From Betaproteobacteria bacterium Ga0077527 (lineage in GTDB: Bacteria > Pseudomonadota > Gammaproteobacteria > Burkholderiales > SG8-41): a stretch of 64,000 nt of DNA. Where the stretch lies: assembly GCA_001464815.1 (NCBI GenBank), contig LNDW01000020.1, forward strand, positions 62,001 through 126,000. Direction: 5' to 3'. The notes beneath the pieces are model-generated. The model saw only the letters and a list, made by a program, of their open reading frames with translations. It had not been told where the DNA came from and ran no database searches. Shown here piece after piece: positions 1-64,000 of the stretch. The first letter of the stretch is position 1. Each line of letters begins with the position of its first letter. Both the position numbers and the translations under genes were made by a program.

Positions 1-436
1 CGCCATCCTTCTCATGCCACAGCGGCGAAGGAAAGATGTTGATGTCGACAGCCTTGCCGGACTGGATGTTCTCGAATACCGGCCCTTTCTCGACGGCCAC
101 CGGCTCGTATTTCGCGGCAGCCGCCTGCCATTGCCTGGGCAGGCCGCGCAGTTTTTGCACCAGCGCATGGTGGGCATGCTCCACCGGCAGGCGCAGGATC
201 GAGGACAACCGCGCCGGACTCGCGGTGCTGCAGGTCAGCACACGAAAGCCTTTGGGATAGCCCTTGATTTCGTCAAACAGCAGCGCCGGCGCGCCGTCGA
301 TCTTGACGTTCATCTCGCTGATTGCGCCGAGCTCGAGCTTTGCATCCGCACCCGGCACATCCTTCAGCTCGCCGAGCTGGCGCGCGGTATCCAGCCAGGC
401 ACGCAGATCGAGGGGATTGCCGGCCGGATGCGTCAT
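1..436 (-). CDS. UbiD-family decarboxylase, N-terminal part (cut by window edge)
   Basis: Reverse-strand reading frame open to the window edge; about 145 N-terminal residues are visible. It starts at an ATG at 434-436, two bases after the stop of the 2Fe-2S subunit gene, so it is the last visible gene of the operon. The start (MTHPAGNPLDLRAWLDT, then GELKDVPGAD and LGAISEM) and the later segment AVDINIFPSPLWHEKDG match the N-terminal part of UbiD-type decarboxylases, which use prenylated FMN on aromatic or unsaturated acids. The catalytic part lies outside the window. Its place behind a molybdenum hydroxylase suggests a catabolic rather than ubiquinone-synthesis role. Family assignment is good; the substrate is unknown. 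Confidence 0.8.
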   Translation of the reverse strand, partial: MTHPAGNPLDLRAWLDTARQLGELKDVPGADAKLELGAISEMNVKIDGAPALLFDEIKGYPKGFRVLTCSTASPARLSSILRLPVEHAHHALVQKLRGLPRQWQAAAAKYEPVAVEKGPVFENIQSGKAVDINIFPSPLWHEKDG

Positions 437-438
437 GA

Positions 439-924
439 TCAGTCCTTCCCTGCTGTTTTCCGCTTGTTTGCCGCCAGATGCACCGCCTTGATCACCTCGG
501 GATAGGTCGCGCAGCGGCAGAGGTTGCCCGACAGGTAATGCCGGATCTCGTCATCGGAGGGATTCGGATGCGCGTCGAGCAGCTGGCGCGTCATCAGCAC
601 AAAACCCGGCGTGCAGAAACCGCACTGGAATGCCCCGGTTTCGATGAAAGCCTGCTGCACGGCATCGAGTCCATGCTCACCCCGAGGCTCTTCGACAGTG
701 CGTACATCAGCGCCGTCAATCAGCGGCGCCAGCGTCAGGCAACCCGATACCGCCTTGCCGTCAACAATCACCGTGCAGCAACCGCAGAGGCCCTGCGCGC
801 AGCTCTCGCGCGCACCGAACAGGCCCTGGTCCTGCAGCACCTCGACCAGGTTGTGGTGATTACCGACTTGCGCCGAAACCGGGCGGCCGTTGAGGGTGAA
901 TTCGATGGTGCGATGAGTAGTCAT
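439..924 (-). CDS. 2Fe-2S subunit of a xanthine-oxidase-family hydroxylase (CoxS-like)
   Basis: A 161-aa protein of the usual size for the small iron-sulfur subunit of molybdenum hydroxylases. The N-terminal plant-ferredoxin fold holds the first cluster (CAQGLCGCC near residues 42-50 plus a further Cys in SGCLTLA). The C-terminal helical domain holds the second (CGFCTPG and NLCRCATYP). It passes electrons from the Mo site to FAD. It lies upstream of the UbiD-like gene with a 2-nt gap, but 208 bp of repeat sequence separate it from the large subunit, an unusual break in an otherwise tight operon. Confidence 0.93.
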   Translation of the reverse strand: MTTHRTIEFTLNGRPVSAQVGNHHNLVEVLQDQGLFGARESCAQGLCGCCTVIVDGKAVSGCLTLAPLIDGADVRTVEEPRGEHGLDAVQQAFIETGAFQCGFCTPGFVLMTRQLLDAHPNPSDDEIRHYLSGNLCRCATYPEVIKAVHLAANKRKTAGKD

Positions 925-940
925 AACGTCAAAACCTTTT

Positions 941-1044
941 TAGCCACAGAGGACACAGAGATTACAGAGAACTGCAAAAACAACAATTAACCAAGGCAGT
1001 TCGATTGGGGTTTTTCTCTGTGCTCTCTGTGACCTCTGTGGCTA
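941..1044. repeat. Imperfect inverted repeat with 30-bp arms
   Basis: Arms at 941-970 and 1015-1044 are reverse complements at 27 of 30 positions, around a 44-bp spacer. The outermost part reads TAGCCACAGAGG and its complement. Similar CACAGAG-rich palindromes occur between genes in many proteobacterial genomes. It lies between the large and small subunit genes of the hydroxylase operon and could fold into a long hairpin in the operon mRNA. Confidence 0.85.
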
Positions 1045-1135
1045 GTTTTTGAACTTGGTTTTTGAACTTGGTTTTTGAACTTGGTTTTTGAACTTGGTTT
1101 TTGATCTTGGTTTTTGATCTTCTTTTTTGATCTCA
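1045..1135. repeat. 13-bp tandem repeat, seven units
   Basis: Seven end-to-end 13-bp units: the first four read GTTTTTGAACTTG exactly, the fifth and sixth change AAC to ATC, and the seventh is more diverged and contains the TGA stop of the large-subunit gene (reverse strand). The array starts where the 941-1044 inverted repeat ends. It is non-coding apart from that stop codon. Its copy number is a candidate for slippage variation. Confidence 0.9.
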
Positions 1136-3436
1136 ATCTTCCAACGGCTTGCCGGCATTGGCGCGCAGTCCGCGATACACCGCTTCTGCAGTCAGCGGCA
1201 GGCCGGTCAGGCGCACACCCACGGCATCGTCGATGGCACTGGCAATCGCCGGCGACACACCAAAGGTGCCGCTTTCGCCGACACCCTTGGCGCCGAAGGG
1301 TCCCGACTGCTGCACCATGTCCACCGCCTCGTTCTCCATCACCGCCGGCACGTCGCGGATGCCCGGAATTTTGTAATCAGCGAGTGAGGCATTGGTGCAC
1401 TGGCCGGCATCGAAGTCCATGCGCTCATAGAGCGTAAAACCGAGCTGCATCAGTGTCGCACCCGAAATCTGGGTTTCGACAATCGCCGGATTCACCGGCC
1501 GGCCGACGTCAACCAGGTTGACCAGGCGCGTGATTTTGAACTCGCCGGTTTCGGTATCGACCTCAACCTCCGCACCGGTGGCACCGATCATCCAGAACGG
1601 CGTCGCATTGGTGGTCTGCCCCTGCGCATCGGGCGAGGCATAGGTCGGGATATAGCTGCCGACGCCAACAACGTTGCCCGCCTGCATGCCGTACTTCTTG
1701 CGGAAGATATCGGGGATGGGTGCGGTCTCCGCCGACAGGCCGACCTCCTGCGCCAGTTGCATCAGCTTGTCGCGTGCATCTTCAGCCGCCAGCTTCACCG
1801 CATGGCCCATGTGGTAGGTCGAACGCGAACCGAGGGTGGCCATGTCGTACGGCGTGACATCGGTATCGGGATGCACCACGGTCACCGTTTCCACCGGTAC
1901 GCCCAGTGCCTCGGCGGCAAACTGCGCCATCGCGGTGTCGGAGCCCTGCCCCATGTCCACGGTGCCGCAGTAGACCATCACGCTGCCGTCGGCGCTGATG
2001 TTGACGATGGCCACCGAAGTTGTCGGTGAAATACTCGCCTTGAAACCGATGGCCATGCCGCGGCCGCGGCGGATGCTGCCCTGGCCATGGTCAAACGGTT
2101 TCTCCCATTGCATGCGCTCGGCCAGGCGCTCCAGCACCTTCTCGATGCCGGCGTCCTGCATGATGGTGCCAGTGGCCTGCGGCCGGCCGTTTTTCAGGAT
2201 GTTTTTGCGGCGGAAGGCCAGCGGATCGATGTTCAGCGCCCTGGCGATCATGTCGGTGTGGCTTTCGTAACCCCACACCAGCTGCGGGATGCCGAAACCG
2301 CGCAGGGCACCAGCCGCCGGCAGATTGGTGTACAGCGCGTAGGAATCAATCGCCACATGGTCGATGTCGTAGGGCCCGGGTGCTGTGAAGCCGGATTTCT
2401 GCGTCACCCGCGGCCCGATGTCGGCATAGGCGCCGCCGTTCCACCACACCTCGCATTCGCGCGCGGTGATCTTGCCGTCGCGGGTCACCGCGCTCTTGAT
2501 GCGCAGCGTCGCCGCGTGTTTGGTGATCTGGTAGAACTGCTCCTCCATGGTCAGCGCGATTTTCACCGGACGCCCGGCGAGCAGCGCCGCGATCGCGGTC
2601 AGTGCCTCGATCTTGATGTAGAGCTTGGCCCCGAAGCCGCCGCCCAGGTACGGCACCCTGACCCGCACCCTGCTCTCCGGCCAGCCGAGCAGACGCGCAA
2701 TCTCGATGCGCACGAAGGACGGGCTCTGCGAAGCGGTGTGGATGTCGAGCCGGTTGGGCTGCGGATCCGCAACGGTGACAAAGGGCTCCAGCGGCACATG
2801 CAGCACCTGCTGGGTGCGGAAAGTGTGCTCGAACACATGATCGGCTTCGGCAAAGGCCTTCTGCGCATCACCACGGCGCAGGCGGAAATCGAGCGCGATA
2901 TTGGTGTCTCGTTTGTCCTTCAGATGCTTCAGGTCGGGAAAGGTGCCCGCAGGCTTAAGCACTTCATGAACAACAGCCTTCGAGGTCATCGCCTCGATTT
3001 CGTCGAACACCGCGGGCAGTTCCTCGTAATCGACGATGATGCTCTGCGCTGCCGCTTCGGCAACATGGATATCAGCCGCCAGCACCAGCGCCACCGGTTC
3101 ACCGACATGGCGCACCTTGTCGATCGCCAGCACCGGCTGGTCATGGAAGGCCGGGCCGTAGTGCGGGTCCGGCACCAGTTTCATGATGTCGGCAGCGGTG
3201 TACACCGCATAAACTCCCGGCATCGCCCGTGCAGCCGAAGTGTCAATGCTGCGGATGCGGCCATGCGCCAGGGTGCTGCGATGCACCTTGCCGTAAAGCA
3301 TGCCCGGCAGACGCAGGTTGTGCACATACTCGGCCCTGCCGGTCACTTTGGCGCGGGCCTCGACGCGCGGGATCGACCGCCCTATGGACGAAAATGAGGC
3401 CTGGCCGGCGTTGGTTTTTCCCTGAATGTTGGCCAC
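1133..3436 (-). CDS. Molybdopterin-binding large subunit, xanthine-oxidase family (CoxL/XdhA-like)
   Basis: About 767 aa, the usual length for the catalytic subunit. It shows the molybdopterin motifs GGGFGAK, GALRGFG and DMGQGSDT, and the C-terminal GAKGVGESGTFG with the catalytic Glu of the family. The CO-dehydrogenase signature AYxCSFR is absent, so it is not a form I CO dehydrogenase; related families act on aromatic CoA esters, N-heterocycles or aldehydes. I chose the GTG at 3436 because GGAGGA lies 8 nt upstream; a TTG two codons earlier is also open. It follows the FAD subunit by 2 nt. The substrate is unknown. Confidence 0.9.
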   Translation of the reverse strand: MANIQGKTNAGQASFSSIGRSIPRVEARAKVTGRAEYVHNLRLPGMLYGKVHRSTLAHGRIRSIDTSAARAMPGVYAVYTAADIMKLVPDPHYGPAFHDQPVLAIDKVRHVGEPVALVLAADIHVAEAAAQSIIVDYEELPAVFDEIEAMTSKAVVHEVLKPAGTFPDLKHLKDKRDTNIALDFRLRRGDAQKAFAEADHVFEHTFRTQQVLHVPLEPFVTVADPQPNRLDIHTASQSPSFVRIEIARLLGWPESRVRVRVPYLGGGFGAKLYIKIEALTAIAALLAGRPVKIALTMEEQFYQITKHAATLRIKSAVTRDGKITARECEVWWNGGAYADIGPRVTQKSGFTAPGPYDIDHVAIDSYALYTNLPAAGALRGFGIPQLVWGYESHTDMIARALNIDPLAFRRKNILKNGRPQATGTIMQDAGIEKVLERLAERMQWEKPFDHGQGSIRRGRGMAIGFKASISPTTSVAIVNISADGSVMVYCGTVDMGQGSDTAMAQFAAEALGVPVETVTVVHPDTDVTPYDMATLGSRSTYHMGHAVKLAAEDARDKLMQLAQEVGLSAETAPIPDIFRKKYGMQAGNVVGVGSYIPTYASPDAQGQTTNATPFWMIGATGAEVEVDTETGEFKITRLVNLVDVGRPVNPAIVETQISGATLMQLGFTLYERMDFDAGQCTNASLADYKIPGIRDVPAVMENEAVDMVQQSGPFGAKGVGESGTFGVSPAIASAIDDAVGVRLTGLPLTAEAVYRGLRANAGKPLED

Positions 3437-3438
3437 GA

Positions 3439-4302
3439 TCAATGTCCTCCGCCAGCGAGTGCCTGCTTCACGGCACGCGCGGCATAAACCCGCAGCAGCT
3501 CGCGCTTGTAGGCCGCAGAACCGCGCGCATCACCGATGAGTTCCGCTTCAGCGGCGGCGGCCTCGCCGGCCCTTGCCAGCACGGCATCCGTCACCGTCGC
3601 GCCGCGCAATACAGCCTCGGCCTGCGCCATACGCAGGGGTTTCTCGGTCGCGGCGCTGACCACCACGCGCGCATCCTCGATCAGCGCACCATCGGTTTTC
3701 AGCGCCACCGCAATACCCAGCGTCGGCCAGTCATCGGCGGTGCGCGTGGTGCATTTGACATAGGCCGAACGGCGGCCATCCTGCGCCGGCACGTGCACTT
3801 CGCTGATCAGTTCGTTTTTCGCCAGCGCGGTTTCGTAATAACCGGTGAACAGGTCCTGCACCGCCAGCCGGCGCTCGCCAGCCAGTGATACCGCGGTCAG
3901 CTCGGCGCCCAGCGCGATCAGCACCGGCGGCAGGTCCATGTGCGGATCGGCATGGGCGAGATGTCCCCCCAGCGTCGCGACATTGCGCACCCGCACATTC
4001 GACAGTGTGCGCAGCGTACGCGTGATCACCGGCGCCGCCTTGCGCACGGCAGCCGACTGCTCGAGCGCGGACAGCGTGGCCAGCGCACCGATGGTGAGCC
4101 CCCCGCGGGTCCGCGCGACCCGCGCGTGTTTTTTCTCGACCCCGCGCAGGCTGACCAGACAGGCCGGCTGAAACACACCGGTTTTCATCATCAGCATCAG
4201 CGCAGTGCAGCCGCCAAAGGCGCGTACCGCGGGATCTTCGGTATCCAGCAGCTTCAGCGCGCCCTTCAGCGAGCGCGGCTCAGCGAGTTCGAAGGGAATC
4301 AT
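3439..4302 (-). CDS. FAD-binding subunit of the molybdenum hydroxylase (CoxM-like)
   Basis: 287 aa with the PCMH-type FAD fold: the N-terminal loop AFGGCTALMLM and the motif TLGGHLAHADPHMDLP contact FAD, and the C-terminal third is the CO-dehydrogenase flavoprotein domain. It should move electrons from the 2Fe-2S subunit to an acceptor. Its start overlaps the stop of the CoxG-like gene by 4 nt (ATGA), and the large subunit starts 2 nt after its stop, so these three genes look translationally coupled. Confidence 0.93.
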   Translation of the reverse strand: MIPFELAEPRSLKGALKLLDTEDPAVRAFGGCTALMLMMKTGVFQPACLVSLRGVEKKHARVARTRGGLTIGALATLSALEQSAAVRKAAPVITRTLRTLSNVRVRNVATLGGHLAHADPHMDLPPVLIALGAELTAVSLAGERRLAVQDLFTGYYETALAKNELISEVHVPAQDGRRSAYVKCTTRTADDWPTLGIAVALKTDGALIEDARVVVSAATEKPLRMAQAEAVLRGATVTDAVLARAGEAAAAEAELIGDARGSAAYKRELLRVYAARAVKQALAGGGH

Positions 4303-4772
4303 GCAGCGCCCTTTTCAGCGCTGGCCTCAGTGCCGGCAAACGCCGCGCGGAGGTTTTTGGCAAACTGTTTTTCCATGTCCTTGGCCTTGGCTTTCAGCAC
4401 CGGCTGGCCGATGCTGCCCAGCTTGCCGGTGAGTGCGGTGTCGATTTCATACTGGATGGTGGTGCCCTGCGCGGTCTCGACCAGACGTGTCGCCGAAGTC
4501 GCGGTGAGCCGCCCCGCCAATCCCAGCGGCGCGCCTTCGATTTTCGCCGCGATGACTGCAGGTGCGGTGACCTCGGTCAACTCTGCCGTGACCTTGAACT
4601 TGAAGGTCATGTAGGCGACCTTGGTTTCGAGTACCGCATCGAATGTGCGTTCGTCACGCGGCACCAGGTCTTTCACGCCGTCAATGCAGGATGCAAAGAA
4701 ATGAATGTCCTGCAATTTTGCGAATACCGCGTCTCGCGCGGCATCAACCGCAATTTCACCGCTGAATTTCAT
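4299..4772 (-). CDS. CoxG-like SRPBCC protein
   Basis: 157 aa when started at MKFSGEIAVDA (ATG at 4772); an in-frame ATG 19 codons earlier adds sequence unlike the family. Members of the CoxG/SRPBCC family accompany molybdenum hydroxylase operons and are linked to maturation or membrane recruitment of the complex. The visible core (FFASCIDGVKDL, AYMTFKFKV, GLAGRLTATSATRLVE, then LGSIGQPVLKAKAKDME) fits that family. It overlaps the FAD subunit by 4 nt. A terminator-like hairpin separates it from the Bug gene upstream. Confidence 0.87.
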   Translation of the reverse strand: MKFSGEIAVDAARDAVFAKLQDIHFFASCIDGVKDLVPRDERTFDAVLETKVAYMTFKFKVTAELTEVTAPAVIAAKIEGAPLGLAGRLTATSATRLVETAQGTTIQYEIDTALTGKLGSIGQPVLKAKAKDMEKQFAKNLRAAFAGTEASAEKGAA

Positions 4773-4852
4773 GGCAACGCCGTGTTTTAGGGAGCGCGCT
4801 ACTGTAATTGCAGGCCCACTCAAAATCAATGCACAGCGCGGGAAAAAAGGGC

Positions 4853-4884
4853 AAAAAAATCCCCGGCGCGCGGCCGGGGATTTT
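4853..4884 (-). terminator. Rho-independent terminator after the Bug gene
   Basis: Perfect 12-bp arms at 4856-4867 and 4873-4884 with a 5-nt loop and a GC-rich core (CCCCGGC/GCCGGGG). On the minus strand the stem is followed by a run of T (complement of the A-run at 4854-4859). It lies 30 nt beyond the stop of the Bug gene, so the hydroxylase operon probably has its own promoter or depends on readthrough. The plus side also carries four T, so it may act both ways. Confidence 0.8.
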
Positions 4885-4913
4885 GCTGCGGGACGAACCG
4901 GCCCTGCGATCGT

Positions 4914-5888
4914 TCAGTCGGCGTATTGACCAGCGGCCTTGATGATCGGCGCCCACTTGTCGATTTCAGCCCTCAGGTGCCTGGCCAGCGATTCGGGCGT
5001 GGCGCGGTCCGGGGTCACCGCCTCGGCACCGAGCTTGACCAGCGAATCCTTGAATTGCTGGTCCTTGATCGCGGCGTTCAGCGCGGCGTTGAGCTTGTCG
5101 AGCACAGCCTTCGGCGTGCCCTTGGGTGCGTAGAGGCCGTGCCACACCGCCACCTCGAAATCCTTCAGGCCCTGCTCGTGCAGCGTCGGCACAAAGGGCA
5201 GTGCCGGGATGCGCTTCTTGGTGGTCACGCCAAACACCTTGACCCGGCCCGACTGGATGGGACCGGTGGTGTTGGTGGTCTGGTCGCACATCAGGTCAAT
5301 CTGGTTGCCCATCAGCGCGGTCATCGCCGGGCCGGTGCCATTGTAGGGCACGGTCTGGATATCGGCCTGGATGCGCGACAGGAACATCAGTCCGCACAGA
5401 TGCGAGGCCGCGCCGAGGCCGGCGTTGCCAAGGTTGAGCTTGTCGCGGTTGGCCTTGATGTAGGTGATGAAATCCTTGTAGTTGTCCGGCGGCAGACCGG
5501 TACGCGCGATCAGCGTCATCGGCACATCGGCAACCTGGCCGATGTATTCAAAATCGGTCAGCGGATTGAAGGGCAGCTTGCGGTACAGCGTCGGCGCGGT
5601 GGACATGCCGATGTGATGGAGCAGGATTTGATAGCCGTCGGGCTTTGCCTTGGCGACCACGCCCACACCCAGTGTACCGCCGGCACCGGCGCGGTTTTCG
5701 ATGATGACCTGCTGCTTCAGCGTCTTGGTCATGTGCGCAGCCAGATTGCGGCCCAGCGTGTCGGTCGGACCACCCGCGGCGAAGGGCACCACGATGGAAA
5801 TCGGCCGCGTTGGGTAGTCCTGGGCGAGCGCGGTGCCGGAAAGCAGCGTCGCAAAAACCGAAACGACACCGGTGATTACTCGTAACAT
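4914..5888 (-). CDS. TctC/Bug-family periplasmic solute-binding protein (copy 1)
   Basis: 324 aa with a signal peptide (cleavage near LSGTALAQ|DYP). Typical Bug features follow: RPISIVVPFAAGGPTD near the N-terminus, the IIENRAGAGGTLG block, PDGYQILL, and a YNGTGPAMTALMGNQIDLM segment where family proteins hold the carboxylate. The family captures small carboxylic or amino acids; no TctA/TctB membrane partners are in the window. It heads the hydroxylase/UbiD gene set and may bind its substrate, but a terminator separates them. AGGA lies upstream of the ATG. Confidence 0.92.
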   Translation of the reverse strand: MLRVITGVVSVFATLLSGTALAQDYPTRPISIVVPFAAGGPTDTLGRNLAAHMTKTLKQQVIIENRAGAGGTLGVGVVAKAKPDGYQILLHHIGMSTAPTLYRKLPFNPLTDFEYIGQVADVPMTLIARTGLPPDNYKDFITYIKANRDKLNLGNAGLGAASHLCGLMFLSRIQADIQTVPYNGTGPAMTALMGNQIDLMCDQTTNTTGPIQSGRVKVFGVTTKKRIPALPFVPTLHEQGLKDFEVAVWHGLYAPKGTPKAVLDKLNAALNAAIKDQQFKDSLVKLGAEAVTPDRATPESLARHLRAEIDKWAPIIKAAGQYAD

Positions 5889-5993
5889 GTTGATTCCTTT
5901 GATAAAAAGAACCTGTTGAAGTTTGAGTCAGGGGCGAAACCCTGTTCGGGAATCGCCAGCCCCGCTCCTTGGAAATATGAAGGCGGCGGGATT

Positions 5994-7280
5994 TTAACGC
6001 GGGTTGGAGCCACCGCGATGACTGCGTTGACCCTGACCCGTACGGCCGCCCGGAGCCCCCTGCCGCGGCTTGCCGTTGCCGCGCCAGGCACCCGGCGGCG
6101 CCCGGCGCGCGCCGGTGCGCGGCGCCTCGCTGCGCAACGGGTTCTTCGCCTCGAAACCGGGCACGCTCCAGCGTTCAATCGCCTGGCCGATGTAGCGCTC
6201 AATCTGTTTCAACTGGCGCAGATCGTCGGAGGAGGCAAAGGAAATCGCGATGCCGCTGGCGCCGGCACGGCCGGTGCGGCCGATGCGGTGCACATAATCC
6301 TCGGCCACCTTCGGCAGGTCGTAGTTGATGACATGGCCGATGCTGGCGACGTCGATGCCGCGCGCGGCGACATCGGTGGCGACCAGCACACGCACCGCGC
6401 CGCTGCGCAGCCGGGTCAGTGTGCGGTTGCGCTGCGACTGGCTCATGTTGCCGTGGAGCGCGGCGGCTTCATGACCGCCGTGGAACAGCTTGTCGGCCAG
6501 ACGGTCGGCGCCGTGCTTGGTCGCCGTGAAGACGATGGTCTGATCCGCGCACTCCTCGCGCAGCAGGTGTTCAAGCAGGCGGTGCTTGTGGCTGCCGTCA
6601 TCAACGACATGCAGCTTTTGCTCGATGTTTTCGTGCTTCGCCTGCGGCGCAGCCACTTCGATGCGCTTCGGTTCGCGCAGCAGCTCGCGCGCCAGCTTGG
6701 CGATGTTGCCGTCCAGCGTCGCCGAAAACAGCAGCGTCTGGCGGGTGGCCGGGGTTTTTGAGGCGATGCGCCGCACCGGCTCGATGAAGCCCATGTCGAG
6801 CATGCGGTCTGCTTCGTCAAGGACGAGGATTTCCAGGCGCGAAAAATCAACCTTGCCCTGCTCGATGAAATCAATCAGGCGGCCGGGGGTCGCCACCAGC
6901 ACATCCAGCGGCTGCTCAAGCAGGCGGCGCTGTTTCGGGTACGGCATGCCGCCAAGCACGGTGCCGGTGCGCATGCGGCGCGTGAACTTGCAGTATTTGT
7001 CGACTGCAGCGGTGACCTGCATCGCCAGTTCGCGGGTTGGGGTCAGCACCAATACGCGCGGGCCGCGGCCGTGGCGCGCCGGCGCCAGCGCCAGACGCTG
7101 CAGCGCCGGCAGCACGAAGGCCGCGGTCTTGCCGGTGCCGGTCGGCGCCGACACCATCAAATCGAAGCCGGTCAGCGCCACCGGAATGGATTGCGCCTGG
7201 ACCGGCGTAGGTTGGTCGTAACCGGCATCGGCCAGCGCCTTGCACAGTTCGGGATTCAGATTGAGTTCAGCAAAAGACAT
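5994..7280 (-). CDS. rhlE: DEAD-box RNA helicase RhlE
   Basis: 428 aa from MSFAELNLNPEL (ATG at 7280); a longer frame adds 28 atypical residues. Motifs in order: Q motif GYDQPTPVQ (20-28), Walker A APTGTGKT (45-52), PTRELA (81-86), DEAD (155-158), SAT (186-188), and HRIGRTGRAG (331-340). The C-terminal tail is rich in Arg and Gly, which is typical of the RhlE branch and contacts RNA. RhlE acts in rRNA maturation and RNA decay, often in the cold. It is divergent from typA across a 457-bp gap. Confidence 0.93.
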   Translation of the reverse strand: MSFAELNLNPELCKALADAGYDQPTPVQAQSIPVALTGFDLMVSAPTGTGKTAAFVLPALQRLALAPARHGRGPRVLVLTPTRELAMQVTAAVDKYCKFTRRMRTGTVLGGMPYPKQRRLLEQPLDVLVATPGRLIDFIEQGKVDFSRLEILVLDEADRMLDMGFIEPVRRIASKTPATRQTLLFSATLDGNIAKLARELLREPKRIEVAAPQAKHENIEQKLHVVDDGSHKHRLLEHLLREECADQTIVFTATKHGADRLADKLFHGGHEAAALHGNMSQSQRNRTLTRLRSGAVRVLVATDVAARGIDVASIGHVINYDLPKVAEDYVHRIGRTGRAGASGIAISFASSDDLRQLKQIERYIGQAIERWSVPGFEAKNPLRSEAPRTGARRAPPGAWRGNGKPRQGAPGGRTGQGQRSHRGGSNPR

Positions 7281-7577
7281 GTCATGACTTTCAAAATACC
7301 CAAGCCACAGACGGCGCAGGACGCACGGAGTACTGCAGCAGCAGGCTTGGCCGGCAAGCTCCATGGCCCCGCAACGTCAGCGACGTTCGGGTTCGCAACA
7401 AATAAACGCGAGGGGGTGGCCAGTGCCGTAATGGCGAATGGCGACTGCCTGCGCACGGGTATCGACGCTAACCGTGGCGAGTGCAGCTATTCAGAGAAGG
7501 GAGCTGAAACGAAGGGGTCAGAAATCGATGCATCTTGCAGCGCACCAAACTGCCGGAACGACCTGCAAGGTGCGCGC

Positions 7578-7583
7578 ACTATA
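7578..7583 (-). promoter_or_regulatory. Candidate -10 element for rhlE
   Basis: On the minus strand the sequence reads TATAGT followed by GCGCGC, a good -10 hexamer with a GC-rich start region. No strong -35 is visible 17 bp upstream (TCGCAA). If used, the rhlE mRNA would have a leader of about 290 nt. Confidence 0.4.
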
Positions 7584-7699
7584 CCCGCAAGTATCGGAAA
7601 TTGCGAGGTTTTTCCCGGTTTACCTGACCCGATCCCGCTGCCGCAATCGGAGAATTGCCGGAAACTCCAGAATATTCAAGGTAATAGCTTTGCACCCCA

Positions 7700-7708
7700 T
7701 GCTACAAT
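7700..7708 (+). promoter_or_regulatory. Extended -10 promoter for typA
   Basis: TGCTACAAT fits the extended -10 form (TGnTAnaaT) and places the transcription start roughly 20 nt before the GTG start of typA. The -35 region is weak, as expected for an extended -10. Confidence 0.5.
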
Positions 7709-7737
7709 CCGCCCCTTTTTTCCAAGGCGTACCGGCC

Positions 7738-9573
7738 GTGTCCACTGCAGCGCAACGTCCCCTCCGCAACATCGCCATCATCGCCCACGTCGACCACGGC
7801 AAAACCACTCTGGTCGACCAGTTGCTGCGCCAGTCAGGCACCTTTGCTGCGCACGAGCAGGTTGCCGAGCGGGTGATGGATTCCAATGACATCGAGCGCG
7901 AGCGCGGCATCACCATCCTCGCCAAGAACTGCGCGGTGCAGTGGCAGGGCACCCACATCAACATCGTCGACACCCCCGGCCACGCCGACTTCGGCGGCGA
8001 GGTCGAACGCGTGCTGTCGATGGTGGACGGCGTGCTGCTGCTGGTTGATGCGGTCGAGGGCCCGATGCCGCAGACGCGCTTCGTCACGCGCAAGGCGCTG
8101 GCCCAGGGCCTGAAACCGATCGTTGTCGTCAACAAGATCGACCGTCCCGGCGCCCGCCCCGACTGGGTGGTCAATCAGACCTTTGACCTCTTTGACAAGC
8201 TCGGCGCCACTGAAGAGCAGCTCGACTTCCCGGTGATCTACGCGTCTGCGCTGAACGGTTTTGCCAGCACCGATGCTGCGGTTCGCGAAGGCAGCATGCA
8301 GCCGCTGTTCGAGGCCATCGTCCAGCACGTGCCCAAACGTGAGGACAATCCGGACGCCCCCCTGCAACTGCAGATCTGTTCGCTCGACTATTCCAGCTAT
8401 GTCGGCCGCATCGGCATCGGCCGCATCAACCGCGGCCGCATCCGCCCCGGCCAGTCCGTCGCGGTGATGAAGGGACCGGATGCCGCACCGGTGATGGCTA
8501 AAATCAACCAGGTACTCGGCTTCAGGGGCCTCGAACGCACCCAGGTGCAGGAAGCCCAGGCCGGCGACATCGTGCTGATCAACGGCGTCGAGGAAGTCGG
8601 CATCGGCGTCACCATCACTGATCCGGCAACACCCGAGGCACTGCCGATGCTGCAGGTCGACGAGCCGACGCTGACCATGAACTTCCAGGTCAACACCTCG
8701 CCGCTCGCCGGCCGTGAAGGCAAGTTCGTCACCAGCCGCCAGATCCGTGAGCGCCTGCAGCGCGAACTGATGAGCAACGTCGCGCTGCGCGTGAAAGACA
8801 CCGCCGACGCCGATGTGTTCGAAGTCTCCGGGCGCGGTGAACTGCACCTGACCATCCTGCTTGAGAACATGCGCCGCGAAGGTTACGAGCTCGCGGTGTC
8901 GCGTCCGCGCGTGGTGCTGCGTGAAGTGAATGGAGAGAAGCAGGAGCCGTACGAAATGCTGACGGTGGACGTCGATGAAACCAACCAGGGCGCGGTGATG
9001 GAAGCCCTGGGCACCCGCCGCGGTGACCTGCAGGACATGCAGCCCGACGGCAAGGGTCGCGTGCGCCTCGATTACCGCATCCCGGCGCGCGGCCTGATCG
9101 GATTCCAGTCCGAATTCCTGACCATGACCCGCGGCACCGGCATCATGAGCCACGTCTTCGATGACTACGGCCCGATGAAACCCGACATGGAAGAGCGCCG
9201 CAACGGCGTGCTGATCTCCGCCGAGGACGGCGCCGCGGTCGCCTACGCGCTGTGGAAGCTGCAGGAGCGCGGCCGCATGTTCGTCAGCCCCGGCGATCCG
9301 CTGTATGAAGGCATCGTCATCGGCATCCACAGCCGCGACAACGATCTCGTCGTCAACCCGATCAAGGGCAAGCAGCTCACCAACGTGCGCGCTTCCGGCA
9401 CCGACGAAGCCGTGCGCCTGGTGCCACCAATCCAGGTCACGCTGGAGTCCGCGATCGAATTCATCGCCGACGACGAACTGGTCGAGATCACCCCGAAATC
9501 GATCCGCATCCGCAAGCGCCACCTCAAGGAACACGAGCGCAAGAAGGCAAGCCGCGTCGACCAGGCCGCCTGA
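7738..9573 (+). CDS. typA: Translational GTPase TypA/BipA
   Basis: 611 aa from the GTG at 7738 ([24 protein letters not shown]), the usual TypA length; the frame upstream is open but not coding. G motifs: AHVDHGKT (16-23), the switch I region RERGITI (54-60), VDTPGHADF (78-86) and NKID. EF-G-like domains follow, and the C-terminal domain unique to BipA ends in a basic [14 protein letters not shown] tail. It binds ribosomes and aids 50S assembly under stress or cold. AAGG lies 9 nt upstream of the GTG. Confidence 0.95.
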
Positions 9574-9578
9574 TCCGC

Positions 9579-10451
9579 ATGCACGGCAGCCTGCCCGCGG
9601 CCGCGGTGCCGGCGCTGTTCGTGCTGCTGTGGAGCACCGGCTTCATCGGTGCCCGTCTCGGCCTGCCCCACGCCGAACCCCTGACCTTCCTGACCCTGCG
9701 CTACATCGCAGTGATCGCGGTGATGCTGCCGCTGGCGTTGGCCGCCCGCTCGCGCTGGCCGGCCAGCTGGCGCGAAGCGCGCCACATCGCCATCGCCGGC
9801 GCGCTGATCCAGGGTGGCTATCTTGGCGGCGTGTTCTGCGCGATCCATCTGGGCATGTCCGCGGGTGTCGCCGCGCTGATCGTCGGCATGCAACCGCTGC
9901 TTACCGCCGCCGCAGCCGGACCGCTGCTCGGTGAACGTGTGCGCCGTGTGCAGTGGCTGGGCCTCGCCCTCGGTTTTGCCGGCGTCGCACTGGTGGTGTG
10001 GCAGAAGATGTCGCTGCAGGGCATGAGCACCACCAGCCTCACGCTCGCTGTGTTTGCGCTGGCGAGCATCACCCTCGGCATGCTCTACCAGAAGCGCTGC
10101 TGCCCCGCCTTCGATGCCCGCACCGGCGCGGTGATCCAGTTCGGCGCGGCACTGGCGCTGACGCTGCCGCTGGCTGCAGCCACCGAGACCATGGCCGTGT
10201 CATGGACAGCGGAATTCCTGATTGCACTGGGCTGGCTGGTGCTGGTACTGTCAGCAGGCGCCACCAGCCTGCTGTTCCGCCTGATCGAGCGCGGCGAAGC
10301 CACGCGCGTCACCAGCCTGTTCTATCTGACGCCGGCAGTCACCGCGGTGATGGCCTGGCTGATGTTCGGCGATATATTGAGCGGCATGGCCATCACCGGC
10401 ATGGTGGTGGCGCTGGCCGGCGTAGCGCTGGTCAATCGCGGCAACCCCTGA
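9579..10451 (+). CDS. EamA/DMT-family transporter
   Basis: 290 aa, very hydrophobic, with about ten membrane segments arranged as two EamA repeats (first half up to the LGERVRRVQWLGLALGFAGVALV region, second ending in ALAGVALVNRG). The family exports metabolites or amino acids; the substrate cannot be read from sequence. It starts 5 nt after the typA stop and ends 11 nt before the haemoglobin gene, so cotranscription is likely. Confidence 0.88.
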   Translation: MHGSLPAAAVPALFVLLWSTGFIGARLGLPHAEPLTFLTLRYIAVIAVMLPLALAARSRWPASWREARHIAIAGALIQGGYLGGVFCAIHLGMSAGVAALIVGMQPLLTAAAAGPLLGERVRRVQWLGLALGFAGVALVVWQKMSLQGMSTTSLTLAVFALASITLGMLYQKRCCPAFDARTGAVIQFGAALALTLPLAAATETMAVSWTAEFLIALGWLVLVLSAGATSLLFRLIERGEATRVTSLFYLTPAVTAVMAWLMFGDILSGMAITGMVVALAGVALVNRGNP

Positions 10452-10462
10452 AGCAGGACATG

Positions 10463-10858
10463 ATGAGCGAGCAAAACGACGCAACCCCGTATGCAGCGCT
10501 TGGCGGCGACACCGCAGTGCGCCGTCTGGTTGACCGCTTCTATGACCTGATGGACACGGTGCCGGAGTATTACGGCATCCGCAAACTGCATCCCGCGGAA
10601 CTCGCCGGTTCGCGCGACAAGCTCCATATGTTCCTCTCCGGCTGGCTCGGCGGCCCGCCGCTGTACATTGAAAAATACGGCCACCCGATGCTGCGTGCAC
10701 GCCATCTGCCTTTCGCCATCGGCGTGGCGGAGCGTGATGCCTGGCTCGCCTGCATGCTGCAGGCGATGGAAGACGAAGGTGTCGAAGAGGCGCTGCGTGA
10801 AGCCCTGCTCAAGGCCTTCCACGGCACCGCCGACTGGATGCGCAACAAACCTGACTGA
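10463..10858 (+). CDS. Truncated haemoglobin, group II
   Basis: 131 aa. PYAALGGDTAVRRLVDRFYDLM is the usual start of the two-on-two globin fold; HPMLRARHLPFAIG carries the proximal His of the F helix, and the following ERDAWLACM has the Trp at the G8 position that marks group II. YEKYG-like contacts (LYIEKYGHPML) also fit. Such proteins bind O2 or NO and are tied to oxidative or nitrosative stress. Two ATGs are adjacent; the second is chosen because GCAGGA is better spaced from it. Confidence 0.9.
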   Translation: MSEQNDATPYAALGGDTAVRRLVDRFYDLMDTVPEYYGIRKLHPAELAGSRDKLHMFLSGWLGGPPLYIEKYGHPMLRARHLPFAIGVAERDAWLACMLQAMEDEGVEEALREALLKAFHGTADWMRNKPD

Positions 10859-10862
10859 CACC

Positions 10863-12632
10863 ATGTCCCCGGCTGCCTGCCGCGCGTCGCTTTGCGCGCT
10901 GCTTCTGCTCACGCTGCTTACGCTGCCGCCATGGACGGCAAGGGCCGCGGAATCCGACCGGCTCTGGAATGTCACCCTGGAGGTTGCCGATGAACTGCGT
11001 CCGCTGCTCGAACAGCACCTTGACCTGTTCCGCCTGGCCGACCGCCCCGGACTCGACAACGAGCTGATCGAGCATCTGGCGGCACGCAGCGGCGCCGAGA
11101 TGCGCAATCTGCTCGCAACCGCCGGATACTTCAGCCCCCGTATCAACATCGATATCCGCCACGAGGATGGCGTCCCCGGTGTGCACCTGCGTATCGAACC
11201 CGGAGCGCAGGCGGTGGTGACCGCCGCCAATATCCGTATCGGCGGCGCCATCGAAAACGAAACCGCGGATGCCGTGCGTGTAACCGCCCTGCGTGAACGC
11301 TGGCGGCTCGGCCCCGGCGCGCCGTTCCGCCAGTCATCATGGGACGAGGCCAAGGACACGCTGCTGCGCGAGCTGCTGCTCGACGGCTACCCGGCGGCGC
11401 GGATCAGCGACAGCCGCGCTGAGGTTGATGCAGACACCGCGCAGGTCAGGCTGACGGTCAACATCGACAGCGGCCCGCTGTTTCTTTACGGCGAAACACG
11501 CATCGAGGGACTGCAGCGTTACCCGCGCAGCCTGCTCGACAACCTGCGCCGCCACCATCCCGGCCAGCGCTACAACCACGAAGACCTGCAGCGTTACCAA
11601 TCGGCGCTGCAGGCCAGCGGCTTTTTCCGCAGCGTCTCGGTTGCGGTCGATCCCGACCCGGCACGGGCCGCGGCGGCCACGGTACGCGTAATCGTCATCG
11701 AAAACCCTGCGATGAAAATCGACCTCGGCGGCGGCTTCAGCACCGACTCCGGGCCGCGCGGCGAACTCAGCTTCATCCGCTACAACAGCTTCCAGCCCGG
11801 CTGGCAAAGCACCACCCGCCTGCGTGCCGACAGCAAGGAACAGACCTTCAGCAGCGAACTGGCGCTGCTGCCCGAACCCGGCGACTGGCGCAACCGCCTC
11901 GGCGTCGAAGCCTCGCGCAGCGACATCGAGGACCTGGTGACGCGGCGCTTCGGCCTGATCGCGCAGCGTTCCTGGCGCAGCCCCGAACGTGAACATGACT
12001 GGTCGCTGAAGTTTCAGGCCGAGGAGCAGTCGCTGAGCGCAGGGCCGGTCGACAACCTGAATGCGCTGACGCTCAACTATTCCTGGACCCGGCGCAACGT
12101 CGATGATCTGCTGCGGCCGCGCCGCGGTCACATGATCAATCTGCAGTTGGGCGGCGCCAGTGCCGCCGTGCTGTCAACACGCTCCTTCACCCGCGCCTAT
12201 GGCCGCGGCCTCTACATCGCGCCGCTGACGCGGCGCGACCGTATTCACCTGCGCGGCGAGGCCGGCGCGGTGTGGTCGGATGCGCGAGAAGGCATCCCCA
12301 CTGAATTCCTGTTCCGCGCCGGCGGAGACCAGTCGGTGCGCGGCTATGACTACCAGTCACTGGGCGTGCGCCAGGGCACTGCGGTGGTCGGCGGCCGCTT
12401 CCTCGGCGTTGCCACCATCGAATACCAGCGCGACCTGACCCGCGAATGGGGGGCTGCAGTGTTTGCCGACGCCGGCAATGCCGCCGACACGCCGTCCAGC
12501 CTGAAGCTGGTGCAAGGTTATGGCGTGGGTGTGCGCTGGATGACACCGGCCGGCGCGCTGAACCTCGACCTTGCACGCGGCCGCGAAACCGGCCAGCTGC
12601 GCATACATTTCACGCTCGGAGCGCGGTTCTAA
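10863..12632 (+). CDS. tamA: Outer-membrane translocation subunit TamA (Omp85 family)
   Basis: 589 aa with a signal peptide (LLTLLTLPPWTARA|AES). The N-terminal half has POTRA-like segments (GPLFLYGETRIEGLQRYP, then the FFRSVSVAVDPD block). The C-terminal half is a 16-strand-type barrel with the Omp85 signature VRGYDYQSLGVR and a terminal aromatic residue (HFTLGARF). TamA works with TamB in the translocation and assembly module for autotransporters and lipid transport. The next gene starts inside its stop codon (TAATG), so the pair is coupled. Confidence 0.95.
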   Translation: MSPAACRASLCALLLLTLLTLPPWTARAAESDRLWNVTLEVADELRPLLEQHLDLFRLADRPGLDNELIEHLAARSGAEMRNLLATAGYFSPRINIDIRHEDGVPGVHLRIEPGAQAVVTAANIRIGGAIENETADAVRVTALRERWRLGPGAPFRQSSWDEAKDTLLRELLLDGYPAARISDSRAEVDADTAQVRLTVNIDSGPLFLYGETRIEGLQRYPRSLLDNLRRHHPGQRYNHEDLQRYQSALQASGFFRSVSVAVDPDPARAAAATVRVIVIENPAMKIDLGGGFSTDSGPRGELSFIRYNSFQPGWQSTTRLRADSKEQTFSSELALLPEPGDWRNRLGVEASRSDIEDLVTRRFGLIAQRSWRSPEREHDWSLKFQAEEQSLSAGPVDNLNALTLNYSWTRRNVDDLLRPRRGHMINLQLGGASAAVLSTRSFTRAYGRGLYIAPLTRRDRIHLRGEAGAVWSDAREGIPTEFLFRAGGDQSVRGYDYQSLGVRQGTAVVGGRFLGVATIEYQRDLTREWGAAVFADAGNAADTPSSLKLVQGYGVGVRWMTPAGALNLDLARGRETGQLRIHFTLGARF

Positions 12633-15600
12633 TGCGCGGCCTGCTTGCACGCCTGCTGTTGGGCACCGCCATCGCCGCCGCCGTGCTCATCGCGGCGGCA
12701 CTGCTCTGGCTGTCATCACCACAGGCGCTGCAATGGGTGGGTGAGCAGGCAGCTCAGCGCAGCCAGCAGAAACTCAAACTCGAAGCGCTCAGCGGCTCGC
12801 TGCTCGGTGAACTGCGCATCGCGCGGCTGCGCTACGACGATGCGGAATTTTTTGCCGAGGTCGAGGCCCTGCGTCTGCGCTGGCAGCCGCTGCAACTGCT
12901 CGCCGGCCGGCTCGGTTTCGACGAGGTCGCCGCAGCCGCGCTGCGCTACAGCAGCCACGACTCCGCGCCACCGGCACTGCCTGACAGCCTAGAACTGCCG
13001 CTGACGGTGCAGATCAGGCGCCTCGACATCGAAAGCCTGCAGTTCGGCAGCGCCCCCGAAATCCGCAAGCTGCGCCTGCGTTATCACGGCAACAATCAGC
13101 AACATCGCATCGGCCTGCAGCAGACTCTGGTCGCCGGCTGCGCGCTCGAAGGCGACATCCACATCGGATCTTCACGGCCATTCGCCGCCGGTGGCCAATG
13201 GCAGGCGCGCTGTGGCGAACAGGATCAAAGCGCCGAGGCACACATCAAGGTCGATGGCAGCCTGGAACGCCTTGAACTCGTGCTCGACGGCAAGGGACGC
13301 GGCGCCACTGCCAGCGGCAGCGCCAGCCTGGCGCCCTTCGCCGCGCTGCCGCTGCTTGCCCTGCAACTCCAGGCCGACCAGGTAAATCCGCGATCCTGGC
13401 GCAAGGATCTGCCAGACGGTGCGCTGAAGCTGAACGCGCGGGCCACCGCCAACAATGATCAGCTGGTGGGTGAACTGACCCTGGTCAACAGCCGCCCCGC
13501 TCCCTGGAATTCCGGCAACCTGCCGCTGCAGCGCATGGCCGTGCAATGGTCGGCGCATGCACTGCAGCTCACCCTCAACACCATCAGCATCGATGTTCCG
13601 GGCGGCGGCCAGATCAATGGCAGCGCCCTGTGGCGGGAACATCGCGGCAGCGCCGACCTGCGGCTGCGCGCGGTCGCCAGCGAAGGCCTCGACAGCCGCC
13701 TGCGTCCGCTGCGCATCGACGGCCGTGTTCGCATCGAAGGTGATGCAGCTTCGCAGCAGTTTGACGCGGCATTGACCGCCGCCGGCGCCGCGCTCGACAC
13801 CCGGCTGCTGCATGATGGCAGGCAGTTGCGCATTGAGCAGGCCGAGCTGCGGCTGCGTCAGGGTCTGGCACGGCTCAGCGGCGAACTGGCGCTTGGCGGC
13901 CGTCAGGATTTCAAATTCGCCGGTGAGTTGCGGCGCTTTGATCCCTCGCTGCTTGCTGCCCTGCCTGCGGCCAGCCTCAACGGCCGTTACAGCGCCAGCG
14001 GCAGCCTCGCCGGTGCATGGCAGGCGCAGGTCAAACTGGATCTCGCCGACAGCCGCCTGCGCGGACTGCCGCTGAATGCCAGTGCCGATTTCAGTAGCAG
14101 CGCACGCCAGTGGTTCGACGGCAGGGCACACGCGATGATCGGCCGCAACCGGCTCGACATCCAGGGCCGCTACGGCAGCCCCGGCGACCGTCTGGCCGCG
14201 ACACTCGAGGCTGCGGACCTGCGCGCACTCGATCCGGCCTGGAACGGCCGCCTCAACGGAGAAGGTGCGCTGACCAGCCACCAGGACGGCGCCGCAATCG
14301 AATTCCGGCTGAGTGGCGCGGAACTCGCTCTGGGCGCCCTGCAACTGGCCGAGCTGCGCGCGAACGGCACGCTGGCACCCGGCAGCAGCGGTGCGCTGCA
14401 AATCCAGGCCGATGCGCGCAAGCTGCAGTTTTCCGGAAGGCGCATCGACAGTGTTGTGCTGCACGCCGGCGGCAACCGCGCACGCCATGTCATCGAGGCG
14501 CAAAGCAGCGGCGCCGACCTCAACGCGCGGATACGCGCCAGCGGTGGCCTCGATGCCGGCACGGTGTGGCGCGGCACACTCGACCAACTTGAAGCCGGCG
14601 CACCGTGGTCGCTGCGCCTGACCGCACCCGCCGCAATCAGCGCGGGCCGCGACCTGATCAGCATCGAGCAGTTCCGCGCGACGATGCTGGGCGGCACGCT
14701 CGGACCGCTGAAGCTGCGCCGCTCCGCCACCGGCATTGAAAGCGAAGGCACATTCACCGGCATCAACCCGGCGCCGCTGCTGCCCGGGGATGGCGTGATC
14801 GAATCCGCGGCACTGCAGCTCGGCGGGCAATGGTCTTTCAGCACGGGCAGCAGCCTGAACGGTCGTGCCGGCATCCGCCGCGAAAGCGGCGACCTGCGGA
14901 TCAAAGGCGGCAGCGGCAGCACGGCGCTGGCCCTGGCATTACGCACGGCGCGCGCCGAACTCAGCGCCAGTGACGGCCGTGTCGAAACCACCATTGACAT
15001 CGACAGCACGACGATGGGCAACGCCGCGCTGCGCGGCCAGGTCCGTGTCGTGCAGCGCGACGGCCGCTGGCTGATCCCCGGCGACTCGGCGATGGCCGGC
15101 AACGCCGCCCTCGACCTGAAGTCACTCGCCTGGCTGCGCGCGCTGGTACCGGCGCTGGACCGCATCGACGGCACGCTGTCGGCGCAACTGCGCGCGGAAG
15201 GCAGTGCCGCGTCACCCCGCTTCTCCGGCACCATCAATGGTGACCGGCTGCTGCTGCGCGCGGTCAGCCCCGGCCTCGACCTGCGCGACGGCCGCCTGCG
15301 CGCGACGCTGGAGGGCACGCAGTTGCGTCTGGCCGAATTCGAGATCCGCGCCGGACAGGGTCGCATCACCGCCGGCGGCAACGCCGAACTCGGCGGCGGC
15401 CTGCGCCAGCTCGAGTTGCAGGCCAGGGCCGAACGCGCGCAGATACTCAATGCACCGCAGTGGTCGGCGACCATCGACGGCAACGGCCGCCTTGGTCTGC
15501 GCGACCGCAAGCTCGCAATCGACGGCCGCTTCACCCTGGAGGAAGGCCGCTACGACCTCGGCAACCGCATCCGGCCGACACTCGGCGACGATGTCGTGGT

Positions 15601-16351
15601 CCGCTCGAAACAGGCTCCCGCCACGACGCAGGCAAAGGCGCTGCCGCTGCAGCTCGACCTCGGTCTTGACCTCAACAACCGGCTGACACTGCGCGGCAAC
15701 GGGCTCGACGCGCTGCTCGGCGGCGCGATCCGCATCACCAGCGCGGCCAGCGGCCTGTCCGCCACCGGCTCGGTACGCACCGTGCGCGGCAACTACCAGG
15801 TCTTCGGCCAGCCGCTGGAAATCGAGCGAGGCACGATCAGCTTCAACGGCGCGCTGACCAACCCCGGCCTCGATCTGCGGGCCACGCGCAAATTCGCCAC
15901 CGCAGAGGTCGGCGTCGAAGTCGGCGGCTCGCTGCTCCGGCCGGCGTTGAAACTGGTGTCGAACCCGGACATGTCGGATTCCGACCGCCTTGCCTGGCTC
16001 GCGCTGGGCCGCGATCCGCAGGGCTCCGACCGCGCCCAGCTCGCGGTGCTGCAGGCCGCGGCACTGAGCCTCGCCGGCGGCGGGGGCAAACCGCTGACCG
16101 GCCGCTTCGCCGAGGGTTTGGGGCTGGACGAAATCGGTTTTGGCGGCGGCGGCACCGAAGGCGCGTTGGGAGTGGTGGCGCTGGGCAAACGCCTGACCGA
16201 CCGCCTGAGCGTGCGTCTCGAGCAGACCCTCGGCGGCACCGCCGGCAGCCTGCTGCGCATGGACTATTACCTGTCCGAGCGCTGGAGATTGCGCGGCACC
16301 GCCGGCGCCGAAAATGCCGGGGACATCCTGTTCAACTGGCGATTTGACTGA
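12632..16351 (+). CDS. tamB: Translocation and assembly module subunit TamB
   Basis: 1239 aa: one N-terminal membrane anchor (residues about 5-27), a very long repetitive beta-rich region, and a C-terminal DUF490/TamB domain (EVGVEVGGSLLRPALKLVSNPDMSD through KRLTDRLSVRLEQTLGG and a final NWRFD). TamB forms a periplasm-spanning groove that links the inner membrane to TamA. It begins within the tamA stop codon. Composition and length are normal for the family. Confidence 0.95.
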   Translation: MRGLLARLLLGTAIAAAVLIAAALLWLSSPQALQWVGEQAAQRSQQKLKLEALSGSLLGELRIARLRYDDAEFFAEVEALRLRWQPLQLLAGRLGFDEVAAAALRYSSHDSAPPALPDSLELPLTVQIRRLDIESLQFGSAPEIRKLRLRYHGNNQQHRIGLQQTLVAGCALEGDIHIGSSRPFAAGGQWQARCGEQDQSAEAHIKVDGSLERLELVLDGKGRGATASGSASLAPFAALPLLALQLQADQVNPRSWRKDLPDGALKLNARATANNDQLVGELTLVNSRPAPWNSGNLPLQRMAVQWSAHALQLTLNTISIDVPGGGQINGSALWREHRGSADLRLRAVASEGLDSRLRPLRIDGRVRIEGDAASQQFDAALTAAGAALDTRLLHDGRQLRIEQAELRLRQGLARLSGELALGGRQDFKFAGELRRFDPSLLAALPAASLNGRYSASGSLAGAWQAQVKLDLADSRLRGLPLNASADFSSSARQWFDGRAHAMIGRNRLDIQGRYGSPGDRLAATLEAADLRALDPAWNGRLNGEGALTSHQDGAAIEFRLSGAELALGALQLAELRANGTLAPGSSGALQIQADARKLQFSGRRIDSVVLHAGGNRARHVIEAQSSGADLNARIRASGGLDAGTVWRGTLDQLEAGAPWSLRLTAPAAISAGRDLISIEQFRATMLGGTLGPLKLRRSATGIESEGTFTGINPAPLLPGDGVIESAALQLGGQWSFSTGSSLNGRAGIRRESGDLRIKGGSGSTALALALRTARAELSASDGRVETTIDIDSTTMGNAALRGQVRVVQRDGRWLIPGDSAMAGNAALDLKSLAWLRALVPALDRIDGTLSAQLRAEGSAASPRFSGTINGDRLLLRAVSPGLDLRDGRLRATLEGTQLRLAEFEIRAGQGRITAGGNAELGGGLRQLELQARAERAQILNAPQWSATIDGNGRLGLRDRKLAIDGRFTLEEGRYDLGNRIRPTLGDDVVVRSKQAPATTQAKALPLQLDLGLDLNNRLTLRGNGLDALLGGAIRITSAASGLSATGSVRTVRGNYQVFGQPLEIERGTISFNGALTNPGLDLRATRKFATAEVGVEVGGSLLRPALKLVSNPDMSDSDRLAWLALGRDPQGSDRAQLAVLQAAALSLAGGGGKPLTGRFAEGLGLDEIGFGGGGTEGALGVVALGKRLTDRLSVRLEQTLGGTAGSLLRMDYYLSERWRLRGTAGAENAGDILFNWRFD

Positions 16352-16465
16352 GCCCTGCAATTAATCGCTTCAATTGATATACAAGAACCAGCCAATTCCC
16401 TAGAATCAAATACGGGAAAACACAGCAAAATCAACCTAAAACAGGCCCAACGGAGGAGAACAACC

Positions 16466-17445
16466 ATGAACAAGCAAAACAAGCGTCTGGCACTCGGATT
16501 GATCGGTCTTGCCGCGGCAGTCTGCTCCGGGGTCGCCACCGCTCAGGCGCAAAACTGGCCGAACCGCGCCATCCGCATCATCAACCCCTTCGCCGCTGGT
16601 GGCGGCACAGATGCCTTCGCGCGTCCGTTGGCAGCCCGGCTCAACACCGAACTCGGCCAGCAGATACTGATCGAGAATATCGGCGGCGCTGGTGGCACGC
16701 TCGGCGCCGGCACAGCATCACGCGCACCCGGCGACGGTTACACCTGGTTCATGGGCGCGGTGCACCACACCATTGCCGAGACCCTGTATCGCAAACTTGC
16801 CTACAGCCTCGAACGCGACTTTCATCCGGTGACCGTCGCTGCTTATGTGCCAAGCCTGGGGTGCATCCTTCGATCCCGGCCAAAACGGTGAAAGAATTGA
16901 TCGCCCTCGAAAAACGTTCGCCGGGCAAGATCAATTTCGGCTCCGCGGGTGTCGGCACCACACACCACATGAACGGCGAACTGTTCAACGTGCTCACTGG
17001 CACCAAACTCAACCACATCCCGTTCAAGGGCGCAGGTCCGCTGACCCCGGCGCTGATCTCGGGCGAAGTCGACATGGCTTTCGACGGCATGGGCACCGCG
17101 GTTCCCAACGTACGCTCCGGCCGCCTGCGCGCGCTGGCAGTAACCACCGCCAAACGCGCGGAACTGATGCCTGAAGTACCGACTCTGATGGAATCCGGCA
17201 TCGCGATGGATGTCACCACCTGGTACGGACTCTGGGCGATCAAGGGCACACCGCGCCCGATCATCGACCGCATGTATCAGGCCACGATCAAGACTATGGC
17301 ATTGCCGGAAGTCAAAAAAGTCTGGGATTCTCTCGGCGCCGCTCCAGGCGGACAAAGCCCCGCCGAATTCGAGAAATTCATCAAGCAGGAAATTGCCACC
17401 TGGGCCAAGGTGGTGAAAGCTTCAGGTGTCAAAGTCGAAAACTGA
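16466..17445 (+). pseudogene. Frameshifted TctC/Bug-family binding protein (copy 2)
   Basis: The first part (signal peptide ending VATAQAQ|NWPN, then INPFAAGGGTDAF, IGGAGGTLG, YRKLAYSLERDFHPVTVAAYVPSLG) runs in one frame to a stop at 16891. The rest (HPSIPAKTVKELIALEKRSPG to the end at 17445) continues in another frame. The frame changes at a G run at 16858-16861; one extra G would rejoin it, though the join may also be a few residues short. A strong GGAGGA ribosome site precedes the ATG. It could be a real lesion or a homopolymer sequencing error. It lies directly before malonyl-CoA decarboxylase. Confidence 0.85.
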
Positions 17446-18757
17446 CACTCAGGAAGCAACCGGAGAAAAAACCGGGCTGCTGACGCGGCTGTGGCAAGGA
17501 CTCACCTCGCGCAGCCGCACGCTGCGCGACCGTCGCCGGCAGAACTGGCTCGCCGAGGCCATCGAGACACTGCATTCGGAGGCCGGTGAGGCCGCGGGTG
17601 TCGCACTGGCGCGGCGCATCCTCGACCGCTACGCGGCGTTGCCGCCGGAAGGCAAGCTCGAATTCCTGCAACTGCTGGCCACACGCTTCGCAGCCGATCC
17701 GCAGCGGCTCGATGGCGCGATCCGCGCCTACTTCGCCGACCCCCACCCCGCGAACATCCGCCAGATACACGAAGCCTCGGAGGCAAGGCGCCTCGAATTG
17801 CTGCGCCAGCTCAACTACGCACCCAGCGGCACCGAAAGCCTGCTGCACATGCGCGAGGACCTGATCGACCTCCTGCGCGAAAATCCGCACCTTGCCGAGG
17901 TCGATGCCGATTTCGAGCACCTGTTCCGCTCCTGGTTCAACCGCGGGTTCCTGCAACTTAAACCGATCGACTGGCATACACCGGCGGTGGTGCTGGAAAA
18001 AATCATCCGCTACGAGGCGGTACACGAGATTTCGGGCTGGGGCGACCTGCGCCGCCGCCTCGATCCGCCGGACCGCAAGTGTTTCGCGTTTTTCCATCCG
18101 ACTCTCGCCGATGATCCGCTGATCTTCGTCGAGGTCGCGCTGACCCACGACATTCCCGAAGCCATCGCACCGCTGCTTGCCGATGGCCGGGTGCCGATCA
18201 ATCCGCGCGCCGCGCGCACCGCGGTGTTTTATTCGATCTCGAACTGCCAGCGCGGCCTGCGCGGCGTGTCCTTCGGCAATTTCCTGATCAAGCAGGTGGC
18301 GGCGGAACTGAAACGCGATTTACCGCAACTGCGCACCTTCGTCACGCTGTCGCCAATCCCCGGCTTCACCGGCTGGCTGAAGCGCACACGCAAGGATGAT
18401 CCGCTGCTGCCGGAAATCAGCCGCCCCGACTGGCACCTCGATCCGGTGCTGGCGCAACAGATGAAACCGGCGCTGCAGGACCGCGTCGCCGAATACCTGC
18501 TCGAAGCCAAGACCGAATCATCGCGCCCGGTCGATCCGGTGGCGCGCTTCCACCTCGGCAACGGCGCCAGCATCGAGATGATCCGCTGGCTGGGCGACCC
18601 CTCGCCCAAGGGCCTGCAGAATGCAGGCGGCTTCATGGTCAACTACCTCTACGACCTCGACAATGTCGAGGCCAACCATGAAGCCCACGTCAAACACGGC
18701 ACCATCTTTGCATCGCCGCGGGTCCGTGCGATGCGGCTGAAACACGCCAACGACTGA
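17426..18757 (+). CDS. Malonyl-CoA decarboxylase
   Basis: 443 aa from a GTG that overlaps the end of the Bug gene by 20 nt. It matches the MLYCD/MatA family over its whole length: helical N-terminal half, then the acetyltransferase-like catalytic half with FVEVALTHDIPEAIAPLL, SPIPGFTGWL and a C-terminal GGFMVNYLYDLDNVEANHEAHV segment with conserved acidic and His residues. It converts malonyl-CoA to acetyl-CoA and CO2. Beside a Bug protein this suggests uptake and use of malonate or another dicarboxylate. No malonyl-CoA synthetase gene is nearby. Confidence 0.92.
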   Translation: MSKSKTDTQEATGEKTGLLTRLWQGLTSRSRTLRDRRRQNWLAEAIETLHSEAGEAAGVALARRILDRYAALPPEGKLEFLQLLATRFAADPQRLDGAIRAYFADPHPANIRQIHEASEARRLELLRQLNYAPSGTESLLHMREDLIDLLRENPHLAEVDADFEHLFRSWFNRGFLQLKPIDWHTPAVVLEKIIRYEAVHEISGWGDLRRRLDPPDRKCFAFFHPTLADDPLIFVEVALTHDIPEAIAPLLADGRVPINPRAARTAVFYSISNCQRGLRGVSFGNFLIKQVAAELKRDLPQLRTFVTLSPIPGFTGWLKRTRKDDPLLPEISRPDWHLDPVLAQQMKPALQDRVAEYLLEAKTESSRPVDPVARFHLGNGASIEMIRWLGDPSPKGLQNAGGFMVNYLYDLDNVEANHEAHVKHGTIFASPRVRAMRLKHAND

Positions 18758-18771
18758 GGAAATCGGCCTGC

Positions 18772-19332
18772 TCAGCGCTTCTTGCCGAGCAGCGTGCCGC
18801 GGCAGCCGCGTGCGCCGCAATGACAGGGATGTTCGCGCTTCAACTTCGGCGTGTGCCGCTCCTCTAGCACCAGGCAGTAGTCGTAGGACAACTCCATCCC
18901 CGCCTTGATCGGACGGATCGCATCGATAAACACGCGGCCGCCCTCCTCATTCGCCTCGCAGTTCGGTGCGCAGGAGTGATTGATCCAGCGCGCCGGCCCG
19001 CCGCGTTTGGTGGCGTCGATCACCACCTTGTCAGTGGCGGCAAACAGCATGGTGTGTGAATTGCCATCATGCAGATCGGCATACAAACGATCGGCTTTGG
19101 CGTGCGAGATGCGGTCACCGGTGTACTCGATGATGCGAGCACCCTTGGCGATGTCATTCGCGGCAAACACGCCACGGCCGTGGATCGGCGAACGACGCAC
19201 CGCGATGCGGGGTTTTGCCGCCTTCGCCGTTTTTACTGCCTTGCCTGCGGACTTTTTTGATAAGTCATTGTTTTTAATGGTTTTTTTTGATTTCTTGCTG
19301 CGCGTGGTGGTGCCGGTTTTTTTTCGGGTCAT
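18772..19332 (-). CDS. SET-domain protein lysine methyltransferase
   Basis: 186 aa. Residues 1-41 form a Lys/Ala/Thr-rich tail; residues 42-155 are a SET domain with SPIHGRGVFAA, the NHSCxPNC motif (118-125) that forms the SAM pocket and knot, and ELSYDY (147-152) with the catalytic Tyr. A post-SET Cys cluster (C170, C172, C177) could bind zinc with the core Cys. Such enzymes methylate protein lysines and are much less common in bacteria than in eukaryotes. Its ATG overlaps the IlvD-like stop by 4 nt. The target is unknown. An AT-rich repeat copy lies inside its N-terminal coding part. Confidence 0.9.
   Translation of the reverse strand: MTRKKTGTTTRSKKSKKTIKNNDLSKKSAGKAVKTAKAAKPRIAVRRSPIHGRGVFAANDIAKGARIIEYTGDRISHAKADRLYADLHDGNSHTMLFAATDKVVIDATKRGGPARWINHSCAPNCEANEEGGRVFIDAIRPIKAGMELSYDYCLVLEERHTPKLKREHPCHCGARGCRGTLLGKKR
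19261..19273 (+). repeat. AT-rich 13-mer repeat, copy 1
   Basis: TAAGTCATTGTTT, one of four copies of TAAGT(A/C)ATTGTTT in this GC-rich window. This copy lies inside the N-terminal tail region of the SET-domain gene. Confidence 0.7.
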
Positions 19333-21122
19333 CGCTTGCGGGGTACCTGTGTGGTGATTTTGGTTTTAAGAAAAGCAAAGTCGCAGCCCTCATCGGCCTG
19401 CGTGATCTGCTCCATGAACAGCTTGCGGTAACCGCGCTCGTCGCCGGGGCGCGGCTTCGGCGCCTGCCACGCCTTGCGCCGCCTCCCGAGTTCGGCATCG
19501 CTGACCAACAACTCGAGCTTGCGCGCAGGCACGTCGAGGCGGATGCGGTCGCCGCTGCGCACCAGCGCGAGATTGCCGCCCACCGCCGACTCCGGTGTCA
19601 CGTGCAGCACAATGGCGCCGAAGGCAGTGCCGCTCATCCGCGCATCGGAAATACGAATCATGTCCTTCACACCCTTGGCCGCGAGTTTTTTTGGAATCGG
19701 CAGATAACCGGCCTCGGGCATGCCCGGTGCTCCGATCGGTCCGGCATTTTTCAGCACCAGGATGTCATCGGCCTTCACATCAAGATTCGGATCATCGACA
19801 CGCGCGGCCATGTCGGGCAGTGACTCGAACACCACCGCGCGGCCCTCATGTTGGGTCAGCTTCGGATCCATCGCCGCCTGCTTGATGATCGCACCGCCCG
19901 GCGCGAGGTTGCCACGCAGCACGGCGATACTGCCGCCGGCGAACACCGGGTTCTTGAATTTGCGCACCACCTGCTGATCCCAGGCCGGTGTCGCCGCGGC
20001 GAGTTCCTCACCCAGCGTCCTGCCGGTCACGGTCAGCGCCTTCAGGTTCATCTGGTGCCTGATCTCGCGCAGGATGGTGGCGAGGCCACCCGCCTTGTAG
20101 AGGTCTTCCATATACCCCTGGCCGGTCGGCTTCAGGTCCACCAGCACCGGCGTCTCGCGGCCCATTTTGTCGAAGGCATCAAGGTCGAGCTTGATGCCAA
20201 GGCGCCCGGCCATCGCGGTGAGGTGAACGATGGCATTGGTCGAGCCGCCGACCGCGAACAGCACCCGCAGCGCATTCTCGAAAGCTTCTACGGTCATGAT
20301 TTTGTCCGGTGTCAGGCGCTCCTTCGCCATCGCCACCGCGCGCGCGCCGCTGGCTTCGGCCTGGCGCAGGCGGTCGGCCATCACCGCCGGCACGCAGGAA
20401 CCCCCCGGCAGCATCATCCCCAGTGCCTCGCTGCACAGCGCCATCGTGCTCGCGGTGCCCATCACCATGCAGGTGCCGGCCGAAGGTGCCAGCTTGTTGT
20501 TGATCTCGCCGATCTCCTGCTCGGAAATCTCGGTGGCGCGGTACTTGCCCCAGAACCGGCGGCAATCGGTGCAGGCACCCAGCCGTTCACCTTTGTGGTC
20601 GCCGGTGATCATCGGCCCGGTGACCAGCATGATCGAAGGAATGTTGGCACTCGCCGCACCCATCAGCAGCGCCGGCACGGTCTTGTCGCAGCCGCCGATC
20701 AGCACCACCGAATCCACCGGCTGGCCGCGCATCATCTCCTCGGTGTCCACCGCCATCAGGTTGCGCAGGTACATGCTGGTCGGGTGGGCGAAGGATTCGT
20801 GCAGCGTGATCACCGGAAACTCCACCGGCAGGCCGCCGGCAAGCATCACGCCGCGCTTCACTGCCTCGATCAGCTCCGGCACATTGCGGTGGCAGGCATT
20901 GAAACCGCTGAAGGTATTGGTGATGCCGACAATCGGCCGGTCCAGCGCATCGTCGGTGTAACCCATCGCCTTGATGAATGCCTTGCGCAGGAACAGCGAG
21001 AAGCCCTCGTCGCCGTAGGCGGTGAGGCCCTTGCGCATGCCGGTCTTGCGAACCGGGCTTTTTCCCGCAGTCTTGCCCGCCGTTTTGCCCGCAGTCTTAC
21101 CTTCAGTTTTTTTGGTGGCCAT
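19329..21122 (-). CDS. IlvD/Edd-family dehydratase
   Basis: 597 aa. The family core starts near residue 30 (RKGLTAYGDEGFSLFLRKAF) with Fe-S ligand motifs GGCDKT and CTDCRRFWG and the GTCMVMGTASTM block with a further Cys. The family includes dihydroxy-acid and sugar-acid dehydratases; this sequence looks closer to the catabolic (sugar-acid or branched) subgroup than to housekeeping IlvD. Residues 1-28 are an added Lys-rich tail with a repeated TAGK unit. It shares a 4-nt overlap with the SET-domain gene, so the two are made together. Confidence 0.88.
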   Translation of the reverse strand: MATKKTEGKTAGKTAGKTAGKSPVRKTGMRKGLTAYGDEGFSLFLRKAFIKAMGYTDDALDRPIVGITNTFSGFNACHRNVPELIEAVKRGVMLAGGLPVEFPVITLHESFAHPTSMYLRNLMAVDTEEMMRGQPVDSVVLIGGCDKTVPALLMGAASANIPSIMLVTGPMITGDHKGERLGACTDCRRFWGKYRATEISEQEIGEINNKLAPSAGTCMVMGTASTMALCSEALGMMLPGGSCVPAVMADRLRQAEASGARAVAMAKERLTPDKIMTVEAFENALRVLFAVGGSTNAIVHLTAMAGRLGIKLDLDAFDKMGRETPVLVDLKPTGQGYMEDLYKAGGLATILREIRHQMNLKALTVTGRTLGEELAAATPAWDQQVVRKFKNPVFAGGSIAVLRGNLAPGGAIIKQAAMDPKLTQHEGRAVVFESLPDMAARVDDPNLDVKADDILVLKNAGPIGAPGMPEAGYLPIPKKLAAKGVKDMIRISDARMSGTAFGAIVLHVTPESAVGGNLALVRSGDRIRLDVPARKLELLVSDAELGRRRKAWQAPKPRPGDERGYRKLFMEQITQADEGCDFAFLKTKITTQVPRKR

Positions 21123-21221
21123 GATGGGTCAGCTTTCAGTGATCGTCAGCAAGTGCCGCGGAGCCGGAGGATAGCGGCAGGGGCAAAAAGGGGCAACCAG
21201 CGAGGGGGCTCCTCCCCGGAC

Positions 21222-22010
21222 TCAACTGCCCTTGAAATTCGGCGCTCGCTTCTCGATGAAGGCACGCAGCGCCTCCTTCGTATCCTCGGTGCCTTTGAGC
21301 TTGTTGTTCATGGTGTTCTGCAGCTCGAGCTGCTGCTCGACATCCTGCATCCAGGCGCGGCGCAGCGCGACCTTGGTCATCTGCACCGCGATTGGCGCCT
21401 TGCTGTTCAGTTTCGCGGCCAACGCCATCGCCGCCTCCATCAGCTTGTCCTGCGGCACCACCTGGGTCGCCAGCCCCCAGGCCAGCGCCTGCTGCGCATC
21501 AAAAGGCTCACCGAGCAGGCAGATTTCGGCGGCTTTGGCGTGGCCGACCAGCCGCGGCAGATACCAGGTCGCAGTCTCGCCCATCAGGCCGCGCTCGACG
21601 AAGTTGACGCCGAAGTTGGCGCTGTCCGCGAGGATGCGGAAATCCGCGGCAAAGGCCATGTTGCAGCCCGCGCCGCGGGTGACGCCGTTCACCGCCGCGA
21701 TCACCGGCTTGGTGATCTGGCTGAAACCGATGGCGTAGTAGTACTTCATGTCGAACAGCGGCTGCGGCGAAGCACTGCCGGCTCCGGATTTCTCCGCCTC
21801 GGCGCGCGCCTTGAGGTCGGCGCCGGAACAAAAACCCCGGCCGTTGCCGGTGACCACCAGGGTCCACACATCGACATCGGCTTCCGCAGCGCGCAGCACG
21901 TGCTCCATTTCGTTGCGCATCACATTGTCGATGGCATTGAGGCGCTCGGGGCGGTTCAGACGCAGCACGCCGACATGGTCGCGCACTTCCCACTGGATGG
22001 CTTGGTACAT
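21222..22010 (-). CDS. Enoyl-CoA hydratase/isomerase family protein
   Basis: 262 aa from MYQAIQWEVRDHVGVL (ATG at 22010); the longer upstream frame is non-coding. It shows crotonase-fold motifs: GNGRGFCSGADL forms the first part of the oxyanion hole and ITKPVIAAVNGVTRGAGCNMAFAADF the second. FVERGLMGETATWYLPRLVG has a Glu at the usual catalytic region. It probably hydrates an enoyl-CoA in fatty or aromatic acid breakdown; no thiolase or ligase is next to it. It is divergent from nrdJ. Confidence 0.9.
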   Translation of the reverse strand: MYQAIQWEVRDHVGVLRLNRPERLNAIDNVMRNEMEHVLRAAEADVDVWTLVVTGNGRGFCSGADLKARAEAEKSGAGSASPQPLFDMKYYYAIGFSQITKPVIAAVNGVTRGAGCNMAFAADFRILADSANFGVNFVERGLMGETATWYLPRLVGHAKAAEICLLGEPFDAQQALAWGLATQVVPQDKLMEAAMALAAKLNSKAPIAVQMTKVALRRAWMQDVEQQLELQNTMNNKLKGTEDTKEALRAFIEKRAPNFKGS

Positions 22011-22335
22011 CGCAAAACCTTTCTCGACTGAAGCAGTCGACTGAAAACAGGCAACAGGCCGAATGGAATGAAAACGGCGGAATCTCGCGCATGCACTGGC
22101 GCAATGTGGAACCGCACGCAAAGCAACACCCGGAGAATAAATCACGCCAACTGTCAAGGCCAGCACGACGCCACATTGCGCCACCGGGCGATCGCAGAAC
22201 GAACAAAAAATCAGCAGCTTGCATGACCTGCAAAAATCTTCTTGCATGGTTTTAACGGCGGCGCATACTGCGCACCCAATACCAGTTTTGCAGCGTGGCC
22301 AAGGCCGCGCCGCCACCCACCAAAGGCACAGACAC
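22011..22335. promoter_or_regulatory. Divergent control region between the enoyl-CoA hydratase gene and nrdJ
   Basis: Two features look regulatory. TTGCA at 22219-22223 and TGCAA at 22229-22233 form an inverted repeat, and TTGCA recurs at 22242-22246; the last could overlap a weak nrdJ promoter (CATACT at 22264-22269). On the hydratase side, CAGTCGACTG at 22034-22043 is a 10-bp palindrome within a direct repeat of TCGACTGAA (22024-22032 and 22038-22046), inside its leader. No cobalamin riboswitch fold is evident. Confidence 0.35.
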
Positions 22336-25224
22336 ATGAACGAATCGGTCCTCGGCAAAGACATCACCCTCAACGAGCAGGAAATCAGCCGCGACACCCT
22401 CCTCGAGAAATACGCCAAGGGCAACGAAAGCACCATCGGCGATGTGCGCCGCCGCGTCGCCCGTGCACTGGCCAAGATCGAGGCCGAAGACCAGCGCGCG
22501 CTGTGGGAAAAACGCTTCCTGCAGGCCCAGGAGGAAGGTTTCATCCCCGCCGGCCGCATCAATTCCGCCGCCGGCGTCGAACTCGCTGCTACGCTGATCA
22601 ACTGCTTTGTGCAGCCGGTGGGTGATTCGATTTCCGAAGTGGTTGACGGCAAGCCCGGCATCTACATTGCGCTGCAGGAAGCCGCCGAAACCATGCGCCG
22701 CGGTGGCGGCGTCGGCTACGACTTTTCCGCGATCCGGCCCAAGGGCGCCGAGGTCAAGGGCACCCAGTCCAACGCCAGCGGCCCGGTGTCCTACATGCGG
22801 GTATTCGACCGCTCCTGCGAAACCGTGGAATCGGCCGGCTCGCGCCGCGGCGCGCAGATGGGCGTGCTGCGCTGCGACCACCCGGACGTCGAGGAATTCA
22901 TCCACGCCAAGGACAAGGGCGACCTCACCAACTTCAACATCTCGGTCGGTGTCACCGATGCCTTCATGGAAGCCGTTGAAAAGAACTGGGAAGTCGAGCT
23001 GGTGCACAAATCGCGCCCCAATGCGCGGCAGATGGCCAAGGGCTCCTACCAGCGCGAAGACGGGCTGTGGGTCTACACCAAGGTGCGTGCCCGCGAGCTG
23101 TGGGACCAGATCATGCGCTCGACCTATGACCACGCCGAGCCGGGCATCCTGTTCATCGACCGGATGAACACCGACAACAACCTGAATTACTGCGAAAAAA
23201 TCGAGGCCACCAACCCCTGCGCCGAACAGCCGCTGCCGCCCTACGGCTGCTGCTGCCTGGGCTCAATTGACCTGACCCGCTTCGTGCGCAACCCCTTCGC
23301 CGAAAACGCCGCCTTCGACTTCGAGCGTTTCGGCAAGGTGGTCGCGGTGGCGATACGCATGCTCGACAACGTGCTCGACGTCACCGCCTGGCCGCTGCCG
23401 CAGCAAAAACAGGAAGCCGCCAACAAGCGCCGCGTCGGCCTCGGCTTCACCGGCCTTGGTGATGCACTGGTGATGCTGCGCCTGCGCTACGACACACCGG
23501 AAGCGCGGCAGATGGCGGCGAAGATTTCGGAAGCGATGCGTGATTCGTCTTACCGCGCCTCGAGTGACCTCGCCCGCGAAAAAGGCGCCTTCCCGCTGTT
23601 CAACGCCGACCTCTATCTGTCGGGCTCGAGCTTCGCCACCCGCCTGCCCGAGGACCTCAAGCAGCTGATCCGCAAGCAGGGCCTGCGCAACAGCCACCTG
23701 CTGTCGATCGCGCCGACCGGCACGATCAGCCTGTCGTTTGCCGACAACGCCTCCAACGGCATTGAGCCGCCGTTCTCCTGGACCTATACCCGCAAGAAGC
23801 GCATGCCCGACAACACCATGCGCGAATTCGCGGTCGAGGATCACGCCTGGCGGCGCTGGAAAGCCGAAGGCGGCAACACCGAGAAACTGCCGCCGTGGTT
23901 TGTCACCGCGCTCGAAATCTCCGCCGGTGCCCACGAGGAAATGGTCGCCGCGGTTGCGCCCTTTGTCGACACCAGCATTTCAAAAACCGTCAACGTGCCC
24001 GAGGACTATCCCTACGCCGACTTCCAGGATCTTTACTTCAAGGCCTGGAAATCAGGGCTGAAAGGCCTTGCCACCTACCGCCCGAACAGCGTGCTCGGCT
24101 CGGTGCTGTCGGTGGAACCCACGGCCAAGGAAAAGGAAAAAAAGGCGCCGCAGGATTTCCGCGCCGACGACGTCAACCGCCGCATCCAGATCCAGTCGCT
24201 GCCGGCACCGGTGCTGGCCAGCCTGCGCTGGCCCGGCCGGCCGTCGATGACCGCCGGCAACCCGGCCTGGACCTACATGATCGACCACCCGCATGGCACC
24301 TTCGCGGTGTTCGTCGGCCACGTCGAGAACGAGCACAACCACGCCTTTGAAGTGTGGGTCAACGGCAGCGAGCAGCCGCGCGGCCTCGGTGCCGTCGCCA
24401 AGACGCTGTCGATGGACATGCGCGCCGATGATCCGGGCTGGCTCAAGCTCAAACTCGATACGCTGGCCAAGGCCGCCGGCGACGAACCCTTCGACATGGC
24501 CTTCCCGCCGCACGGCGAAATCAAGCGCATGCCCTCGGTGGTCGCCGCCTTCGCCCAGGTGCTGCGCTGGCGTGTTGACGAACTCGGCGGCCTTACCGCA
24601 CCGGGTGACCGCCTGTTCGACCAGTCGCCGACCCCCGTGCTCGATGCGATGTTCGCACCCAAGGAACCGAAGACCGGCACCGACGGTACGATGTCGTGGA
24701 CCGTCGACGTGCTCAACCCGCGCACCGGCGACGACTTCGTGCTCGGCATCAAGGAAATCACCCTGCCCGGCGACGGCAGCAATGCCGGCGTCACCCGCCC
24801 GTACTCGATGTGGCTCTCCGGCGAATACCCGCGCGCCCTCGACGGCCTGTGCAAGCTGCTGTCGCTGGACATGCGGGTGATGGACCCGGCGTGGATCGGG
24901 ATGAAACTGAAAAAACTGCTCGAATTCCCGGAACCGCTGGGCGACTTCATGGCCTTTGTCCCCGGCGAGCGCCGCCAGGCGACTTTCCCGTCCACGGTCG
25001 CTTACGTCGCGAGCCTGATCCTGCACCGCTACACCATGCTCGGCATCCTTGATGTGAACGGCGCCCCGTTGACTCAGATGGGCATCCTCGCCGCGCCGGA
25101 GCGCAGCACCGAACCCAAGGTGATGAAGGGTTCGCGCTGCCCGGAGTGCGGCAACGCCACGCTGATCCGCAAGGACGGCTGTGATTACTGCACGGCTTGC
25201 GGTTACACCGGCACCTGCGGCTGA
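22336..25224 (+). CDS. nrdJ: Adenosylcobalamin-dependent ribonucleotide reductase (class II)
   Basis: 962 aa from [10 protein letters not shown] (AAAGG about 9 nt upstream). The barrel carries [10 protein letters not shown] with a redox Cys, the [21 protein letters not shown] active-site stretch and [19 protein letters not shown]. After residue 610 come two similar TSCPD-like segments (about 610-720 and 785-865), each with a run of the type LSMDMR...DPxW. The C-terminus is a four-Cys ribbon (CPECGN...[11 protein letters not shown]). It makes deoxyribonucleotides without oxygen dependence but needs vitamin B12. It is monocistronic with a clear terminator. Confidence 0.93.
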
Positions 25225-25245
25225 AGTTTCAGTTCGCTTCAACCA

Positions 25246-25274
25246 AAACGGCCGGGATATCCCGGCCGTTTTTC
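25246..25274 (+). terminator. Rho-independent terminator after nrdJ
   Basis: A perfect 22-bp palindrome at 25248-25269 (arms ACGGCCGGGAT and its complement) flanked by A on the left and five T on the right, 23 nt after the nrdJ stop. The flanking A-run lets it also end transcription coming from the minus-strand operon. Confidence 0.9.
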
Positions 25275-25324
25275 GTGTTACCCGATTTGAATGCTGCTAG
25301 CGCCTGCACTCGTTGAGTACTGAC

Positions 25325-26968
25325 TCAAGCCACCCGGGCTTTGCCGATGGCAAAAGGTGCTGCGACTGCGCCGTTTTTCCCCACCCCTGCCGGCAAGGTG
25401 TTCACGACCGCGGGTTTGACCACGTACTCCGGTCTGCCGCCATAAATTAACAACAGCAGCAATAAAGTTGCGAAGCCTGCAACCGTTGCGCAATACAGGA
25501 ACAACCAAACACGGTCTCCCTGCAGATTGTTTGCCGCGCCCAATAGCATGAGACCAATGAGCAAAGGCAGGAAAGCAGCCAGGCCCCGAATCACCATGCT
25601 CATCACGGTGGCGCCGTCCCGGTGGAGTTCGCCGACAGATGCCATCAGAAACAGCCCTCCGGCCATGGCAAGAAGCCCGAGAAACGACGCCGCAACACGG
25701 ACCCGATTGTTCCTCGCGCGCGCGGGCACCACCCCGATCGAGGGGCCGGCCTTCCGGCCATGCGGCATTTCACCACCCGGTGCATTTTTAATCCCGACAT
25801 TGCCCGAAACTGCAAGGCCGGTTTGAACGCCGGTTTGCACCGGCTTCAGAGCAAGCAAACCCTCGATTGCCTGCTTGAGCTGCTGCGCCTGAACGGACTT
25901 GTCAAAGCCGCCAGCGAGCTTTCTGCTGAAACCATCGGTCAACACCGCATGGATTTCATAGGTATGAATGGGTGGACGGCCAGGCCCGGCGCGTCGGGTC
26001 CACGCGGATTTTTTCAGCTGCAGATGGCTGAGATTCGAGACCGCGATGACCTCATTGCCCCGCCAGGGCAGCGGACCGTGCCGGATCGAGAGCCTTTCGC
26101 GACTGACCATCACAATGGTCCGGTTAAGCAAACCGGCAGCGGCGCGATAGGCCAGCACAACACCAGTTCCGAGCAGCATCGACTGAATCAGTATGGGCAG
26201 CCCTGTATGAACCGGATCAAAGGGCCAAAACGGGATCGCCCCAAAACTCGTATGCCAGGCCCACGTCATCCAGCCCGTGAAGGCCAGCCAGAGCACCGCG
26301 AACACGGCTTTGCGTATCGTGTACTGGTCAAACCAGCGTTTCACGATTTCCAGATTCGCCCCTTCCCGACGTATCGTCAGGCCCGCTTCGGCAATGACCG
26401 CGTCCTGGGGCTTGGCATCTGCGGTGCGAAAGGCCTGCTGAAGCGCACGGTTGATATACGTAGCCTGCTGCCTGCTCAGCCCCGGGCCATTCACCACGGT
26501 GACGATTTTGTCGTTGCGCAAAAGCGCCTGAACCTTGTGGTTGCTGAGCGCACCTCTTGCAAACGTCGTTTTGATGTGGAACTGCTTCAGGTTTGTGCGC
26601 TCCAGGCTCACGTTTCCCGGCCACGGCAGCGGACCATGGTGCACCGAGATACCGTCAAGGCTGAGCGTGATGCGGGTGCGGTTGACCAGGCCTGCCACAC
26701 AGAAATACATCATCCAGATCGCCGGGAGAGCAAAGATCAGCGGGAAGTAATCACCAAAAGGCTGTGTTGCAAAGTTAATGATAGCGCCATCCTGGACCAA
26801 CTGCCTGAAAGTGTTCCGTCCAAGAATTTCCCAGCCTATAAAAGCGCCGAATACACCTAGGGGAATGGCTTCAAACCTGGGCCATCTGCGCAGAATTACG
26901 ATCTGACCACCCTGCCGGATGACCTCCATCTGCGCCGGCAATTCGAGTTTGTCGGCTTTCGTTGTCAT
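25325..26968 (-). CDS. Unknown membrane protein with a duplicated membrane/PH-like module
   Basis: 547 aa from MTTKADKLELPAQ; an ATG at 27022 would add 18 residues. It has two copies of one module: two membrane helices, then GL(V/L)NRT, a short beta-like stretch and HGPLPWxGN, at residues 111-119 and 297-305 (spacing 186). Between and after these are soluble segments resembling bacterial PH-like folds (guess). Residues about 420-510 form three more membrane helices. I do not recognise the family. It is the last gene of the two-partner-secretion set, about 70 nt beyond the tpsB stop, so it may assist or sense that system. Confidence 0.7.
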   Translation of the reverse strand: MTTKADKLELPAQMEVIRQGGQIVILRRWPRFEAIPLGVFGAFIGWEILGRNTFRQLVQDGAIINFATQPFGDYFPLIFALPAIWMMYFCVAGLVNRTRITLSLDGISVHHGPLPWPGNVSLERTNLKQFHIKTTFARGALSNHKVQALLRNDKIVTVVNGPGLSRQQATYINRALQQAFRTADAKPQDAVIAEAGLTIRREGANLEIVKRWFDQYTIRKAVFAVLWLAFTGWMTWAWHTSFGAIPFWPFDPVHTGLPILIQSMLLGTGVVLAYRAAAGLLNRTIVMVSRERLSIRHGPLPWRGNEVIAVSNLSHLQLKKSAWTRRAGPGRPPIHTYEIHAVLTDGFSRKLAGGFDKSVQAQQLKQAIEGLLALKPVQTGVQTGLAVSGNVGIKNAPGGEMPHGRKAGPSIGVVPARARNNRVRVAASFLGLLAMAGGLFLMASVGELHRDGATVMSMVIRGLAAFLPLLIGLMLLGAANNLQGDRVWLFLYCATVAGFATLLLLLLIYGGRPEYVVKPAVVNTLPAGVGKNGAVAAPFAIGKARVA

Positions 26969-27041
26969 TTTCCCGTACAGCTTTGCCAGCAAGGCAACCA
27001 CAGCCTCGCATCGATGGCGCATGACTTCTTGCAGCGCTGCC

Positions 27042-28580
27042 TCAGTACCGCAAACTGAGCGCCAGATGCACGCGGTTGTCGCCCTTGTTGGTGGTGCCGG
27101 CGCCGTTGGTGACATGCGCCCAGTCGATGGTGGCGCTGAAATTGCGCCGCCACTGCCAGCGCAGGCCGGCGCCGATGCCGGAGGCGCCTTCGCGCGCCGG
27201 GGTGCCCGTTGCGGCCTGGTGGTTGCGCACGATGCCGGAGTCGGTGAACAGCACCGCACGCAGGCCCTCCGCGAGCAGCGGTGTGGTCAGCTCCAGCGTG
27301 CCGAGCAGGCCCTGGTCGCCGGTGCCTTCGCGTTCTTCCAGGCCACGTACGCCGGCCGAGCCGCCGAGGCCGAACTGCTCGCCGGGAATCAGCGCGTCGC
27401 CCGAACTCTGTCCGCGCAGCTTGGCGGTGGCGATCCAGCCGCCGAGCGCCTGCGAGCCTTCAGCACCATAACGCAAGGCCTGCCAGTCCTTGCCGGCACC
27501 GGCACGGTTGGCGGTGTAGGCGGCATCGGTGTTGCCGCTGCCGTCACCAAGGTTGTGGGCAAACTCAAGATTGCCGCGCAGGCCGTAATCGGCGCCGTCG
27601 AGGCGGCCGGTGTAGCGCAGCAGCAGCGGCTGGCTGCGCACATCAGTGCTGATGCGCGAATTGTTGAACAGCACATTGCTGCCGAAAAAACGATTCTCGA
27701 CGCCCAGCTCTGCGGCATGGCTGTAGCGGCCCAGAGGCAGCAGGCGATGCGTCCAGCGCAGACCGTAGAATTCACCGCTGCCGCTGACATTGAAAAAATT
27801 GGCGACCACGCCCGAGTTGCTGTCGGACTTGGTGTAATACGCCGACAGCGCGCCGTTCCAGGCATAAACCGGGGCGCGATAATAGATGCCGTACTGCTGC
27901 ACGTCGTCGCGGTGGCCGTCGGGCGAGGTGGTGTAGGTCGCGGTCGCCGAATGATCGCGGCCGAACAGGTTGCTGTGCGAAACGCCGACGCCGAGCCGCG
28001 TATGCCCGCTCTGCTTGTTGCCGCTATTGTCGAGGCTCGCAAAAAACTGCAGTGGCTTCGCGTCATCCACCTTCACCGCGGCATCCACGGTATCCGGCGT
28101 GCGACCCTGCTGAATGGTCACCGACAACTGTTTTGAGGGATGGTCATTGGCCAGCGCCTGCGCGCGCGCGATCTCGCGCAGATTGGGCGTGGCACCGCTG
28201 GCCAGCGCCGGCAGGCTGCGGCGGATGTTGTCGGTGCTGAACGCCTTGTTGCCGCTGACGTTGATGTTGTTCAGCTTGAAGGCCAGCACCCGCAGCGTGA
28301 TCGTACCGCGCGCATCCTGCGGCGGGATGATCACCCGCAGAAAACTGTAACCGCGATCCTTCAGCTCTGTTTCGAGCGCGCCGGCGGCGGCCTGCAGACG
28401 GTCGATGGTCATCGCATCGCCGGTGTATGGCGCGAGCAGCGCCTGGGTATCCGCGGCCGTCAGCGGGTTGTCACCTTCGACGCTGTAGGCGGTGACCGCG
28501 AAGCGGGTGTCCTGCGCCTGGGCCGGATGCACCAGCGCAGCGAGCAACACCAGCCCCGCCCCTGATAATTTACGTAACAC
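27042..28580 (-). CDS. Two-partner secretion transporter TpsB (ShlB/FhaC/HecB family)
   Basis: 512 aa from a GTG, with a signal peptide (LLAALVHPAQAQ|DTR). Residues about 27-105 form the first POTRA (FAVTAYSVEGDNPLT...LKDRGYSFLRVIIPPQD) and about 106-180 the second (INVSGNKAFSTDNIRRSLP). The rest is a 16-strand barrel with the family LGGSAGVRGLEEREGTGDQG loop and a terminal LALSLRY. It should move the tpsA product through the outer membrane. Unusually, a 1.2 kaa gene separates it from tpsA. No good ribosome site precedes the GTG; an AT-rich repeat lies there. Confidence 0.93.
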   Translation of the reverse strand: MLRKLSGAGLVLLAALVHPAQAQDTRFAVTAYSVEGDNPLTAADTQALLAPYTGDAMTIDRLQAAAGALETELKDRGYSFLRVIIPPQDARGTITLRVLAFKLNNINVSGNKAFSTDNIRRSLPALASGATPNLREIARAQALANDHPSKQLSVTIQQGRTPDTVDAAVKVDDAKPLQFFASLDNSGNKQSGHTRLGVGVSHSNLFGRDHSATATYTTSPDGHRDDVQQYGIYYRAPVYAWNGALSAYYTKSDSNSGVVANFFNVSGSGEFYGLRWTHRLLPLGRYSHAAELGVENRFFGSNVLFNNSRISTDVRSQPLLLRYTGRLDGADYGLRGNLEFAHNLGDGSGNTDAAYTANRAGAGKDWQALRYGAEGSQALGGWIATAKLRGQSSGDALIPGEQFGLGGSAGVRGLEEREGTGDQGLLGTLELTTPLLAEGLRAVLFTDSGIVRNHQAATGTPAREGASGIGAGLRWQWRRNFSATIDWAHVTNGAGTTNKGDNRVHLALSLRY

Positions 28581-28581
28581 C

Positions 28582-28605
28582 TTGTTTTTATTAACTATTT
28601 TTTAA
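28582..28605 (+). repeat. AT-rich repeat, diverged partial copy
   Basis: TTGTTTTTATTAACTATTTT and following A/T bases align with the right part of the copy at 48489-48520, with one base missing. It fills the 31-nt gap between the FecR-fold gene stop and the tpsB start. Confidence 0.55.
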
Positions 28606-28611
28606 ACTGGT

Positions 28612-31600
28612 TTATCGAATGCTGCACATATTGAGAATGGCACCATCACCGGTACGGAAGGTATCAATGACACTGCCGCCGCCACTGGGCAGCGGGCGCG
28701 GCGTGCCGTCGAAGCGCATGAAGTTGGGCACCACGTCGAGCAGGCGCACACGATCCGTCACCGCAACGGCGTTGCCAGCCGCGACATCCACCGACTCCGC
28801 GTCCTTGGTCACGCGCACTGCGCCGTCGCGCACCCAGACGTAGAGGCCTTGTTCGATGGCTTTGTCGGTGCTCTTGAACAAATCGGGATCAACCCGTGCC
28901 ACAGGCGCTGCAGCCAAGGTGGCAAGCCGTACCGGCTTTCCGGATCCGCTCAGCGTTTCACCCTTCGCAAGCCAGCCACGACCAACGACTTCGACATCGC
29001 CGTCGTAGACGGAAACGCTGCCGTCTGACTGTCCTGCCGGGGACCCAGAAGAGCCGTCACGCCGATTACTGGCCGACGGCAATTCCCGCAGCCCAACCGT
29101 ACCCCCGGCTGTGGAAGAATAACCTGCAGTTACAAGGCCAACGACGGTATTCACACTGATCCCAGAACTCCCGGCAGAAGCAACGATTTTTACATCCTCC
29201 AGAACTCTGCCGTCAGTAAAGGTCGTCTGGTTCGCAGTGGCGGACAATGATGCACTGCCCGGGCGGAACTGACCGTTCAGTACCGTGGACTGTCGGCGAT
29301 CCCCCGCAATATCAACGCTCTCTTTTTCGACAAAGCTTAACGATGCGCCACCAGCGTTGACCCGCAAATCGATATCCGGGCCGCCCTCAACTGTTCCTTC
29401 CTGATTAACCGTGCGACCACGCTGGAACAACCGGATGCCGTCAGGTCCATATTCGCGGACTCTGGTCACTGTATTCCCGCTGACGGGCCCCGATATATCC
29501 TCGCGCTCCCTGTAGCTCACAGGAATACCGGTCAGCGCATCCAGCGTCACTCGCACTGTCTGCACCCTGCTAAAGCCGCTGGCAGGCTGGTAAGTCTCGT
29601 CCACGTAATCAAATGTCAGCTCGTCACGGGTAGTCGTGGTCTGCACTTCGATCTGGCCATCCGGCCGGCGCGTCTCTGTTATGGTTTTCCTGCCATTGGG
29701 ACCGGTCGTCTGGGTGTAACGCACCACGGTGCCGTCGTCCCGGGTTTCCTCGGATACCGTGGTGGTTTCCTCTGCCGGCCAGATTGGGGGCTCCCGCACC
29801 GGCAGCACACGTCCGAGGTTCGCCTTGAGAAAATCACCGAATACCGCCGCCAACTGCGGCTGCAGCTCTGCCAGCAGTGCCGCCACCTCCTGCTCGCTAT
29901 CAACATCACCAGACCTGATCCGCGTCAATCTGTCGGCAACAGCCGTGAGACCGTCCAGGGCCGCCATGCCACCGGGAATCGGCGCAACAGTGGCGGCAAG
30001 AATCTTCGCCACTGCGGCGTCACCCTGTTTTATCAGTTCTGCGAGTTTCTCGGCCGCGGCTGCCTGCGCGGTGGTGGCCTGGGCTGCGGCCAATACTTTG
30101 AAACGCGCGAGTTTTTCCTCTGCAATTTTGCGTTCGACCGCCGCCTTCTCTTCGGCCGCCTTGCGCGCTGCGGCAAGTTTGGCATCAGCCGCGGCTTTCT
30201 CTTCTGCAAGTCGCTGAGCCGCAGCAGCTGCCGCTTGCGCTTGCGCCTCTGCCAAGGCTAGTGCAGCAGCGAGTTTCTGCGCGGTCAGCTGCTTGTCGGC
30301 AGCCGCTTTCTCCTCGGCCGCCTTGCGTACCGCGGCGAGTTTGGCTTCAGCAGCAGCTTTAGCCTCGGCAGCGGCCTTCGCGTCTTCCGCGGCCTGGCGC
30401 GCCGCCTCCTCGGCCAGGCGCGCAGCTTCCTGCTGTGCGCGCTGCTGGATTGTTGTCGCGGTCGACTGCGCCTCGTTAAAAAATGACTTGGCTGCAGCAC
30501 TGCCTTGTGCCGCAAGATGCGTGGCAATCTCCCTCTGTATGACACCAGCGCCGCCGAAAACACCTCCATTGCGGGCCTCGATCAAATCCCCGGCAGAGAG
30601 CCCCACTAATCCGATACTGCCCAGCGCATAAGGATCAGCAAGAATTCTGTTGATTTCCGAGGTGTACGCGGCCTGCTGTGCGAGATGGCTTCCGCCAACG
30701 CCTGCAGTCCCTGCCATTGAAGCCCCCAAGACCGCATTAAAAGTCAGATACTCCGCCATTGCCAGACCATAGGCGGCACGAAAAGCATCGGATTGCGCAA
30801 CAGCACCTGCGGCATTACGCGCGCCGGTGACGGCGGTGTTAAGCACCTGAGACAACTGGCTGATCCGGGTTGCCAACTGCTGCGCCGCCACTTCGGTCTG
30901 CGGCGGGTTGTTGCGCGCCTGCGTCAGCAGCGCGGTCATTTCAGCGACGATGGGTGTCGTCGCGGTATTCAGTGCATTCACCGCCTGATTCACCGCGGCG
31001 TTGGTGACCACCTGCGTGGTGTTCTGCACCTGATTCTGTACCGCGACCGCGACGTTGTTGGCCTGCTGCTGCGTGTTTTGTCCCTGGGTAGTTGCCGTAT
31101 TGACCACCTCCGCAACCACCTGATTCACACCATTGATCACCTGGTTCACGACTTGCTGCTCGCTAGGTGCGCCCGCCGTACCGCTGGTCGGCAATACCAG
31201 AGTGCCCGTGGATCCCGATGCCGTATTGCCTTCCGCGCTGGCAGTGCCTGACGCACTTGCGCCGCCAGCACCTGCCGATGCCGTACCACTGGCACTCGCA
31301 CCACCACCGCTGGCACTGCCTGAAGCGCTGGCACCGTCGGAGGTGACTGTCGCGCTGCCGCTCACGCAGAAATTGCCTACACAACCTCCACCGCTGAAGG
31401 TGGTGCCAAACGGCCGGATCACGCCGAGAGCCGTGCGAAACAGGAAAGCATCGGGGCTTATTTTTGCAAGCTGGCCGGTGCTGACCAAAGCATTGCCGTC
31501 ATACAAAGTCAGAAAAGCCGAACCTTCGCGCGGCTGCGCTTCGTTGTAGCGAAAGCGATTGATCGCGAAGCGGCTGCTCTCGACCAGCGCCACACGCGCG

Positions 31601-32289
31601 CCATCGCGGAACACCAGCAGCACGCTGCCACCGCGGCCGACGGCAACGGCATCACCCTCGTTGAGCATCGCACCCGGCACCAGCATGCGCACGGATTCGC
31701 CAGCACGGCCCGCGCCGACCACACCACTCATCTCCACCACCCTCGCCACCGGCAGCACCACCGGCCGCGGCGCGGGTTTGGCGCGTTCTTCGGTGGCGCA
31801 ATCATCGGCGCACAAACGCGCATCGAACTCGGTGCCGCGGATGCCGATGGTCGCGGTGGCAGTGTGGATGCGCACGGCATCAGGCCGGCGCTTGCCGAGC
31901 AGGCCGGTGACCACACGCATGCCACCCTTGGCCAGGCCGAGCAGCATGGATTCCGGTGCGTCATCACGATAGGCATCGAGCCGGAACACGGTGTTGGGCC
32001 GCAAGGTGATGCGCGTCTGGTCGTTGAATTCGAGTATTGCCCAGGAATCTCGCGCAACGCTGATCACATCGCGTTCGCTGAGTGTTTCGCCACGACCGAG
32101 CAAGCGTGGCGGCTGGCCGCTGCGTTCGACCAGCGCGGTGCCCTGGCTGTCGAGCACGCGGGCGACCTGGGCCTGCGCGGCGACGCTCAGCATCGATAAA
32201 AGCAGCGCCCCAAGAATCAATAAAGTATTGTTTAAAAAAAAATACTTATGTATTAACCTGCGTTGCATGGCCGCCCCGCGATGATTCAT
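28612..32289 (-). CDS. Large exported FecR-domain protein with TolA-like coiled coil
   Basis: About 1225 aa. The ATG at 32289 overlaps the tpsA stop by 4 nt; ATGs at 32295 and 32268 are alternatives. A signal peptide (LLSMLSVAAQAQ|VAR) precedes two FecR-like beta units (about 45-160, with GRGETLSERDVISV and IRGTEFDA, and about 185-310). Then come an Ala/Ser/Gly linker (306-375), a long Ala-rich stretch, an Ala/Lys/Glu coiled coil (about 600-735, TolA-like), a beta-rich part and a third FecR-like unit (GLYVWVRDGAVRVTK). Three Cys-bearing loops are present. No anti-sigma or sigma gene is near, so classical FecR signalling is unlikely. Confidence 0.8.
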   Translation of the reverse strand: MNHRGAAMQRRLIHKYFFLNNTLLILGALLLSMLSVAAQAQVARVLDSQGTALVERSGQPPRLLGRGETLSERDVISVARDSWAILEFNDQTRITLRPNTVFRLDAYRDDAPESMLLGLAKGGMRVVTGLLGKRRPDAVRIHTATATIGIRGTEFDARLCADDCATEERAKPAPRPVVLPVARVVEMSGVVGAGRAGESVRMLVPGAMLNEGDAVAVGRGGSVLLVFRDGARVALVESSRFAINRFRYNEAQPREGSAFLTLYDGNALVSTGQLAKISPDAFLFRTALGVIRPFGTTFSGGGCVGNFCVSGSATVTSDGASASGSASGGGASASGTASAGAGGASASGTASAEGNTASGSTGTLVLPTSGTAGAPSEQQVVNQVINGVNQVVAEVVNTATTQGQNTQQQANNVAVAVQNQVQNTTQVVTNAAVNQAVNALNTATTPIVAEMTALLTQARNNPPQTEVAAQQLATRISQLSQVLNTAVTGARNAAGAVAQSDAFRAAYGLAMAEYLTFNAVLGASMAGTAGVGGSHLAQQAAYTSEINRILADPYALGSIGLVGLSAGDLIEARNGGVFGGAGVIQREIATHLAAQGSAAAKSFFNEAQSTATTIQQRAQQEAARLAEEAARQAAEDAKAAAEAKAAAEAKLAAVRKAAEEKAAADKQLTAQKLAAALALAEAQAQAAAAAAQRLAEEKAAADAKLAAARKAAEEKAAVERKIAEEKLARFKVLAAAQATTAQAAAAEKLAELIKQGDAAVAKILAATVAPIPGGMAALDGLTAVADRLTRIRSGDVDSEQEVAALLAELQPQLAAVFGDFLKANLGRVLPVREPPIWPAEETTTVSEETRDDGTVVRYTQTTGPNGRKTITETRRPDGQIEVQTTTTRDELTFDYVDETYQPASGFSRVQTVRVTLDALTGIPVSYREREDISGPVSGNTVTRVREYGPDGIRLFQRGRTVNQEGTVEGGPDIDLRVNAGGASLSFVEKESVDIAGDRRQSTVLNGQFRPGSASLSATANQTTFTDGRVLEDVKIVASAGSSGISVNTVVGLVTAGYSSTAGGTVGLRELPSASNRRDGSSGSPAGQSDGSVSVYDGDVEVVGRGWLAKGETLSGSGKPVRLATLAAAPVARVDPDLFKSTDKAIEQGLYVWVRDGAVRVTKDAESVDVAAGNAVAVTDRVRLLDVVPNFMRFDGTPRPLPSGGGSVIDTFRTGDGAILNMCSIR
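32223..32250. repeat. AT-rich inverted repeat near the start of the FecR-fold gene
   Basis: AAGTATT and AATACTT flank an A/T spacer within the codons for the signal-peptide region. It resembles the AT-rich repeat family (AAGTATTGTTT) with one base missing. It could form a weak hairpin in the mRNA. Confidence 0.4.
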
Positions 32290-35200
32290 TTGCATTCGAG
32301 CACCGCGCCCTTCCGATCCTCGTCGGTCTCCTGTTTTGAAGGCTGCACATCGGCGAAAAACTTGTCTTGCAGAATGCGCAGGTCGTTCACGGCGATCTTC
32401 AGCGGCAGTTCGCTCGATGCCGAAGAACCGCCGCCACTGGATCCGGGCACCGTGCTCATCAGCAACTGGTAGAAACCGGCGTTGGGTGTGGCCGTCATCG
32501 TGTAACCGGCCGGGAAGTTCACCGTCGCGAAATTCCCGGTCCGGCTGCCGTAGGTGATCACGTCAAAGACGTTGCCTGCGGCGCCGGTGAAACCGCCGAA
32601 CAGGCTCACGTTCATCGTGCCGTTCAGATTGGCGGTGCCGGTGACCTGCAGCAGGTCGTAGTTGACGCCCTGGGTGGTGCCGCCCAGTTCAACGTTCAGC
32701 GTGCTGCCGGCACCGAGGGTCAGGTTGCCGGCGATGGTCATCGTGCCGGGCGACGAACCGACGTTGAGCGTGCCATTGTGGGTGACGTTGCCGGTAACAG
32801 TGCCGATGCCACTCAGAGTCCCCGTGTTGAGTATGAGTCCCGCGGCCGGCGCGGTGATGCCACCGCCGCCCATCACCAGCGCGCCCCCGCCGTCGGCATA
32901 ACCACCGGACAGGTTCAGAGTGCCGGCGTTGACGTTGACCGTGCCCGAGTTGGTGAAGCCGCCAGAGAAATTGCTGGTTCCCGCATTGCCCTTGATCAGC
33001 GTTCCGGCGTTGTTGAGCGCGCCGGTGCCCGACAGCGTGCCGCCGGTAACGTTGACCGTGGCCGTTGCGGCAATCTGCGTCGGGCTGTTCAGCGTCAGCC
33101 CGCCACTGGTGGTGAAACTGGCCGCTGCCGGGAAAATGACGTTGCCGCCGATGTTCAACACCAGCGCGTCATTGATGCTGGTGGTCCCGCCCAAAGTGAG
33201 GTCATTGGCGGCTGTAGTACGCAGACCGATGGTGCCCGCGCCCGCGCCAGTGGTCAGGCCCGCCAGCGAAAGCGGATTGGCGCCAGCGTCGATATAAATG
33301 TTGTTCAGCGCAGAAACCGTCAGCGTGCCGGCCGAAGGGATCAGGATGTAGTTGCCTGCGGTGCCGACCGAGCCGCCAGTGGACGTGATATTCAGGGCGC
33401 CGGTGGTCGTGATCGCATGGCCGCTCTGGCCGGAGCTGGTGTCGCGCCTGACATCGCCAGCGGCCGTAAGATCGAAACTGGCGGCAGTCGGCGTGTTGCT
33501 CCAATTGGAAAACACGAAACCGCCGGCAAGATTAATGTTGTAGACATCGTTGGCGGTGATGAAGTCGCCACCTGCAAATCCGGGCTGGCCGGCATCAAAA
33601 AGCACGTTGTCGCCGGTCATCACGATGTTCTGCGCAGATGCCACATCCGTCGCGAGCCGGGCAATATAGGCATAACCGGGGCCGCCAAATTTGACCCGGA
33701 TGTCGCCGGCCGCGCCAGCGCCGCCGCTCTGCAATGCGCCCACCCAGTCGGTCCTGCCTTCCACCGGATTGGTCAGGCCAATGCCGCCTGCAGCCTCCAG
33801 TCGCCACTGGCAGCTACCGGTCGCACAAACTTCGCGGAAACCATCCGTACCAGGTGCGAGATTGTCGATGTTGCCAGCGGAAAAGAACCGTGTCTGATTA
33901 CCGGTGATGGTGCCGCCGGCGAAACGAATATCTTTACCGGCGGTCAGCGTGCGGACTTCGAAATCTTTGTTGTTGAGGCTGGCGTTGAAACCCGCAGTGC
34001 TGTCAACAATCAGATGGCCGTCAGCCGCCTTCAGGCGTACGTAATTATCAGCGAGGCCAGCTGTAAAGTTGAGCAGGTACTTGCTGGTCAGCAAATCACC
34101 GCCGAAATGCACGAACTGGATCGAGCCGCCGCAGGAAGGATTCGAACCCGTGGAAGTTGCAGTCACGGTGCCGCTGCCGGGGGCAACACCCACGCCCCAG
34201 TTATTGCCACCGCAGCCGGTGCCGGTAAACGAGCGGGCGGTCAGTGTAATGGGGCCGTTGACGGCTGAAGTAACCAGGGTCAGAGGCGCAGTGGTATTGC
34301 CGCCCGTATTGAAGTAGCCAATATCACCGCTGAAAGTACCAGTGATGCTGTGGCCAGTCAGTGTCGCGCCATAACTCACATTTAAATTTCCACCGGTATT
34401 GATGATCCAGTGGTCATTGCTGGTGATCGCGCCGTACATCTCGATATCACCATTGGTCGGAAGGCTGGCGGCGAGCGAGACCGTTTGCGTGGTCGCGGCA
34501 TCGGTTACCACCGTGCCTGGAAACCAGCGGAAAAAGGAGGTGGATGCGCCGGTGTAATCCAGATACACATCACCCGCCGCGCCAGCGGCGGAGGTGTTGA
34601 AGATCGAATCGTGGAAGCCGAAATAGGAAGAAAAGCGAATCGGGTTGGCGGCACTGCCCAAAGCACCGGTAGTGGTGGTCAGGCGCATGATGCCTTGCGA
34701 CGTGGTACTGGAATAAAAGAGATCATTGGCTTGCGTGCCGCTGCGTTGAATGCTGTCCGCAGTCACATAAATATTGCGCGCGGTGACGGTGGCATTATTG
34801 ATGTTGAAGTTGCCGCCCGCGCTGAAAACCGCATCCGCATTGCCCAAGCCGAGGTCGATATTGGCATTGACGTTGATGTCGTTGTTGGCGATCAGGCTCA
34901 GGCCCGCCGTGTTGTTGGCGGTCTTGACGATGGCACTGCTGACGGTGATGTCACCGGCCTGGGCACCTGCGCCAGCGGTGTTCAGCGTAACGCTGGTGCC
35001 GGCATTCAACTGGCCGACAATCAGGTCGGCGCCGATCTGCGAGTTGTCACCCGTCGGGGTGAACGCCGCCACGCCCGAGTTGTTGCTGCTGCCGGCGCCG
35101 GCGACCACTTCGATGTTGTACGGATCAAGCAGCCAGGTGCCGCCGCTGCCGGCATCGATACGAATACCGCTGACATCAAGATGGCGTTTACCCGAAGTCT

Positions 35201-36368
35201 CGATAAAGCCACCGCCCTGTGCACCGGCCGCGATGATGCTGCCGTGGGCACGGGTACTGTCGTCGGCCCAGACAATGACGCGGCCGCCACTGCCAGCGGA
35301 TGCGCCAGCGTCCAGAGTCACCCCCGATGCGATATGTGTCATTTGCGCATTGCGCACCGCCGGATTCGCACCCTGGTAATCACCACCAATCAGGATTTCA
35401 CCGCCACCGCTGGCACCGCGTGCGCTGATGGTGGCGTTGTCGAACAAGCCGACACGTTCACCGGTGATTTCGGCACGCCCGCCGCGGCCTGATAAATTAT
35501 CCAATAAAATCAATGAATTACCATCAACGATGGCATCCTTCTGCGCGGCCAGCGTAACGCGGCCGCTGGCATCGACGCTGGCACTGGTGACGCGGATTTC
35601 GCCGGAATGACGCAGCGTGCCGGCGAACATCGCCGCCGCGTTCTTCGCCTCGATCGCGCCGATGTTGAGCGCGGCATCGGCCGGCGCCTGCAGCGCGAAC
35701 TGCACGCCTTGCGCATCGGGGCTGCTGATGGTCAATGAACGTCCGGCAGCCAGCACCACACTGCCGTTTTCGCTTTGGATCAGGCCGGCGTTCTCGATCT
35801 GCGGGCCGACCAGGAAGATGTCACCACTGGCGCGCAGCGTGCCTTCGTTCTTCAGTGCGCCAAGACCGCCGCCCTCGAACTTCATCCGCCCAGCAATAAA
35901 ATCGGCGTCGCGGATATTCAGCGTGGAGGCCACCAGCCCGGCGGTGTTGATCACCGCGCCCTGGCCGAAGACGATGCCATGCGGGTTGACCAGAAACACA
36001 CGACCATTCGACGACAGCGCGCCAAGTATTTGCGAAGCATCACCGCCGGTGACGCGGTTCAACACCGCGGACAGGGCAGACTGTTGCTGGAAGCGCGTGG
36101 TTTCACCCGCGCCGATTGAAAACGATTGCCAGTTGATGATCGTGCCGGGGGCGTTGGTGACGGTCAGCGTCTTGCCGGCGGTGCTGAAACTGGCGGCACC
36201 GGCCGCAACCTGCGCACCGGTCGGATTAGCCAGCGCCGGCGTGCTCCAGGCCAGCGCCACCGCCCAGGCCAACGGCGTTACCTTCAAAATCAGAGGCGAT
36301 ACCTTCGGATCCGCTGGCGCAAGATGAGGCCGTGCTTGCCGCGACACTGCAACTCCGGCTAACTTCAT
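32286..36368 (-). CDS. Filamentous haemagglutinin-type exoprotein TpsA
   Basis: 1360 aa from MKLAGVAVSRQ (ATG at 36368). A signal region (AVALAWSTPALA|NPTG) leads to the TPS domain: GKTLTVTNAPGTIINWQSF, the N-terminal-domain repeat FQQQSALSAVLNRVTGGD and SNGRVFLVNPHGIVFGQGA. The rest is a Gly/Asn/Thr-rich beta-helix, ending with autotransporter-like repeats (GNVTHNGTLNVGSSPGT). The last 40 residues are charged and hold a single Cys. It should be secreted by the TpsB in this operon as a surface adhesin or effector. No toxin domain is seen at its C-terminus, so an adhesin is more likely. Confidence 0.93.
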   Translation of the reverse strand: MKLAGVAVSRQARPHLAPADPKVSPLILKVTPLAWAVALAWSTPALANPTGAQVAAGAASFSTAGKTLTVTNAPGTIINWQSFSIGAGETTRFQQQSALSAVLNRVTGGDASQILGALSSNGRVFLVNPHGIVFGQGAVINTAGLVASTLNIRDADFIAGRMKFEGGGLGALKNEGTLRASGDIFLVGPQIENAGLIQSENGSVVLAAGRSLTISSPDAQGVQFALQAPADAALNIGAIEAKNAAAMFAGTLRHSGEIRVTSASVDASGRVTLAAQKDAIVDGNSLILLDNLSGRGGRAEITGERVGLFDNATISARGASGGGEILIGGDYQGANPAVRNAQMTHIASGVTLDAGASAGSGGRVIVWADDSTRAHGSIIAAGAQGGGFIETSGKRHLDVSGIRIDAGSGGTWLLDPYNIEVVAGAGSSNNSGVAAFTPTGDNSQIGADLIVGQLNAGTSVTLNTAGAGAQAGDITVSSAIVKTANNTAGLSLIANNDINVNANIDLGLGNADAVFSAGGNFNINNATVTARNIYVTADSIQRSGTQANDLFYSSTTSQGIMRLTTTTGALGSAANPIRFSSYFGFHDSIFNTSAAGAAGDVYLDYTGASTSFFRWFPGTVVTDAATTQTVSLAASLPTNGDIEMYGAITSNDHWIINTGGNLNVSYGATLTGHSITGTFSGDIGYFNTGGNTTAPLTLVTSAVNGPITLTARSFTGTGCGGNNWGVGVAPGSGTVTATSTGSNPSCGGSIQFVHFGGDLLTSKYLLNFTAGLADNYVRLKAADGHLIVDSTAGFNASLNNKDFEVRTLTAGKDIRFAGGTITGNQTRFFSAGNIDNLAPGTDGFREVCATGSCQWRLEAAGGIGLTNPVEGRTDWVGALQSGGAGAAGDIRVKFGGPGYAYIARLATDVASAQNIVMTGDNVLFDAGQPGFAGGDFITANDVYNINLAGGFVFSNWSNTPTAASFDLTAAGDVRRDTSSGQSGHAITTTGALNITSTGGSVGTAGNYILIPSAGTLTVSALNNIYIDAGANPLSLAGLTTGAGAGTIGLRTTAANDLTLGGTTSINDALVLNIGGNVIFPAAASFTTSGGLTLNSPTQIAATATVNVTGGTLSGTGALNNAGTLIKGNAGTSNFSGGFTNSGTVNVNAGTLNLSGGYADGGGALVMGGGGITAPAAGLILNTGTLSGIGTVTGNVTHNGTLNVGSSPGTMTIAGNLTLGAGSTLNVELGGTTQGVNYDLLQVTGTANLNGTMNVSLFGGFTGAAGNVFDVITYGSRTGNFATVNFPAGYTMTATPNAGFYQLLMSTVPGSSGGGSSASSELPLKIAVNDLRILQDKFFADVQPSKQETDEDRKGAVLECK

Positions 36369-36431
36369 GGCAACCCCCGCTCCACATGCGCTGATATTGC
36401 GCGATTCTTGTTTTTTTGACGGATCGGAGCA

Positions 36432-36449
36432 ATTGTCCTTAAGAACAAT
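36432..36449. promoter_or_regulatory. 18-bp near-palindrome between tpsA and the response-regulator gene
   Basis: ATTGTCCTTAAGAACAAT matches its own reverse complement at 16 of 18 positions. It lies 64 bp upstream of the tpsA start and 59 bp upstream of the regulator start, in the 140-bp shared promoter region. Its size and symmetry suit a dimeric LuxR/NarL-type regulator. Confidence 0.55.
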
Positions 36450-36508
36450 GCCCGCACCGGCCGATGTGCGGATAAAGTCACGAAACTTCCGCAAACCACG
36501 CCAAAACC

Positions 36509-37141
36509 ATGCCCCATGCTCTGATCGTTGATGATCACCCGTTGTACCGCGAGGGCCTGATCAGCGCCCTGCGCGTACGGCTGGACGGTGTACTGGTCAG
36601 CGGCGCCGGCACCGCTGAAGAGGGCCTCACCCTGCTCGAAACACATCCGGACATCGAACTGGTGCTGATCGACCTCAGGCTGCCGGGCATGGACGGTTTT
36701 GCCGCACTCGAACTCTACGGCGCGCGTTTCCCGGCGGTGGCGCGGGTGATCGTCTCCGGCGACGACGACCCGCTGCTGGTGCAACGCGCCTTCAATGCCG
36801 GTGCCTCGGGCTTCATCGCCAAGTCGATGGCGGTCGATGGCGTGGCCGAGGCCATCCGCAGCGTGATGGACGGCAACCTGTTCGTGCCGCCGGCCGATGG
36901 CGGTCGCAGCCACGCCGCACCTTCGGCGCGGGCGCTGACACTGCGCCAGATCGAAGTGCTGCACCTGCTCAGCGAGGGCTACACCAACAAGGAAATCGCG
37001 CGCACGCTGAACATCACCGAGCGCACCGCCAAGGCCCACCTGTCAGCGATCCTCGAAGCCCTCAACGCCGAGAACCGCACCCAGGCTGTGGTCGCCGCGC
37101 AGCGCGCCGGCCTGATCGATTCACCGCGTGCACGTCCTTGA
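36509..37141 (+). CDS. LuxR/NarL-type response regulator
   Basis: 210 aa. The receiver domain has acidic residues D8-D9, phosphoacceptor D55 (LVLIDLRLPG) and K105 (GFIAKS). The C-terminal helix-turn-helix (about 140-200; LTLRQIEVLHLLSEGYTNKEIARTLNITERTAKAHLS) is of the LuxR type. It overlaps the hybrid kinase start by 3-4 nt (TTGA), so the two make a two-component pair. Divergent from tpsA, it is the obvious candidate controller of the secretion operon. Confidence 0.93.
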   Translation: MPHALIVDDHPLYREGLISALRVRLDGVLVSGAGTAEEGLTLLETHPDIELVLIDLRLPGMDGFAALELYGARFPAVARVIVSGDDDPLLVQRAFNAGASGFIAKSMAVDGVAEAIRSVMDGNLFVPPADGGRSHAAPSARALTLRQIEVLHLLSEGYTNKEIARTLNITERTAKAHLSAILEALNAENRTQAVVAAQRAGLIDSPRARP

Positions 37142-38898
37142 GCGCCCCCGTCGCCACCAACGACCCGCGCGTGCTGCACGATCTGGTGCGCATGCTGCTG
37201 TCACGCACGCCGGCGGTGATCGCGGCCAACCTGCTGGCCGGGGTGCTGGTCACCGCCGCCCTGCACGCCACCGCCGGTCCGGGCATCCTGCTCTGGCTCT
37301 CCGTGTTCACTTTGCTGCAGGTCGGCCGCTACCAGGTCTGGCGCGGCTTCGCCGCAGATCCCGATCCCGTGGCCCGTGCCGGCAACTGGGCGCGCCGGCA
37401 CGCCGCATGGCTGTTTGTCATCGGCACCGTCTACGGGCTGCCGACCCTGCTGTTCTTTCCACCCGACGACATCGCGCGCGAGCTGTTCTGTCTCGCGGTC
37501 ATCGCGGTCACTGCCATGGGCGCGGTCGCCACCACGGTCGGCTACACGCCATCGCTGGTCTGCTTCGCGGTGCCGGCGCTGCTGCAGGCGGCGATACGCA
37601 GCTGGCTTGAAGATGGCGTGGTGTTCGACGTGCTGACAGTGGTGTTCCTCGCCCTGCCTGCGCTGCTGGTCTACTTTTCGCGCACACAAACCCGCGCCAT
37701 CCGCGAAGCGCTGCAGGTGCGTTATGAAAATGCCGCGCTGGTCACCGAACTGCGGGAGCAGAAACTGGCCGCCGAACGCGCCAACCTCGCCAAGTCGCGT
37801 TTTTTCGCCGCGGCCAGCCACGACCTGCGCCAGCCACTGCAGGCACTGGGCCTGTTCACCGCGTCGCTGCGCGATGCCGAACGCCGGCCCGAGGACAGCC
37901 GCAAGTTCGAGCAGATCCTATCAAGCGTTGACGCTCTCGAATCGCTGTTCGACGAACTGCTCGATGTGTCGCGGCTCGATGCCGGTTATGTGCAGCCGAA
38001 CATCCTGCATCTCGACACCGCGCGCCTGTTTGCGCGCCTCGAATCCGCCTACGGCCCGGTCGCCGCAAAAAACGGCCTCGAGCTGCGCTTTCGCGGCCAT
38101 CCGCCACCCATACACTCCGACCCGATCCTGCTCGAGCGTGTACTGGGCAACCTGATCTCGAATGCGCTGCGCTACACGCTGAAAGGCGGCGTGCTGGTCG
38201 GCTGGCGCCACCGGGGCAACAAGGTGCTGCTCGAAGTCTGGGACACCGGCATCGGCATTCCGCGCAGCGAGTTCCGCCAGATATTTGACGAGTTCTACCA
38301 GCTCGGCAATCCCGAACGCGACCGCCGCCATGGCCTCGGCCTCGGACTCGCCACGGTGAAACGTGTCGCCGCACTGCTGGAGTGCCCGCTGACGCTGAAC
38401 TCCGAACCCGGCCGCGGCTCGGTGTTCCGCATCGCAGTGCCGCTGGGTGACGCGGCACAGGTCAGCGCGCCGGCGCCGGTGAACTTCGGCAACATTGATG
38501 CACTTACTGGCAAGGTGATCGCGGTAATCGAGGATGACGGCGTGGTGCGCGAAGGCCTGGTCACCCTGCTCGAACAATGGCGCTGCCGGCCGGTGGCAGC
38601 CGGCTCGGCAGCGGAACTCAGCGCGCTGCTCGAAGCTGAAGCGCTGATTCCGGATGTGGTACTCGCCGACTACCGACTGCGCGACCACCAGACCGGCATC
38701 ACCGCGATCGAAGCGCTGCGCACGCGTTATGGCGAAAAATTGCCCGCACTGTTAGTCTCCGGTGACACCACGGAGGAGCTGTTCCGTGCCGCGCGGGAAC
38801 GGTCGCTGATCTTCATTGCGAAACCCGTCAGCTCGGCACGATTGCGCGCGGCGTTGCTGCATTTTCTCGCCAAACGCACACCCGCCTCCGCGGCATGA
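37138..38898 (+). CDS. Hybrid sensor histidine kinase
   Basis: 586 aa from a TTG overlapping the regulator stop. Residues 25-180 hold about six membrane helices with very short loops and no large sensor domain. A linker coiled coil follows (185-218). H228 in AASHDLRQPLQALGLF is the phosphorylation site; the ATPase domain has N342, DTGIGIP (369-375) and GLGLGLA. A C-terminal receiver (about 459-575) has D511 and K562. The short-loop membrane part suggests it senses something in or near the membrane. It may pass phosphate to the partner regulator. Confidence 0.92.
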   Translation: MSAPVATNDPRVLHDLVRMLLSRTPAVIAANLLAGVLVTAALHATAGPGILLWLSVFTLLQVGRYQVWRGFAADPDPVARAGNWARRHAAWLFVIGTVYGLPTLLFFPPDDIARELFCLAVIAVTAMGAVATTVGYTPSLVCFAVPALLQAAIRSWLEDGVVFDVLTVVFLALPALLVYFSRTQTRAIREALQVRYENAALVTELREQKLAAERANLAKSRFFAAASHDLRQPLQALGLFTASLRDAERRPEDSRKFEQILSSVDALESLFDELLDVSRLDAGYVQPNILHLDTARLFARLESAYGPVAAKNGLELRFRGHPPPIHSDPILLERVLGNLISNALRYTLKGGVLVGWRHRGNKVLLEVWDTGIGIPRSEFRQIFDEFYQLGNPERDRRHGLGLGLATVKRVAALLECPLTLNSEPGRGSVFRIAVPLGDAAQVSAPAPVNFGNIDALTGKVIAVIEDDGVVREGLVTLLEQWRCRPVAAGSAAELSALLEAEALIPDVVLADYRLRDHQTGITAIEALRTRYGEKLPALLVSGDTTEELFRAARERSLIFIAKPVSSARLRAALLHFLAKRTPASAA

Positions 38899-38938
38899 AG
38901 CCGCGGCGCCACGCGCCGCCCCACGGAGATGATGAGCA

Positions 38939-39667
38939 ATGCCCAAAACAACACTCGGCAAACTGCCGCGCGAAGCCATCCGCATGCTGGAGATTCCGCG
39001 CCTTGCGCCCGAAATCCTCGATGGCTTCCGCAACCTGATCGACCTCACCGGCACGCTGTCGGATGCCTGCGACGAACTCGGCATCGTCGCGGTGATTCCC
39101 GGCTACATCCTGCCGCCGGTGAACACCGGCAAACGCATCGTCGGCCCGGCGCTGACGGTGCGCAACATCGCGCACAGCGCGCAAATCCACAAGGCCGCCA
39201 ACGACAAACTCAGCGGCCAGGGTGAAACAGAAGCGCACAACCTCGCCGAACCCGGTGACGTGCTGGTGATCGAAGGTGTGATGGGCTGCTCGAATATGGG
39301 CGGACAGTCGGCGACCATCGCCAAACGCCAGGGCTTCATCGGCGCCATCGTCGATGCCACCGTGCGCGACCCCGAGCAGTACCGCGGCATGGACTGGCCG
39401 GTATGGTGCAAGGGCTTCACCCCGATCACCGGCAAGTGGCGCACCCAGACCGTCGAAGTCAACGGCACCGTGCAGGTCTGCGGCATTCAGGTCAAACCCG
39501 GCGACATCGCCTGCGCCGACGAAGCCGGCGTCGCCTTCATTCCCCATGACAAGGCCGTGCAGGTGCTCGAAGTCGCGCGCCGCATCGATGCCGGCGACAC
39601 CAAACGCAAAGCGGACATCGATGCCGGGGTTGGCATTGGTGACATTCTTAAAACCAAATACAAATAA
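38939..39667 (+). CDS. RraA-like / HMG-aldolase-type protein
   Basis: 242 aa. The RraA fold core is seen in LSDACDELGI, the AEPGDVLVIEG strand and the IVDATVRDPEQY motif, whose Arg and Asp bind substrate and divalent metal in HMG/CHA aldolases. It is longer than plain RraA (about 160 aa) and more like the 4-hydroxy-4-methyl-2-oxoglutarate aldolase or decarboxylase members of catabolic operons. GGAG lies upstream. It leads a set with the sulfatase and Bug protein behind it. Confidence 0.85.
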   Translation: MPKTTLGKLPREAIRMLEIPRLAPEILDGFRNLIDLTGTLSDACDELGIVAVIPGYILPPVNTGKRIVGPALTVRNIAHSAQIHKAANDKLSGQGETEAHNLAEPGDVLVIEGVMGCSNMGGQSATIAKRQGFIGAIVDATVRDPEQYRGMDWPVWCKGFTPITGKWRTQTVEVNGTVQVCGIQVKPGDIACADEAGVAFIPHDKAVQVLEVARRIDAGDTKRKADIDAGVGIGDILKTKYK

Positions 39668-39693
39668 ACCACCGTCACTGGAGGAGGCGACAC

Positions 39694-41187
39694 ATGACTA
39701 AACCCACCAACCTGATCTTCATCCTCTCCGACGAGCACAACAAGCGCGTGCTTGGCTGCGCCGGGCATCCGATGATCAAGACGCCCAACCTCGACCGGCT
39801 GGCGGCACGCGGCACCCGCTTCACTTCGGCCTATACCAACTGTCCGATCTGCGTGCCGGCACGCGCTTCCTTCGCCACCGGCCAGTATGTGCACAAGATC
39901 CGCTACTGGGACAACGCCATCGCCTACGACGGCAAGGTGCCGACCTGGGGCCACCGCCTGATGGCGCAGGGCCACCATGTCACCTCGATCGGCAAGCTGC
40001 ACTATCTTGATTCAGATCCCAAGCGCAACGGCTTCGACGAGGAAATCCTGCCGATGCACATCGTTAATGGTGTGGGCGATCTGCTGGGACTGATCCGCGA
40101 GGAGCTGCCGCGCCGCGTCGGTGCGCTGAAGCTGGGACCCGAAGCCGGCCGCGGCGAATCGGAATACACCAAATACGACCGCGACATCGCCGACGAAACC
40201 GTGAAGTGGCTGAAGAACAAGGCGCCATCACTCAAGGCAAAACCCTGGGCACTGTATGTCGGCTTCGTCGCGCCGCATTTTCCGCTGATCGCGCCGCCGC
40301 AGTTCTACGACATGTATCCGGAAAATGCCGTGCCGTTTCCGAACATGTACGAGAAATCCGAGCGCCCGCAACATCCCTTCATCGACGCGATGCGCAAGAG
40401 CCAGTGTTTCGACGAGGCCTTCGATCCGGCGATGGTGCGCCGCGCGATCACCGCCTACTTCGGCCTGACTTCGTTCATGGACGACAACGTCGGCAAGATC
40501 CTGCGCGCGCTCGAGGAAACCGGACTGATGGACAACACCCGCGTGGTCTATTCCACCGACCACGGCGACAACCTCGGCACCCGCGGCCTGTGGGGCAAGT
40601 CGACGATGTATGAAGAATCCGCGGGCATCCCGATGATCATCGCCGGCCCCGGCGTGCCGGCCGGCAATGTCTGCGACACCCCGGTGACGCTGGCCGACGG
40701 TTTCCAGACCTTCATCCACGCGCTGGGCGCGAAAGCTCATCCCGATGACGCACAACTGCCCGGCGCATCACTGATTGATGTAGCCCAGGGCCTGGTGCCG
40801 AAACGCACCATCCTCTCCGAATACCACGCCGCCGGCGCGATGTGTGGCGCGTTCATGATCCGCCACGGCAAATGGAAGTATGTGCACCATGCGACTGTGG
40901 CGCCGATGCTGTTTGACCTCGAAGCCGATCCCGAGGAGCGGCGCGACCTCGGCCGCGAACCGGCCTACGCCAAGGTCATCGCCGAATGTGAACAGGCCTT
41001 GCGCAAGGTGGTCGATCCCGATGCCGCGCACCGCAATGCAATGGCCGACCAGAAGGCGATGATCGCAAAATTCGGCGGCGAAGAAGCGATCATGGGCCGC
41101 GGCACCTTCCGATATTCACCGCCGCCGGGATCAAAAGCCACCTACTACGCCGAACCCGAGAAAAACCAAGCTCAGACATCCAAATGA
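39694..41187 (+). CDS. Type I sulfatase / alkaline-phosphatase-superfamily hydrolase
   Basis: 497 aa. The N-terminal metal Asp (ILSDEH, D13) and the CxPxR motif CVPAR at 53-57 predict a formylglycine made from C53. The later YSTDHGDNLGTRGLWGK carries further metal ligands. No signal peptide is seen, so it should act in the cytoplasm. By architecture it resembles choline-sulfatase and phosphonate or sulfate monoester hydrolases. A strong GGAGGAG ribosome site precedes it. No formylglycine-generating enzyme is in the window. With the Bug protein behind, it may process an imported sulfate ester. Confidence 0.88.
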   Translation: MTKPTNLIFILSDEHNKRVLGCAGHPMIKTPNLDRLAARGTRFTSAYTNCPICVPARASFATGQYVHKIRYWDNAIAYDGKVPTWGHRLMAQGHHVTSIGKLHYLDSDPKRNGFDEEILPMHIVNGVGDLLGLIREELPRRVGALKLGPEAGRGESEYTKYDRDIADETVKWLKNKAPSLKAKPWALYVGFVAPHFPLIAPPQFYDMYPENAVPFPNMYEKSERPQHPFIDAMRKSQCFDEAFDPAMVRRAITAYFGLTSFMDDNVGKILRALEETGLMDNTRVVYSTDHGDNLGTRGLWGKSTMYEESAGIPMIIAGPGVPAGNVCDTPVTLADGFQTFIHALGAKAHPDDAQLPGASLIDVAQGLVPKRTILSEYHAAGAMCGAFMIRHGKWKYVHHATVAPMLFDLEADPEERRDLGREPAYAKVIAECEQALRKVVDPDAAHRNAMADQKAMIAKFGGEEAIMGRGTFRYSPPPGSKATYYAEPEKNQAQTSK

Positions 41188-41193
41188 CATTCC

Positions 41194-41219
41194 CCCTCTC
41201 CCCGCCTGCGGGGAGAGGG
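41194..41219 (+). terminator. GC-rich hairpin after the sulfatase gene
   Basis: Perfect 12-bp arms (CCCTCTCCCCGC and its complement) with a 2-nt centre, 6 nt after the sulfatase stop, followed by TTGGGGTGAGG. There is no clear T-run, so it may be an interspersed palindromic repeat more than a strong terminator. The same kind of element is common between proteobacterial genes. Confidence 0.5.
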
Positions 41220-41275
41220 TTGGGGTGAGGGGCAGCCAAGGTCATTTTTACAAGCTCTGAAATAACAGGTAAACG

Positions 41276-42247
41276 ATGATGCGTACCCAGCTCGGTTATT
41301 GCCTTTTGCTCACAGTTTGCTCGGCATCAGCCCAGAATATTCCGAACAATTACCCGACCAAACCGATCCGCATGATCGTGGCCTCGGCACCGGGCGGCGC
41401 GCCCGACATCCTCGGCCGCGCGGTGGCGCAGAAAATGGGCGAGAGCCTCGGCCAGCAGGTGGTCATCGACAACCGCGCCGGTGCCAGCGGGCTGATCGGC
41501 GCCGAGATGGCCGCCAAATCGGCGCCCGACGGTTACACACTGTTTCTCGGCACCACCACGCTCTACGCCATCCTGCCCAATCTGAAAAAGAACCTGCCCT
41601 ACGACATCAAGCGCGACTTTGCCTCGGTGACGCAGATCGCCGGCGCCTCGAACGTCCTGGTGATCAACCCTTCGATCGCCGCGAGGTCGGTGGCGGAGTT
41701 GCTGCAACTCGCAAGGGCAAAACCGGGCGCGCTGAATTACGCCTCGGCCGGCCGCGGCACGCCCGCCCACCTCGCCGGTGAAATGATCAATGTGCTGGCG
41801 GGTGTGAACATGACCCATGTGCCGTACAAGGGCGCGGGACCGGCGCTGGTGGATGTCATCGCCGGACAGATCCAGCTCATCATCACCTCGCCCATCGCTG
41901 CCGGCGCACACATCACCAGCGGCAAGGTGCGCGCGCTGGCCACGACCGGTGCCTCGCGCAATCCGGCGCTGCCCGACCTGCCGACCGTTGCCGAAACCCT
42001 GCCCGGTTACGAGATCACCCAGTGGTGGGGCCTGTCGCTGCCGGCCAAAACACCGCGCAACATTGCCGAACGTATTCAGACAGTTACCGTGCAGGCCATC
42101 CAGGCCGCCGATGTGCGCGAGCGCATCCTGCGCACCGGTGCAACACCGGTGGGTGGTACGGCACAGGCTTTCGATGCCTTCATCGCTGCGGAGCAGCAGC
42201 GTCTGGGCCGGGTGATCCGAGAAGCCAAAGTCACGCTGGAGGATTGA
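41276..42247 (+). CDS. TctC/Bug-family periplasmic solute-binding protein (copy 3)
   Basis: 323 aa with a short signal peptide (CLLLTVCSASAQ|NIP). Family motifs: KPIRMIVASAPGGAPDILGR, IDNRAGASGLIGAE, APDGYTLFLGTT, and VPYKGAGPALVDVIAGQIQL. It sits 88 bp after the sulfatase with a hairpin between. Two ATGs are adjacent at 41276 and 41279. Heptamer repeats begin right at its stop codon. It probably binds a carboxylate handled by the RraA-like protein or the sulfatase. Confidence 0.92.
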   Translation: MMRTQLGYCLLLTVCSASAQNIPNNYPTKPIRMIVASAPGGAPDILGRAVAQKMGESLGQQVVIDNRAGASGLIGAEMAAKSAPDGYTLFLGTTTLYAILPNLKKNLPYDIKRDFASVTQIAGASNVLVINPSIAARSVAELLQLARAKPGALNYASAGRGTPAHLAGEMINVLAGVNMTHVPYKGAGPALVDVIAGQIQLIITSPIAAGAHITSGKVRALATTGASRNPALPDLPTVAETLPGYEITQWWGLSLPAKTPRNIAERIQTVTVQAIQAADVRERILRTGATPVGGTAQAFDAFIAAEQQRLGRVIREAKVTLED

Positions 42248-42293
42248 GGGCTGAGGATTGCACATTGCGGTAACGCTGCCGCAGTACAAAAAA

Positions 42294-42312
42294 GGGGCGC
42301 CAGCGGCGCCCC
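42294..42312 (-). terminator. Hairpin with T-run on the minus strand
   Basis: GGGGCGCC and GGCGCCCC arms around a 3-nt loop. A-run at 42288-42293 gives a T-run on the minus strand only; the plus side lacks one. It lies 47 nt after the Bug gene (plus strand), so its orientation is the opposite of what that gene needs. Confidence 0.4.
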
Positions 42313-42451
42313 AAATGCCATCATGCGTTCGCGCTCATGCAGCCAGACGCTTGATTCACCGCAGGTTTTTTCTCACTCACCGCAGCGAGTCCGGCATCGA
42401 CCCCATGCTCACATCCAAGTGACTGCCGCTTTCGGCTAAAGTTCCGCTGCC

Positions 42452-43378
42452 ATGACCCTCACCGAATTGCGCTACATAGTCGCCGTCGCCCGGCTGCAGC
42501 ACTTCGGCCGTGCCGCCGAAGCCTGCTTCGTCAGCCAGCCCACCCTCTCCGTCGCCGTCAGAAAACTCGAGGATGAACTCGGCGTGCAGCTGTTCGAGCG
42601 CGGCCCCTCAGAAGTCAGCATCACGCCGGCGGGCAGCCGCGTCATCGAGCAGGCACAGCGCGTGCTGGAAGAAGCCGACAAGGTCAGGGCACTGGCCAAA
42701 TCCGCCGCCGATCCGCTGGAAGGTCCGCTGAAGCTGGGCGTGATCTTCACCATCGCGCCGTACCTGCTGCCGCAACTGATTCCGGTGCTGCGCCGCCGCG
42801 CACCGAAAATGCCGCTGGTGCTTGAGGAAAACTACACCGCCACATTGTCCGAGCGCCTGAAACGCGGGGAAATCGATGCGGCGATGGTCGCGTTGCCCTT
42901 CGACGAACCGGGCATCACCGTGACGCCGCTCTACGATGAAGAATTTGTCGTGGCACTGGCAAAAACCCATCCCTGGGCAAAACGCAAAAGCATCGCCGCA
43001 GATGAACTCGCAAAAGAAAGCCTGCTGCTGCTCGGCACCGGCCACTGCTTCCGCGACCAGATACTCAACGCTTGTCCGTCATTGAACCGCTCCAGCGCCA
43101 CGCCCGGCTCGCTGCAGAAAACCGTTGAAGGTTCGTCGCTGGAAACCATACGGCTGATGGTCGCCTCAGGCCTCGGCCTCACCGTGCTGCCGGCCTCGGC
43201 GGTACCGGAGCGGCCCGCGGCTCGCGACCTGCTCGCCTACATCCCCTTCACCCGCCCCGCCCCCGACCGCCGCGTGGTACTGGCCTCGCGCTCGAGCTTC
43301 CCGCGCGCGGCGGCACTGGCGGTGATTGCTGAATCAATCACCACCTGCAAGCTGCACGGCACCAGTCCGGTCAAATAA
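42452..43378 (+). CDS. oxyR: LysR-type peroxide sensor OxyR
   Basis: 308 aa. N-terminal winged HTH (LTELRYIVAVARLQHFGRAAEACFVSQPTLS) and a LysR effector domain. C199 in GTGHCFRDQ and C208 in LNACPS match the redox pair of E. coli OxyR in both position and spacing, so it should form a disulfide on peroxide exposure. The downstream rubrerythrin promoter has an OxyR-type site. A TAAAGT at 42437-42442 lies 9 nt before the ATG with no ribosome site, so its mRNA may be nearly leaderless. Confidence 0.92.
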   Translation: MTLTELRYIVAVARLQHFGRAAEACFVSQPTLSVAVRKLEDELGVQLFERGPSEVSITPAGSRVIEQAQRVLEEADKVRALAKSAADPLEGPLKLGVIFTIAPYLLPQLIPVLRRRAPKMPLVLEENYTATLSERLKRGEIDAAMVALPFDEPGITVTPLYDEEFVVALAKTHPWAKRKSIAADELAKESLLLLGTGHCFRDQILNACPSLNRSSATPGSLQKTVEGSSLETIRLMVASGLGLTVLPASAVPERPAARDLLAYIPFTRPAPDRRVVLASRSSFPRAAALAVIAESITTCKLHGTSPVK

Positions 43379-43419
43379 ATTTCAAGAAAAACAATGGGTT
43401 ATGGAAATTCGTCCTAAAC

Positions 43420-43449
43420 ATAGCTATTACCTATTGATAAATTTATAAC
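43420..43449 (+). promoter_or_regulatory. OxyR-type site and promoter of the rubrerythrin gene
   Basis: ATAG-N7-CTAT at 43420-43434 fits the OxyR half-operator. It covers the place of the -35 (43421-43426, poor hexamer TAGCTA), 17 bp before a good -10, TATAAC at 43444-43449. A weak -35 overlapped by the activator site is the usual layout of OxyR-activated promoters. The second ATAG-N7-CTAT half is degenerate. Confidence 0.65.
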
Positions 43450-43553
43450 AATCAATTGGATCAATCATCTGCGGCCGACCAGAATGCGTTCCGTGCGTTG
43501 CAAGACGCAAAACTTTTTAAACCCATCGAACGCAACCAACCCAGGAGACGCAG

Positions 43554-44027
43554 ATGAAACCCGAATCGATCACCGTCAAGAACATCGAAGCCGCCTTTGC
43601 CGGCGAATCCATGGCGCACATCAAGTACATGTACTTCGCCAAGATCTGCCGCGAGCAGGGCGATGTTGAAACCGCGAAAGTGTTCGAGGAAACCGCCGCA
43701 CAGGAAGTGCAGCACGCCTTCGGCCACCTCGACCTGCTTTACCCGAAAACCGAGCTGACCCCGGCCAAGGCGCTGGACATGGCGATTGCTGGCGAGACCT
43801 ACGAATACACCGAGATGTATCCGCAGTTCCGCCACCTCGCCGAGCAGGAAGGCAATCAGGCCGCGGTGAAGGAAATGGACGAGCAGATCGAGGAATCGAA
43901 GGAACACGCCGCCCGCTTCCAGCAGACGCTGGCCAAGGCCGCCAAGCGCTTTGCCGCGCTGGCCAAGGTCGAGGAGCGCCATGCCAATCACTACCGGTCG
44001 GTTCGCGCCAGGGTCCAGGCCGCCTGA
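43554..44027 (+). CDS. Rubrerythrin (without rubredoxin domain)
   Basis: 157 aa, a four-helix diiron protein. Ligand-type residues: E18, E51 with H54 (EVQH), E84/E87 and the EESKEH stretch at 113-118. The usual C-terminal rubredoxin domain is missing; a separate rubredoxin gene follows 118 nt later. It reduces hydrogen peroxide to water with electrons from rubredoxin. A ribosome site (AGGAG) lies 7 nt before the ATG, and an OxyR-type site lies upstream. Confidence 0.93.
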
Positions 44028-44029
44028 TC

Positions 44030-44113
44030 ATGCCCGCAGCCGACGCCCGACTGATCGAAGTGCTGCACGCGCTCGCCGCAGCGGTCAGCGGGCGCGATGC
44101 GGTCCAACCTTAA
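44030..44113 (+). CDS. Possible 27-aa small ORF
   Basis: Starts 2 nt after the rubrerythrin stop and reads [20 protein letters not shown], then GRDAVQP. It has an amphipathic helical look and codon use like its neighbours. It may be a small protein or the remnant of a longer gene. There is no clear ribosome site, so support is weak. Confidence 0.2.
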
Positions 44114-44145
44114 ACCACACACTACACACCACACAGGAGCTGAAC

Positions 44146-44328
44146 ATGAACACCGAACTGCGCAAATGGGAATGTATCGTCTGCGGTTATATCTACGACG
44201 AAGCCGTGGGTGACCCCGAACACGGCATCCAGGCCGGCACCCGCTGGGAAGACATTCCCGAAGACTGGGCCTGCCCCGAGTGCGGCATCGCCAAGGCCGA
44301 CTTCGAGATGGTGTTGAAGGCGGCGTGA
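44146..44328 (+). CDS. Rubredoxin
   Basis: 60 aa with the two CxxC knuckles (C10/C13 in [12 protein letters not shown] and C43/C46 in WACPECG) that hold one iron. AGGAG lies 8 nt before the ATG. It should carry electrons from the reductase downstream to rubrerythrin upstream. A strong terminator follows, so rubrerythrin and rubredoxin form a short operon and the reductase is made separately or by readthrough. Confidence 0.96.
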
Positions 44329-44338
44329 TGCCCGGGAT

Positions 44339-44370
44339 GCGGGCACCGTAATGCGGTGCCCGCCTCTTTT
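44339..44370 (+). terminator. Rho-independent terminator after rubredoxin
   Basis: Arms GCGGGCACCG (44339-44348) and CGGTGCCCGC (44354-44363) are perfect complements with a 5-nt loop, followed by CTCTTTT. Confidence 0.88.
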
Positions 44371-44477
44371 GCGGCGGTCAATAACCACGGGGCCCGCAGC
44401 CCTGCCGGACCCTCGTGGATGTTGCCGTTTGATACCATGCCGCCCTGCTCAACAACCAGCGCCCCATTTCCACATCC

Positions 44478-45635
44478 ATGAATCCCATCGTCATCATCGG
44501 CAGCGGCCTCGCGGGTTACAACACCGCGAAGGAGCTGCGCAAGCTCGACACCGCGACGCCGCTCGTCATCATCGCCGCCGACAGCAGTCGCTTTTATTCC
44601 AAGCCGATGCTGTCGAACGCCATCGCCTCGAAAAAAGCGCCGGCCGCGATCGCGCTGAACACGCCCGAACAGATGGCCACCCAGCTCAATGCCACGGTGC
44701 GCGCCAACACCCGCATCGACACCATCGACACCGCCGCGCACACGCTGAAGATCGGCAATGAAACTCTGACCTACTCGAAACTGGTGCTGGCGCTGGGCGC
44801 CGACCAGATCCGTCTGCCGCTATCGGGAAATGCGGCAGGCAGCGTAATGACCGTCAACGACCTCGATGAATACGCCCACTTCCGCGACACGCTGGAAGGC
44901 AAAAAGCGCGTGGCCATCATCGGCGCCGGCCTGATCGGCTGCGAATTCGCCAACGATCTGGCGGCCGGCGGTTATGCGGTTGACGTGATTGACATCGCAC
45001 AACAGCCGCTGGGCCGCCTGCTGCCGGCCGAAGGCGGTGCGCTGCTCAGGGACAAACTCTCGGCGCTGGGCGTGCAGTGGCACTTCGGCACCGGCGTGAA
45101 AGCGGTAGAAAGCGCAGGCGATAGCGCTGACAGCGGCTATCTCCTCACCCTCGACAACGGCAACACGATTGAGGCCGACCTCGTGCTGTCAGCCGTGGGC
45201 CTGAAACCGCGCACCGCGATTGCGGCGGCCGCCGGCATCCAGGTCAACCGCGGAATCGTTGCCGACCGCGGGCTTGCCACCAGCGCGCCCGATGTCTACA
45301 CGCTGGGCGACTGCGCCGAAATCGAAGGCCTGGTGATGCCTTACGTGATGCCGATCATGCACGCCGCACGCGCGCTGGCGCAGACACTGGCCGGAAAACC
45401 GGCGCAGGTCTCATTCCCGGCGATGCCGGTGATGGTGAAAACCCCCGCCTGCCCGACCATCGTTTCACCGCCCGCCGCCGGAGCCTCGGGCAATTGGCAA
45501 ATCGAAGCCAACCCGGAGGGTGTGAAATCGCTGTTCGTCGCCCCCGACGGAAAACTGCTCGGTTTTGCCCTCAACGGCACCGCCACCGCGGAACGTCCGA
45601 AGCTGCTGCCGCAACTGCCGCCGGTGCTGGCCTGA
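44478..45635 (+). CDS. FAD/NAD-dependent rubredoxin reductase-like protein
   Basis: 385 aa. FAD-binding GSGLAGYNTAKEL at the N-terminus, NAD-binding GAGLIGCEFANDL near residue 152, and TLGDCAE near 275 that contacts FAD. Length and order match rubredoxin-NAD reductases (AlkT/RubB-like and NorW-like). The place directly after rubredoxin and rubrerythrin supports a role in feeding electrons to them from NADH. The redox-active Cys pair of thioredoxin reductase is absent. Confidence 0.9.
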   Translation: MNPIVIIGSGLAGYNTAKELRKLDTATPLVIIAADSSRFYSKPMLSNAIASKKAPAAIALNTPEQMATQLNATVRANTRIDTIDTAAHTLKIGNETLTYSKLVLALGADQIRLPLSGNAAGSVMTVNDLDEYAHFRDTLEGKKRVAIIGAGLIGCEFANDLAAGGYAVDVIDIAQQPLGRLLPAEGGALLRDKLSALGVQWHFGTGVKAVESAGDSADSGYLLTLDNGNTIEADLVLSAVGLKPRTAIAAAAGIQVNRGIVADRGLATSAPDVYTLGDCAEIEGLVMPYVMPIMHAARALAQTLAGKPAQVSFPAMPVMVKTPACPTIVSPPAAGASGNWQIEANPEGVKSLFVAPDGKLLGFALNGTATAERPKLLPQLPPVLA

Positions 45636-45676
45636 ACGTGACGGGTGCGGTGTAACCGCGTTGTAAAATTCGCACC

Positions 45677-46276
45677 ATGCCGCCCGTCACCAAACTGCTG
45701 CTGATCGCCAACGTCGCGGTCTACATCCTGCAGCAGTTGCTGGGTGACATCCTGATCATCTGGTTCGGGCTGTGGCCCTTCCATGTGCCCGCAAATTTCG
45801 GCGCGAGCTTCATGCCCTGGCAGGTCATCAGCTACGGCTTCCTGCACGGCGGGCTGATGCACATCGGCTTCAACATGCTGGCGCTGTACATGTTCGGCGG
45901 CCAGATCGAGCAGGTCTTCGGCGCGCGGCGTTTCCTGATCTATTACCTCGGCTGCATCTTCGCCGCCGCCATCGCCCAGCTTGCAGTGACCAGCCTTTCG
46001 GGCGGAGACCCCTATCCCACCGTGGGCGCCTCGGGCGGCGTGTTCGGCCTGCTGCTTGCCTACGGCCTGTTTTTTCCGCACCGCAGGGTGCTGCTGATCT
46101 TCCCCCCGATTCCGATGCCGGCCTGGCTGTTTGTCACGCTCTACGGCCTGCTCGAAATCTATCTCGGCGTCACCGGCACCCAGTCCGGCGTGGCCCACTT
46201 CGCCCACCTCGGCGGCATGCTCGGCGGCTGGCTGTTGATCCAGCAATGGCGGAAAAAGAACCCAAATCAACCGTGA
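45677..46276 (+). CDS. Rhomboid-family intramembrane serine protease
   Basis: 199 aa, about six membrane helices. FLHGGLMHIGFNMLAL is the conserved helix 2 with His/Asn of the active site, GASGG holds nucleophile S119, and AHFAHLGG holds the catalytic H177. It cleaves substrates within the membrane. TAAAAT at 45664-45669 lies 7 nt before the ATG and there is no ribosome site, so the mRNA may be leaderless. Confidence 0.93.
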   Translation: MPPVTKLLLIANVAVYILQQLLGDILIIWFGLWPFHVPANFGASFMPWQVISYGFLHGGLMHIGFNMLALYMFGGQIEQVFGARRFLIYYLGCIFAAAIAQLAVTSLSGGDPYPTVGASGGVFGLLLAYGLFFPHRRVLLIFPPIPMPAWLFVTLYGLLEIYLGVTGTQSGVAHFAHLGGMLGGWLLIQQWRKKNPNQP

Positions 46277-46290
46277 GCGCGTATTTCCGC

Positions 46291-46325
46291 TCCTCAATCC
46301 TCATTCCTCAGTCCTCACTCCTCAC
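46291..46325 (+). repeat. Heptamer repeat, five units
   Basis: Five tandem units of TCCTCAN (last base A, T, G, C, C). The array fills the gap between the rhomboid stop and the C-terminal codons of the minus-strand gene beyond. The same degenerate family recurs at 42241-42261, 52511-52552 and 53292-53305. Confidence 0.8.
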
Positions 46326-47178
46326 TGTCCTGCCGCCCCCAGCAACGCAGCAGCAGCTCCGCAATCCAGCGATCCCCCGGCTCCAGCGTGTCATGCACAC
46401 GCAGGCCATCGGCATCGGCCTCGAGCTCTTTCAACCCCACACTGCGCAGATTGGCCGCACCCACCACATAACCAAGGCGCGCGTAATGCTCGCGCTCGAT
46501 GGCAGTATCGACCGCAGGCGCATCACTCAACCAGATCCATTCATCGACAAATTCGCGCGCGGCACGATCCAGTTCGGCAAACAGCGCGTCGTCCACCGCG
46601 ACACGCATGCAGGGCCGCGCCGGCGGCGTGTCCGCCGCATCACGCAGCCGCCATACCACTGACCACTCCGGCTCGCCCTCGGTCGCGCGCAGCTCGATGC
46701 CGTCACCGGTGCGCAGCAGATGGAACAGCGCATCACGCCGGTCGTTGATGACATAACCCGCCCACTCCTCCGTACCCAGCCGCGTCAGCAACAGGCCGAG
46801 CTCGATCCGGCCATTGGCGGCGACCTGAACCCTCCGGTTGGTCATCCGCGCGGCACTGGTCGCCACACTGTCCTCGCTGTGCTCCACCAGCTTGCCGCCG
46901 GCGAGTTGCGCACGGCCGCTGCGGCCGGCGCCGACATTGACCCACTCCGCCGTCACCACCAGCTGCGGAAATTCGAGCGAGGCCGCGGCAAATGCCGGGA
47001 AGGGAATGCCGCCCTGCACCTTGAAGTCATAGGACAGCGCGTCATCACCATGATGGGTCTCGAAACCGCCGCTGGCCTCGGCGGCGAGCAGCGCGCGGAT
47101 GCGTGCGTCAGCGGCCGTCAGTGCATCGCGGTCGCCGCTGACGGTGAGTGTGGCGTGTATCAGCAGGTCGCCACTCAT
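46315..47178 (-). CDS. Hypothetical protein coupled to an FNT channel
   Basis: 287 aa from MSGDLLIHATLTVSGDRDAL. I do not recognise the family. It has no signal peptide or membrane helices, is acidic, and appears beta-rich in the first half (SYDFKVQGGIPFPAFAAASLEFPQLVVTAEWVNVG) with an alpha/beta second half (VVWRLRDAADTPPARPCMRVAVDDALF). Its ATG overlaps the FNT gene stop by 4 nt, so the two are translated together. The last codons run into the heptamer repeat array. Confidence 0.75.
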   Translation of the reverse strand: MSGDLLIHATLTVSGDRDALTAADARIRALLAAEASGGFETHHGDDALSYDFKVQGGIPFPAFAAASLEFPQLVVTAEWVNVGAGRSGRAQLAGGKLVEHSEDSVATSAARMTNRRVQVAANGRIELGLLLTRLGTEEWAGYVINDRRDALFHLLRTGDGIELRATEGEPEWSVVWRLRDAADTPPARPCMRVAVDDALFAELDRAAREFVDEWIWLSDAPAVDTAIEREHYARLGYVVGAANLRSVGLKELEADADGLRVHDTLEPGDRWIAELLLRCWGRQDSEE

Positions 47179-48005
47179 GCCGCACCGCGCTTCGGCCGGA
47201 TGTAGATCACGTAATAGACCAAAGCCACCAGCACGCTGCCGCCGGCGATGTTGCCGAGAATCACCGGCCCGAGATTGCGGAACATCGCCCACAGCGTGAT
47301 CGCATCGGCGCCGGCAGGCAGCGCGATGCCGCTGTCTTTCAGCAGCAATGCCAGAGGGAAGAAATACATGTTGGCGATGGAGTGCTCGAACCCCGCGGCG
47401 ACAAAGGCCGAGATCGGCAGCACGATGGCGGCGAACTTGTCGACCACGGTGCGCCCGGCGAGCACCATCCATACCGCCATGCATACCAGCACATTGCACA
47501 GCACGCCACGGAAAAACAGCTCGCCCAGCGGCATCACGCTCTTGGCGGCGGCAATCTTGAGATAGGTTTGCCCCACCGCGCCGCCGTTGAGGCCGGCGTG
47601 TCCCGACAGGTAAACCAGCAGCGCCAGTCCCGCGGCACCCACGAAATTTGCGAGGCACACCACCACCCAGTTGCGCAGCACCTCGGTGCTGCTGACCTTG
47701 CCGTCAGCCCAGGCCATGGCGAGCAGGTTGTTGCCGGTGAAGAGCTCCGCGCCCGCCACCACGACCAGCAGCAGCCCCAGCGAGAAACACACGCCGCCGA
47801 GCACCCGGCTCACGGCAAAGGACAAGGAGGCGTCGCTGATCACCAGGGTGTAGTACAACGCGCCAAGCCCGATGAAGGCGCCGGCGAGCACGCCCAGCAT
47901 CGCCATCGACAGCAAGGACAGCCGCGTCTTGGCCACGCCGAGGCTGTCCACCCGCTCGGCGATCTGTTGCGGCGAATAAACGTCAAAATTGGGGCCAAGA
48001 CTCAT
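47175..48005 (-). CDS. Formate/nitrite transporter (FNT) family channel
   Basis: 276 aa from MSLGPNFDVYSPQQIAERV (GGAG 9 nt upstream); an ATG at 48020 is also in frame. Six membrane helices with the family signatures GAELFTGNNLLAMA and a second VGAAGLALLVYLSGHAG re-entrant region. It moves formate, nitrite or other small monoacids. It is followed with a 4-nt overlap by an unknown soluble protein. No formate dehydrogenase or nitrite reductase is nearby. Confidence 0.9.
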   Translation of the reverse strand: MSLGPNFDVYSPQQIAERVDSLGVAKTRLSLLSMAMLGVLAGAFIGLGALYYTLVISDASLSFAVSRVLGGVCFSLGLLLVVVAGAELFTGNNLLAMAWADGKVSSTEVLRNWVVVCLANFVGAAGLALLVYLSGHAGLNGGAVGQTYLKIAAAKSVMPLGELFFRGVLCNVLVCMAVWMVLAGRTVVDKFAAIVLPISAFVAAGFEHSIANMYFFPLALLLKDSGIALPAGADAITLWAMFRNLGPVILGNIAGGSVLVALVYYVIYIRPKRGAA

Positions 48006-48073
48006 GCTTGTGGTCTCCATGACAAGGGCGCCAGTGTAAACATGCCCGGCTTGATCGGGTAATCTTGCGCCCC

Positions 48074-48484
48074 ATGATCGCAAAAACCCGCAACAACACG
48101 CTCAAGCTCGCCGACTACTACATGGGCCGCGATGCCGAATACCGCGGCGAACTCACACGCGAGCTGCGTGCCAACGCGCGCGACATCGTCCGCCGCGTCA
48201 ACCGCCTGCTCAAACGCGCGGGCCTGATGCGCAAGGTCACTTCGGGCTGGCGCCCGTCCGCGCTTAACGCCACCGTGCCCGGTGCGGCCAGCGGCAGCAA
48301 ACACATCAGTTGCCTCGCCATCGACCTCGAAGACCGCGACGGCGCTCTCGATGCCTGGTGCATGGCCAACCTGCCGGCGCTCGAAGAACTCGGGCTGTGG
48401 CTGGAACACCCCAAGGCCACCCGCGGCTGGTGCCATCTGCAGACAAGGCCGCCGCGTTCAGGTAATAGGGTGTTCGAGCCTTGA
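48074..48484 (+). CDS. M15-family peptidase (endolysin-like)
   Basis: 136 aa. SGWRPSALNATV and the SKHxxxxAxD motif (H77, D84) followed by GWCHLQ (H121) are the zinc ligands of the M15 D-Ala-D-Ala-type peptidases; the usual Gly of SxHxxGxAxD is Cys here. No signal peptide is seen, as in phage-type endolysins. TAATCT at 48060-48065 lies 8 nt before the ATG without a ribosome site. It may be a phage relic or a cell-wall enzyme; no other phage genes are near. Confidence 0.82.
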   Translation: MIAKTRNNTLKLADYYMGRDAEYRGELTRELRANARDIVRRVNRLLKRAGLMRKVTSGWRPSALNATVPGAASGSKHISCLAIDLEDRDGALDAWCMANLPALEELGLWLEHPKATRGWCHLQTRPPRSGNRVFEP

Positions 48485-48488
48485 ATCA

Positions 48489-48520
48489 TAAGTAATTGTT
48501 TTTATTTAACTATTTTTAAT
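48489..48520 (+). repeat. AT-rich repeat, copy 2
   Basis: Begins with TAAGTAATTGTTT (48489-48501) and continues as A/T sequence across the stop codon of the convergent nitroreductase gene. It lies in the shared 3' region of two convergent genes. Confidence 0.7.
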
Positions 48521-49208
48521 CCATAAACGTCGCGTAATCCTCCACCGCGATCCGTTCGGGCTGAAAGGTATTCACCACATCAGCCTCGTCGGCATAACCC
48601 AGCGCCATGCCGCAGACCACCACCCAGTCGCTGCTGATCGCCAGCTCACGGCGCACCACATCGGGATAACTCGCAATCGACGCCTCGGGACAGGTATGCA
48701 GGCCGCGCGCCCGCGCCGCGAGCATGATCGTCTGCAGAAACATGCCGTAGTCGAGCCAGCTGCCCTTCTCCAGCTTGCGCTCGATGGTAAATACCAGTCC
48801 CGCAGGCGCACCGAAGAATTCGTAATTGCGCGCGCGAAAAGCCTTCGATTTTTCGTGGTCGCCCTTGCCGATGCCCAGCGTGCCGTAGAGTCCCCAGCCG
48901 CAGGCGCGCCGCCGCGCGAGATAAGGCTCGAATACCGGATCGGTGTAGTAATCGTAATCGCGGTGATGGCCGGGCTCGTCGCTCATGAACGCCGACTTGA
49001 TCGCACCGCCCAGCCGCGACAGCGTCGCGCCGGTCAGCACATGCACGCGCCAGGGCTGTATGTTGGAACCGCTCGGCGCATGGCGGCCGACTTCGACAAT
49101 CTCGCGCAGCACATCCGGCGGCACCGGATCGTTGGTGTAAGCGCGGATCGAGCGCCGTGTGCGTGCCGCGGCAAACACATCGGGCGCAGCCTTGTTGAGT
49201 TCGTTCAT
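48516..49208 (-). CDS. Nitroreductase-family FMN enzyme
   Basis: 230 aa from MNELNKAAPDVFAAAR with a strong GGAGGAGG ribosome site. FAAARTRRSIRAYTNDPVP and HAPSGSNIQPWRVHV are the FMN-phosphate and dimer-contact regions of the family; EASIASYPDVVRRELAI and VCGMALGYADE close the fold. It would use NAD(P)H and FMN to reduce nitro compounds, quinones or unsaturated acids. It is convergent with the M15 gene and divergent from the MFS gene. Confidence 0.9.
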   Translation of the reverse strand: MNELNKAAPDVFAAARTRRSIRAYTNDPVPPDVLREIVEVGRHAPSGSNIQPWRVHVLTGATLSRLGGAIKSAFMSDEPGHHRDYDYYTDPVFEPYLARRRACGWGLYGTLGIGKGDHEKSKAFRARNYEFFGAPAGLVFTIERKLEKGSWLDYGMFLQTIMLAARARGLHTCPEASIASYPDVVRRELAISSDWVVVCGMALGYADEADVVNTFQPERIAVEDYATFMD

Positions 49209-49279
49209 GGGACCTCCTCCTGCCTGCGATGGTAGCCGATTGACCGCAGCCAGACTCATCGCCAAACTGCGCGCACACC

Positions 49280-50449
49280 ATGCACACCCCCACCCTCCGA
49301 ACCGGCCTCGTCTTTGCCCTGCTGCAGTTGTTCTTCACGCTGACCTGGACGGTGTACGTGATTTTCCTGCCGCAGCTCGTGGTGCAGGCGGGACTGCCAA
49401 CATCGGCGGTGATCTGGATCCTGCTGCTCGACCAGTTGGTGTTCGTGTTTGCCGACTGGGCGATGGGTGCCAGGGCCGACCGCGCGGCGAAGGTAGTCGG
49501 CCGCCTCGGCCCGCTGATCGGACTGGTGACACTGGTTTCGGCCATCGCCTTCCTGTTGCTGCCTTTTGCCGCGCCGCAGGGCAGTCCGCTGCTGCTGCTC
49601 GCGCTGACCCTGGTGTGGACCATCACTTCATCGGCGCTGCGCGCGCCGCCGCTGGTGCTGATCGGCAAATACGCCGCGGCCGGCGCCAAGCCCTGGCTGT
49701 CGGCGAGCTGGCTCTTGGGACTCGGCATTGCCGGCGCGCTGGCGCCGTACCTGACCATCCAGTTGCGTGACATGGACCCGCGGCTGCCCTTCGCGCTGTC
49801 GGCGATTGCGGTGGCCGTCGCCGCCTGGGGCATGGCCTGGGCCGAACGCCATCTCGCCACAGCAACACCCTCCGCCACGCCACCACCGGCGAAACCGCTG
49901 CCGATCGCCACCTTCCTGCTGGTGGTGGTGCTGGTGGCGTTGGGCTTTCAGGTCCACTTTTCGTTGAACTCCGCGCCGCTGTACCTGCGCCACGCCACTC
50001 CGGCCGAACTCGGCCAGTTGATGCCGCTGTTCTGGGTCGGCTTCAACCTCGCGATGCTGCCGCTGACCTGGATGATCCGCCGCTACGGCGATTTCAAGGT
50101 GATGGCAGCCGGCGCGGTGATCGGCGTGATTGCCGTCATCGCCAGCGCGCAGGCACCGGGGCTGCAGGCGCTGATTGCCACGCAGGTCATTGCCGGTATG
50201 GCCTGGGCCGCGATCATCTTCGGTGCCTTTGGTGCGGCGATGGCCCTGGGCCATACCGGCCGCGAAGGTTTCAGCAGCGGCGGCATGCATGCGATGTTCG
50301 CGGTGGCGGCGCTGCTGCGCATCGGCGTGGTTGCACTGCAGCTCAACCAGCAGCCGGGATTCATTGCATCGCTGGCCATGGTCCCGGCGCTGTGCTGGGG
50401 ACTCGCCGCGCTACTGCTGATCGCCGCCCTGGCCCGCAGCCGCGCTTGA
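49280..50449 (+). CDS. Major facilitator superfamily transporter
   Basis: 389 aa with about twelve membrane helices. The loop after helix 2 holds ADWAMGARADRAAKVVGRLG, a variant of the MFS cytoplasmic motif. The two halves are divided near residue 200 (ATATPSATPPPAKPLP linker). The substrate is not predictable. Its 3' end overlaps the convergent GIY-YIG gene by 39 nt. Confidence 0.88.
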   Translation: MHTPTLRTGLVFALLQLFFTLTWTVYVIFLPQLVVQAGLPTSAVIWILLLDQLVFVFADWAMGARADRAAKVVGRLGPLIGLVTLVSAIAFLLLPFAAPQGSPLLLLALTLVWTITSSALRAPPLVLIGKYAAAGAKPWLSASWLLGLGIAGALAPYLTIQLRDMDPRLPFALSAIAVAVAAWGMAWAERHLATATPSATPPPAKPLPIATFLLVVVLVALGFQVHFSLNSAPLYLRHATPAELGQLMPLFWVGFNLAMLPLTWMIRRYGDFKVMAAGAVIGVIAVIASAQAPGLQALIATQVIAGMAWAAIIFGAFGAAMALGHTGREGFSSGGMHAMFAVAALLRIGVVALQLNQQPGFIASLAMVPALCWGLAALLLIAALARSRA

Positions 50450-50701
50450 CAGCACCAGTGCCAGCTTGTCCTCGCGGGAGAGCTGTTTGATTTCATATTC
50501 GCGGCGGCTCGCCGCCGAGCGGCCTTCCGCCGGCTCGCGATACACCAGCCGCACCGGCCGCCGCGCCCGCGTGTAACTCGCCCCGGTGGCGCCCGCGCCG
50601 TTGTGCGCGGCGATACGCTTGTCGAGATCACGTGCAATGCCGGTGTACAGGCTGCCGTCGGCGCAGCGCACGATATAAACCCACCAGTCATTCGAAGACA
50701 T
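50411..50701 (-). CDS. GIY-YIG nuclease-family protein (UPF0213/YhbQ-like)
   Basis: 96 aa from MSSNDWWVYIVRC. VYIV...LYTG is the GIY-YIG core, followed by DLDKRIAAHN with the conserved Arg and by AASRREYEIKQLSREDK with the catalytic Glu. Small single-domain proteins of this type are common and may act on damaged DNA. The longer upstream frame is the shadow of the gene at 50735. Confidence 0.88.
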   Translation of the reverse strand: MSSNDWWVYIVRCADGSLYTGIARDLDKRIAAHNGAGATGASYTRARRPVRLVYREPAEGRSAASRREYEIKQLSREDKLALVLSSAAAGQGGDQQ

Positions 50702-50734
50702 GAAGTTCTGCAATAAAGGCTCAAGCCCCGTATC

Positions 50735-51280
50735 ATGCCGCCGGTGAAGACATTCAGCCAACTCCTGATTCTGCTGCTGGCCGGCAACGTCCACGCCGCC
50801 GATCCGGCAAAAACATTCTTCGACGTCGAACTCGGCAGCCGTTTTGCGATTCCGGCCTGCGCCGCGAACGAACACTCGGTGACGCAACGGCTGTGCCACA
50901 ACGCGGCGCAGACCACAAAAACCGCCTGGGGCACGACTGATTACGCGGTGTTTTTCCCGCGGCCCAAGGTTGTGCCCTATGCCCGCGGCGAACTCAATGT
51001 CGAAGTCATCAACGGCGTGATCGAAGCCATCCACGTCAATACCTGGGGTCTGCAGACACAGCAGCCGGCGATGGACATGCTGCAGGGCCGTTACGGCCCG
51101 CCGACACGCAGCCGTACCGAAAAACTGGCGAATGTGCGCTCGCGCATCCCCGTGCTCCATGCCGCCTGGGACCGCAGCGACTTTGCCGTGCGCTACACCG
51201 GCGCCACCACCGGCATCGACTGGGGCCGCATCACGCTGGCCACGCCGCGCCACCAGAAACTCAAGGCGCTGCCGGACTGA
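50735..51280 (+). CDS. Hypothetical exported protein
   Basis: 181 aa with a signal peptide ([17 protein letters not shown]). The mature part is a compact alpha/beta protein with Cys in [10 protein letters not shown] and QRLCHNAA that could pair in the periplasm. The C-terminal part ([21 protein letters not shown]) resembles beta strands. I do not recognise the family. It is divergent from the GIY-YIG gene and has no partner on its strand apart from FKBP, 88 bp beyond. Confidence 0.75.
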
Positions 51281-51314
51281 CGCCGGCCCGGTTTCGCGGC
51301 CCGCGCGCGCAGGG

Positions 51315-51320
51315 CATAAT
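51315..51320 (+). promoter_or_regulatory. Candidate -10 for the FKBP gene
   Basis: CATAAT followed by GCGCGC, 48 nt before the ATG. The rhlE candidate has the same -10 plus GCGCGC form. No good -35 is visible. Confidence 0.4.
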
Positions 51321-51368
51321 GCGCGCTCGTTTCAACCCAGATCATCATTTCAGGAAAGCATAACCACC

Positions 51369-51713
51369 ATGGCATCAATCACCACCGCAAGCGGACTGAT
51401 CATCGAAGAACTCGTCGCCGGCAACGGCGCGGAAGCCGCCGCCGGGCAATACGTCAGCGTGCACTACACCGGCTGGCTCACCGACGGCACCAAATTCGAT
51501 TCGAGCAAGGACCGCGGCGACCCCTTTGAATTTCCGCTGGGTGCCGGCCATGTGATCAAGGGCTGGGACGAGGGCGTGCAGGGCATGAAAATCGGCGGCT
51601 CGCGCAAACTGACCATACCCGCCAGCCTCGGTTATGGCGCACGGGGCGCCGGCGGCGTGATTCCGCCGAACGCGACGCTGGTGTTTGAAGTCGAACTGCT
51701 GGGCGTTGAATAA
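51369..51713 (+). CDS. FKBP-type peptidyl-prolyl isomerase
   Basis: 114 aa, a single FKBP domain with no signal peptide. [19 protein letters not shown], the [12 protein letters not shown] active-site helix and [27 protein letters not shown] cover the whole fold, including the Tyr, Asp and Trp of the ligand pocket. It speeds prolyl bond rotation in the cytoplasm. AGGAAAG lies upstream of the ATG. Confidence 0.95.
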
Positions 51714-51747
51714 GACCGCATAAATAAAACAAAGGGGGAGCGCGATC

Positions 51748-52443
51748 ATGGGCAGCCACGTCAAGATCAAATCCAGCAGCGGCGGCGGTGAATTCGACTG
51801 CTACCTCGCGCTGCCCGCAGGCGGCGGCAAGGCACCAGCCGTGGTCATGGCCTCCGCGGTACACGGCGTCGATGCCGACATCCAGGGCATCGCCGACGCT
51901 TTTGCGGCTGCCGGTTACATCGCCGCGGCACCCGACCTGTTCTGGCGTACGGTACCCGGCCCGCTGCCGCGCGGCGACGAGCGTTCGGCACAGCGCTCGC
52001 AGCCACGGCTGCCGGTCATCAAAAGCGGCGAGACCGATATCGCCGACACACTGGCGATGGTGCGCAAGCTGGCGCAGCACAACGGCAGGGCGGCGACGAT
52101 GGGCTTCTGCTTCGGCGGCCCCTACGCGGTGATCGGCCCGAAACGCCTCGGCTTCGACGCCGGCATCGGCTGCCACAGCACGCAGATGGGCGACTTCGAG
52201 CATGAATTCGACGGCCTGACAAAACCGGTATGCCTGGTCTGGGGTGATGCCGACCATGCCGCGCCACCCGAATTGCGCGAACGTTACCTCGCCCGCGCAG
52301 CGCGCCAGCCCTCGCTCGCCGTGCACATCTTTCCCGGTGTCGAACACGGCTACATGATGCGCAGCAACCCCAAGGCGTGGAGTGAGGCGACTTACACCTT
52401 CAGCATGGAAAAAATGTTGGACATCCTCAAGTCACTGCGTTGA
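51748..52443 (+). CDS. Dienelactone hydrolase family protein
   Basis: 231 aa alpha/beta hydrolase. Nucleophile C121 in GFCFGG, an acid in WGDADHAAP (167-169) and H200 in GVEHGYM make the Cys-Asp-His triad of the family. Members hydrolyse dienelactone in chloroaromatic breakdown or related esters. GGGGGAG lies 8 nt before the ATG. It is 34 nt after FKBP and could be cotranscribed. No catechol genes are nearby, so the true substrate is open. Confidence 0.9.
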   Translation: MGSHVKIKSSSGGGEFDCYLALPAGGGKAPAVVMASAVHGVDADIQGIADAFAAAGYIAAAPDLFWRTVPGPLPRGDERSAQRSQPRLPVIKSGETDIADTLAMVRKLAQHNGRAATMGFCFGGPYAVIGPKRLGFDAGIGCHSTQMGDFEHEFDGLTKPVCLVWGDADHAAPPELRERYLARAARQPSLAVHIFPGVEHGYMMRSNPKAWSEATYTFSMEKMLDILKSLR

Positions 52444-52455
52444 GCGACCGGCCTG

Positions 52456-52552
52456 ACGATGAACGATGAGTGATGAATGATGAGCACGGGCAACCCCGCA
52501 AGGTTTTGCCCCTCATTCCCCACTCCTGCCCCCTGACTCCTCACTCCTGACT
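52456..52552. repeat. Two heptamer arrays around a small hairpin
   Basis: 52456-52483 holds four units of the form (A/G)(C/T)GATGA or ATGATGA. 52511-52552 holds six units of the form CC(T/C)(C/G)ANT. Between them GGGCAA (52488-52493) and TTGCCC can pair. The second array belongs to the same family as 46291-46325 and ends at the stop of the AmpD-like gene. Confidence 0.7.
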
Positions 52553-53289
52553 CACCGCTGCCGTATAAGGCATCCCAGCAACCCCCGCTCCTCCGCGCTC
52601 AACGGCGCACTGTCGTCCTCCCGCCCCACCCAGTGACGCCGGAATGCGGAAATCGCCACGGCCGGGCGGCTGATGTCGTACCCCAGCGCAGCGAGCAACA
52701 ATCCGTCGTCCACCCCCGGCGGCACCTGCGGATATGGTGGCTCGCACCACAAACCAAAACCCGCCTGCGCCAGGCGGCGCCACGGGAACAGGGCGCTGGG
52801 ATCGGTCTTGCGGCCGGGGGCGACGTCACCATGGCCGAGAACATTCTGCGGCGGCATGCGCCAGCGCGTGGTGATGTCGCGCAGCAGCACGATCAGCGCA
52901 TCGATCTGCGCATCGGCAAACGGCTCCTCACCGGTGTTGTCGAGCTCGATGCCGATCGAAGCCGAGTTGAGGTCCCGGTTGCCGGCCCAGTACGAATCCC
53001 CGGCATGCCAGGCACGGCGCAGTTCATCCACCAGGTAATAGATGCGGCCGTCGCGGCCAATCAGGTAATGCGCGCTGACCTGTGATGCCGGATGGGTCAG
53101 TGTCGCCAGCGCCTGCTCGGCGCTACTGTTGGTGGTGTGGTGCAGGATCACGTATTGCGGCCGGCGCCCGCCGTGGTTCGGTGACGGCCGTGGCTCCATA
53201 TCGAGGCTGCCGTAACGCGGCAGCGCCTGCGGCGTGGCGCCACAAGCGGCGAGCAACATCAACAGCAACAGAACAGCAACACGCCCCAT
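52552..53289 (-). CDS. AmpD/AmiD-like N-acetylmuramoyl-L-alanine amidase lipoprotein
   Basis: 245 aa from MGRVAVLLLLMLLAAC. LAAC is a lipobox, with lipidated Cys at 16. The Amidase_2 domain has YVILHHTTN (first zinc His), IGIELDN (catalytic Glu) and LGHGDVAPGRKTDPS with the further zinc His and Asp. Like AmiD, it would sit in the outer membrane and cut peptides from murein. The C-terminal part resembles the short peptidoglycan-binding tail (VDDGLLLAALGYDIS). Heptamer repeats flank both its ends. Confidence 0.92.
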   Translation of the reverse strand: MGRVAVLLLLMLLAACGATPQALPRYGSLDMEPRPSPNHGGRRPQYVILHHTTNSSAEQALATLTHPASQVSAHYLIGRDGRIYYLVDELRRAWHAGDSYWAGNRDLNSASIGIELDNTGEEPFADAQIDALIVLLRDITTRWRMPPQNVLGHGDVAPGRKTDPSALFPWRRLAQAGFGLWCEPPYPQVPPGVDDGLLLAALGYDISRPAVAISAFRRHWVGREDDSAPLSAEERGLLGCLIRQR

Positions 53290-53291
53290 AC

Positions 53292-53305
53292 CCTCACTCC
53301 TCAAT
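53292..53305 (+). repeat. Heptamer repeat, two units
   Basis: CCTCACT followed by CCTCAAT, 3 nt before the AmpD-like start codon on the minus strand; same family as 46291-46325. Confidence 0.5.
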
Positions 53306-53354
53306 CGTGGAAACAAACATACCACGCAGCCCGGCCATCGGTTACTCTGGACAC

Positions 53355-53948
53355 ATGTCCGAAGACCCGCTGCGCCAGATCAGCCGCGAAAACCTCAACG
53401 AACTGCCGGTACGCCGTTACGAGGGGCCGGTGAATTTTGTCGCCAGCCCGGCGCAGCTGCATGCCGCGCGGCTCGATGTGCTCAATGAACGCGTGGTCGG
53501 CTTCGACACCGAGACCCGGCCCGCCTTCCGCAAGGGCGAAAGTTATCTGCCGAGCATCGCCCAGGTCGCCACCGCCAAGACCGTGCACATCTTCCCGCTG
53601 CGTTACCCGGACACCCATCGCCTGCTCGCCGAGATGCTGGCCAGCAGCGAAATCGTCAAGGTTGGCGTATCACTCGCCAACGACCTGCGGACATTGAAGC
53701 AGCGCTTCGACTTCAGTGAACATCGCATCACCGACCTCGGGGTGGTCGCCAAACGCCACGGCTACGCCCAGACCGGCGTGCGCAATCTCGCCGGCATCGT
53801 GCTCGGGTTTCGTATCGCCAAGGGCGCGAAGACCACCAATTGGGCTGCACCCCAGCTCAGCCCGGCGCAGATCGCCTATGCCGCCACCGATGCCTGGGTC
53901 TGCCGCGAGCTGTACCTGCGTTTCGAGACCGAAGGCATGGTCAACTGA
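53355..53948 (+). CDS. 3'-5' exonuclease, DEDDy (RNase D-like)
   Basis: 197 aa. VVGFDTETRP gives the first Asp and Glu, VSLANDLRTLKQRF the second Asp, and IAYAATDAWVCRELY the last Asp with the Tyr four before it, so the full DEDDy set is present. It is a stand-alone exonuclease domain without the RNase D HRDC part. TACTCT at 53343-53348 lies 6 nt before the ATG and no ribosome site is seen. It may act in RNA processing. Confidence 0.9.
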   Translation: MSEDPLRQISRENLNELPVRRYEGPVNFVASPAQLHAARLDVLNERVVGFDTETRPAFRKGESYLPSIAQVATAKTVHIFPLRYPDTHRLLAEMLASSEIVKVGVSLANDLRTLKQRFDFSEHRITDLGVVAKRHGYAQTGVRNLAGIVLGFRIAKGAKTTNWAAPQLSPAQIAYAATDAWVCRELYLRFETEGMVN

Positions 53949-53983
53949 TTGCGACAGTGGTCAAGTACCGCCAAAATGGCGGG

Positions 53984-54973
53984 ATGACCAGCGAATCCGA
54001 CGCAAGCAAGGCCCCCGCTCCCGCCCGACCCGCCCGCTGGCAACGCGCGCTCGCCGTCGTCACTGCCGCCTCGATGGCGCTGCTGATCGGCAGTTGCGCG
54101 CAGATGCCCTCGACCGGCATCACCTCGATCGTGTTCCAGCCACGCGACAAGGCCAGTGCGGTGCTTGAAGGCGAAGCGGTGCAGGACCAGGTGGTCGAGA
54201 AACGCATCGGCGTCGACCAGTTCAAGCTGCGCGGCCCCTTCACCGTGACCACACGCGAGGGCCAGTACCTGAGACTGTCGGCGAAGGAACGCATCCTCGC
54301 CGATTTCTACCTGTCGAGCGAAACCCGCAACGCGCCCCTGGTGATCCTGCTGCACGGCTACAACAACACCAAGGCCGACCACGCCTACCAGGGCATGCAC
54401 CTCGCCACCTGGGGCATGAACAGCATCGTGCTGCAACTGCCCAACCGCGGCTCCTGGATCAACCACGGCCGCACGCTGGCGCGCATCGTTGATTACATCC
54501 GCAAGCGGCCCAGCGATTTTCCCAATGCCGACATGAGCCGCATCGTGCTGGTCGGCCATTCCTTCGGCGCCTCGTCAGTGGTCTACGCGCTGGCGCAGGG
54601 CGCCCAGGCCTCAGGCGCGGTGCTGCTCGACCCCGCGGCTTTCGGCGCGGCGCTGCCCGCAGCGCTGGTCAAGGTCAACAAGCCGGTGCTGGTGATCGGC
54701 GCCGACGAAGAGGTGTTTCCGGCGCGCGGCCGCGAGCTGTTTTTCCGCAGCATCCGCGAGAACGTCGCTGAACTTTCGATCCGCAACGCCGGTCATGAGG
54801 ATGCGCAGTTCCGCCTGCGCGACGACGGCAGCCGCGAGGAGCAGATGGCTTTTCTCAGTGCGATGACTTCGGCGGTGATCAGCATCAGCTCCACCAGCCG
54901 CCTCGATTACGCCTGGCAGAGTTATGAACCGGCCATCGCGGCGCAGCGCTTTTTTGATGTCCGGAAGAAGTAA
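53984..54973 (+). CDS. Alpha/beta-hydrolase, probable lipoprotein
   Basis: 329 aa. An unusually long charged start (24 residues) precedes a hydrophobic stretch and LLIGSC, a possible lipobox with Cys at 38. The hydrolase domain shows LVILLHGYNN (oxyanion region), VGHSFGAS with the nucleophile Ser, and NAGHED with the catalytic His; VIGADEEVFP gives an acid. The substrate is unknown. It begins 35 nt after the exonuclease stop. Confidence 0.82.
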   Translation: MTSESDASKAPAPARPARWQRALAVVTAASMALLIGSCAQMPSTGITSIVFQPRDKASAVLEGEAVQDQVVEKRIGVDQFKLRGPFTVTTREGQYLRLSAKERILADFYLSSETRNAPLVILLHGYNNTKADHAYQGMHLATWGMNSIVLQLPNRGSWINHGRTLARIVDYIRKRPSDFPNADMSRIVLVGHSFGASSVVYALAQGAQASGAVLLDPAAFGAALPAALVKVNKPVLVIGADEEVFPARGRELFFRSIRENVAELSIRNAGHEDAQFRLRDDGSREEQMAFLSAMTSAVISISSTSRLDYAWQSYEPAIAAQRFFDVRKK

Positions 54974-54981
54974 TTTTATTT

Positions 54982-54994
54982 TAAGTCATTGTTT
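54982..54994 (+). repeat. AT-rich 13-mer repeat, copy 3
   Basis: TAAGTCATTGTTT, followed by more A/T sequence, 9 nt after the hydrolase stop and 15 nt before the next start codon. Confidence 0.7.
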
Positions 54995-55009
54995 ATTTAA
55001 TATTATTTA

Positions 55010-55960
55010 ATGGCCATGATGATCAACATTCCATGTCATCTGCTGCGCGGCGCGCTCATCGCGCCGCTGATGCTGCTGTCCGTCGCCGTTCCGGCCGCGG
55101 AAGCACCACCGTCGATCGACATCGAGATGTCGCGCCAGCAGAGCATCAACCACAGCCGTGGTCCGGCGCGCCCGGACGGTTATGTCATCGACCGTGGAAT
55201 GGCCGCCTACGTGCTGGCCCTGATGCCCGGGTTCGAGCAGGCCGTCGCAAACCTCGGCGCCAAGGACCGCTGGCTGGATATCGGGGCCGGGCGCGGACAG
55301 GCGATGATCGATTATCACGGCGTACTCGTCGACAGCGCCCGTCCGCGTACGGCGCTACCGCGCAAAGCCAACACGGTGGCGATGTCCATTGAGGACCGGC
55401 GCGAACAGGCCTGGCATGACAGCGCGCTGCTGCTGGAGCCCGGACAGATGCGCTATGTTTATGGCCGGCAGTTGCGCAACTACACCACCGAAGAGATCGG
55501 CGGGCCATTCCGCTTGATCAGCGACGTGATCGGCGGTTTCTCCTACACCGAGGAATTAAGCGGGCTGGTGCAGAAAATACTGTCATTGATGGAAGTGAAT
55601 GGCGATTTCTATGCCGTGCTGCAGGATGTGCGCTCGGAGGAGGGCGACAACAAGCCCTTCTATCCGAACGAACCTTTTCTCACCCGCATCCTCGATGAAT
55701 CAGGACAGGACACCAGCGTCTGCGCCTGGCTCAGGCAGATCAGTTGTGCACAGGTGATCTGCCAGCCGAAAACCGGCTGGCGACCACCGATTCAGACGTA
55801 CCGGGTGCGCAAAACCTGCAACGAAGTCAACGTGCCCCGGCTCGAACGGGTGCGTTATGTGGCGGGCACGCCACCCGAGCGCGTGTTCCGGATGACACCA
55901 AAACCGGCAACTCCGCCCGCTGCGGCCGCGACCTCACCCGCGGCAGCCGCCACCCGCTGA
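55010..55960 (+). CDS. Exported methyltransferase-fold protein of unknown function
   Basis: 316 aa with a signal peptide (LMLLSVAVPAAEA|PPS). RWLDIGAGRGQAMIDYHG is a good SAM-binding motif I of class I methyltransferases; DVIGGFSYTEELSGLVQK and SLMEVNGDFYAVLQDV resemble the motif IV-VI region. An acidic residue normally at the end of strand 2 is hard to place. The C-terminal part has four Cys (CAWLRQISCAQVICQPK and KTC), then a Pro/Ala-rich tail. SAM is not known in the periplasm, so either the signal is not used or the fold has a new role. Confidence 0.6.
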   Translation: MAMMINIPCHLLRGALIAPLMLLSVAVPAAEAPPSIDIEMSRQQSINHSRGPARPDGYVIDRGMAAYVLALMPGFEQAVANLGAKDRWLDIGAGRGQAMIDYHGVLVDSARPRTALPRKANTVAMSIEDRREQAWHDSALLLEPGQMRYVYGRQLRNYTTEEIGGPFRLISDVIGGFSYTEELSGLVQKILSLMEVNGDFYAVLQDVRSEEGDNKPFYPNEPFLTRILDESGQDTSVCAWLRQISCAQVICQPKTGWRPPIQTYRVRKTCNEVNVPRLERVRYVAGTPPERVFRMTPKPATPPAAAATSPAAAATR

Positions 55961-55980
55961 CCGGGCCGGCCTCCGGCCGG

Positions 55981-56952
55981 TCATTCCCGCGGAATCTTCG
56001 CCGCGTTGATGACCTTGCCCCAGGCCGCGATCTCGGTCCTGATCTGGGCAAGAAATTCCGCCGGCGAATTGCCTTCGGGCTCGATGCCCAGCGCCACCAG
56101 GCGTTCGGTGACCTCGGGTTTTTTCACCATCACCGCCATCTCGCGATGCAGGCGGTTGATGATCGCGGGCGGCGTGCCCTTCGGCGCGTGTAATCCGTAC
56201 CAGGACAGCACTTCATAACCGGGCACCGTCTCGCCGATGGTCGGCAACTCGGGCGCCGAAGCGATGCGTTTGGTGCCGGTGACACCCAGCGCGCGCAGCT
56301 TGCCGGCCTTGATGTGTGGAAATGCCGAGGAGTATGCCGAAATCAGCATCTGCACCTGTCCCGCCATCAGTTCGGTCAGCGCCGGGCCCGCGCCCTTGTA
56401 GGCGATGTGCACGATGTCGATGCCGGCGAGAAACTTGAACTGCTCGCCGGCAAGGTGCGCGGTCGAACCGATACCCGCCGAAGCAAAATTGATCGCGCCG
56501 GGTTTGGCCCGGGCCAGCCCGATCAGGTCCTTCACCGTCTTTGCCTGCACCGAGGGATGCACCACCAGCACCAGCTGGCTGGAACCGACACGGCTGATCG
56601 GATGGATATCCTTCGTCGGGTCATAGGGCAGCTTCAGCCGCAGATTCGGTGCAATGACAATCTCGCCGCCAGCCGACATCAGCGTGGTGTAACCGTCGGG
56701 CGCGGCCTGGGTCAGGATGCCCACCGCCAGCGTGCCGCCGGCGCCACCGCGGTTATCAACGATCACCTGCTGGCCCATCGCCTCGCTGAAATGCTGCGCG
56801 GTGATCCGCGCGGTGAGATCGCTCGGGCCACCCGGCGGATAACTGACCAGCATGCGGATCGGCCGCAGCGGATATTTCACCTCGGCCGCCTGCACCTGCA
56901 CACCCGCGCCGAGCAGCGCGGCCGTCACCAACGTCAATGCTGAAATTCTCAT
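55981..56952 (-). CDS. TctC/Bug-family periplasmic solute-binding protein (copy 4)
   Basis: 323 aa from MRISALTLVT (GGAG 7 nt upstream); an ATG at 56970 is also in frame. Signal peptide ends near GVQVQAAE. Family blocks: RPIRMLVSYPPGGPSDLTAR, VDNRGGAGGTLAV, APDGYTTLMSAGG, and YKGAGPALTELMAGQVQM. It has no clear enzyme partner on its strand and is divergent from a large exported hydrolase, which may release what it binds. Confidence 0.92.
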   Translation of the reverse strand: MRISALTLVTAALLGAGVQVQAAEVKYPLRPIRMLVSYPPGGPSDLTARITAQHFSEAMGQQVIVDNRGGAGGTLAVGILTQAAPDGYTTLMSAGGEIVIAPNLRLKLPYDPTKDIHPISRVGSSQLVLVVHPSVQAKTVKDLIGLARAKPGAINFASAGIGSTAHLAGEQFKFLAGIDIVHIAYKGAGPALTELMAGQVQMLISAYSSAFPHIKAGKLRALGVTGTKRIASAPELPTIGETVPGYEVLSWYGLHAPKGTPPAIINRLHREMAVMVKKPEVTERLVALGIEPEGNSPAEFLAQIRTEIAAWGKVINAAKIPRE

Positions 56953-57103
56953 CACCACACTCCGGTTCATGGACGGACCGCGCCGCCGATGGCTGAAGTT
57001 TAGCCCAGTCGTCCGGCCCATTCGTTCAACCCATTAGCGGCGCAGGTGATTTCCGGTAAAGTCCAGCCATAACAAGCTGTGCCATTCACGACCGGAGGGG
57101 GTC

Positions 57104-59242
57104 ATGATGAATCGTCCCAACAGCGCCGTTTTTGCGGCCGCCTGCATTGCAGTGATCACGCTCGCCTGCACGCCAGCTTCAGCGCGCGTCACCCGCATCG
57201 TCATCGACCAGACCGTGTCGCCGGCCTTCTGCAAGGGCGAACACTGCAACAGCTACGGCAGCGCCGGCCAGTACGAACAGATCTCCGGCCGCGCCTTCGG
57301 TGAACTTGATCCCGACGATCCGCTGAACGCGCTGATCCAGGACATCCAACTCGTCAAGGACCGCGACGGCAAGGTGCGTTATGTCGCCACCTTCGTCATC
57401 ACCAAGCCGCTCGACAACAGCAAGGCCAGCGGCATGTTGTGGCATGAAGTGCCCAACCGCGGCCGGCCGGTGCTGATCTCCACCCAGGAACGCGAGTTCG
57501 GCGACATCGGCCTCGCCACCGCCTGGCAGGGTGACAACGCCGGCTTCGGCACCGCGCTGGGCACCACCGTGCGTGAAACCATGGGCACCGGCGCCAACCA
57601 CTGGCTGCAGCTGCCGGTGGTGAAAAACAGCGACGGCTCGCCGGTCACCGGCCTGGTATTCGCGCGCATCATCAACCGCAGCGGCCCCGGCGCACAGCCG
57701 CTGATCGTACAAACCAATCCGGTGCCCTATATGCCGGCCAGCCTTGACACCAAACAGGCCACGCTGGTCTCGCGCGACCACGAAACCATCGACGGCAAGG
57801 TGCGCGGTGAAACCCGCATCGCCGCACAGGACTGGAAATTCTGCGGCGGCGGCACTTTCGATGAACCGGTGGCACTGACGCAACTGCCGGTGCAGATCTG
57901 CCTGAAGGGCGGCTTCGACGCGAAGAAGCTCTATCAAGTGGTTTACACCGCGAAGGATCCCTACCCGCTGGGCATCGGCTTCGCCGCATGGCGCGACCTC
58001 GGTTCGTTTTTCAAATATGCCAAAGCCGACGACCACGGCACCGCCAATCCGATTGCCGGCCTGACCACACACAGCATCGCGCGCGGCCGTTCGCAGTCCG
58101 GCAACTATCTGCGCGGCTGGCTGCACCTGGGATTTAATCAAGACGAGGCCAAGAGGCGCGTACACGACGGCATGTGGCCGGTGATCGCCGGCCGGCGCAT
58201 CGCGCTCAATTTCCGCTGGGCGCAGCCCGATGGCGTGCTTGAGCTGTACCAGGCCGGCAGTGAAGGCCCGCAATGGTGGCTGCCCTGGCCTGATCGCGCA
58301 CGCAACCTGCCCGCACGCAGCATCCAGGACCGCTGCATGGCCAGCAACACCTGCCCGAAAATCATCGAGCATTTTGGCGCCGCCGAAATCTGGGCGCTGA
58401 AACTCGGCCCGGAATGGATAGGCACCGACGCGAAACAGGACATCCCGCTGCCCGACAACGTGCGCCGTTATTACGTCGCCAGCAGCACCCACGGCGGCGG
58501 CAGCGGCGGCTTCAACGCCAGCCTCGCCGAGTTTCACCAGAAGGCAAAACCGGTGAGCTGCCCCGGCAACAACTGGGGCCGCGGCTTGCTGCCCGCCAAC
58601 CCGCTGTCGCATGACGAGCCGTGGCGCGCGATCACCGTGCACTTCCGCGACTGGGTGATGAAGGACATCGCGCCGCCGCCGAGCCGCTTTCCGACGCTGA
58701 AAGCCGGCGAACTGGTCGAGCCGAACAAGGCGGCAATGGGTTTCCCGACGCTGCCCGGCCTGCGCGCCAGCGCACCCGAAGCCGACCTGATCAATCCCTT
58801 TCTTGATTACGACTGGGGCCGCCAGTTCGACGCCAACGATGCCTCGGGCATTCCGACCGTGATACCGCCGCGCATCCGCCGGATCCTGCCGATGCGCGTG
58901 CCCAGGGTGAATGCCGACGGCAACGAGATCGGCGGCATTCCGGTGGTGCTGCTCGAAGCACCGCTCGGCACCTACACCGGCTGGAACATCACCGCCGGTG
59001 GCTTCCATGACGGCAAGCTGTGCAACTACGCCGGCGGCATGGTGCCCTTCGCGCGCAGCAAGGCCGAACGTGAAGCCAGCAACGATCCGCGTCCGTCGCT
59101 CGAAGAACGCTACGGCTCACACGCCGGTTATGTCGAAGCGGTGCGCAAGGCCACCGAGAAGGTCAAGGCCGCGGGCTTTTTGCTGGAGCGTGATGCCGCG
59201 GCGCTGGTGAAGCAGGCCGAGGCGAGCAATGTGTTGAAGTAG
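57104..59242 (+). CDS. Large exported alpha/beta-hydrolase-domain protein
   Basis: 712 aa with a signal peptide (IAVITLACTPASA|RVT). It belongs to the family annotated as alpha/beta hydrolase domain (Abhydrolase_10 type): a beta-rich N-terminal half, then IARGRSQSGNYLRGWLHLGFN with a GxSxSG-type nucleophile elbow (Ser in RSQSG), and a C-terminal half with SSTHGGGSGG and a late HAGYVEAVRKA. Four Cys could form disulfides. GGAGGGGG lies upstream of two adjacent ATGs. The substrate is unknown; an ester is likely. Confidence 0.8.
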   Translation: MMNRPNSAVFAAACIAVITLACTPASARVTRIVIDQTVSPAFCKGEHCNSYGSAGQYEQISGRAFGELDPDDPLNALIQDIQLVKDRDGKVRYVATFVITKPLDNSKASGMLWHEVPNRGRPVLISTQEREFGDIGLATAWQGDNAGFGTALGTTVRETMGTGANHWLQLPVVKNSDGSPVTGLVFARIINRSGPGAQPLIVQTNPVPYMPASLDTKQATLVSRDHETIDGKVRGETRIAAQDWKFCGGGTFDEPVALTQLPVQICLKGGFDAKKLYQVVYTAKDPYPLGIGFAAWRDLGSFFKYAKADDHGTANPIAGLTTHSIARGRSQSGNYLRGWLHLGFNQDEAKRRVHDGMWPVIAGRRIALNFRWAQPDGVLELYQAGSEGPQWWLPWPDRARNLPARSIQDRCMASNTCPKIIEHFGAAEIWALKLGPEWIGTDAKQDIPLPDNVRRYYVASSTHGGGSGGFNASLAEFHQKAKPVSCPGNNWGRGLLPANPLSHDEPWRAITVHFRDWVMKDIAPPPSRFPTLKAGELVEPNKAAMGFPTLPGLRASAPEADLINPFLDYDWGRQFDANDASGIPTVIPPRIRRILPMRVPRVNADGNEIGGIPVVLLEAPLGTYTGWNITAGGFHDGKLCNYAGGMVPFARSKAEREASNDPRPSLEERYGSHAGYVEAVRKATEKVKAAGFLLERDAAALVKQAEASNVLK

Positions 59243-59271
59243 CGTGATGAAGCACAACACCTGAAAATGCA

Positions 59272-59425
59272 CCCCGTCATTCCGGCGCACGCCGGTATCC
59301 CCTTCCCCCGCGGGCGGGGGAAGGTAGGATGGGGGATAAACCACTGGATCCCCGCCCGTCCCCCAGGGGGACTTCCTTCGGGGCGCCCCCCAAGGGGACT
59401 TCCTTCGGGGCGCCCGGGATGACGA
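59272..59425. repeat. Intergenic palindromic repeat with a tandem 27-bp duplication
   Basis: The ends CGTCATTCCGG and CCCGGGATGACG are near-complements, so the whole block can fold. Within it, 59361-59387 and 59388-59414 are tandem 27-bp units that differ at one base, each with GGGACTTCCTTCGGGGCG. A G/C-rich hairpin (CCCCCGC and GCGGGGG) lies near 59307-59322. Blocks of this kind are common between proteobacterial genes. Confidence 0.75.
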
Positions 59426-59431
59426 TCCAGA

Positions 59432-60115
59432 TCAGGCCGCGACCGGATCGAGCCCGCGGATCATTCTTCGCAGTTGCTCGCCGGTGATCAGCTCGATGGT
59501 GATGCGGTTGTTTTCGACGTAACGCCGCGCTTCTTCGGTGAAGCTGCCCGAGGTGACGACAAACACGCCGACCGCATTCTCGGTCCCGGCCACCGCGCAC
59601 AGTTCACGCACCACGGCAACACCGACACGCTGCACCCGCCAGTGCTTGCACTGCACGAGGTAGCGGTCTTCGCCGATGCCTGCCACCAGATCAACGCCGG
59701 CCTCGGGCATGCGCGTGGCGCGCTGATCGACAACAAAACCCTTGCGCCGGAAAAACTCCGCGACCAGATTCTCGAACTCGCGGCCTGACAGTTGCTGCAG
59801 CAACGCGGCGCCATGCTCCTCGGCCACTTCGCTGTAATTGCGCTGATGGCGGTAGTTGAGCCAGGCCGACCACAGCGTCAATGTCACGAAAGCCGCGGGC
59901 AACAATATCTGCGCCACCTTGGCGAGATCGCGTACGGCAGGCAGCGCGATCTGTTGCAGTGTCGAGAGGTCAGCGCCCCTGGCCGTGGTCGCGGCATAGA
60001 CCAGCGCATACGCCGCCGCCCACGACAACACGGCGGCCAGCACACCAGCCCACCACGGCAGGCGCGTGAGGTGCTCGACAAACAGTTCCGGCGTATGGGT
60101 TTTGCGATGGTTCAA
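59432..60115 (-). CDS. Membrane-anchored Mrr-type restriction endonuclease-like protein
   Basis: 227 aa when started at a TTG (60115) that has GGGGAG 6 nt upstream; no ATG is in frame near. Two membrane helices (about residues 20-40 and 62-82) are followed by an Mrr-type nuclease domain: LSGREFENLVAEFFRRKGFVVDQR, then AGVDLVAGIGEDRYLVQCKHW with the D-(X)n-QxK catalytic core, and AVGVFVVTSGSFTEEARRYV. It would be held at the inner membrane with the nuclease in the cytoplasm. Function may be defence or DNA turnover. Confidence 0.82.
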   Translation of the reverse strand: MNHRKTHTPELFVEHLTRLPWWAGVLAAVLSWAAAYALVYAATTARGADLSTLQQIALPAVRDLAKVAQILLPAAFVTLTLWSAWLNYRHQRNYSEVAEEHGAALLQQLSGREFENLVAEFFRRKGFVVDQRATRMPEAGVDLVAGIGEDRYLVQCKHWRVQRVGVAVVRELCAVAGTENAVGVFVVTSGSFTEEARRYVENNRITIELITGEQLRRMIRGLDPVAA

Positions 60116-60315
60116 ATGCCACTCCCCAAGGGTGAATTCATCGCGGAATTGTGGACGCCTCCACAACACCACACCAGCGCAATACTGCACAGTCGCAGGG
60201 CCTGCGCGCCGCCGTGAAGGTGCGCGCGCCACGGTTTGCGCCGTGCACAGGCCCGACACCAGCAGGGCTCACTGCACAGAGAGGGTGTCAACCATCGCAG
60301 ATGGGTGAAAATACT

Positions 60316-60328
60316 TAAGTAATTGTTT
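60316..60328 (+). repeat. AT-rich 13-mer repeat, copy 4
   Basis: TAAGTAATTGTTT, followed by a further A/T stretch to about 60350, downstream of the stop of Bug copy 5 (minus strand). No gene is seen in 60116-60382. Confidence 0.7.
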
Positions 60329-60382
60329 TAATTGATATTTTTATCAAAATCACCTGCCTCATTACACCGCGGCCAGACACCA

Positions 60383-61372
60383 TCAATCCGCTTTGGCTCC
60401 CGAGACCTGCACCACCTGCGTCCACTTCGCAATATCGCGCTTGATCAACGCCGCAAAATCCTCGGGCGTGCCGCTGGCGATATCACCACCTTCGACCGCG
60501 ATGCGTTTTTTCATGTCGTCGCTGCGCAGCGCCTTCATCAATTCGGTGCTGAGCCTGGTGATGATGTCGCCCGGAGTGCCCGCCGGTGCCAGCAGGCCAT
60601 ACCAGGTGCCAGCGTCATAACCGGGCAGCCCGGCTTCGGCGATGGACGGAATATCCGGCACCGCCGATGAACGCTTGGCGGTGCTCACACCCAGCGCCTT
60701 CAGCTTGCCGCTTCTGACATGCGGCAATGCCGGCGGCAGGTTGAGGATGGCCAGCGAAATCTCGCCGGTCATCACGCCGATCACCGCCGACGGCGCGCCC
60801 TTGAACGGCACGTGCAGCATGTTCACCTTGGCCAGCACGCGGAACAGCTCGCCCGACAGATGCGCCGTGCTGCCGTTGCCGCCCGAGCCGAAAGTCAGCG
60901 CGCCGGGTTTTGCTTTCGCCAGTGCAATCAGATCCTTCACCGTCTTCACCGGCAGCGAGGGATGCACGATCAGGATGTTGGGTGCGGTCGACACCAGGCC
61001 GATCGGCGAAAAATCCTTCACCGCGTCATAGGGCAGTTTCGGATACAGCGCGGGATTCACCGAATGCGAACCCGCGCTGGCCATGATCAGCGTGTAGCCA
61101 TCGGGCGGCGCCTTTGCCGCCAGCTCCGCGCCAAGACTGCCACCGGCACCGGGACGCGGGTCGGCGACCACAGGACGGCCGAGCTGCTCGCCGAGTTTTT
61201 GCGCAGTGACCCGTGCAATCAGGTCCGGCCCGCTGCCGGGCGCCGAAGGCACGATCATGCGGATGGTCTTGGCCGGATAGGGCTGCGCCGAAGCCGGCAT
61301 CACCACCAACAAAACCGCCGGCAACGACAGGCAGCACAGCACGACCCCGCCCTTCGCATCAATCCTGTTCAT
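60383..61372 (-). CDS. TctC/Bug-family periplasmic solute-binding protein (copy 5)
   Basis: 329 aa from MNRIDAKGG (ATG at 61372); GTGs just upstream are possible. Signal peptide ends near VVMPASAQ. Family blocks: KTIRMIVPSAPGSGPDLIAR, DPRPGAGGSLGAE, PPDGYTLIMASAG, and VPFKGAPSAVIGVMTGEISL. It lies 35 nt after the enolase-superfamily gene on the same strand, so the pair is likely cotranscribed and it may bring in the enzyme's sugar-acid or similar substrate. Confidence 0.92.
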   Translation of the reverse strand: MNRIDAKGGVVLCCLSLPAVLLVVMPASAQPYPAKTIRMIVPSAPGSGPDLIARVTAQKLGEQLGRPVVADPRPGAGGSLGAELAAKAPPDGYTLIMASAGSHSVNPALYPKLPYDAVKDFSPIGLVSTAPNILIVHPSLPVKTVKDLIALAKAKPGALTFGSGGNGSTAHLSGELFRVLAKVNMLHVPFKGAPSAVIGVMTGEISLAILNLPPALPHVRSGKLKALGVSTAKRSSAVPDIPSIAEAGLPGYDAGTWYGLLAPAGTPGDIITRLSTELMKALRSDDMKKRIAVEGGDIASGTPEDFAALIKRDIAKWTQVVQVSGAKAD

Positions 61373-61407
61373 CACGGCCACCCTGTAAATTATTCTTAAA
61401 CAAGACC

Positions 61408-62589
61408 TCAGCCCAGCCGCTCATCCAGATTCGCATTCGCCGCCAGCCGGCGGAAGGGATGCGCCTTGAGCACCGCGTCATCGAGTGTAACCCCGAGGCC
61501 CGGCGCATCGGGCGGCACAAACGAGCCGTCCACCAGCTGCGGCCGGTAACCACCCACAACGTCATAAAACAGCGGCGACTCGGCGAGCTGGTGCTCCAGC
61601 ACCAGAAAAGCCGGCGCCACCGCGCACAGATGAAGGCTGGCGAGATTGCACACCGGCCCGGTCGGGTTATGCGGCGCGAAAGCCACGCCGCGCTGCGCGC
61701 AGCGTTCGGCAATCTTCAGCATCTCGCCATAACCGCCGGCGTATTTGATGTCGGGCATCACCACATCCAGCAGGCCGTCATCGATGAAGGGCAGGAAACC
61801 GGCCAAACCGATCTGCCGCTCGGCGCCTGCGAGCTTCATGCCGGCGGCACACGCCTCGCCATGTATGCGCTGCAGCCGGGCAAAAGCATCGGCGTTTTCT
61901 GACACCGGGCATTCGAGCCAGTACAAGCGCACTGCCTTGAAATCCCTGATCAGCCGCCGCGCGCCGTCCTCGTCAAAACGCCAGTGGCAATCGACCAGCA
62001 CCTCGATTTCCGGCCCCACCGCATCGCGGATGGCGGCGACACGCGCCAGCCCGGCGCGGGTTCGCGCCTCGACATCGGCCGCATCATTGCCCCAGTAGAC
62101 ACCATCAAAGGGCGCGATCTTCACCGCGCGATAACCCTCGGCCACCGCATGCCTCGCCGCACGCGCTATACCCTCGGGACTGCGGTCACGCGCGCCGCGG
62201 TTGATGTTGGCGTAAACCTTCACCGCGCGCCGTTTTTCTCCACCACTTGTTGCGCCACCCAGCAGTTCATGCACCGGCACACCGGCCGCTTTTGCGCGCA
62301 GATCGGTCACCGCCTGCTCGGTGGCGCTGATGATCGAAGCCGCGATCAGCCCGCCGGGTGAATGCGGAAACACCCTGAGCTGCGGCAGCAGCTCGTCCAC
62401 GGTAAGGCCGATCCAGTCGCAGGCGAGGTCTTCGGCCATCGCGCGCTGCGCGGGCTCGTAACCATTGAGCGAAGCCTCGCCGATGCCGGAGAGGCCGTTT
62501 TCAGCGGTGACCCGGATGAAGAACCAGTTGGTTTTTTCGGAAACGTTGAACACCAGCGGCTCGATGGCCGCGACCTTCAGGGCGGTCAT
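61408..62589 (-). CDS. Mandelate racemase/muconate lactonizing enzyme family (enolase superfamily)
   Basis: 393 aa with GGAGG 8 nt before the ATG. N-terminal capping domain, then a barrel: K157 in VKIAPFD at the end of strand 2, D200 (VDCHWRF), E226 (LECPVSE) and probably E257 (AGAERQ) as metal ligands, D280 in VMPDIKYAGG, and H307 in APHNPTGP. The HNPTGP form resembles acid-sugar dehydratases such as galactonate dehydratase. It would remove water from a sugar acid or related hydroxy acid, with the Bug protein as its uptake partner. Confidence 0.87.
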   Translation of the reverse strand: MTALKVAAIEPLVFNVSEKTNWFFIRVTAENGLSGIGEASLNGYEPAQRAMAEDLACDWIGLTVDELLPQLRVFPHSPGGLIAASIISATEQAVTDLRAKAAGVPVHELLGGATSGGEKRRAVKVYANINRGARDRSPEGIARAARHAVAEGYRAVKIAPFDGVYWGNDAADVEARTRAGLARVAAIRDAVGPEIEVLVDCHWRFDEDGARRLIRDFKAVRLYWLECPVSENADAFARLQRIHGEACAAGMKLAGAERQIGLAGFLPFIDDGLLDVVMPDIKYAGGYGEMLKIAERCAQRGVAFAPHNPTGPVCNLASLHLCAVAPAFLVLEHQLAESPLFYDVVGGYRPQLVDGSFVPPDAPGLGVTLDDAVLKAHPFRRLAANANLDERLG

Positions 62590-62613
62590 GCGCCACCTCC
62601 AGGGGCCTGCGTA

Positions 62614-63195
62614 TCAGCGTGCAAACGGCGCCACGCCGATCAGCCATTGGTGTAGCTTGACCGCGAACACCGCCCACAGCGCCGTGCCGACAATCACCAC
62701 GATCACCGTGCGCAGCCACTCGCCCGCCGGATATACCGTGCCCGCCGCACGGTCACGGCGGCGCGCAGCGATGAAATCGGCCACCGCCCACGCCAGGAAC
62801 GCGCCGAACAGGATGACCTCGGCCGCGCGGCCATTCGACAGCAGATGCGCCAGCGCCCACAGCTTCACCGCGAGCACCATCGGATGGCCGAAGCGCGCCT
62901 TGAAATGATTACGCGGCACATACGCCGCCACCAGCAGCACCATCGCCGGCAACATCAGCAGCGAGGCGATGTGGCGTGTGAACGCCGGCGGGTCATAAAG
63001 CGGCAGGCCGAGCTGGCGCGCCTCGCCGTAGCCGATGACGATCAGCACAAAACCCGCCAGCGACAGCAGCGAATACAGCCCCTTCCACTGCAGCCCGCCG
63101 ATGCGCCCGATGGTGCGCAGGCGCCAGGGCTCGGCGACGATGCGCGACGAATGCGCGCCCAGGAAGAGCAACAGTCCGGCCAGCAGCAAGGTCAT
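62614..63195 (-). CDS. nnrU: NnrU family membrane protein
   Basis: 193 aa from MTLLLAGLLLFLG (ATG at 63195 with GGGAG 6 nt upstream; the ATG at 63201 touches the ribosome site). Five or six membrane helices. Typical NnrU segments: LGAHSSRI near the start, RFGHPMVLAVKLWALAHLLSNG in the middle and HQWLIGVAPF at the end. The family is linked to denitrification in some bacteria and to carotenoid isomerase-like proteins; no nitrite or NO reductase is nearby. Confidence 0.9.
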   Translation of the reverse strand: MTLLLAGLLLFLGAHSSRIVAEPWRLRTIGRIGGLQWKGLYSLLSLAGFVLIVIGYGEARQLGLPLYDPPAFTRHIASLLMLPAMVLLVAAYVPRNHFKARFGHPMVLAVKLWALAHLLSNGRAAEVILFGAFLAWAVADFIAARRRDRAAGTVYPAGEWLRTVIVVIVGTALWAVFAVKLHQWLIGVAPFAR

Positions 63196-63209
63196 GGGCA
63201 TCTCCCTGT

Positions 63210-63869
63210 TCAGGCCGCCGGTGCCATGCGGGCGGCGCCGATGTCACGCAGGCGGTCCTTCAGGGCTGGACGGCCCCAGGTCCAGTAGGCGACGCCGACC
63301 AGCAGCAGCAACACGCCGGCGGCGAGCAGCAGCAGGCCGTTGTCGATGATCAACTGGTTGCGCTTGTGGCGGTCGGCGGCTTCAAGTTCGGCGGCGGAAT
63401 GCTCGCGCACCGCGGCCTGCGGCGCCACCGCCGCGGCTGATGCCGGGCGCGCCGCTGCCGCGCCACCCGCACCGGGCAGCGACTGCACACGGGCACGCAT
63501 CTCGGCGACATCGCGCTCCATCTGCGCAACGCGGTCGAGCATGTCGGCAATCACGCGGTTGCCGGCGGCGATCTGTTCTTCGAGGCGCTGCAGTTGTTGC
63601 GCGATATCTGCGGCACGGGAGGTGCCGCTGCTGCGGGCGCGCGGCGCTTCGACGGCCGCAGTTGCGGCATTCGTTGCCGCCGCAGTTGCGGCGGTAGCCA
63701 TTGCCGGCCTAGCGAGCAACGGACGCGCCAGGCGCGGCTGTTCGGGCACGACATAGGCGACCCGGACGGCTTGGGCGGGGGATTCGGACTGCAGCCCCGG
63801 TAATGCGGCGAGATGCAGCACTTCCAGTGCAGGCGGTGCAAAGGGCACCGCAACCGCCGGCGGGGACAC
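63210..63869 (-). CDS. Hypothetical coiled-coil protein with C-terminal membrane helix
   Basis: At least 219 aa, counted from a GTG at 63869. The frame stays open to a TAG at 63933-63935, and the extra codons read like a signal peptide (ILTVFGAVAALLLVSPPAVA) but hold no ATG, GTG or TTG; candidates are CTG at 63905 or ATC at 63920, the latter 4 nt after GGGAG. The body has Ala-rich parts, a coiled coil (IAQQLQRLEEQIAAGN to VQSLP, about residues 88-130) and one membrane helix (LLLLAAGVLLLLVGVAYW). Its layout recalls FimV/TspA-like proteins, but no LysM is seen. Function unknown. Confidence 0.65.
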   Translation of the reverse strand: MSPPAVAVPFAPPALEVLHLAALPGLQSESPAQAVRVAYVVPEQPRLARPLLARPAMATAATAAATNAATAAVEAPRARSSGTSRAADIAQQLQRLEEQIAAGNRVIADMLDRVAQMERDVAEMRARVQSLPGAGGAAAARPASAAAVAPQAAVREHSAAELEAADRHKRNQLIIDNGLLLLAAGVLLLLVGVAYWTWGRPALKDRLRDIGAARMAPAA

Positions 63870-64000
63870 CAGCAGCAGCGCAGCAACAGCTCCAAAAACG
63901 GTCAGGATGGGACTAACGATGTCGCTCCCGATCTAAGGGTTAGAGCGGGAAGTTACACCTTTACTAGTGGAGGTGCAAGTAAGTCATTCAATCTATTGGG

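Follow-up and report, generated by a model that had tools for sequence, protein, structure and literature searches.

A FecR-fold protein conserved beside TpsA and TpsB as a putative disulfide-bonded retention partner in two-partner secretion

Two-partner secretion (TPS, type Vb) counts as a minimal system. In Pseudomonas aeruginosa, the FecR-like protein VreR adjoins the TPS pair PdtA/PdtB. Third operon partners have been described, such as the HMW1C glycosyltransferase, the accessory genes of CDI systems and HxuC, but none of these is described as FecR-fold (PMC5422565, section 9). A disulfide at the C-terminus is a known means of anchoring TpsA (PMC5422565, PMC7616799, in the parts consulted). 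In systems of the HMW1, HxuA and CdrA type, cysteine chemistry keeps the adhesin on the cell by holding the TpsA C-terminus in the periplasm or at the pore, and the consulted parts of the literature describe a disulfide loop within TpsA and no extra protein (PMC5422565, PMC8151025, PMC7616799). For RTX adhesins such as LapA and the M. primoryensis adhesin, the consulted part of PMC13090378 describes a module that retains the giant adhesin in the periplasm, while the consulted part of PMC8277102 contained nothing useful on this module.

The locus studied here lies in a window of 64,000 nucleotides of the Betaproteobacteria bacterium Ga0077527 assembly. The tpsA gene (32286-36368, minus strand, ATG at 36368) codes for a predicted exported, adhesin-like protein of 1360 aa, composed of a signal peptide recognized by eye, an N-terminal TPS domain (Pfam PF05860, E 3.8e-30; NCBIfam TIGR01901, 9.6e-24), a beta-rich body and an acidic tail ending in ...GAVLECK. 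The tpsB gene (27042-28580, minus strand) codes for an outer-membrane translocator without cysteines, in which Pfam found POTRA domains and a ShlB barrel (PF03865 (ShlB), 6.7e-25; PF08479, 7.6e-12; PF07244). By their domains, the two proteins are a type Vb pair, and secretion of TpsA through TpsB is predicted. Between them lies fecR (minus strand), at 28612-32289 or 28612-32295 and coding for 1225 or 1227 aa, depending on the choice of ATG. Beyond tpsB follows a gene for a duplicated-module membrane protein without Pfam or NCBIfam match (25325-26968, minus strand), and divergent from tpsA are a LuxR-type response regulator (36509-37141, plus strand; Pfam Response_reg and GerE) and a hybrid histidine kinase (37138-38898, plus strand; Pfam HisKA, HATPase_c and receiver). 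Coordinates and Pfam domains confirmed this order and strandedness as given in the original prediction, together with the spacing of 31 nt between fecR and tpsB and of about 70 nt (73 nt) between tpsB and the membrane gene, and there is no sigma factor among the six locus genes and the annotated flanking genes on either side. The predicted 4-nt overlap of fecR and tpsA holds when the inner ATG at 32289 is used, but becomes 10 nt from the ATG at 32295.

The FecR protein matches PF04773 in two stretches (E 4.7e-16) and no other Pfam domain at E up to 0.1, and a signal peptide, again recognized by eye, suggests that it is exported and soluble. Based on Pfam, alignment and model, FecR domain 1 covers residues 76-161 of the 1227-aa form (31813..32070, minus strand) and ends with the cysteine pair CADDC. 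The N-terminal part of domain 2 (31363..31746, minus strand; residues about 184-311) carries a second pair, CVGNFC, immediately before an insertion of about 770 aa within a loop of this domain (29047..31362, minus strand; boundaries approximate, from alignment and model). The insertion has Gly/Ser-rich, helical, beta-rich and disordered parts, and AlphaFold2 predicts in it a long Ala/Glu/Lys/Arg-rich helix of about 185 residues (29992..30546, minus strand; residues 555-739 of the 1198-aa model), which would be about 28 nm if straight and has a confidence of about 44-81, at least 70 over the middle. The C-terminal module (28615..29046, minus strand) holds the rest of domain 2, a third FecR-like strand unit and a tail ending in ...LNMCSIR. 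The cysteine in this tail, Cys1222 in the 1225-aa numbering (codon 28624..28626, minus strand), is an invariant column in both alignments (A1 and A2).

The insertion, including the coil, is absent from the aligned FecR members of ~460 aa. On this comparison, the window protein owes its large size and helical stalk to an insertion that is specific to its lineage and interrupts a tandem-FecR core of ~460 aa, and the coil is therefore not the general mechanism. This rules out a giant FecR protein as a general periplasm-spanning machine. As for the TolA-like coiled coil that had been proposed, the long helix was found in the AlphaFold2 model, but the TolA match, confined to the helical region, stayed below the NCBIfam cut-off (31.1 versus 59.45 bits). 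A plasmid search with the FecR protein as query gave 0 matches.

Homologous tpsA/fecR/tpsB clusters, arranged in five different orders, were found in Beta- and Gammaproteobacteria as well as in a few other bacteria, and judged by this distribution the conserved unit is these three genes. Cultivable carriers of it include Ramlibacter rhizophilus (L085) and Craterilacuibacter sp. RT1T (L095). The set of linked FecR proteins comprised 91 whose genes lie next to TPS genes and are complete at the 3' end; none were identical pairwise over the last 300 aa, and five pairs exceeded 90% over the last 150. With A, F and B for tpsA, fecR and tpsB, the 89 loci whose FecR carries the tail cysteine had the order A-F-B (32), B-F-A (30), B-A-F (8), F-B-A (3) or A-B-F (2), or were incomplete (14). 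A 10-nt overlap of tpsA and fecR was present in 20 of 28 close pairs. Duplicate loci from the same contig (L049, L056, L060, L107, L109, L112, L114 and L115) were omitted from the counts, as was L237, the neighbour of which was unlike a TpsA when read. The unlinked group was further freed of L245, which is linked, and of L094 and L123, which lie at contig edges. From the group of FecR-less TPS loci we omitted L185, since its supposed TpsA ORF is a FecR with a tail cysteine, which also fell under the threshold for the 91 linked proteins. The partnership of the FecR-fold protein with TpsA and TpsB, as originally proposed, is supported by this linkage, also where the order is reshuffled, and the protein lacks a sigma-regulator architecture.

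The fourth family expected to co-occur, the membrane protein, did not follow this pattern. Its internal duplication is real (26% identity between the halves, E 5e-16). However, tblastn detected neither this protein nor the two-component pair in 11 homologous loci (L031-L041), in all of which at least 1 kb of downstream flank is visible, whereas more than 1 kb upstream of tpsA is visible only in L032, L033, L035 and L037 (in L036, whose TpsA has no assigned ORF, the upstream flank was counted from fecR). Among 60 other genomes, 2 held weak partial relatives of the membrane protein, as did 3 of the 273 others in the class sample, so the gene appears nearly private to this genome. On these searches it was rejected as a member of the unit. 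The kinase resembles the NahK/ErcS family (354 bits, under the cut-off of 400) and had 0 matches at E 1e-100 among 20 relatives, thus no close ortholog there. Two relatives, L033 (by Pfam) and L035 (by similar sequence), have a different LuxR-type gene at the site of the response regulator, and the LuxR-type protein of the window is possibly a local regulator of the locus. There was no sign that regulator and kinase are conserved at this site, and conservation of a dedicated two-component control is unsupported, with the upstream side visible in few loci. With the membrane gene nearly private and the kinase lacking a close ortholog in the searched relatives, the extended, regulated TPS machine that had been envisaged finds no support.

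The window TpsA has a sole cysteine within its final 40 aa, Cys1359 (codon 32292..32294, minus strand), and four others (Cys719, 746, 848 and 853). It thus does not have the two C-terminal cysteines that form the loop of HMW1-, HxuA- and CdrA-type proteins; the FecR-fold protein could supply the second one. The tail cysteine of FecR was found in 89 of the 91 linked proteins, the exceptions being the second fecR copy in L075 and the L122 fragment, which contains unknown bases, and it is invariant in 42 aligned ~460-aa members and in 12 single-domain members. In the FecR model used for these shorter proteins, the tail (residues 448-459) has a confidence below 50. On the TpsA side, 61 of 65 complete proteins from FecR-linked loci have a tail cysteine, in all 61 cases (including a dubious 232-aa ORF retained for L052) as exactly one cysteine among the last 40 aa. 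The four exceptions were L065 (unknown bases before the end), L082 (an early ORF end near the contig end), L096 (a cysteine at -8) and L103 (two ORFs, the second ending in ...RGRLICR). The terminal cysteines were absent from the original prediction.

Cysteine totals were odd in 87 of 89 FecR proteins and in 46 of 50 TpsA proteins (a count that includes L065, L082 and L103), with two and four proteins, respectively, breaking the rule, while TpsB had no cysteine in 74 of 83 cases and one or two in the other nine. Since TpsA totals range from 1 to 15 and are nevertheless mostly odd, the tail cysteine seems to be kept and the remaining ones to be gained or lost two at a time. Nine TpsA proteins (including the dubious L052 ORF) have no further cysteine in the counted region, the longest of these being 2466 aa. 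FecR proteins without TPS neighbours differed: a tail cysteine was present in 2 of 36, or in 3 of 38 when L043 (two terminal cysteines) and L044 (none) are included, all three having two cysteines in the last six residues, and the cysteine count was odd in 6 of 36. In a sample collected blind to TPS, the tail cysteine was present in 4 of 4 linked versus 1 of 53 other complete FecR proteins. TpsA proteins from FecR-less loci had no cysteine in the last 40 aa in 18 of 27 cases, and an odd count in 8 of 27. The TPS-linked FecR proteins form approximately one clade with 2 changes on the tree, thus the association of tail cysteine and TPS linkage has at most one or two independent origins, and a test of independent origins was uninformative. 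At the sequence level, these comparisons demonstrate conserved linkage, shared architecture, conserved terminal cysteines and odd cysteine counts, and the co-conservation of the FecR and TpsA terminal cysteines is new here.

One apparently unpaired terminal cysteine on each of the two proteins suggests a disulfide grip on the fibre tail. TpsA would be exported by Sec and then threaded through TpsB with its N-terminal TPS domain leading, and the FecR-fold protein would be exported to the periplasm and stay there because it is without a TPS domain. The TpsA tail, acidic and probably disordered, would present one unpaired cysteine among its final residues, and FecR one on a flexible C-terminal tail. 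Once nearly all of the TpsA chain is through the barrel, an intermolecular disulfide could join the two tails in the periplasm. As the folded FecR domains would be too bulky for the TpsB pore, the fibre would remain anchored to the cell. In the lineage of the window, the helical stalk may extend deeper into the periplasm. We infer from these sequence patterns that FecR is probably, with some reserve as to bond, location and role, a periplasmic retention partner that is disulfide-bonded to the TpsA tail and anchors the fibre.

In favour of anchoring, a FecR profile matched 5ix9 (E 2.2e-6), an RTX retention module by which a giant adhesin is anchored at the cell surface, and Foldseek related the FecR model to it (E 2.9e-3, TM 0.81 by target), indicating a related small beta fold; it was also the first Foldseek match of the window protein (E 9.4e-3). 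This periplasmic anchoring fold is common to FecR generally, as unlinked FecR proteins match 5ix9 too (E 7e-5), while single-domain linked members reached only E 0.012, the window FecR alone gave no sequence-based match to it, and a Pfam scan of the 5ix9 stretch gave no FecR match. The RTX module sits within the adhesin itself and belongs to a type 1 exporter, whereas FecR is a separate protein of a type Vb system, encoded by its own gene between tpsA and tpsB. Of four genomes with the tpsA/fecR/tpsB unit, G000 contains the LapG-type protease family PF06035, while G001, G004 and G007 lack it. A loose LapG-like motif lies within the final 200 aa of 8 of the 61 tail-cysteine TpsA proteins, so that regulated release by a LapG-like protease does not look general.

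Odd cysteine totals would fit equally well if TpsA fibres were paired at their ends and FecR proteins separately, with no bond between the two and with the genes kept together by some other help that FecR gives to TpsA. Tail-cysteine TpsA proteins without adjoining fecR gene do exist: five FecR-less loci (L145-L147, L159 and L169) have a single-cysteine TpsA tail. However, the genomes of four of them (L145-L147 and L169; G000, G001, G007 and G028) hold a tail-cysteine FecR elsewhere, so that pairing in trans would be needed there, and both terminal cysteines are co-conserved across five gene orders, which makes such homodimers unlikely. We consider it similarly improbable that FecR acts on TpsA in the periplasm as a chaperone or export helper, through a short-lived cysteine bond like that of a thiol-dependent holdase, which lets go before or during export. 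The frequent 10-nt overlap reflects a tight coupling of tpsA and fecR that would suit such a helper, and L216 has a DsbD gene directly 3' of tpsA-fecR, but neither Pfam nor Foldseek revealed a chaperone fold, and the DsbD family search found such a gene in no other TPS-linked locus, the sole other match being the unlinked FecR locus L224. Still less probable is an anti-sigma-type cell-surface-signalling regulator that, like VreR, would report TpsA secretion. The name, the PF04773 domain and the fold are shared with FecR/PupR regulators, of which 4m0n and 4m0h are the top Foldseek matches of the FecR model and PupR (6ovk) the fourth; in addition, both TPS and FecR terms go with a published sigma-factor system (PMC2729926, consulted in part). 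However, Pfam at E up to 0.1 showed neither the N-terminal anti-sigma nor the C-terminal STN-like domain of such regulators, the protein is, by eye, soluble and exported, and none of its annotated neighbours in the window is a sigma factor. Finally, it is scarcely credible that the TpsA tail cysteine is no more than a by-product of the overlap of its TGC codon with the fecR start (ATGCAAATGA). This overlap is exact in the window and the 10-nt overlaps would suit it, but the TpsA cysteine also occurs in B-F-A and B-A-F loci with no fecR start there (e.g. L062, L066, L067, L151 and L181), and the overlap leaves the FecR tail cysteine unexplained.

Returning to the retention partner, cysteine-based holding of TpsA in the consulted parts of the reviews is an intramolecular loop, and what we propose would be its intermolecular version. 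We give an even chance to the broader view that this is a new mode of type Vb anchoring, in which retention or shedding of the fibre is decided, perhaps in a redox-controlled way, by a periplasmic FecR-fold third partner disulfide-bonded to the single terminal cysteine of TpsA, and in which the FecR domain of this clade anchors and does not signal. If true, retention would be explained in many TPS systems whose FecR gene name says little, and FecR domains would gain a role outside sigma signalling.

All gene positions named in the original prediction were borne out in the window, and the predicted domains were recovered with Pfam and NCBIfam. The internal duplication of the membrane protein (25325-26968, minus strand) is likewise genuine, its halves sharing 26% identity (E 5e-16). 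The protein has no Pfam or NCBIfam match, belongs to no known family and is almost confined to this genome; a PH-like fold can only be guessed at by eye. A TamB gene at 12446-16351 (PF04357, E 7.2e-47) is separated from tpsB and the membrane gene by about 9 to 11 kb.

The FecR protein was used as query against 60 relatives and its own genome, and the regions around the top matches were then retrieved. In ten of these (L031-L040) the order was tpsA-fecR-tpsB, and in L041, from another family, tpsA-tpsB-fecR. The proposed extended two-partner secretion (TPS) machine is reduced to these three genes: tblastn of L031-L041 gave no match for either the membrane gene or the two-component pair, with at least 1 kb covered downstream in 11/11 loci and more than 1 kb upstream of tpsA only in L032, L033, L035 and L037 (the upstream figure for L036 was measured from fecR, as its TpsA is unassigned). 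The membrane protein had weakly similar, partial counterparts in 2/60 other relatives and in 3/273 other genomes of the class sample, and no kinase match was found at E 1e-100 in the 20 relatives searched; therefore, the conserved unit is three genes. In two relatives, a different LuxR-type regulator stands divergent from tpsA (L033:15215-16288 and L035:2488-3498), so this site may have recruited such regulators repeatedly.

Scanning titled genome records with the FecR alignment confirmed 96 loci, of which the best 80 were kept. Among these were 63 FecR genes linked to TPS genes and carrying a cysteine in the last six residues (tail Cys), mostly from Beta- and Gammaproteobacteria by record title, with two Myxococcota records and one Planctomycetota record. 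Titles such as 'Bordetella parapertussis' or 'Klebsiella pneumoniae' on metagenome-assembled genomes with linked FecR look like mislabels. Isolates with such a gene are Ramlibacter rhizophilus, Crenobacter intestini, Craterilacuibacter sp. RT1T and strain AAP99. With A, F and B for tpsA, fecR and tpsB, the gene orders of all 89 tail-Cys cases were A-F-B in 32, B-F-A in 30, B-A-F in 8, F-B-A in 3 and A-B-F in 2, with 14 incomplete. Starting from TpsB, a FecR gene was present in 12/60 sampled loci (11 by an automatic rule and L185 by reading); the sample followed the ranking of PF03865 places downwards by score, skipping several that were second copies, partial matches or loci already known. Directly behind tpsA-fecR in one locus (L216:4246-7873) lies a gene for thiol-disulfide exchange of the DsbD type (DsbD_N, DsbD_TM, Thioredoxin_7), the only TPS-linked case recovered with DsbD as query.

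The main result is the co-conservation of terminal, apparently unpaired cysteines in TpsA and FecR. In the window, TpsA (1360 residues) has Cys719, 746, 848, 853 and 1359, FecR (1225 residues) has Cys160, 164, 303, 308 and 1222, and TpsB has none. Of the linked FecR proteins whose end is complete, 89/91 had a tail Cys, as did 61/65 complete TpsA proteins; in 61/61 of these TpsA it was the sole cysteine of the last 40 residues. The tails are otherwise diverse, often an acidic stretch followed by a few basic residues and then the cysteine. Counted from the conserved domain onward, the cysteine number was odd in 87/89 FecR proteins (1, 3, 5 or 7; two had 6) and in 46/50 TpsA proteins (totals 1 to 15), while of 83 TpsB proteins 74 had none, 4 had one and 5 had two. 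Thus, we infer that the other cysteines of FecR and TpsA seem to be gained or lost in pairs, leaving one over at the very end of each protein.

Unlinked FecR proteins had a tail Cys in 3/38 cases including L043 and L044 (2/36 without these), all three with two cysteines within the last six residues, and an odd count in 6/36. A TPS-blind sample took roughly every other PF04773 place in 60 genomes, apart from a few omissions and replacements (overlapping places, three genes whose TPS linkage was already known and the end of the list were left out), and its 60 regions held 57 complete reading frames. Five had a tail Cys, four of them TPS-linked and one among the 53 others. Linkage was recognised in two by the TpsB model and in two by an adjoining TpsA end that was noticed on inspecting the cases with a tail Cys. 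When the neighbours in the 31 sample rows passing the FecR model were afterwards judged by one uniform rule, no TpsA was found beside a Cys-less FecR.

The 27 complete TpsA proteins from loci without FecR (28 less L185), a less secure group since about half were identified only as large tpsB neighbours, had odd counts in 8/27, and their last 40 residues held no cysteine in 18, two in 4 and one in 5 (L145, L146, L147, L159 and L169). A tail-Cys FecR is encoded elsewhere in the genomes of L145, L146, L147 and L169 (G000, G007, G001 and G028). L145 (G000:C7), L146 and L147 represent an additional TPS pair of this genus, with TpsA ends ..APACR and ..APVCR and no adjacent FecR gene, which may draw in trans on a shared FecR protein. 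The genus has a further arrangement of FecR and TPS genes at L245:1-6127 (G007:C16), where the end of a TpsA (..GGVCK), a regulator judged by eye to be Crp-like and a FecR of one domain with the tail ..ECIVR stand in a row.

In a tree of 125 FecR domains, the linked genes formed almost one clade (2 changes), so the tail Cys-TPS link reflects deep conservation within one lineage and not many independent gains; in five pairs of linked FecR proteins the ends were more than 90% alike. As an argument, the odd cysteine numbers carry more weight than this correlation.

Aligned with its relatives, the 1225-residue FecR protein of the window shares with the members of ~460 residues the tandem FecR domains and a third FecR-like strand unit; about 770 further residues are inserted into a single loop of domain 2, following a Cys pair. 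AlphaFold2 modelled a short member (42 sequences) confidently (mean 88.1), except for the last 12 residues, which contain the invariant cysteine. The window protein, modelled from residue 28 with 16 sequences, had poor overall confidence (60.8): mostly 80-92 for both FecR domains, about 44-81 for a 185-residue helix inside the insertion and less than 50 for the C-terminal tail. Run against PDB sequences with a limit of E 1, the family profile matched only 5ix9, the cell-surface anchoring domain of a giant adhesin (E 2.2e-6), and the window sequence alone did not match it. Structurally, the FecR fold matched 5ix9 at E 2.9e-3 (TM 0.81 by target), ranked behind anti-sigma regulators, and 5ix9 was the first match for the window model (E 9.4e-3). 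Unlinked FecR proteins also match it (E 7e-5), and single-domain linked ones do so only weakly (E 0.012); the match hints at kinship of fold, not of function.

Among the papers listed in searches of the open literature, none reports a FecR-fold third partner of a TPS system by title or start of abstract. PUMA3 of Pseudomonas aeruginosa, a sigma-factor signalling system, is reportedly tied to TPS terms (PMC2729926). Among known adhesins, LapA-type proteins use a periplasmic retention module (PMC13090378). As described in reviews, the TpsA protein CdrA is anchored by a cysteine hook and HMW1 by a C-terminal intramolecular disulfide, also expected for HxuA (PMC5422565, PMC8151025, PMC7616799). 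Read most simply, the present data suggest an intermolecular counterpart of this TpsA anchoring, in which a periplasmic FecR protein would be bonded to the TpsA tail.
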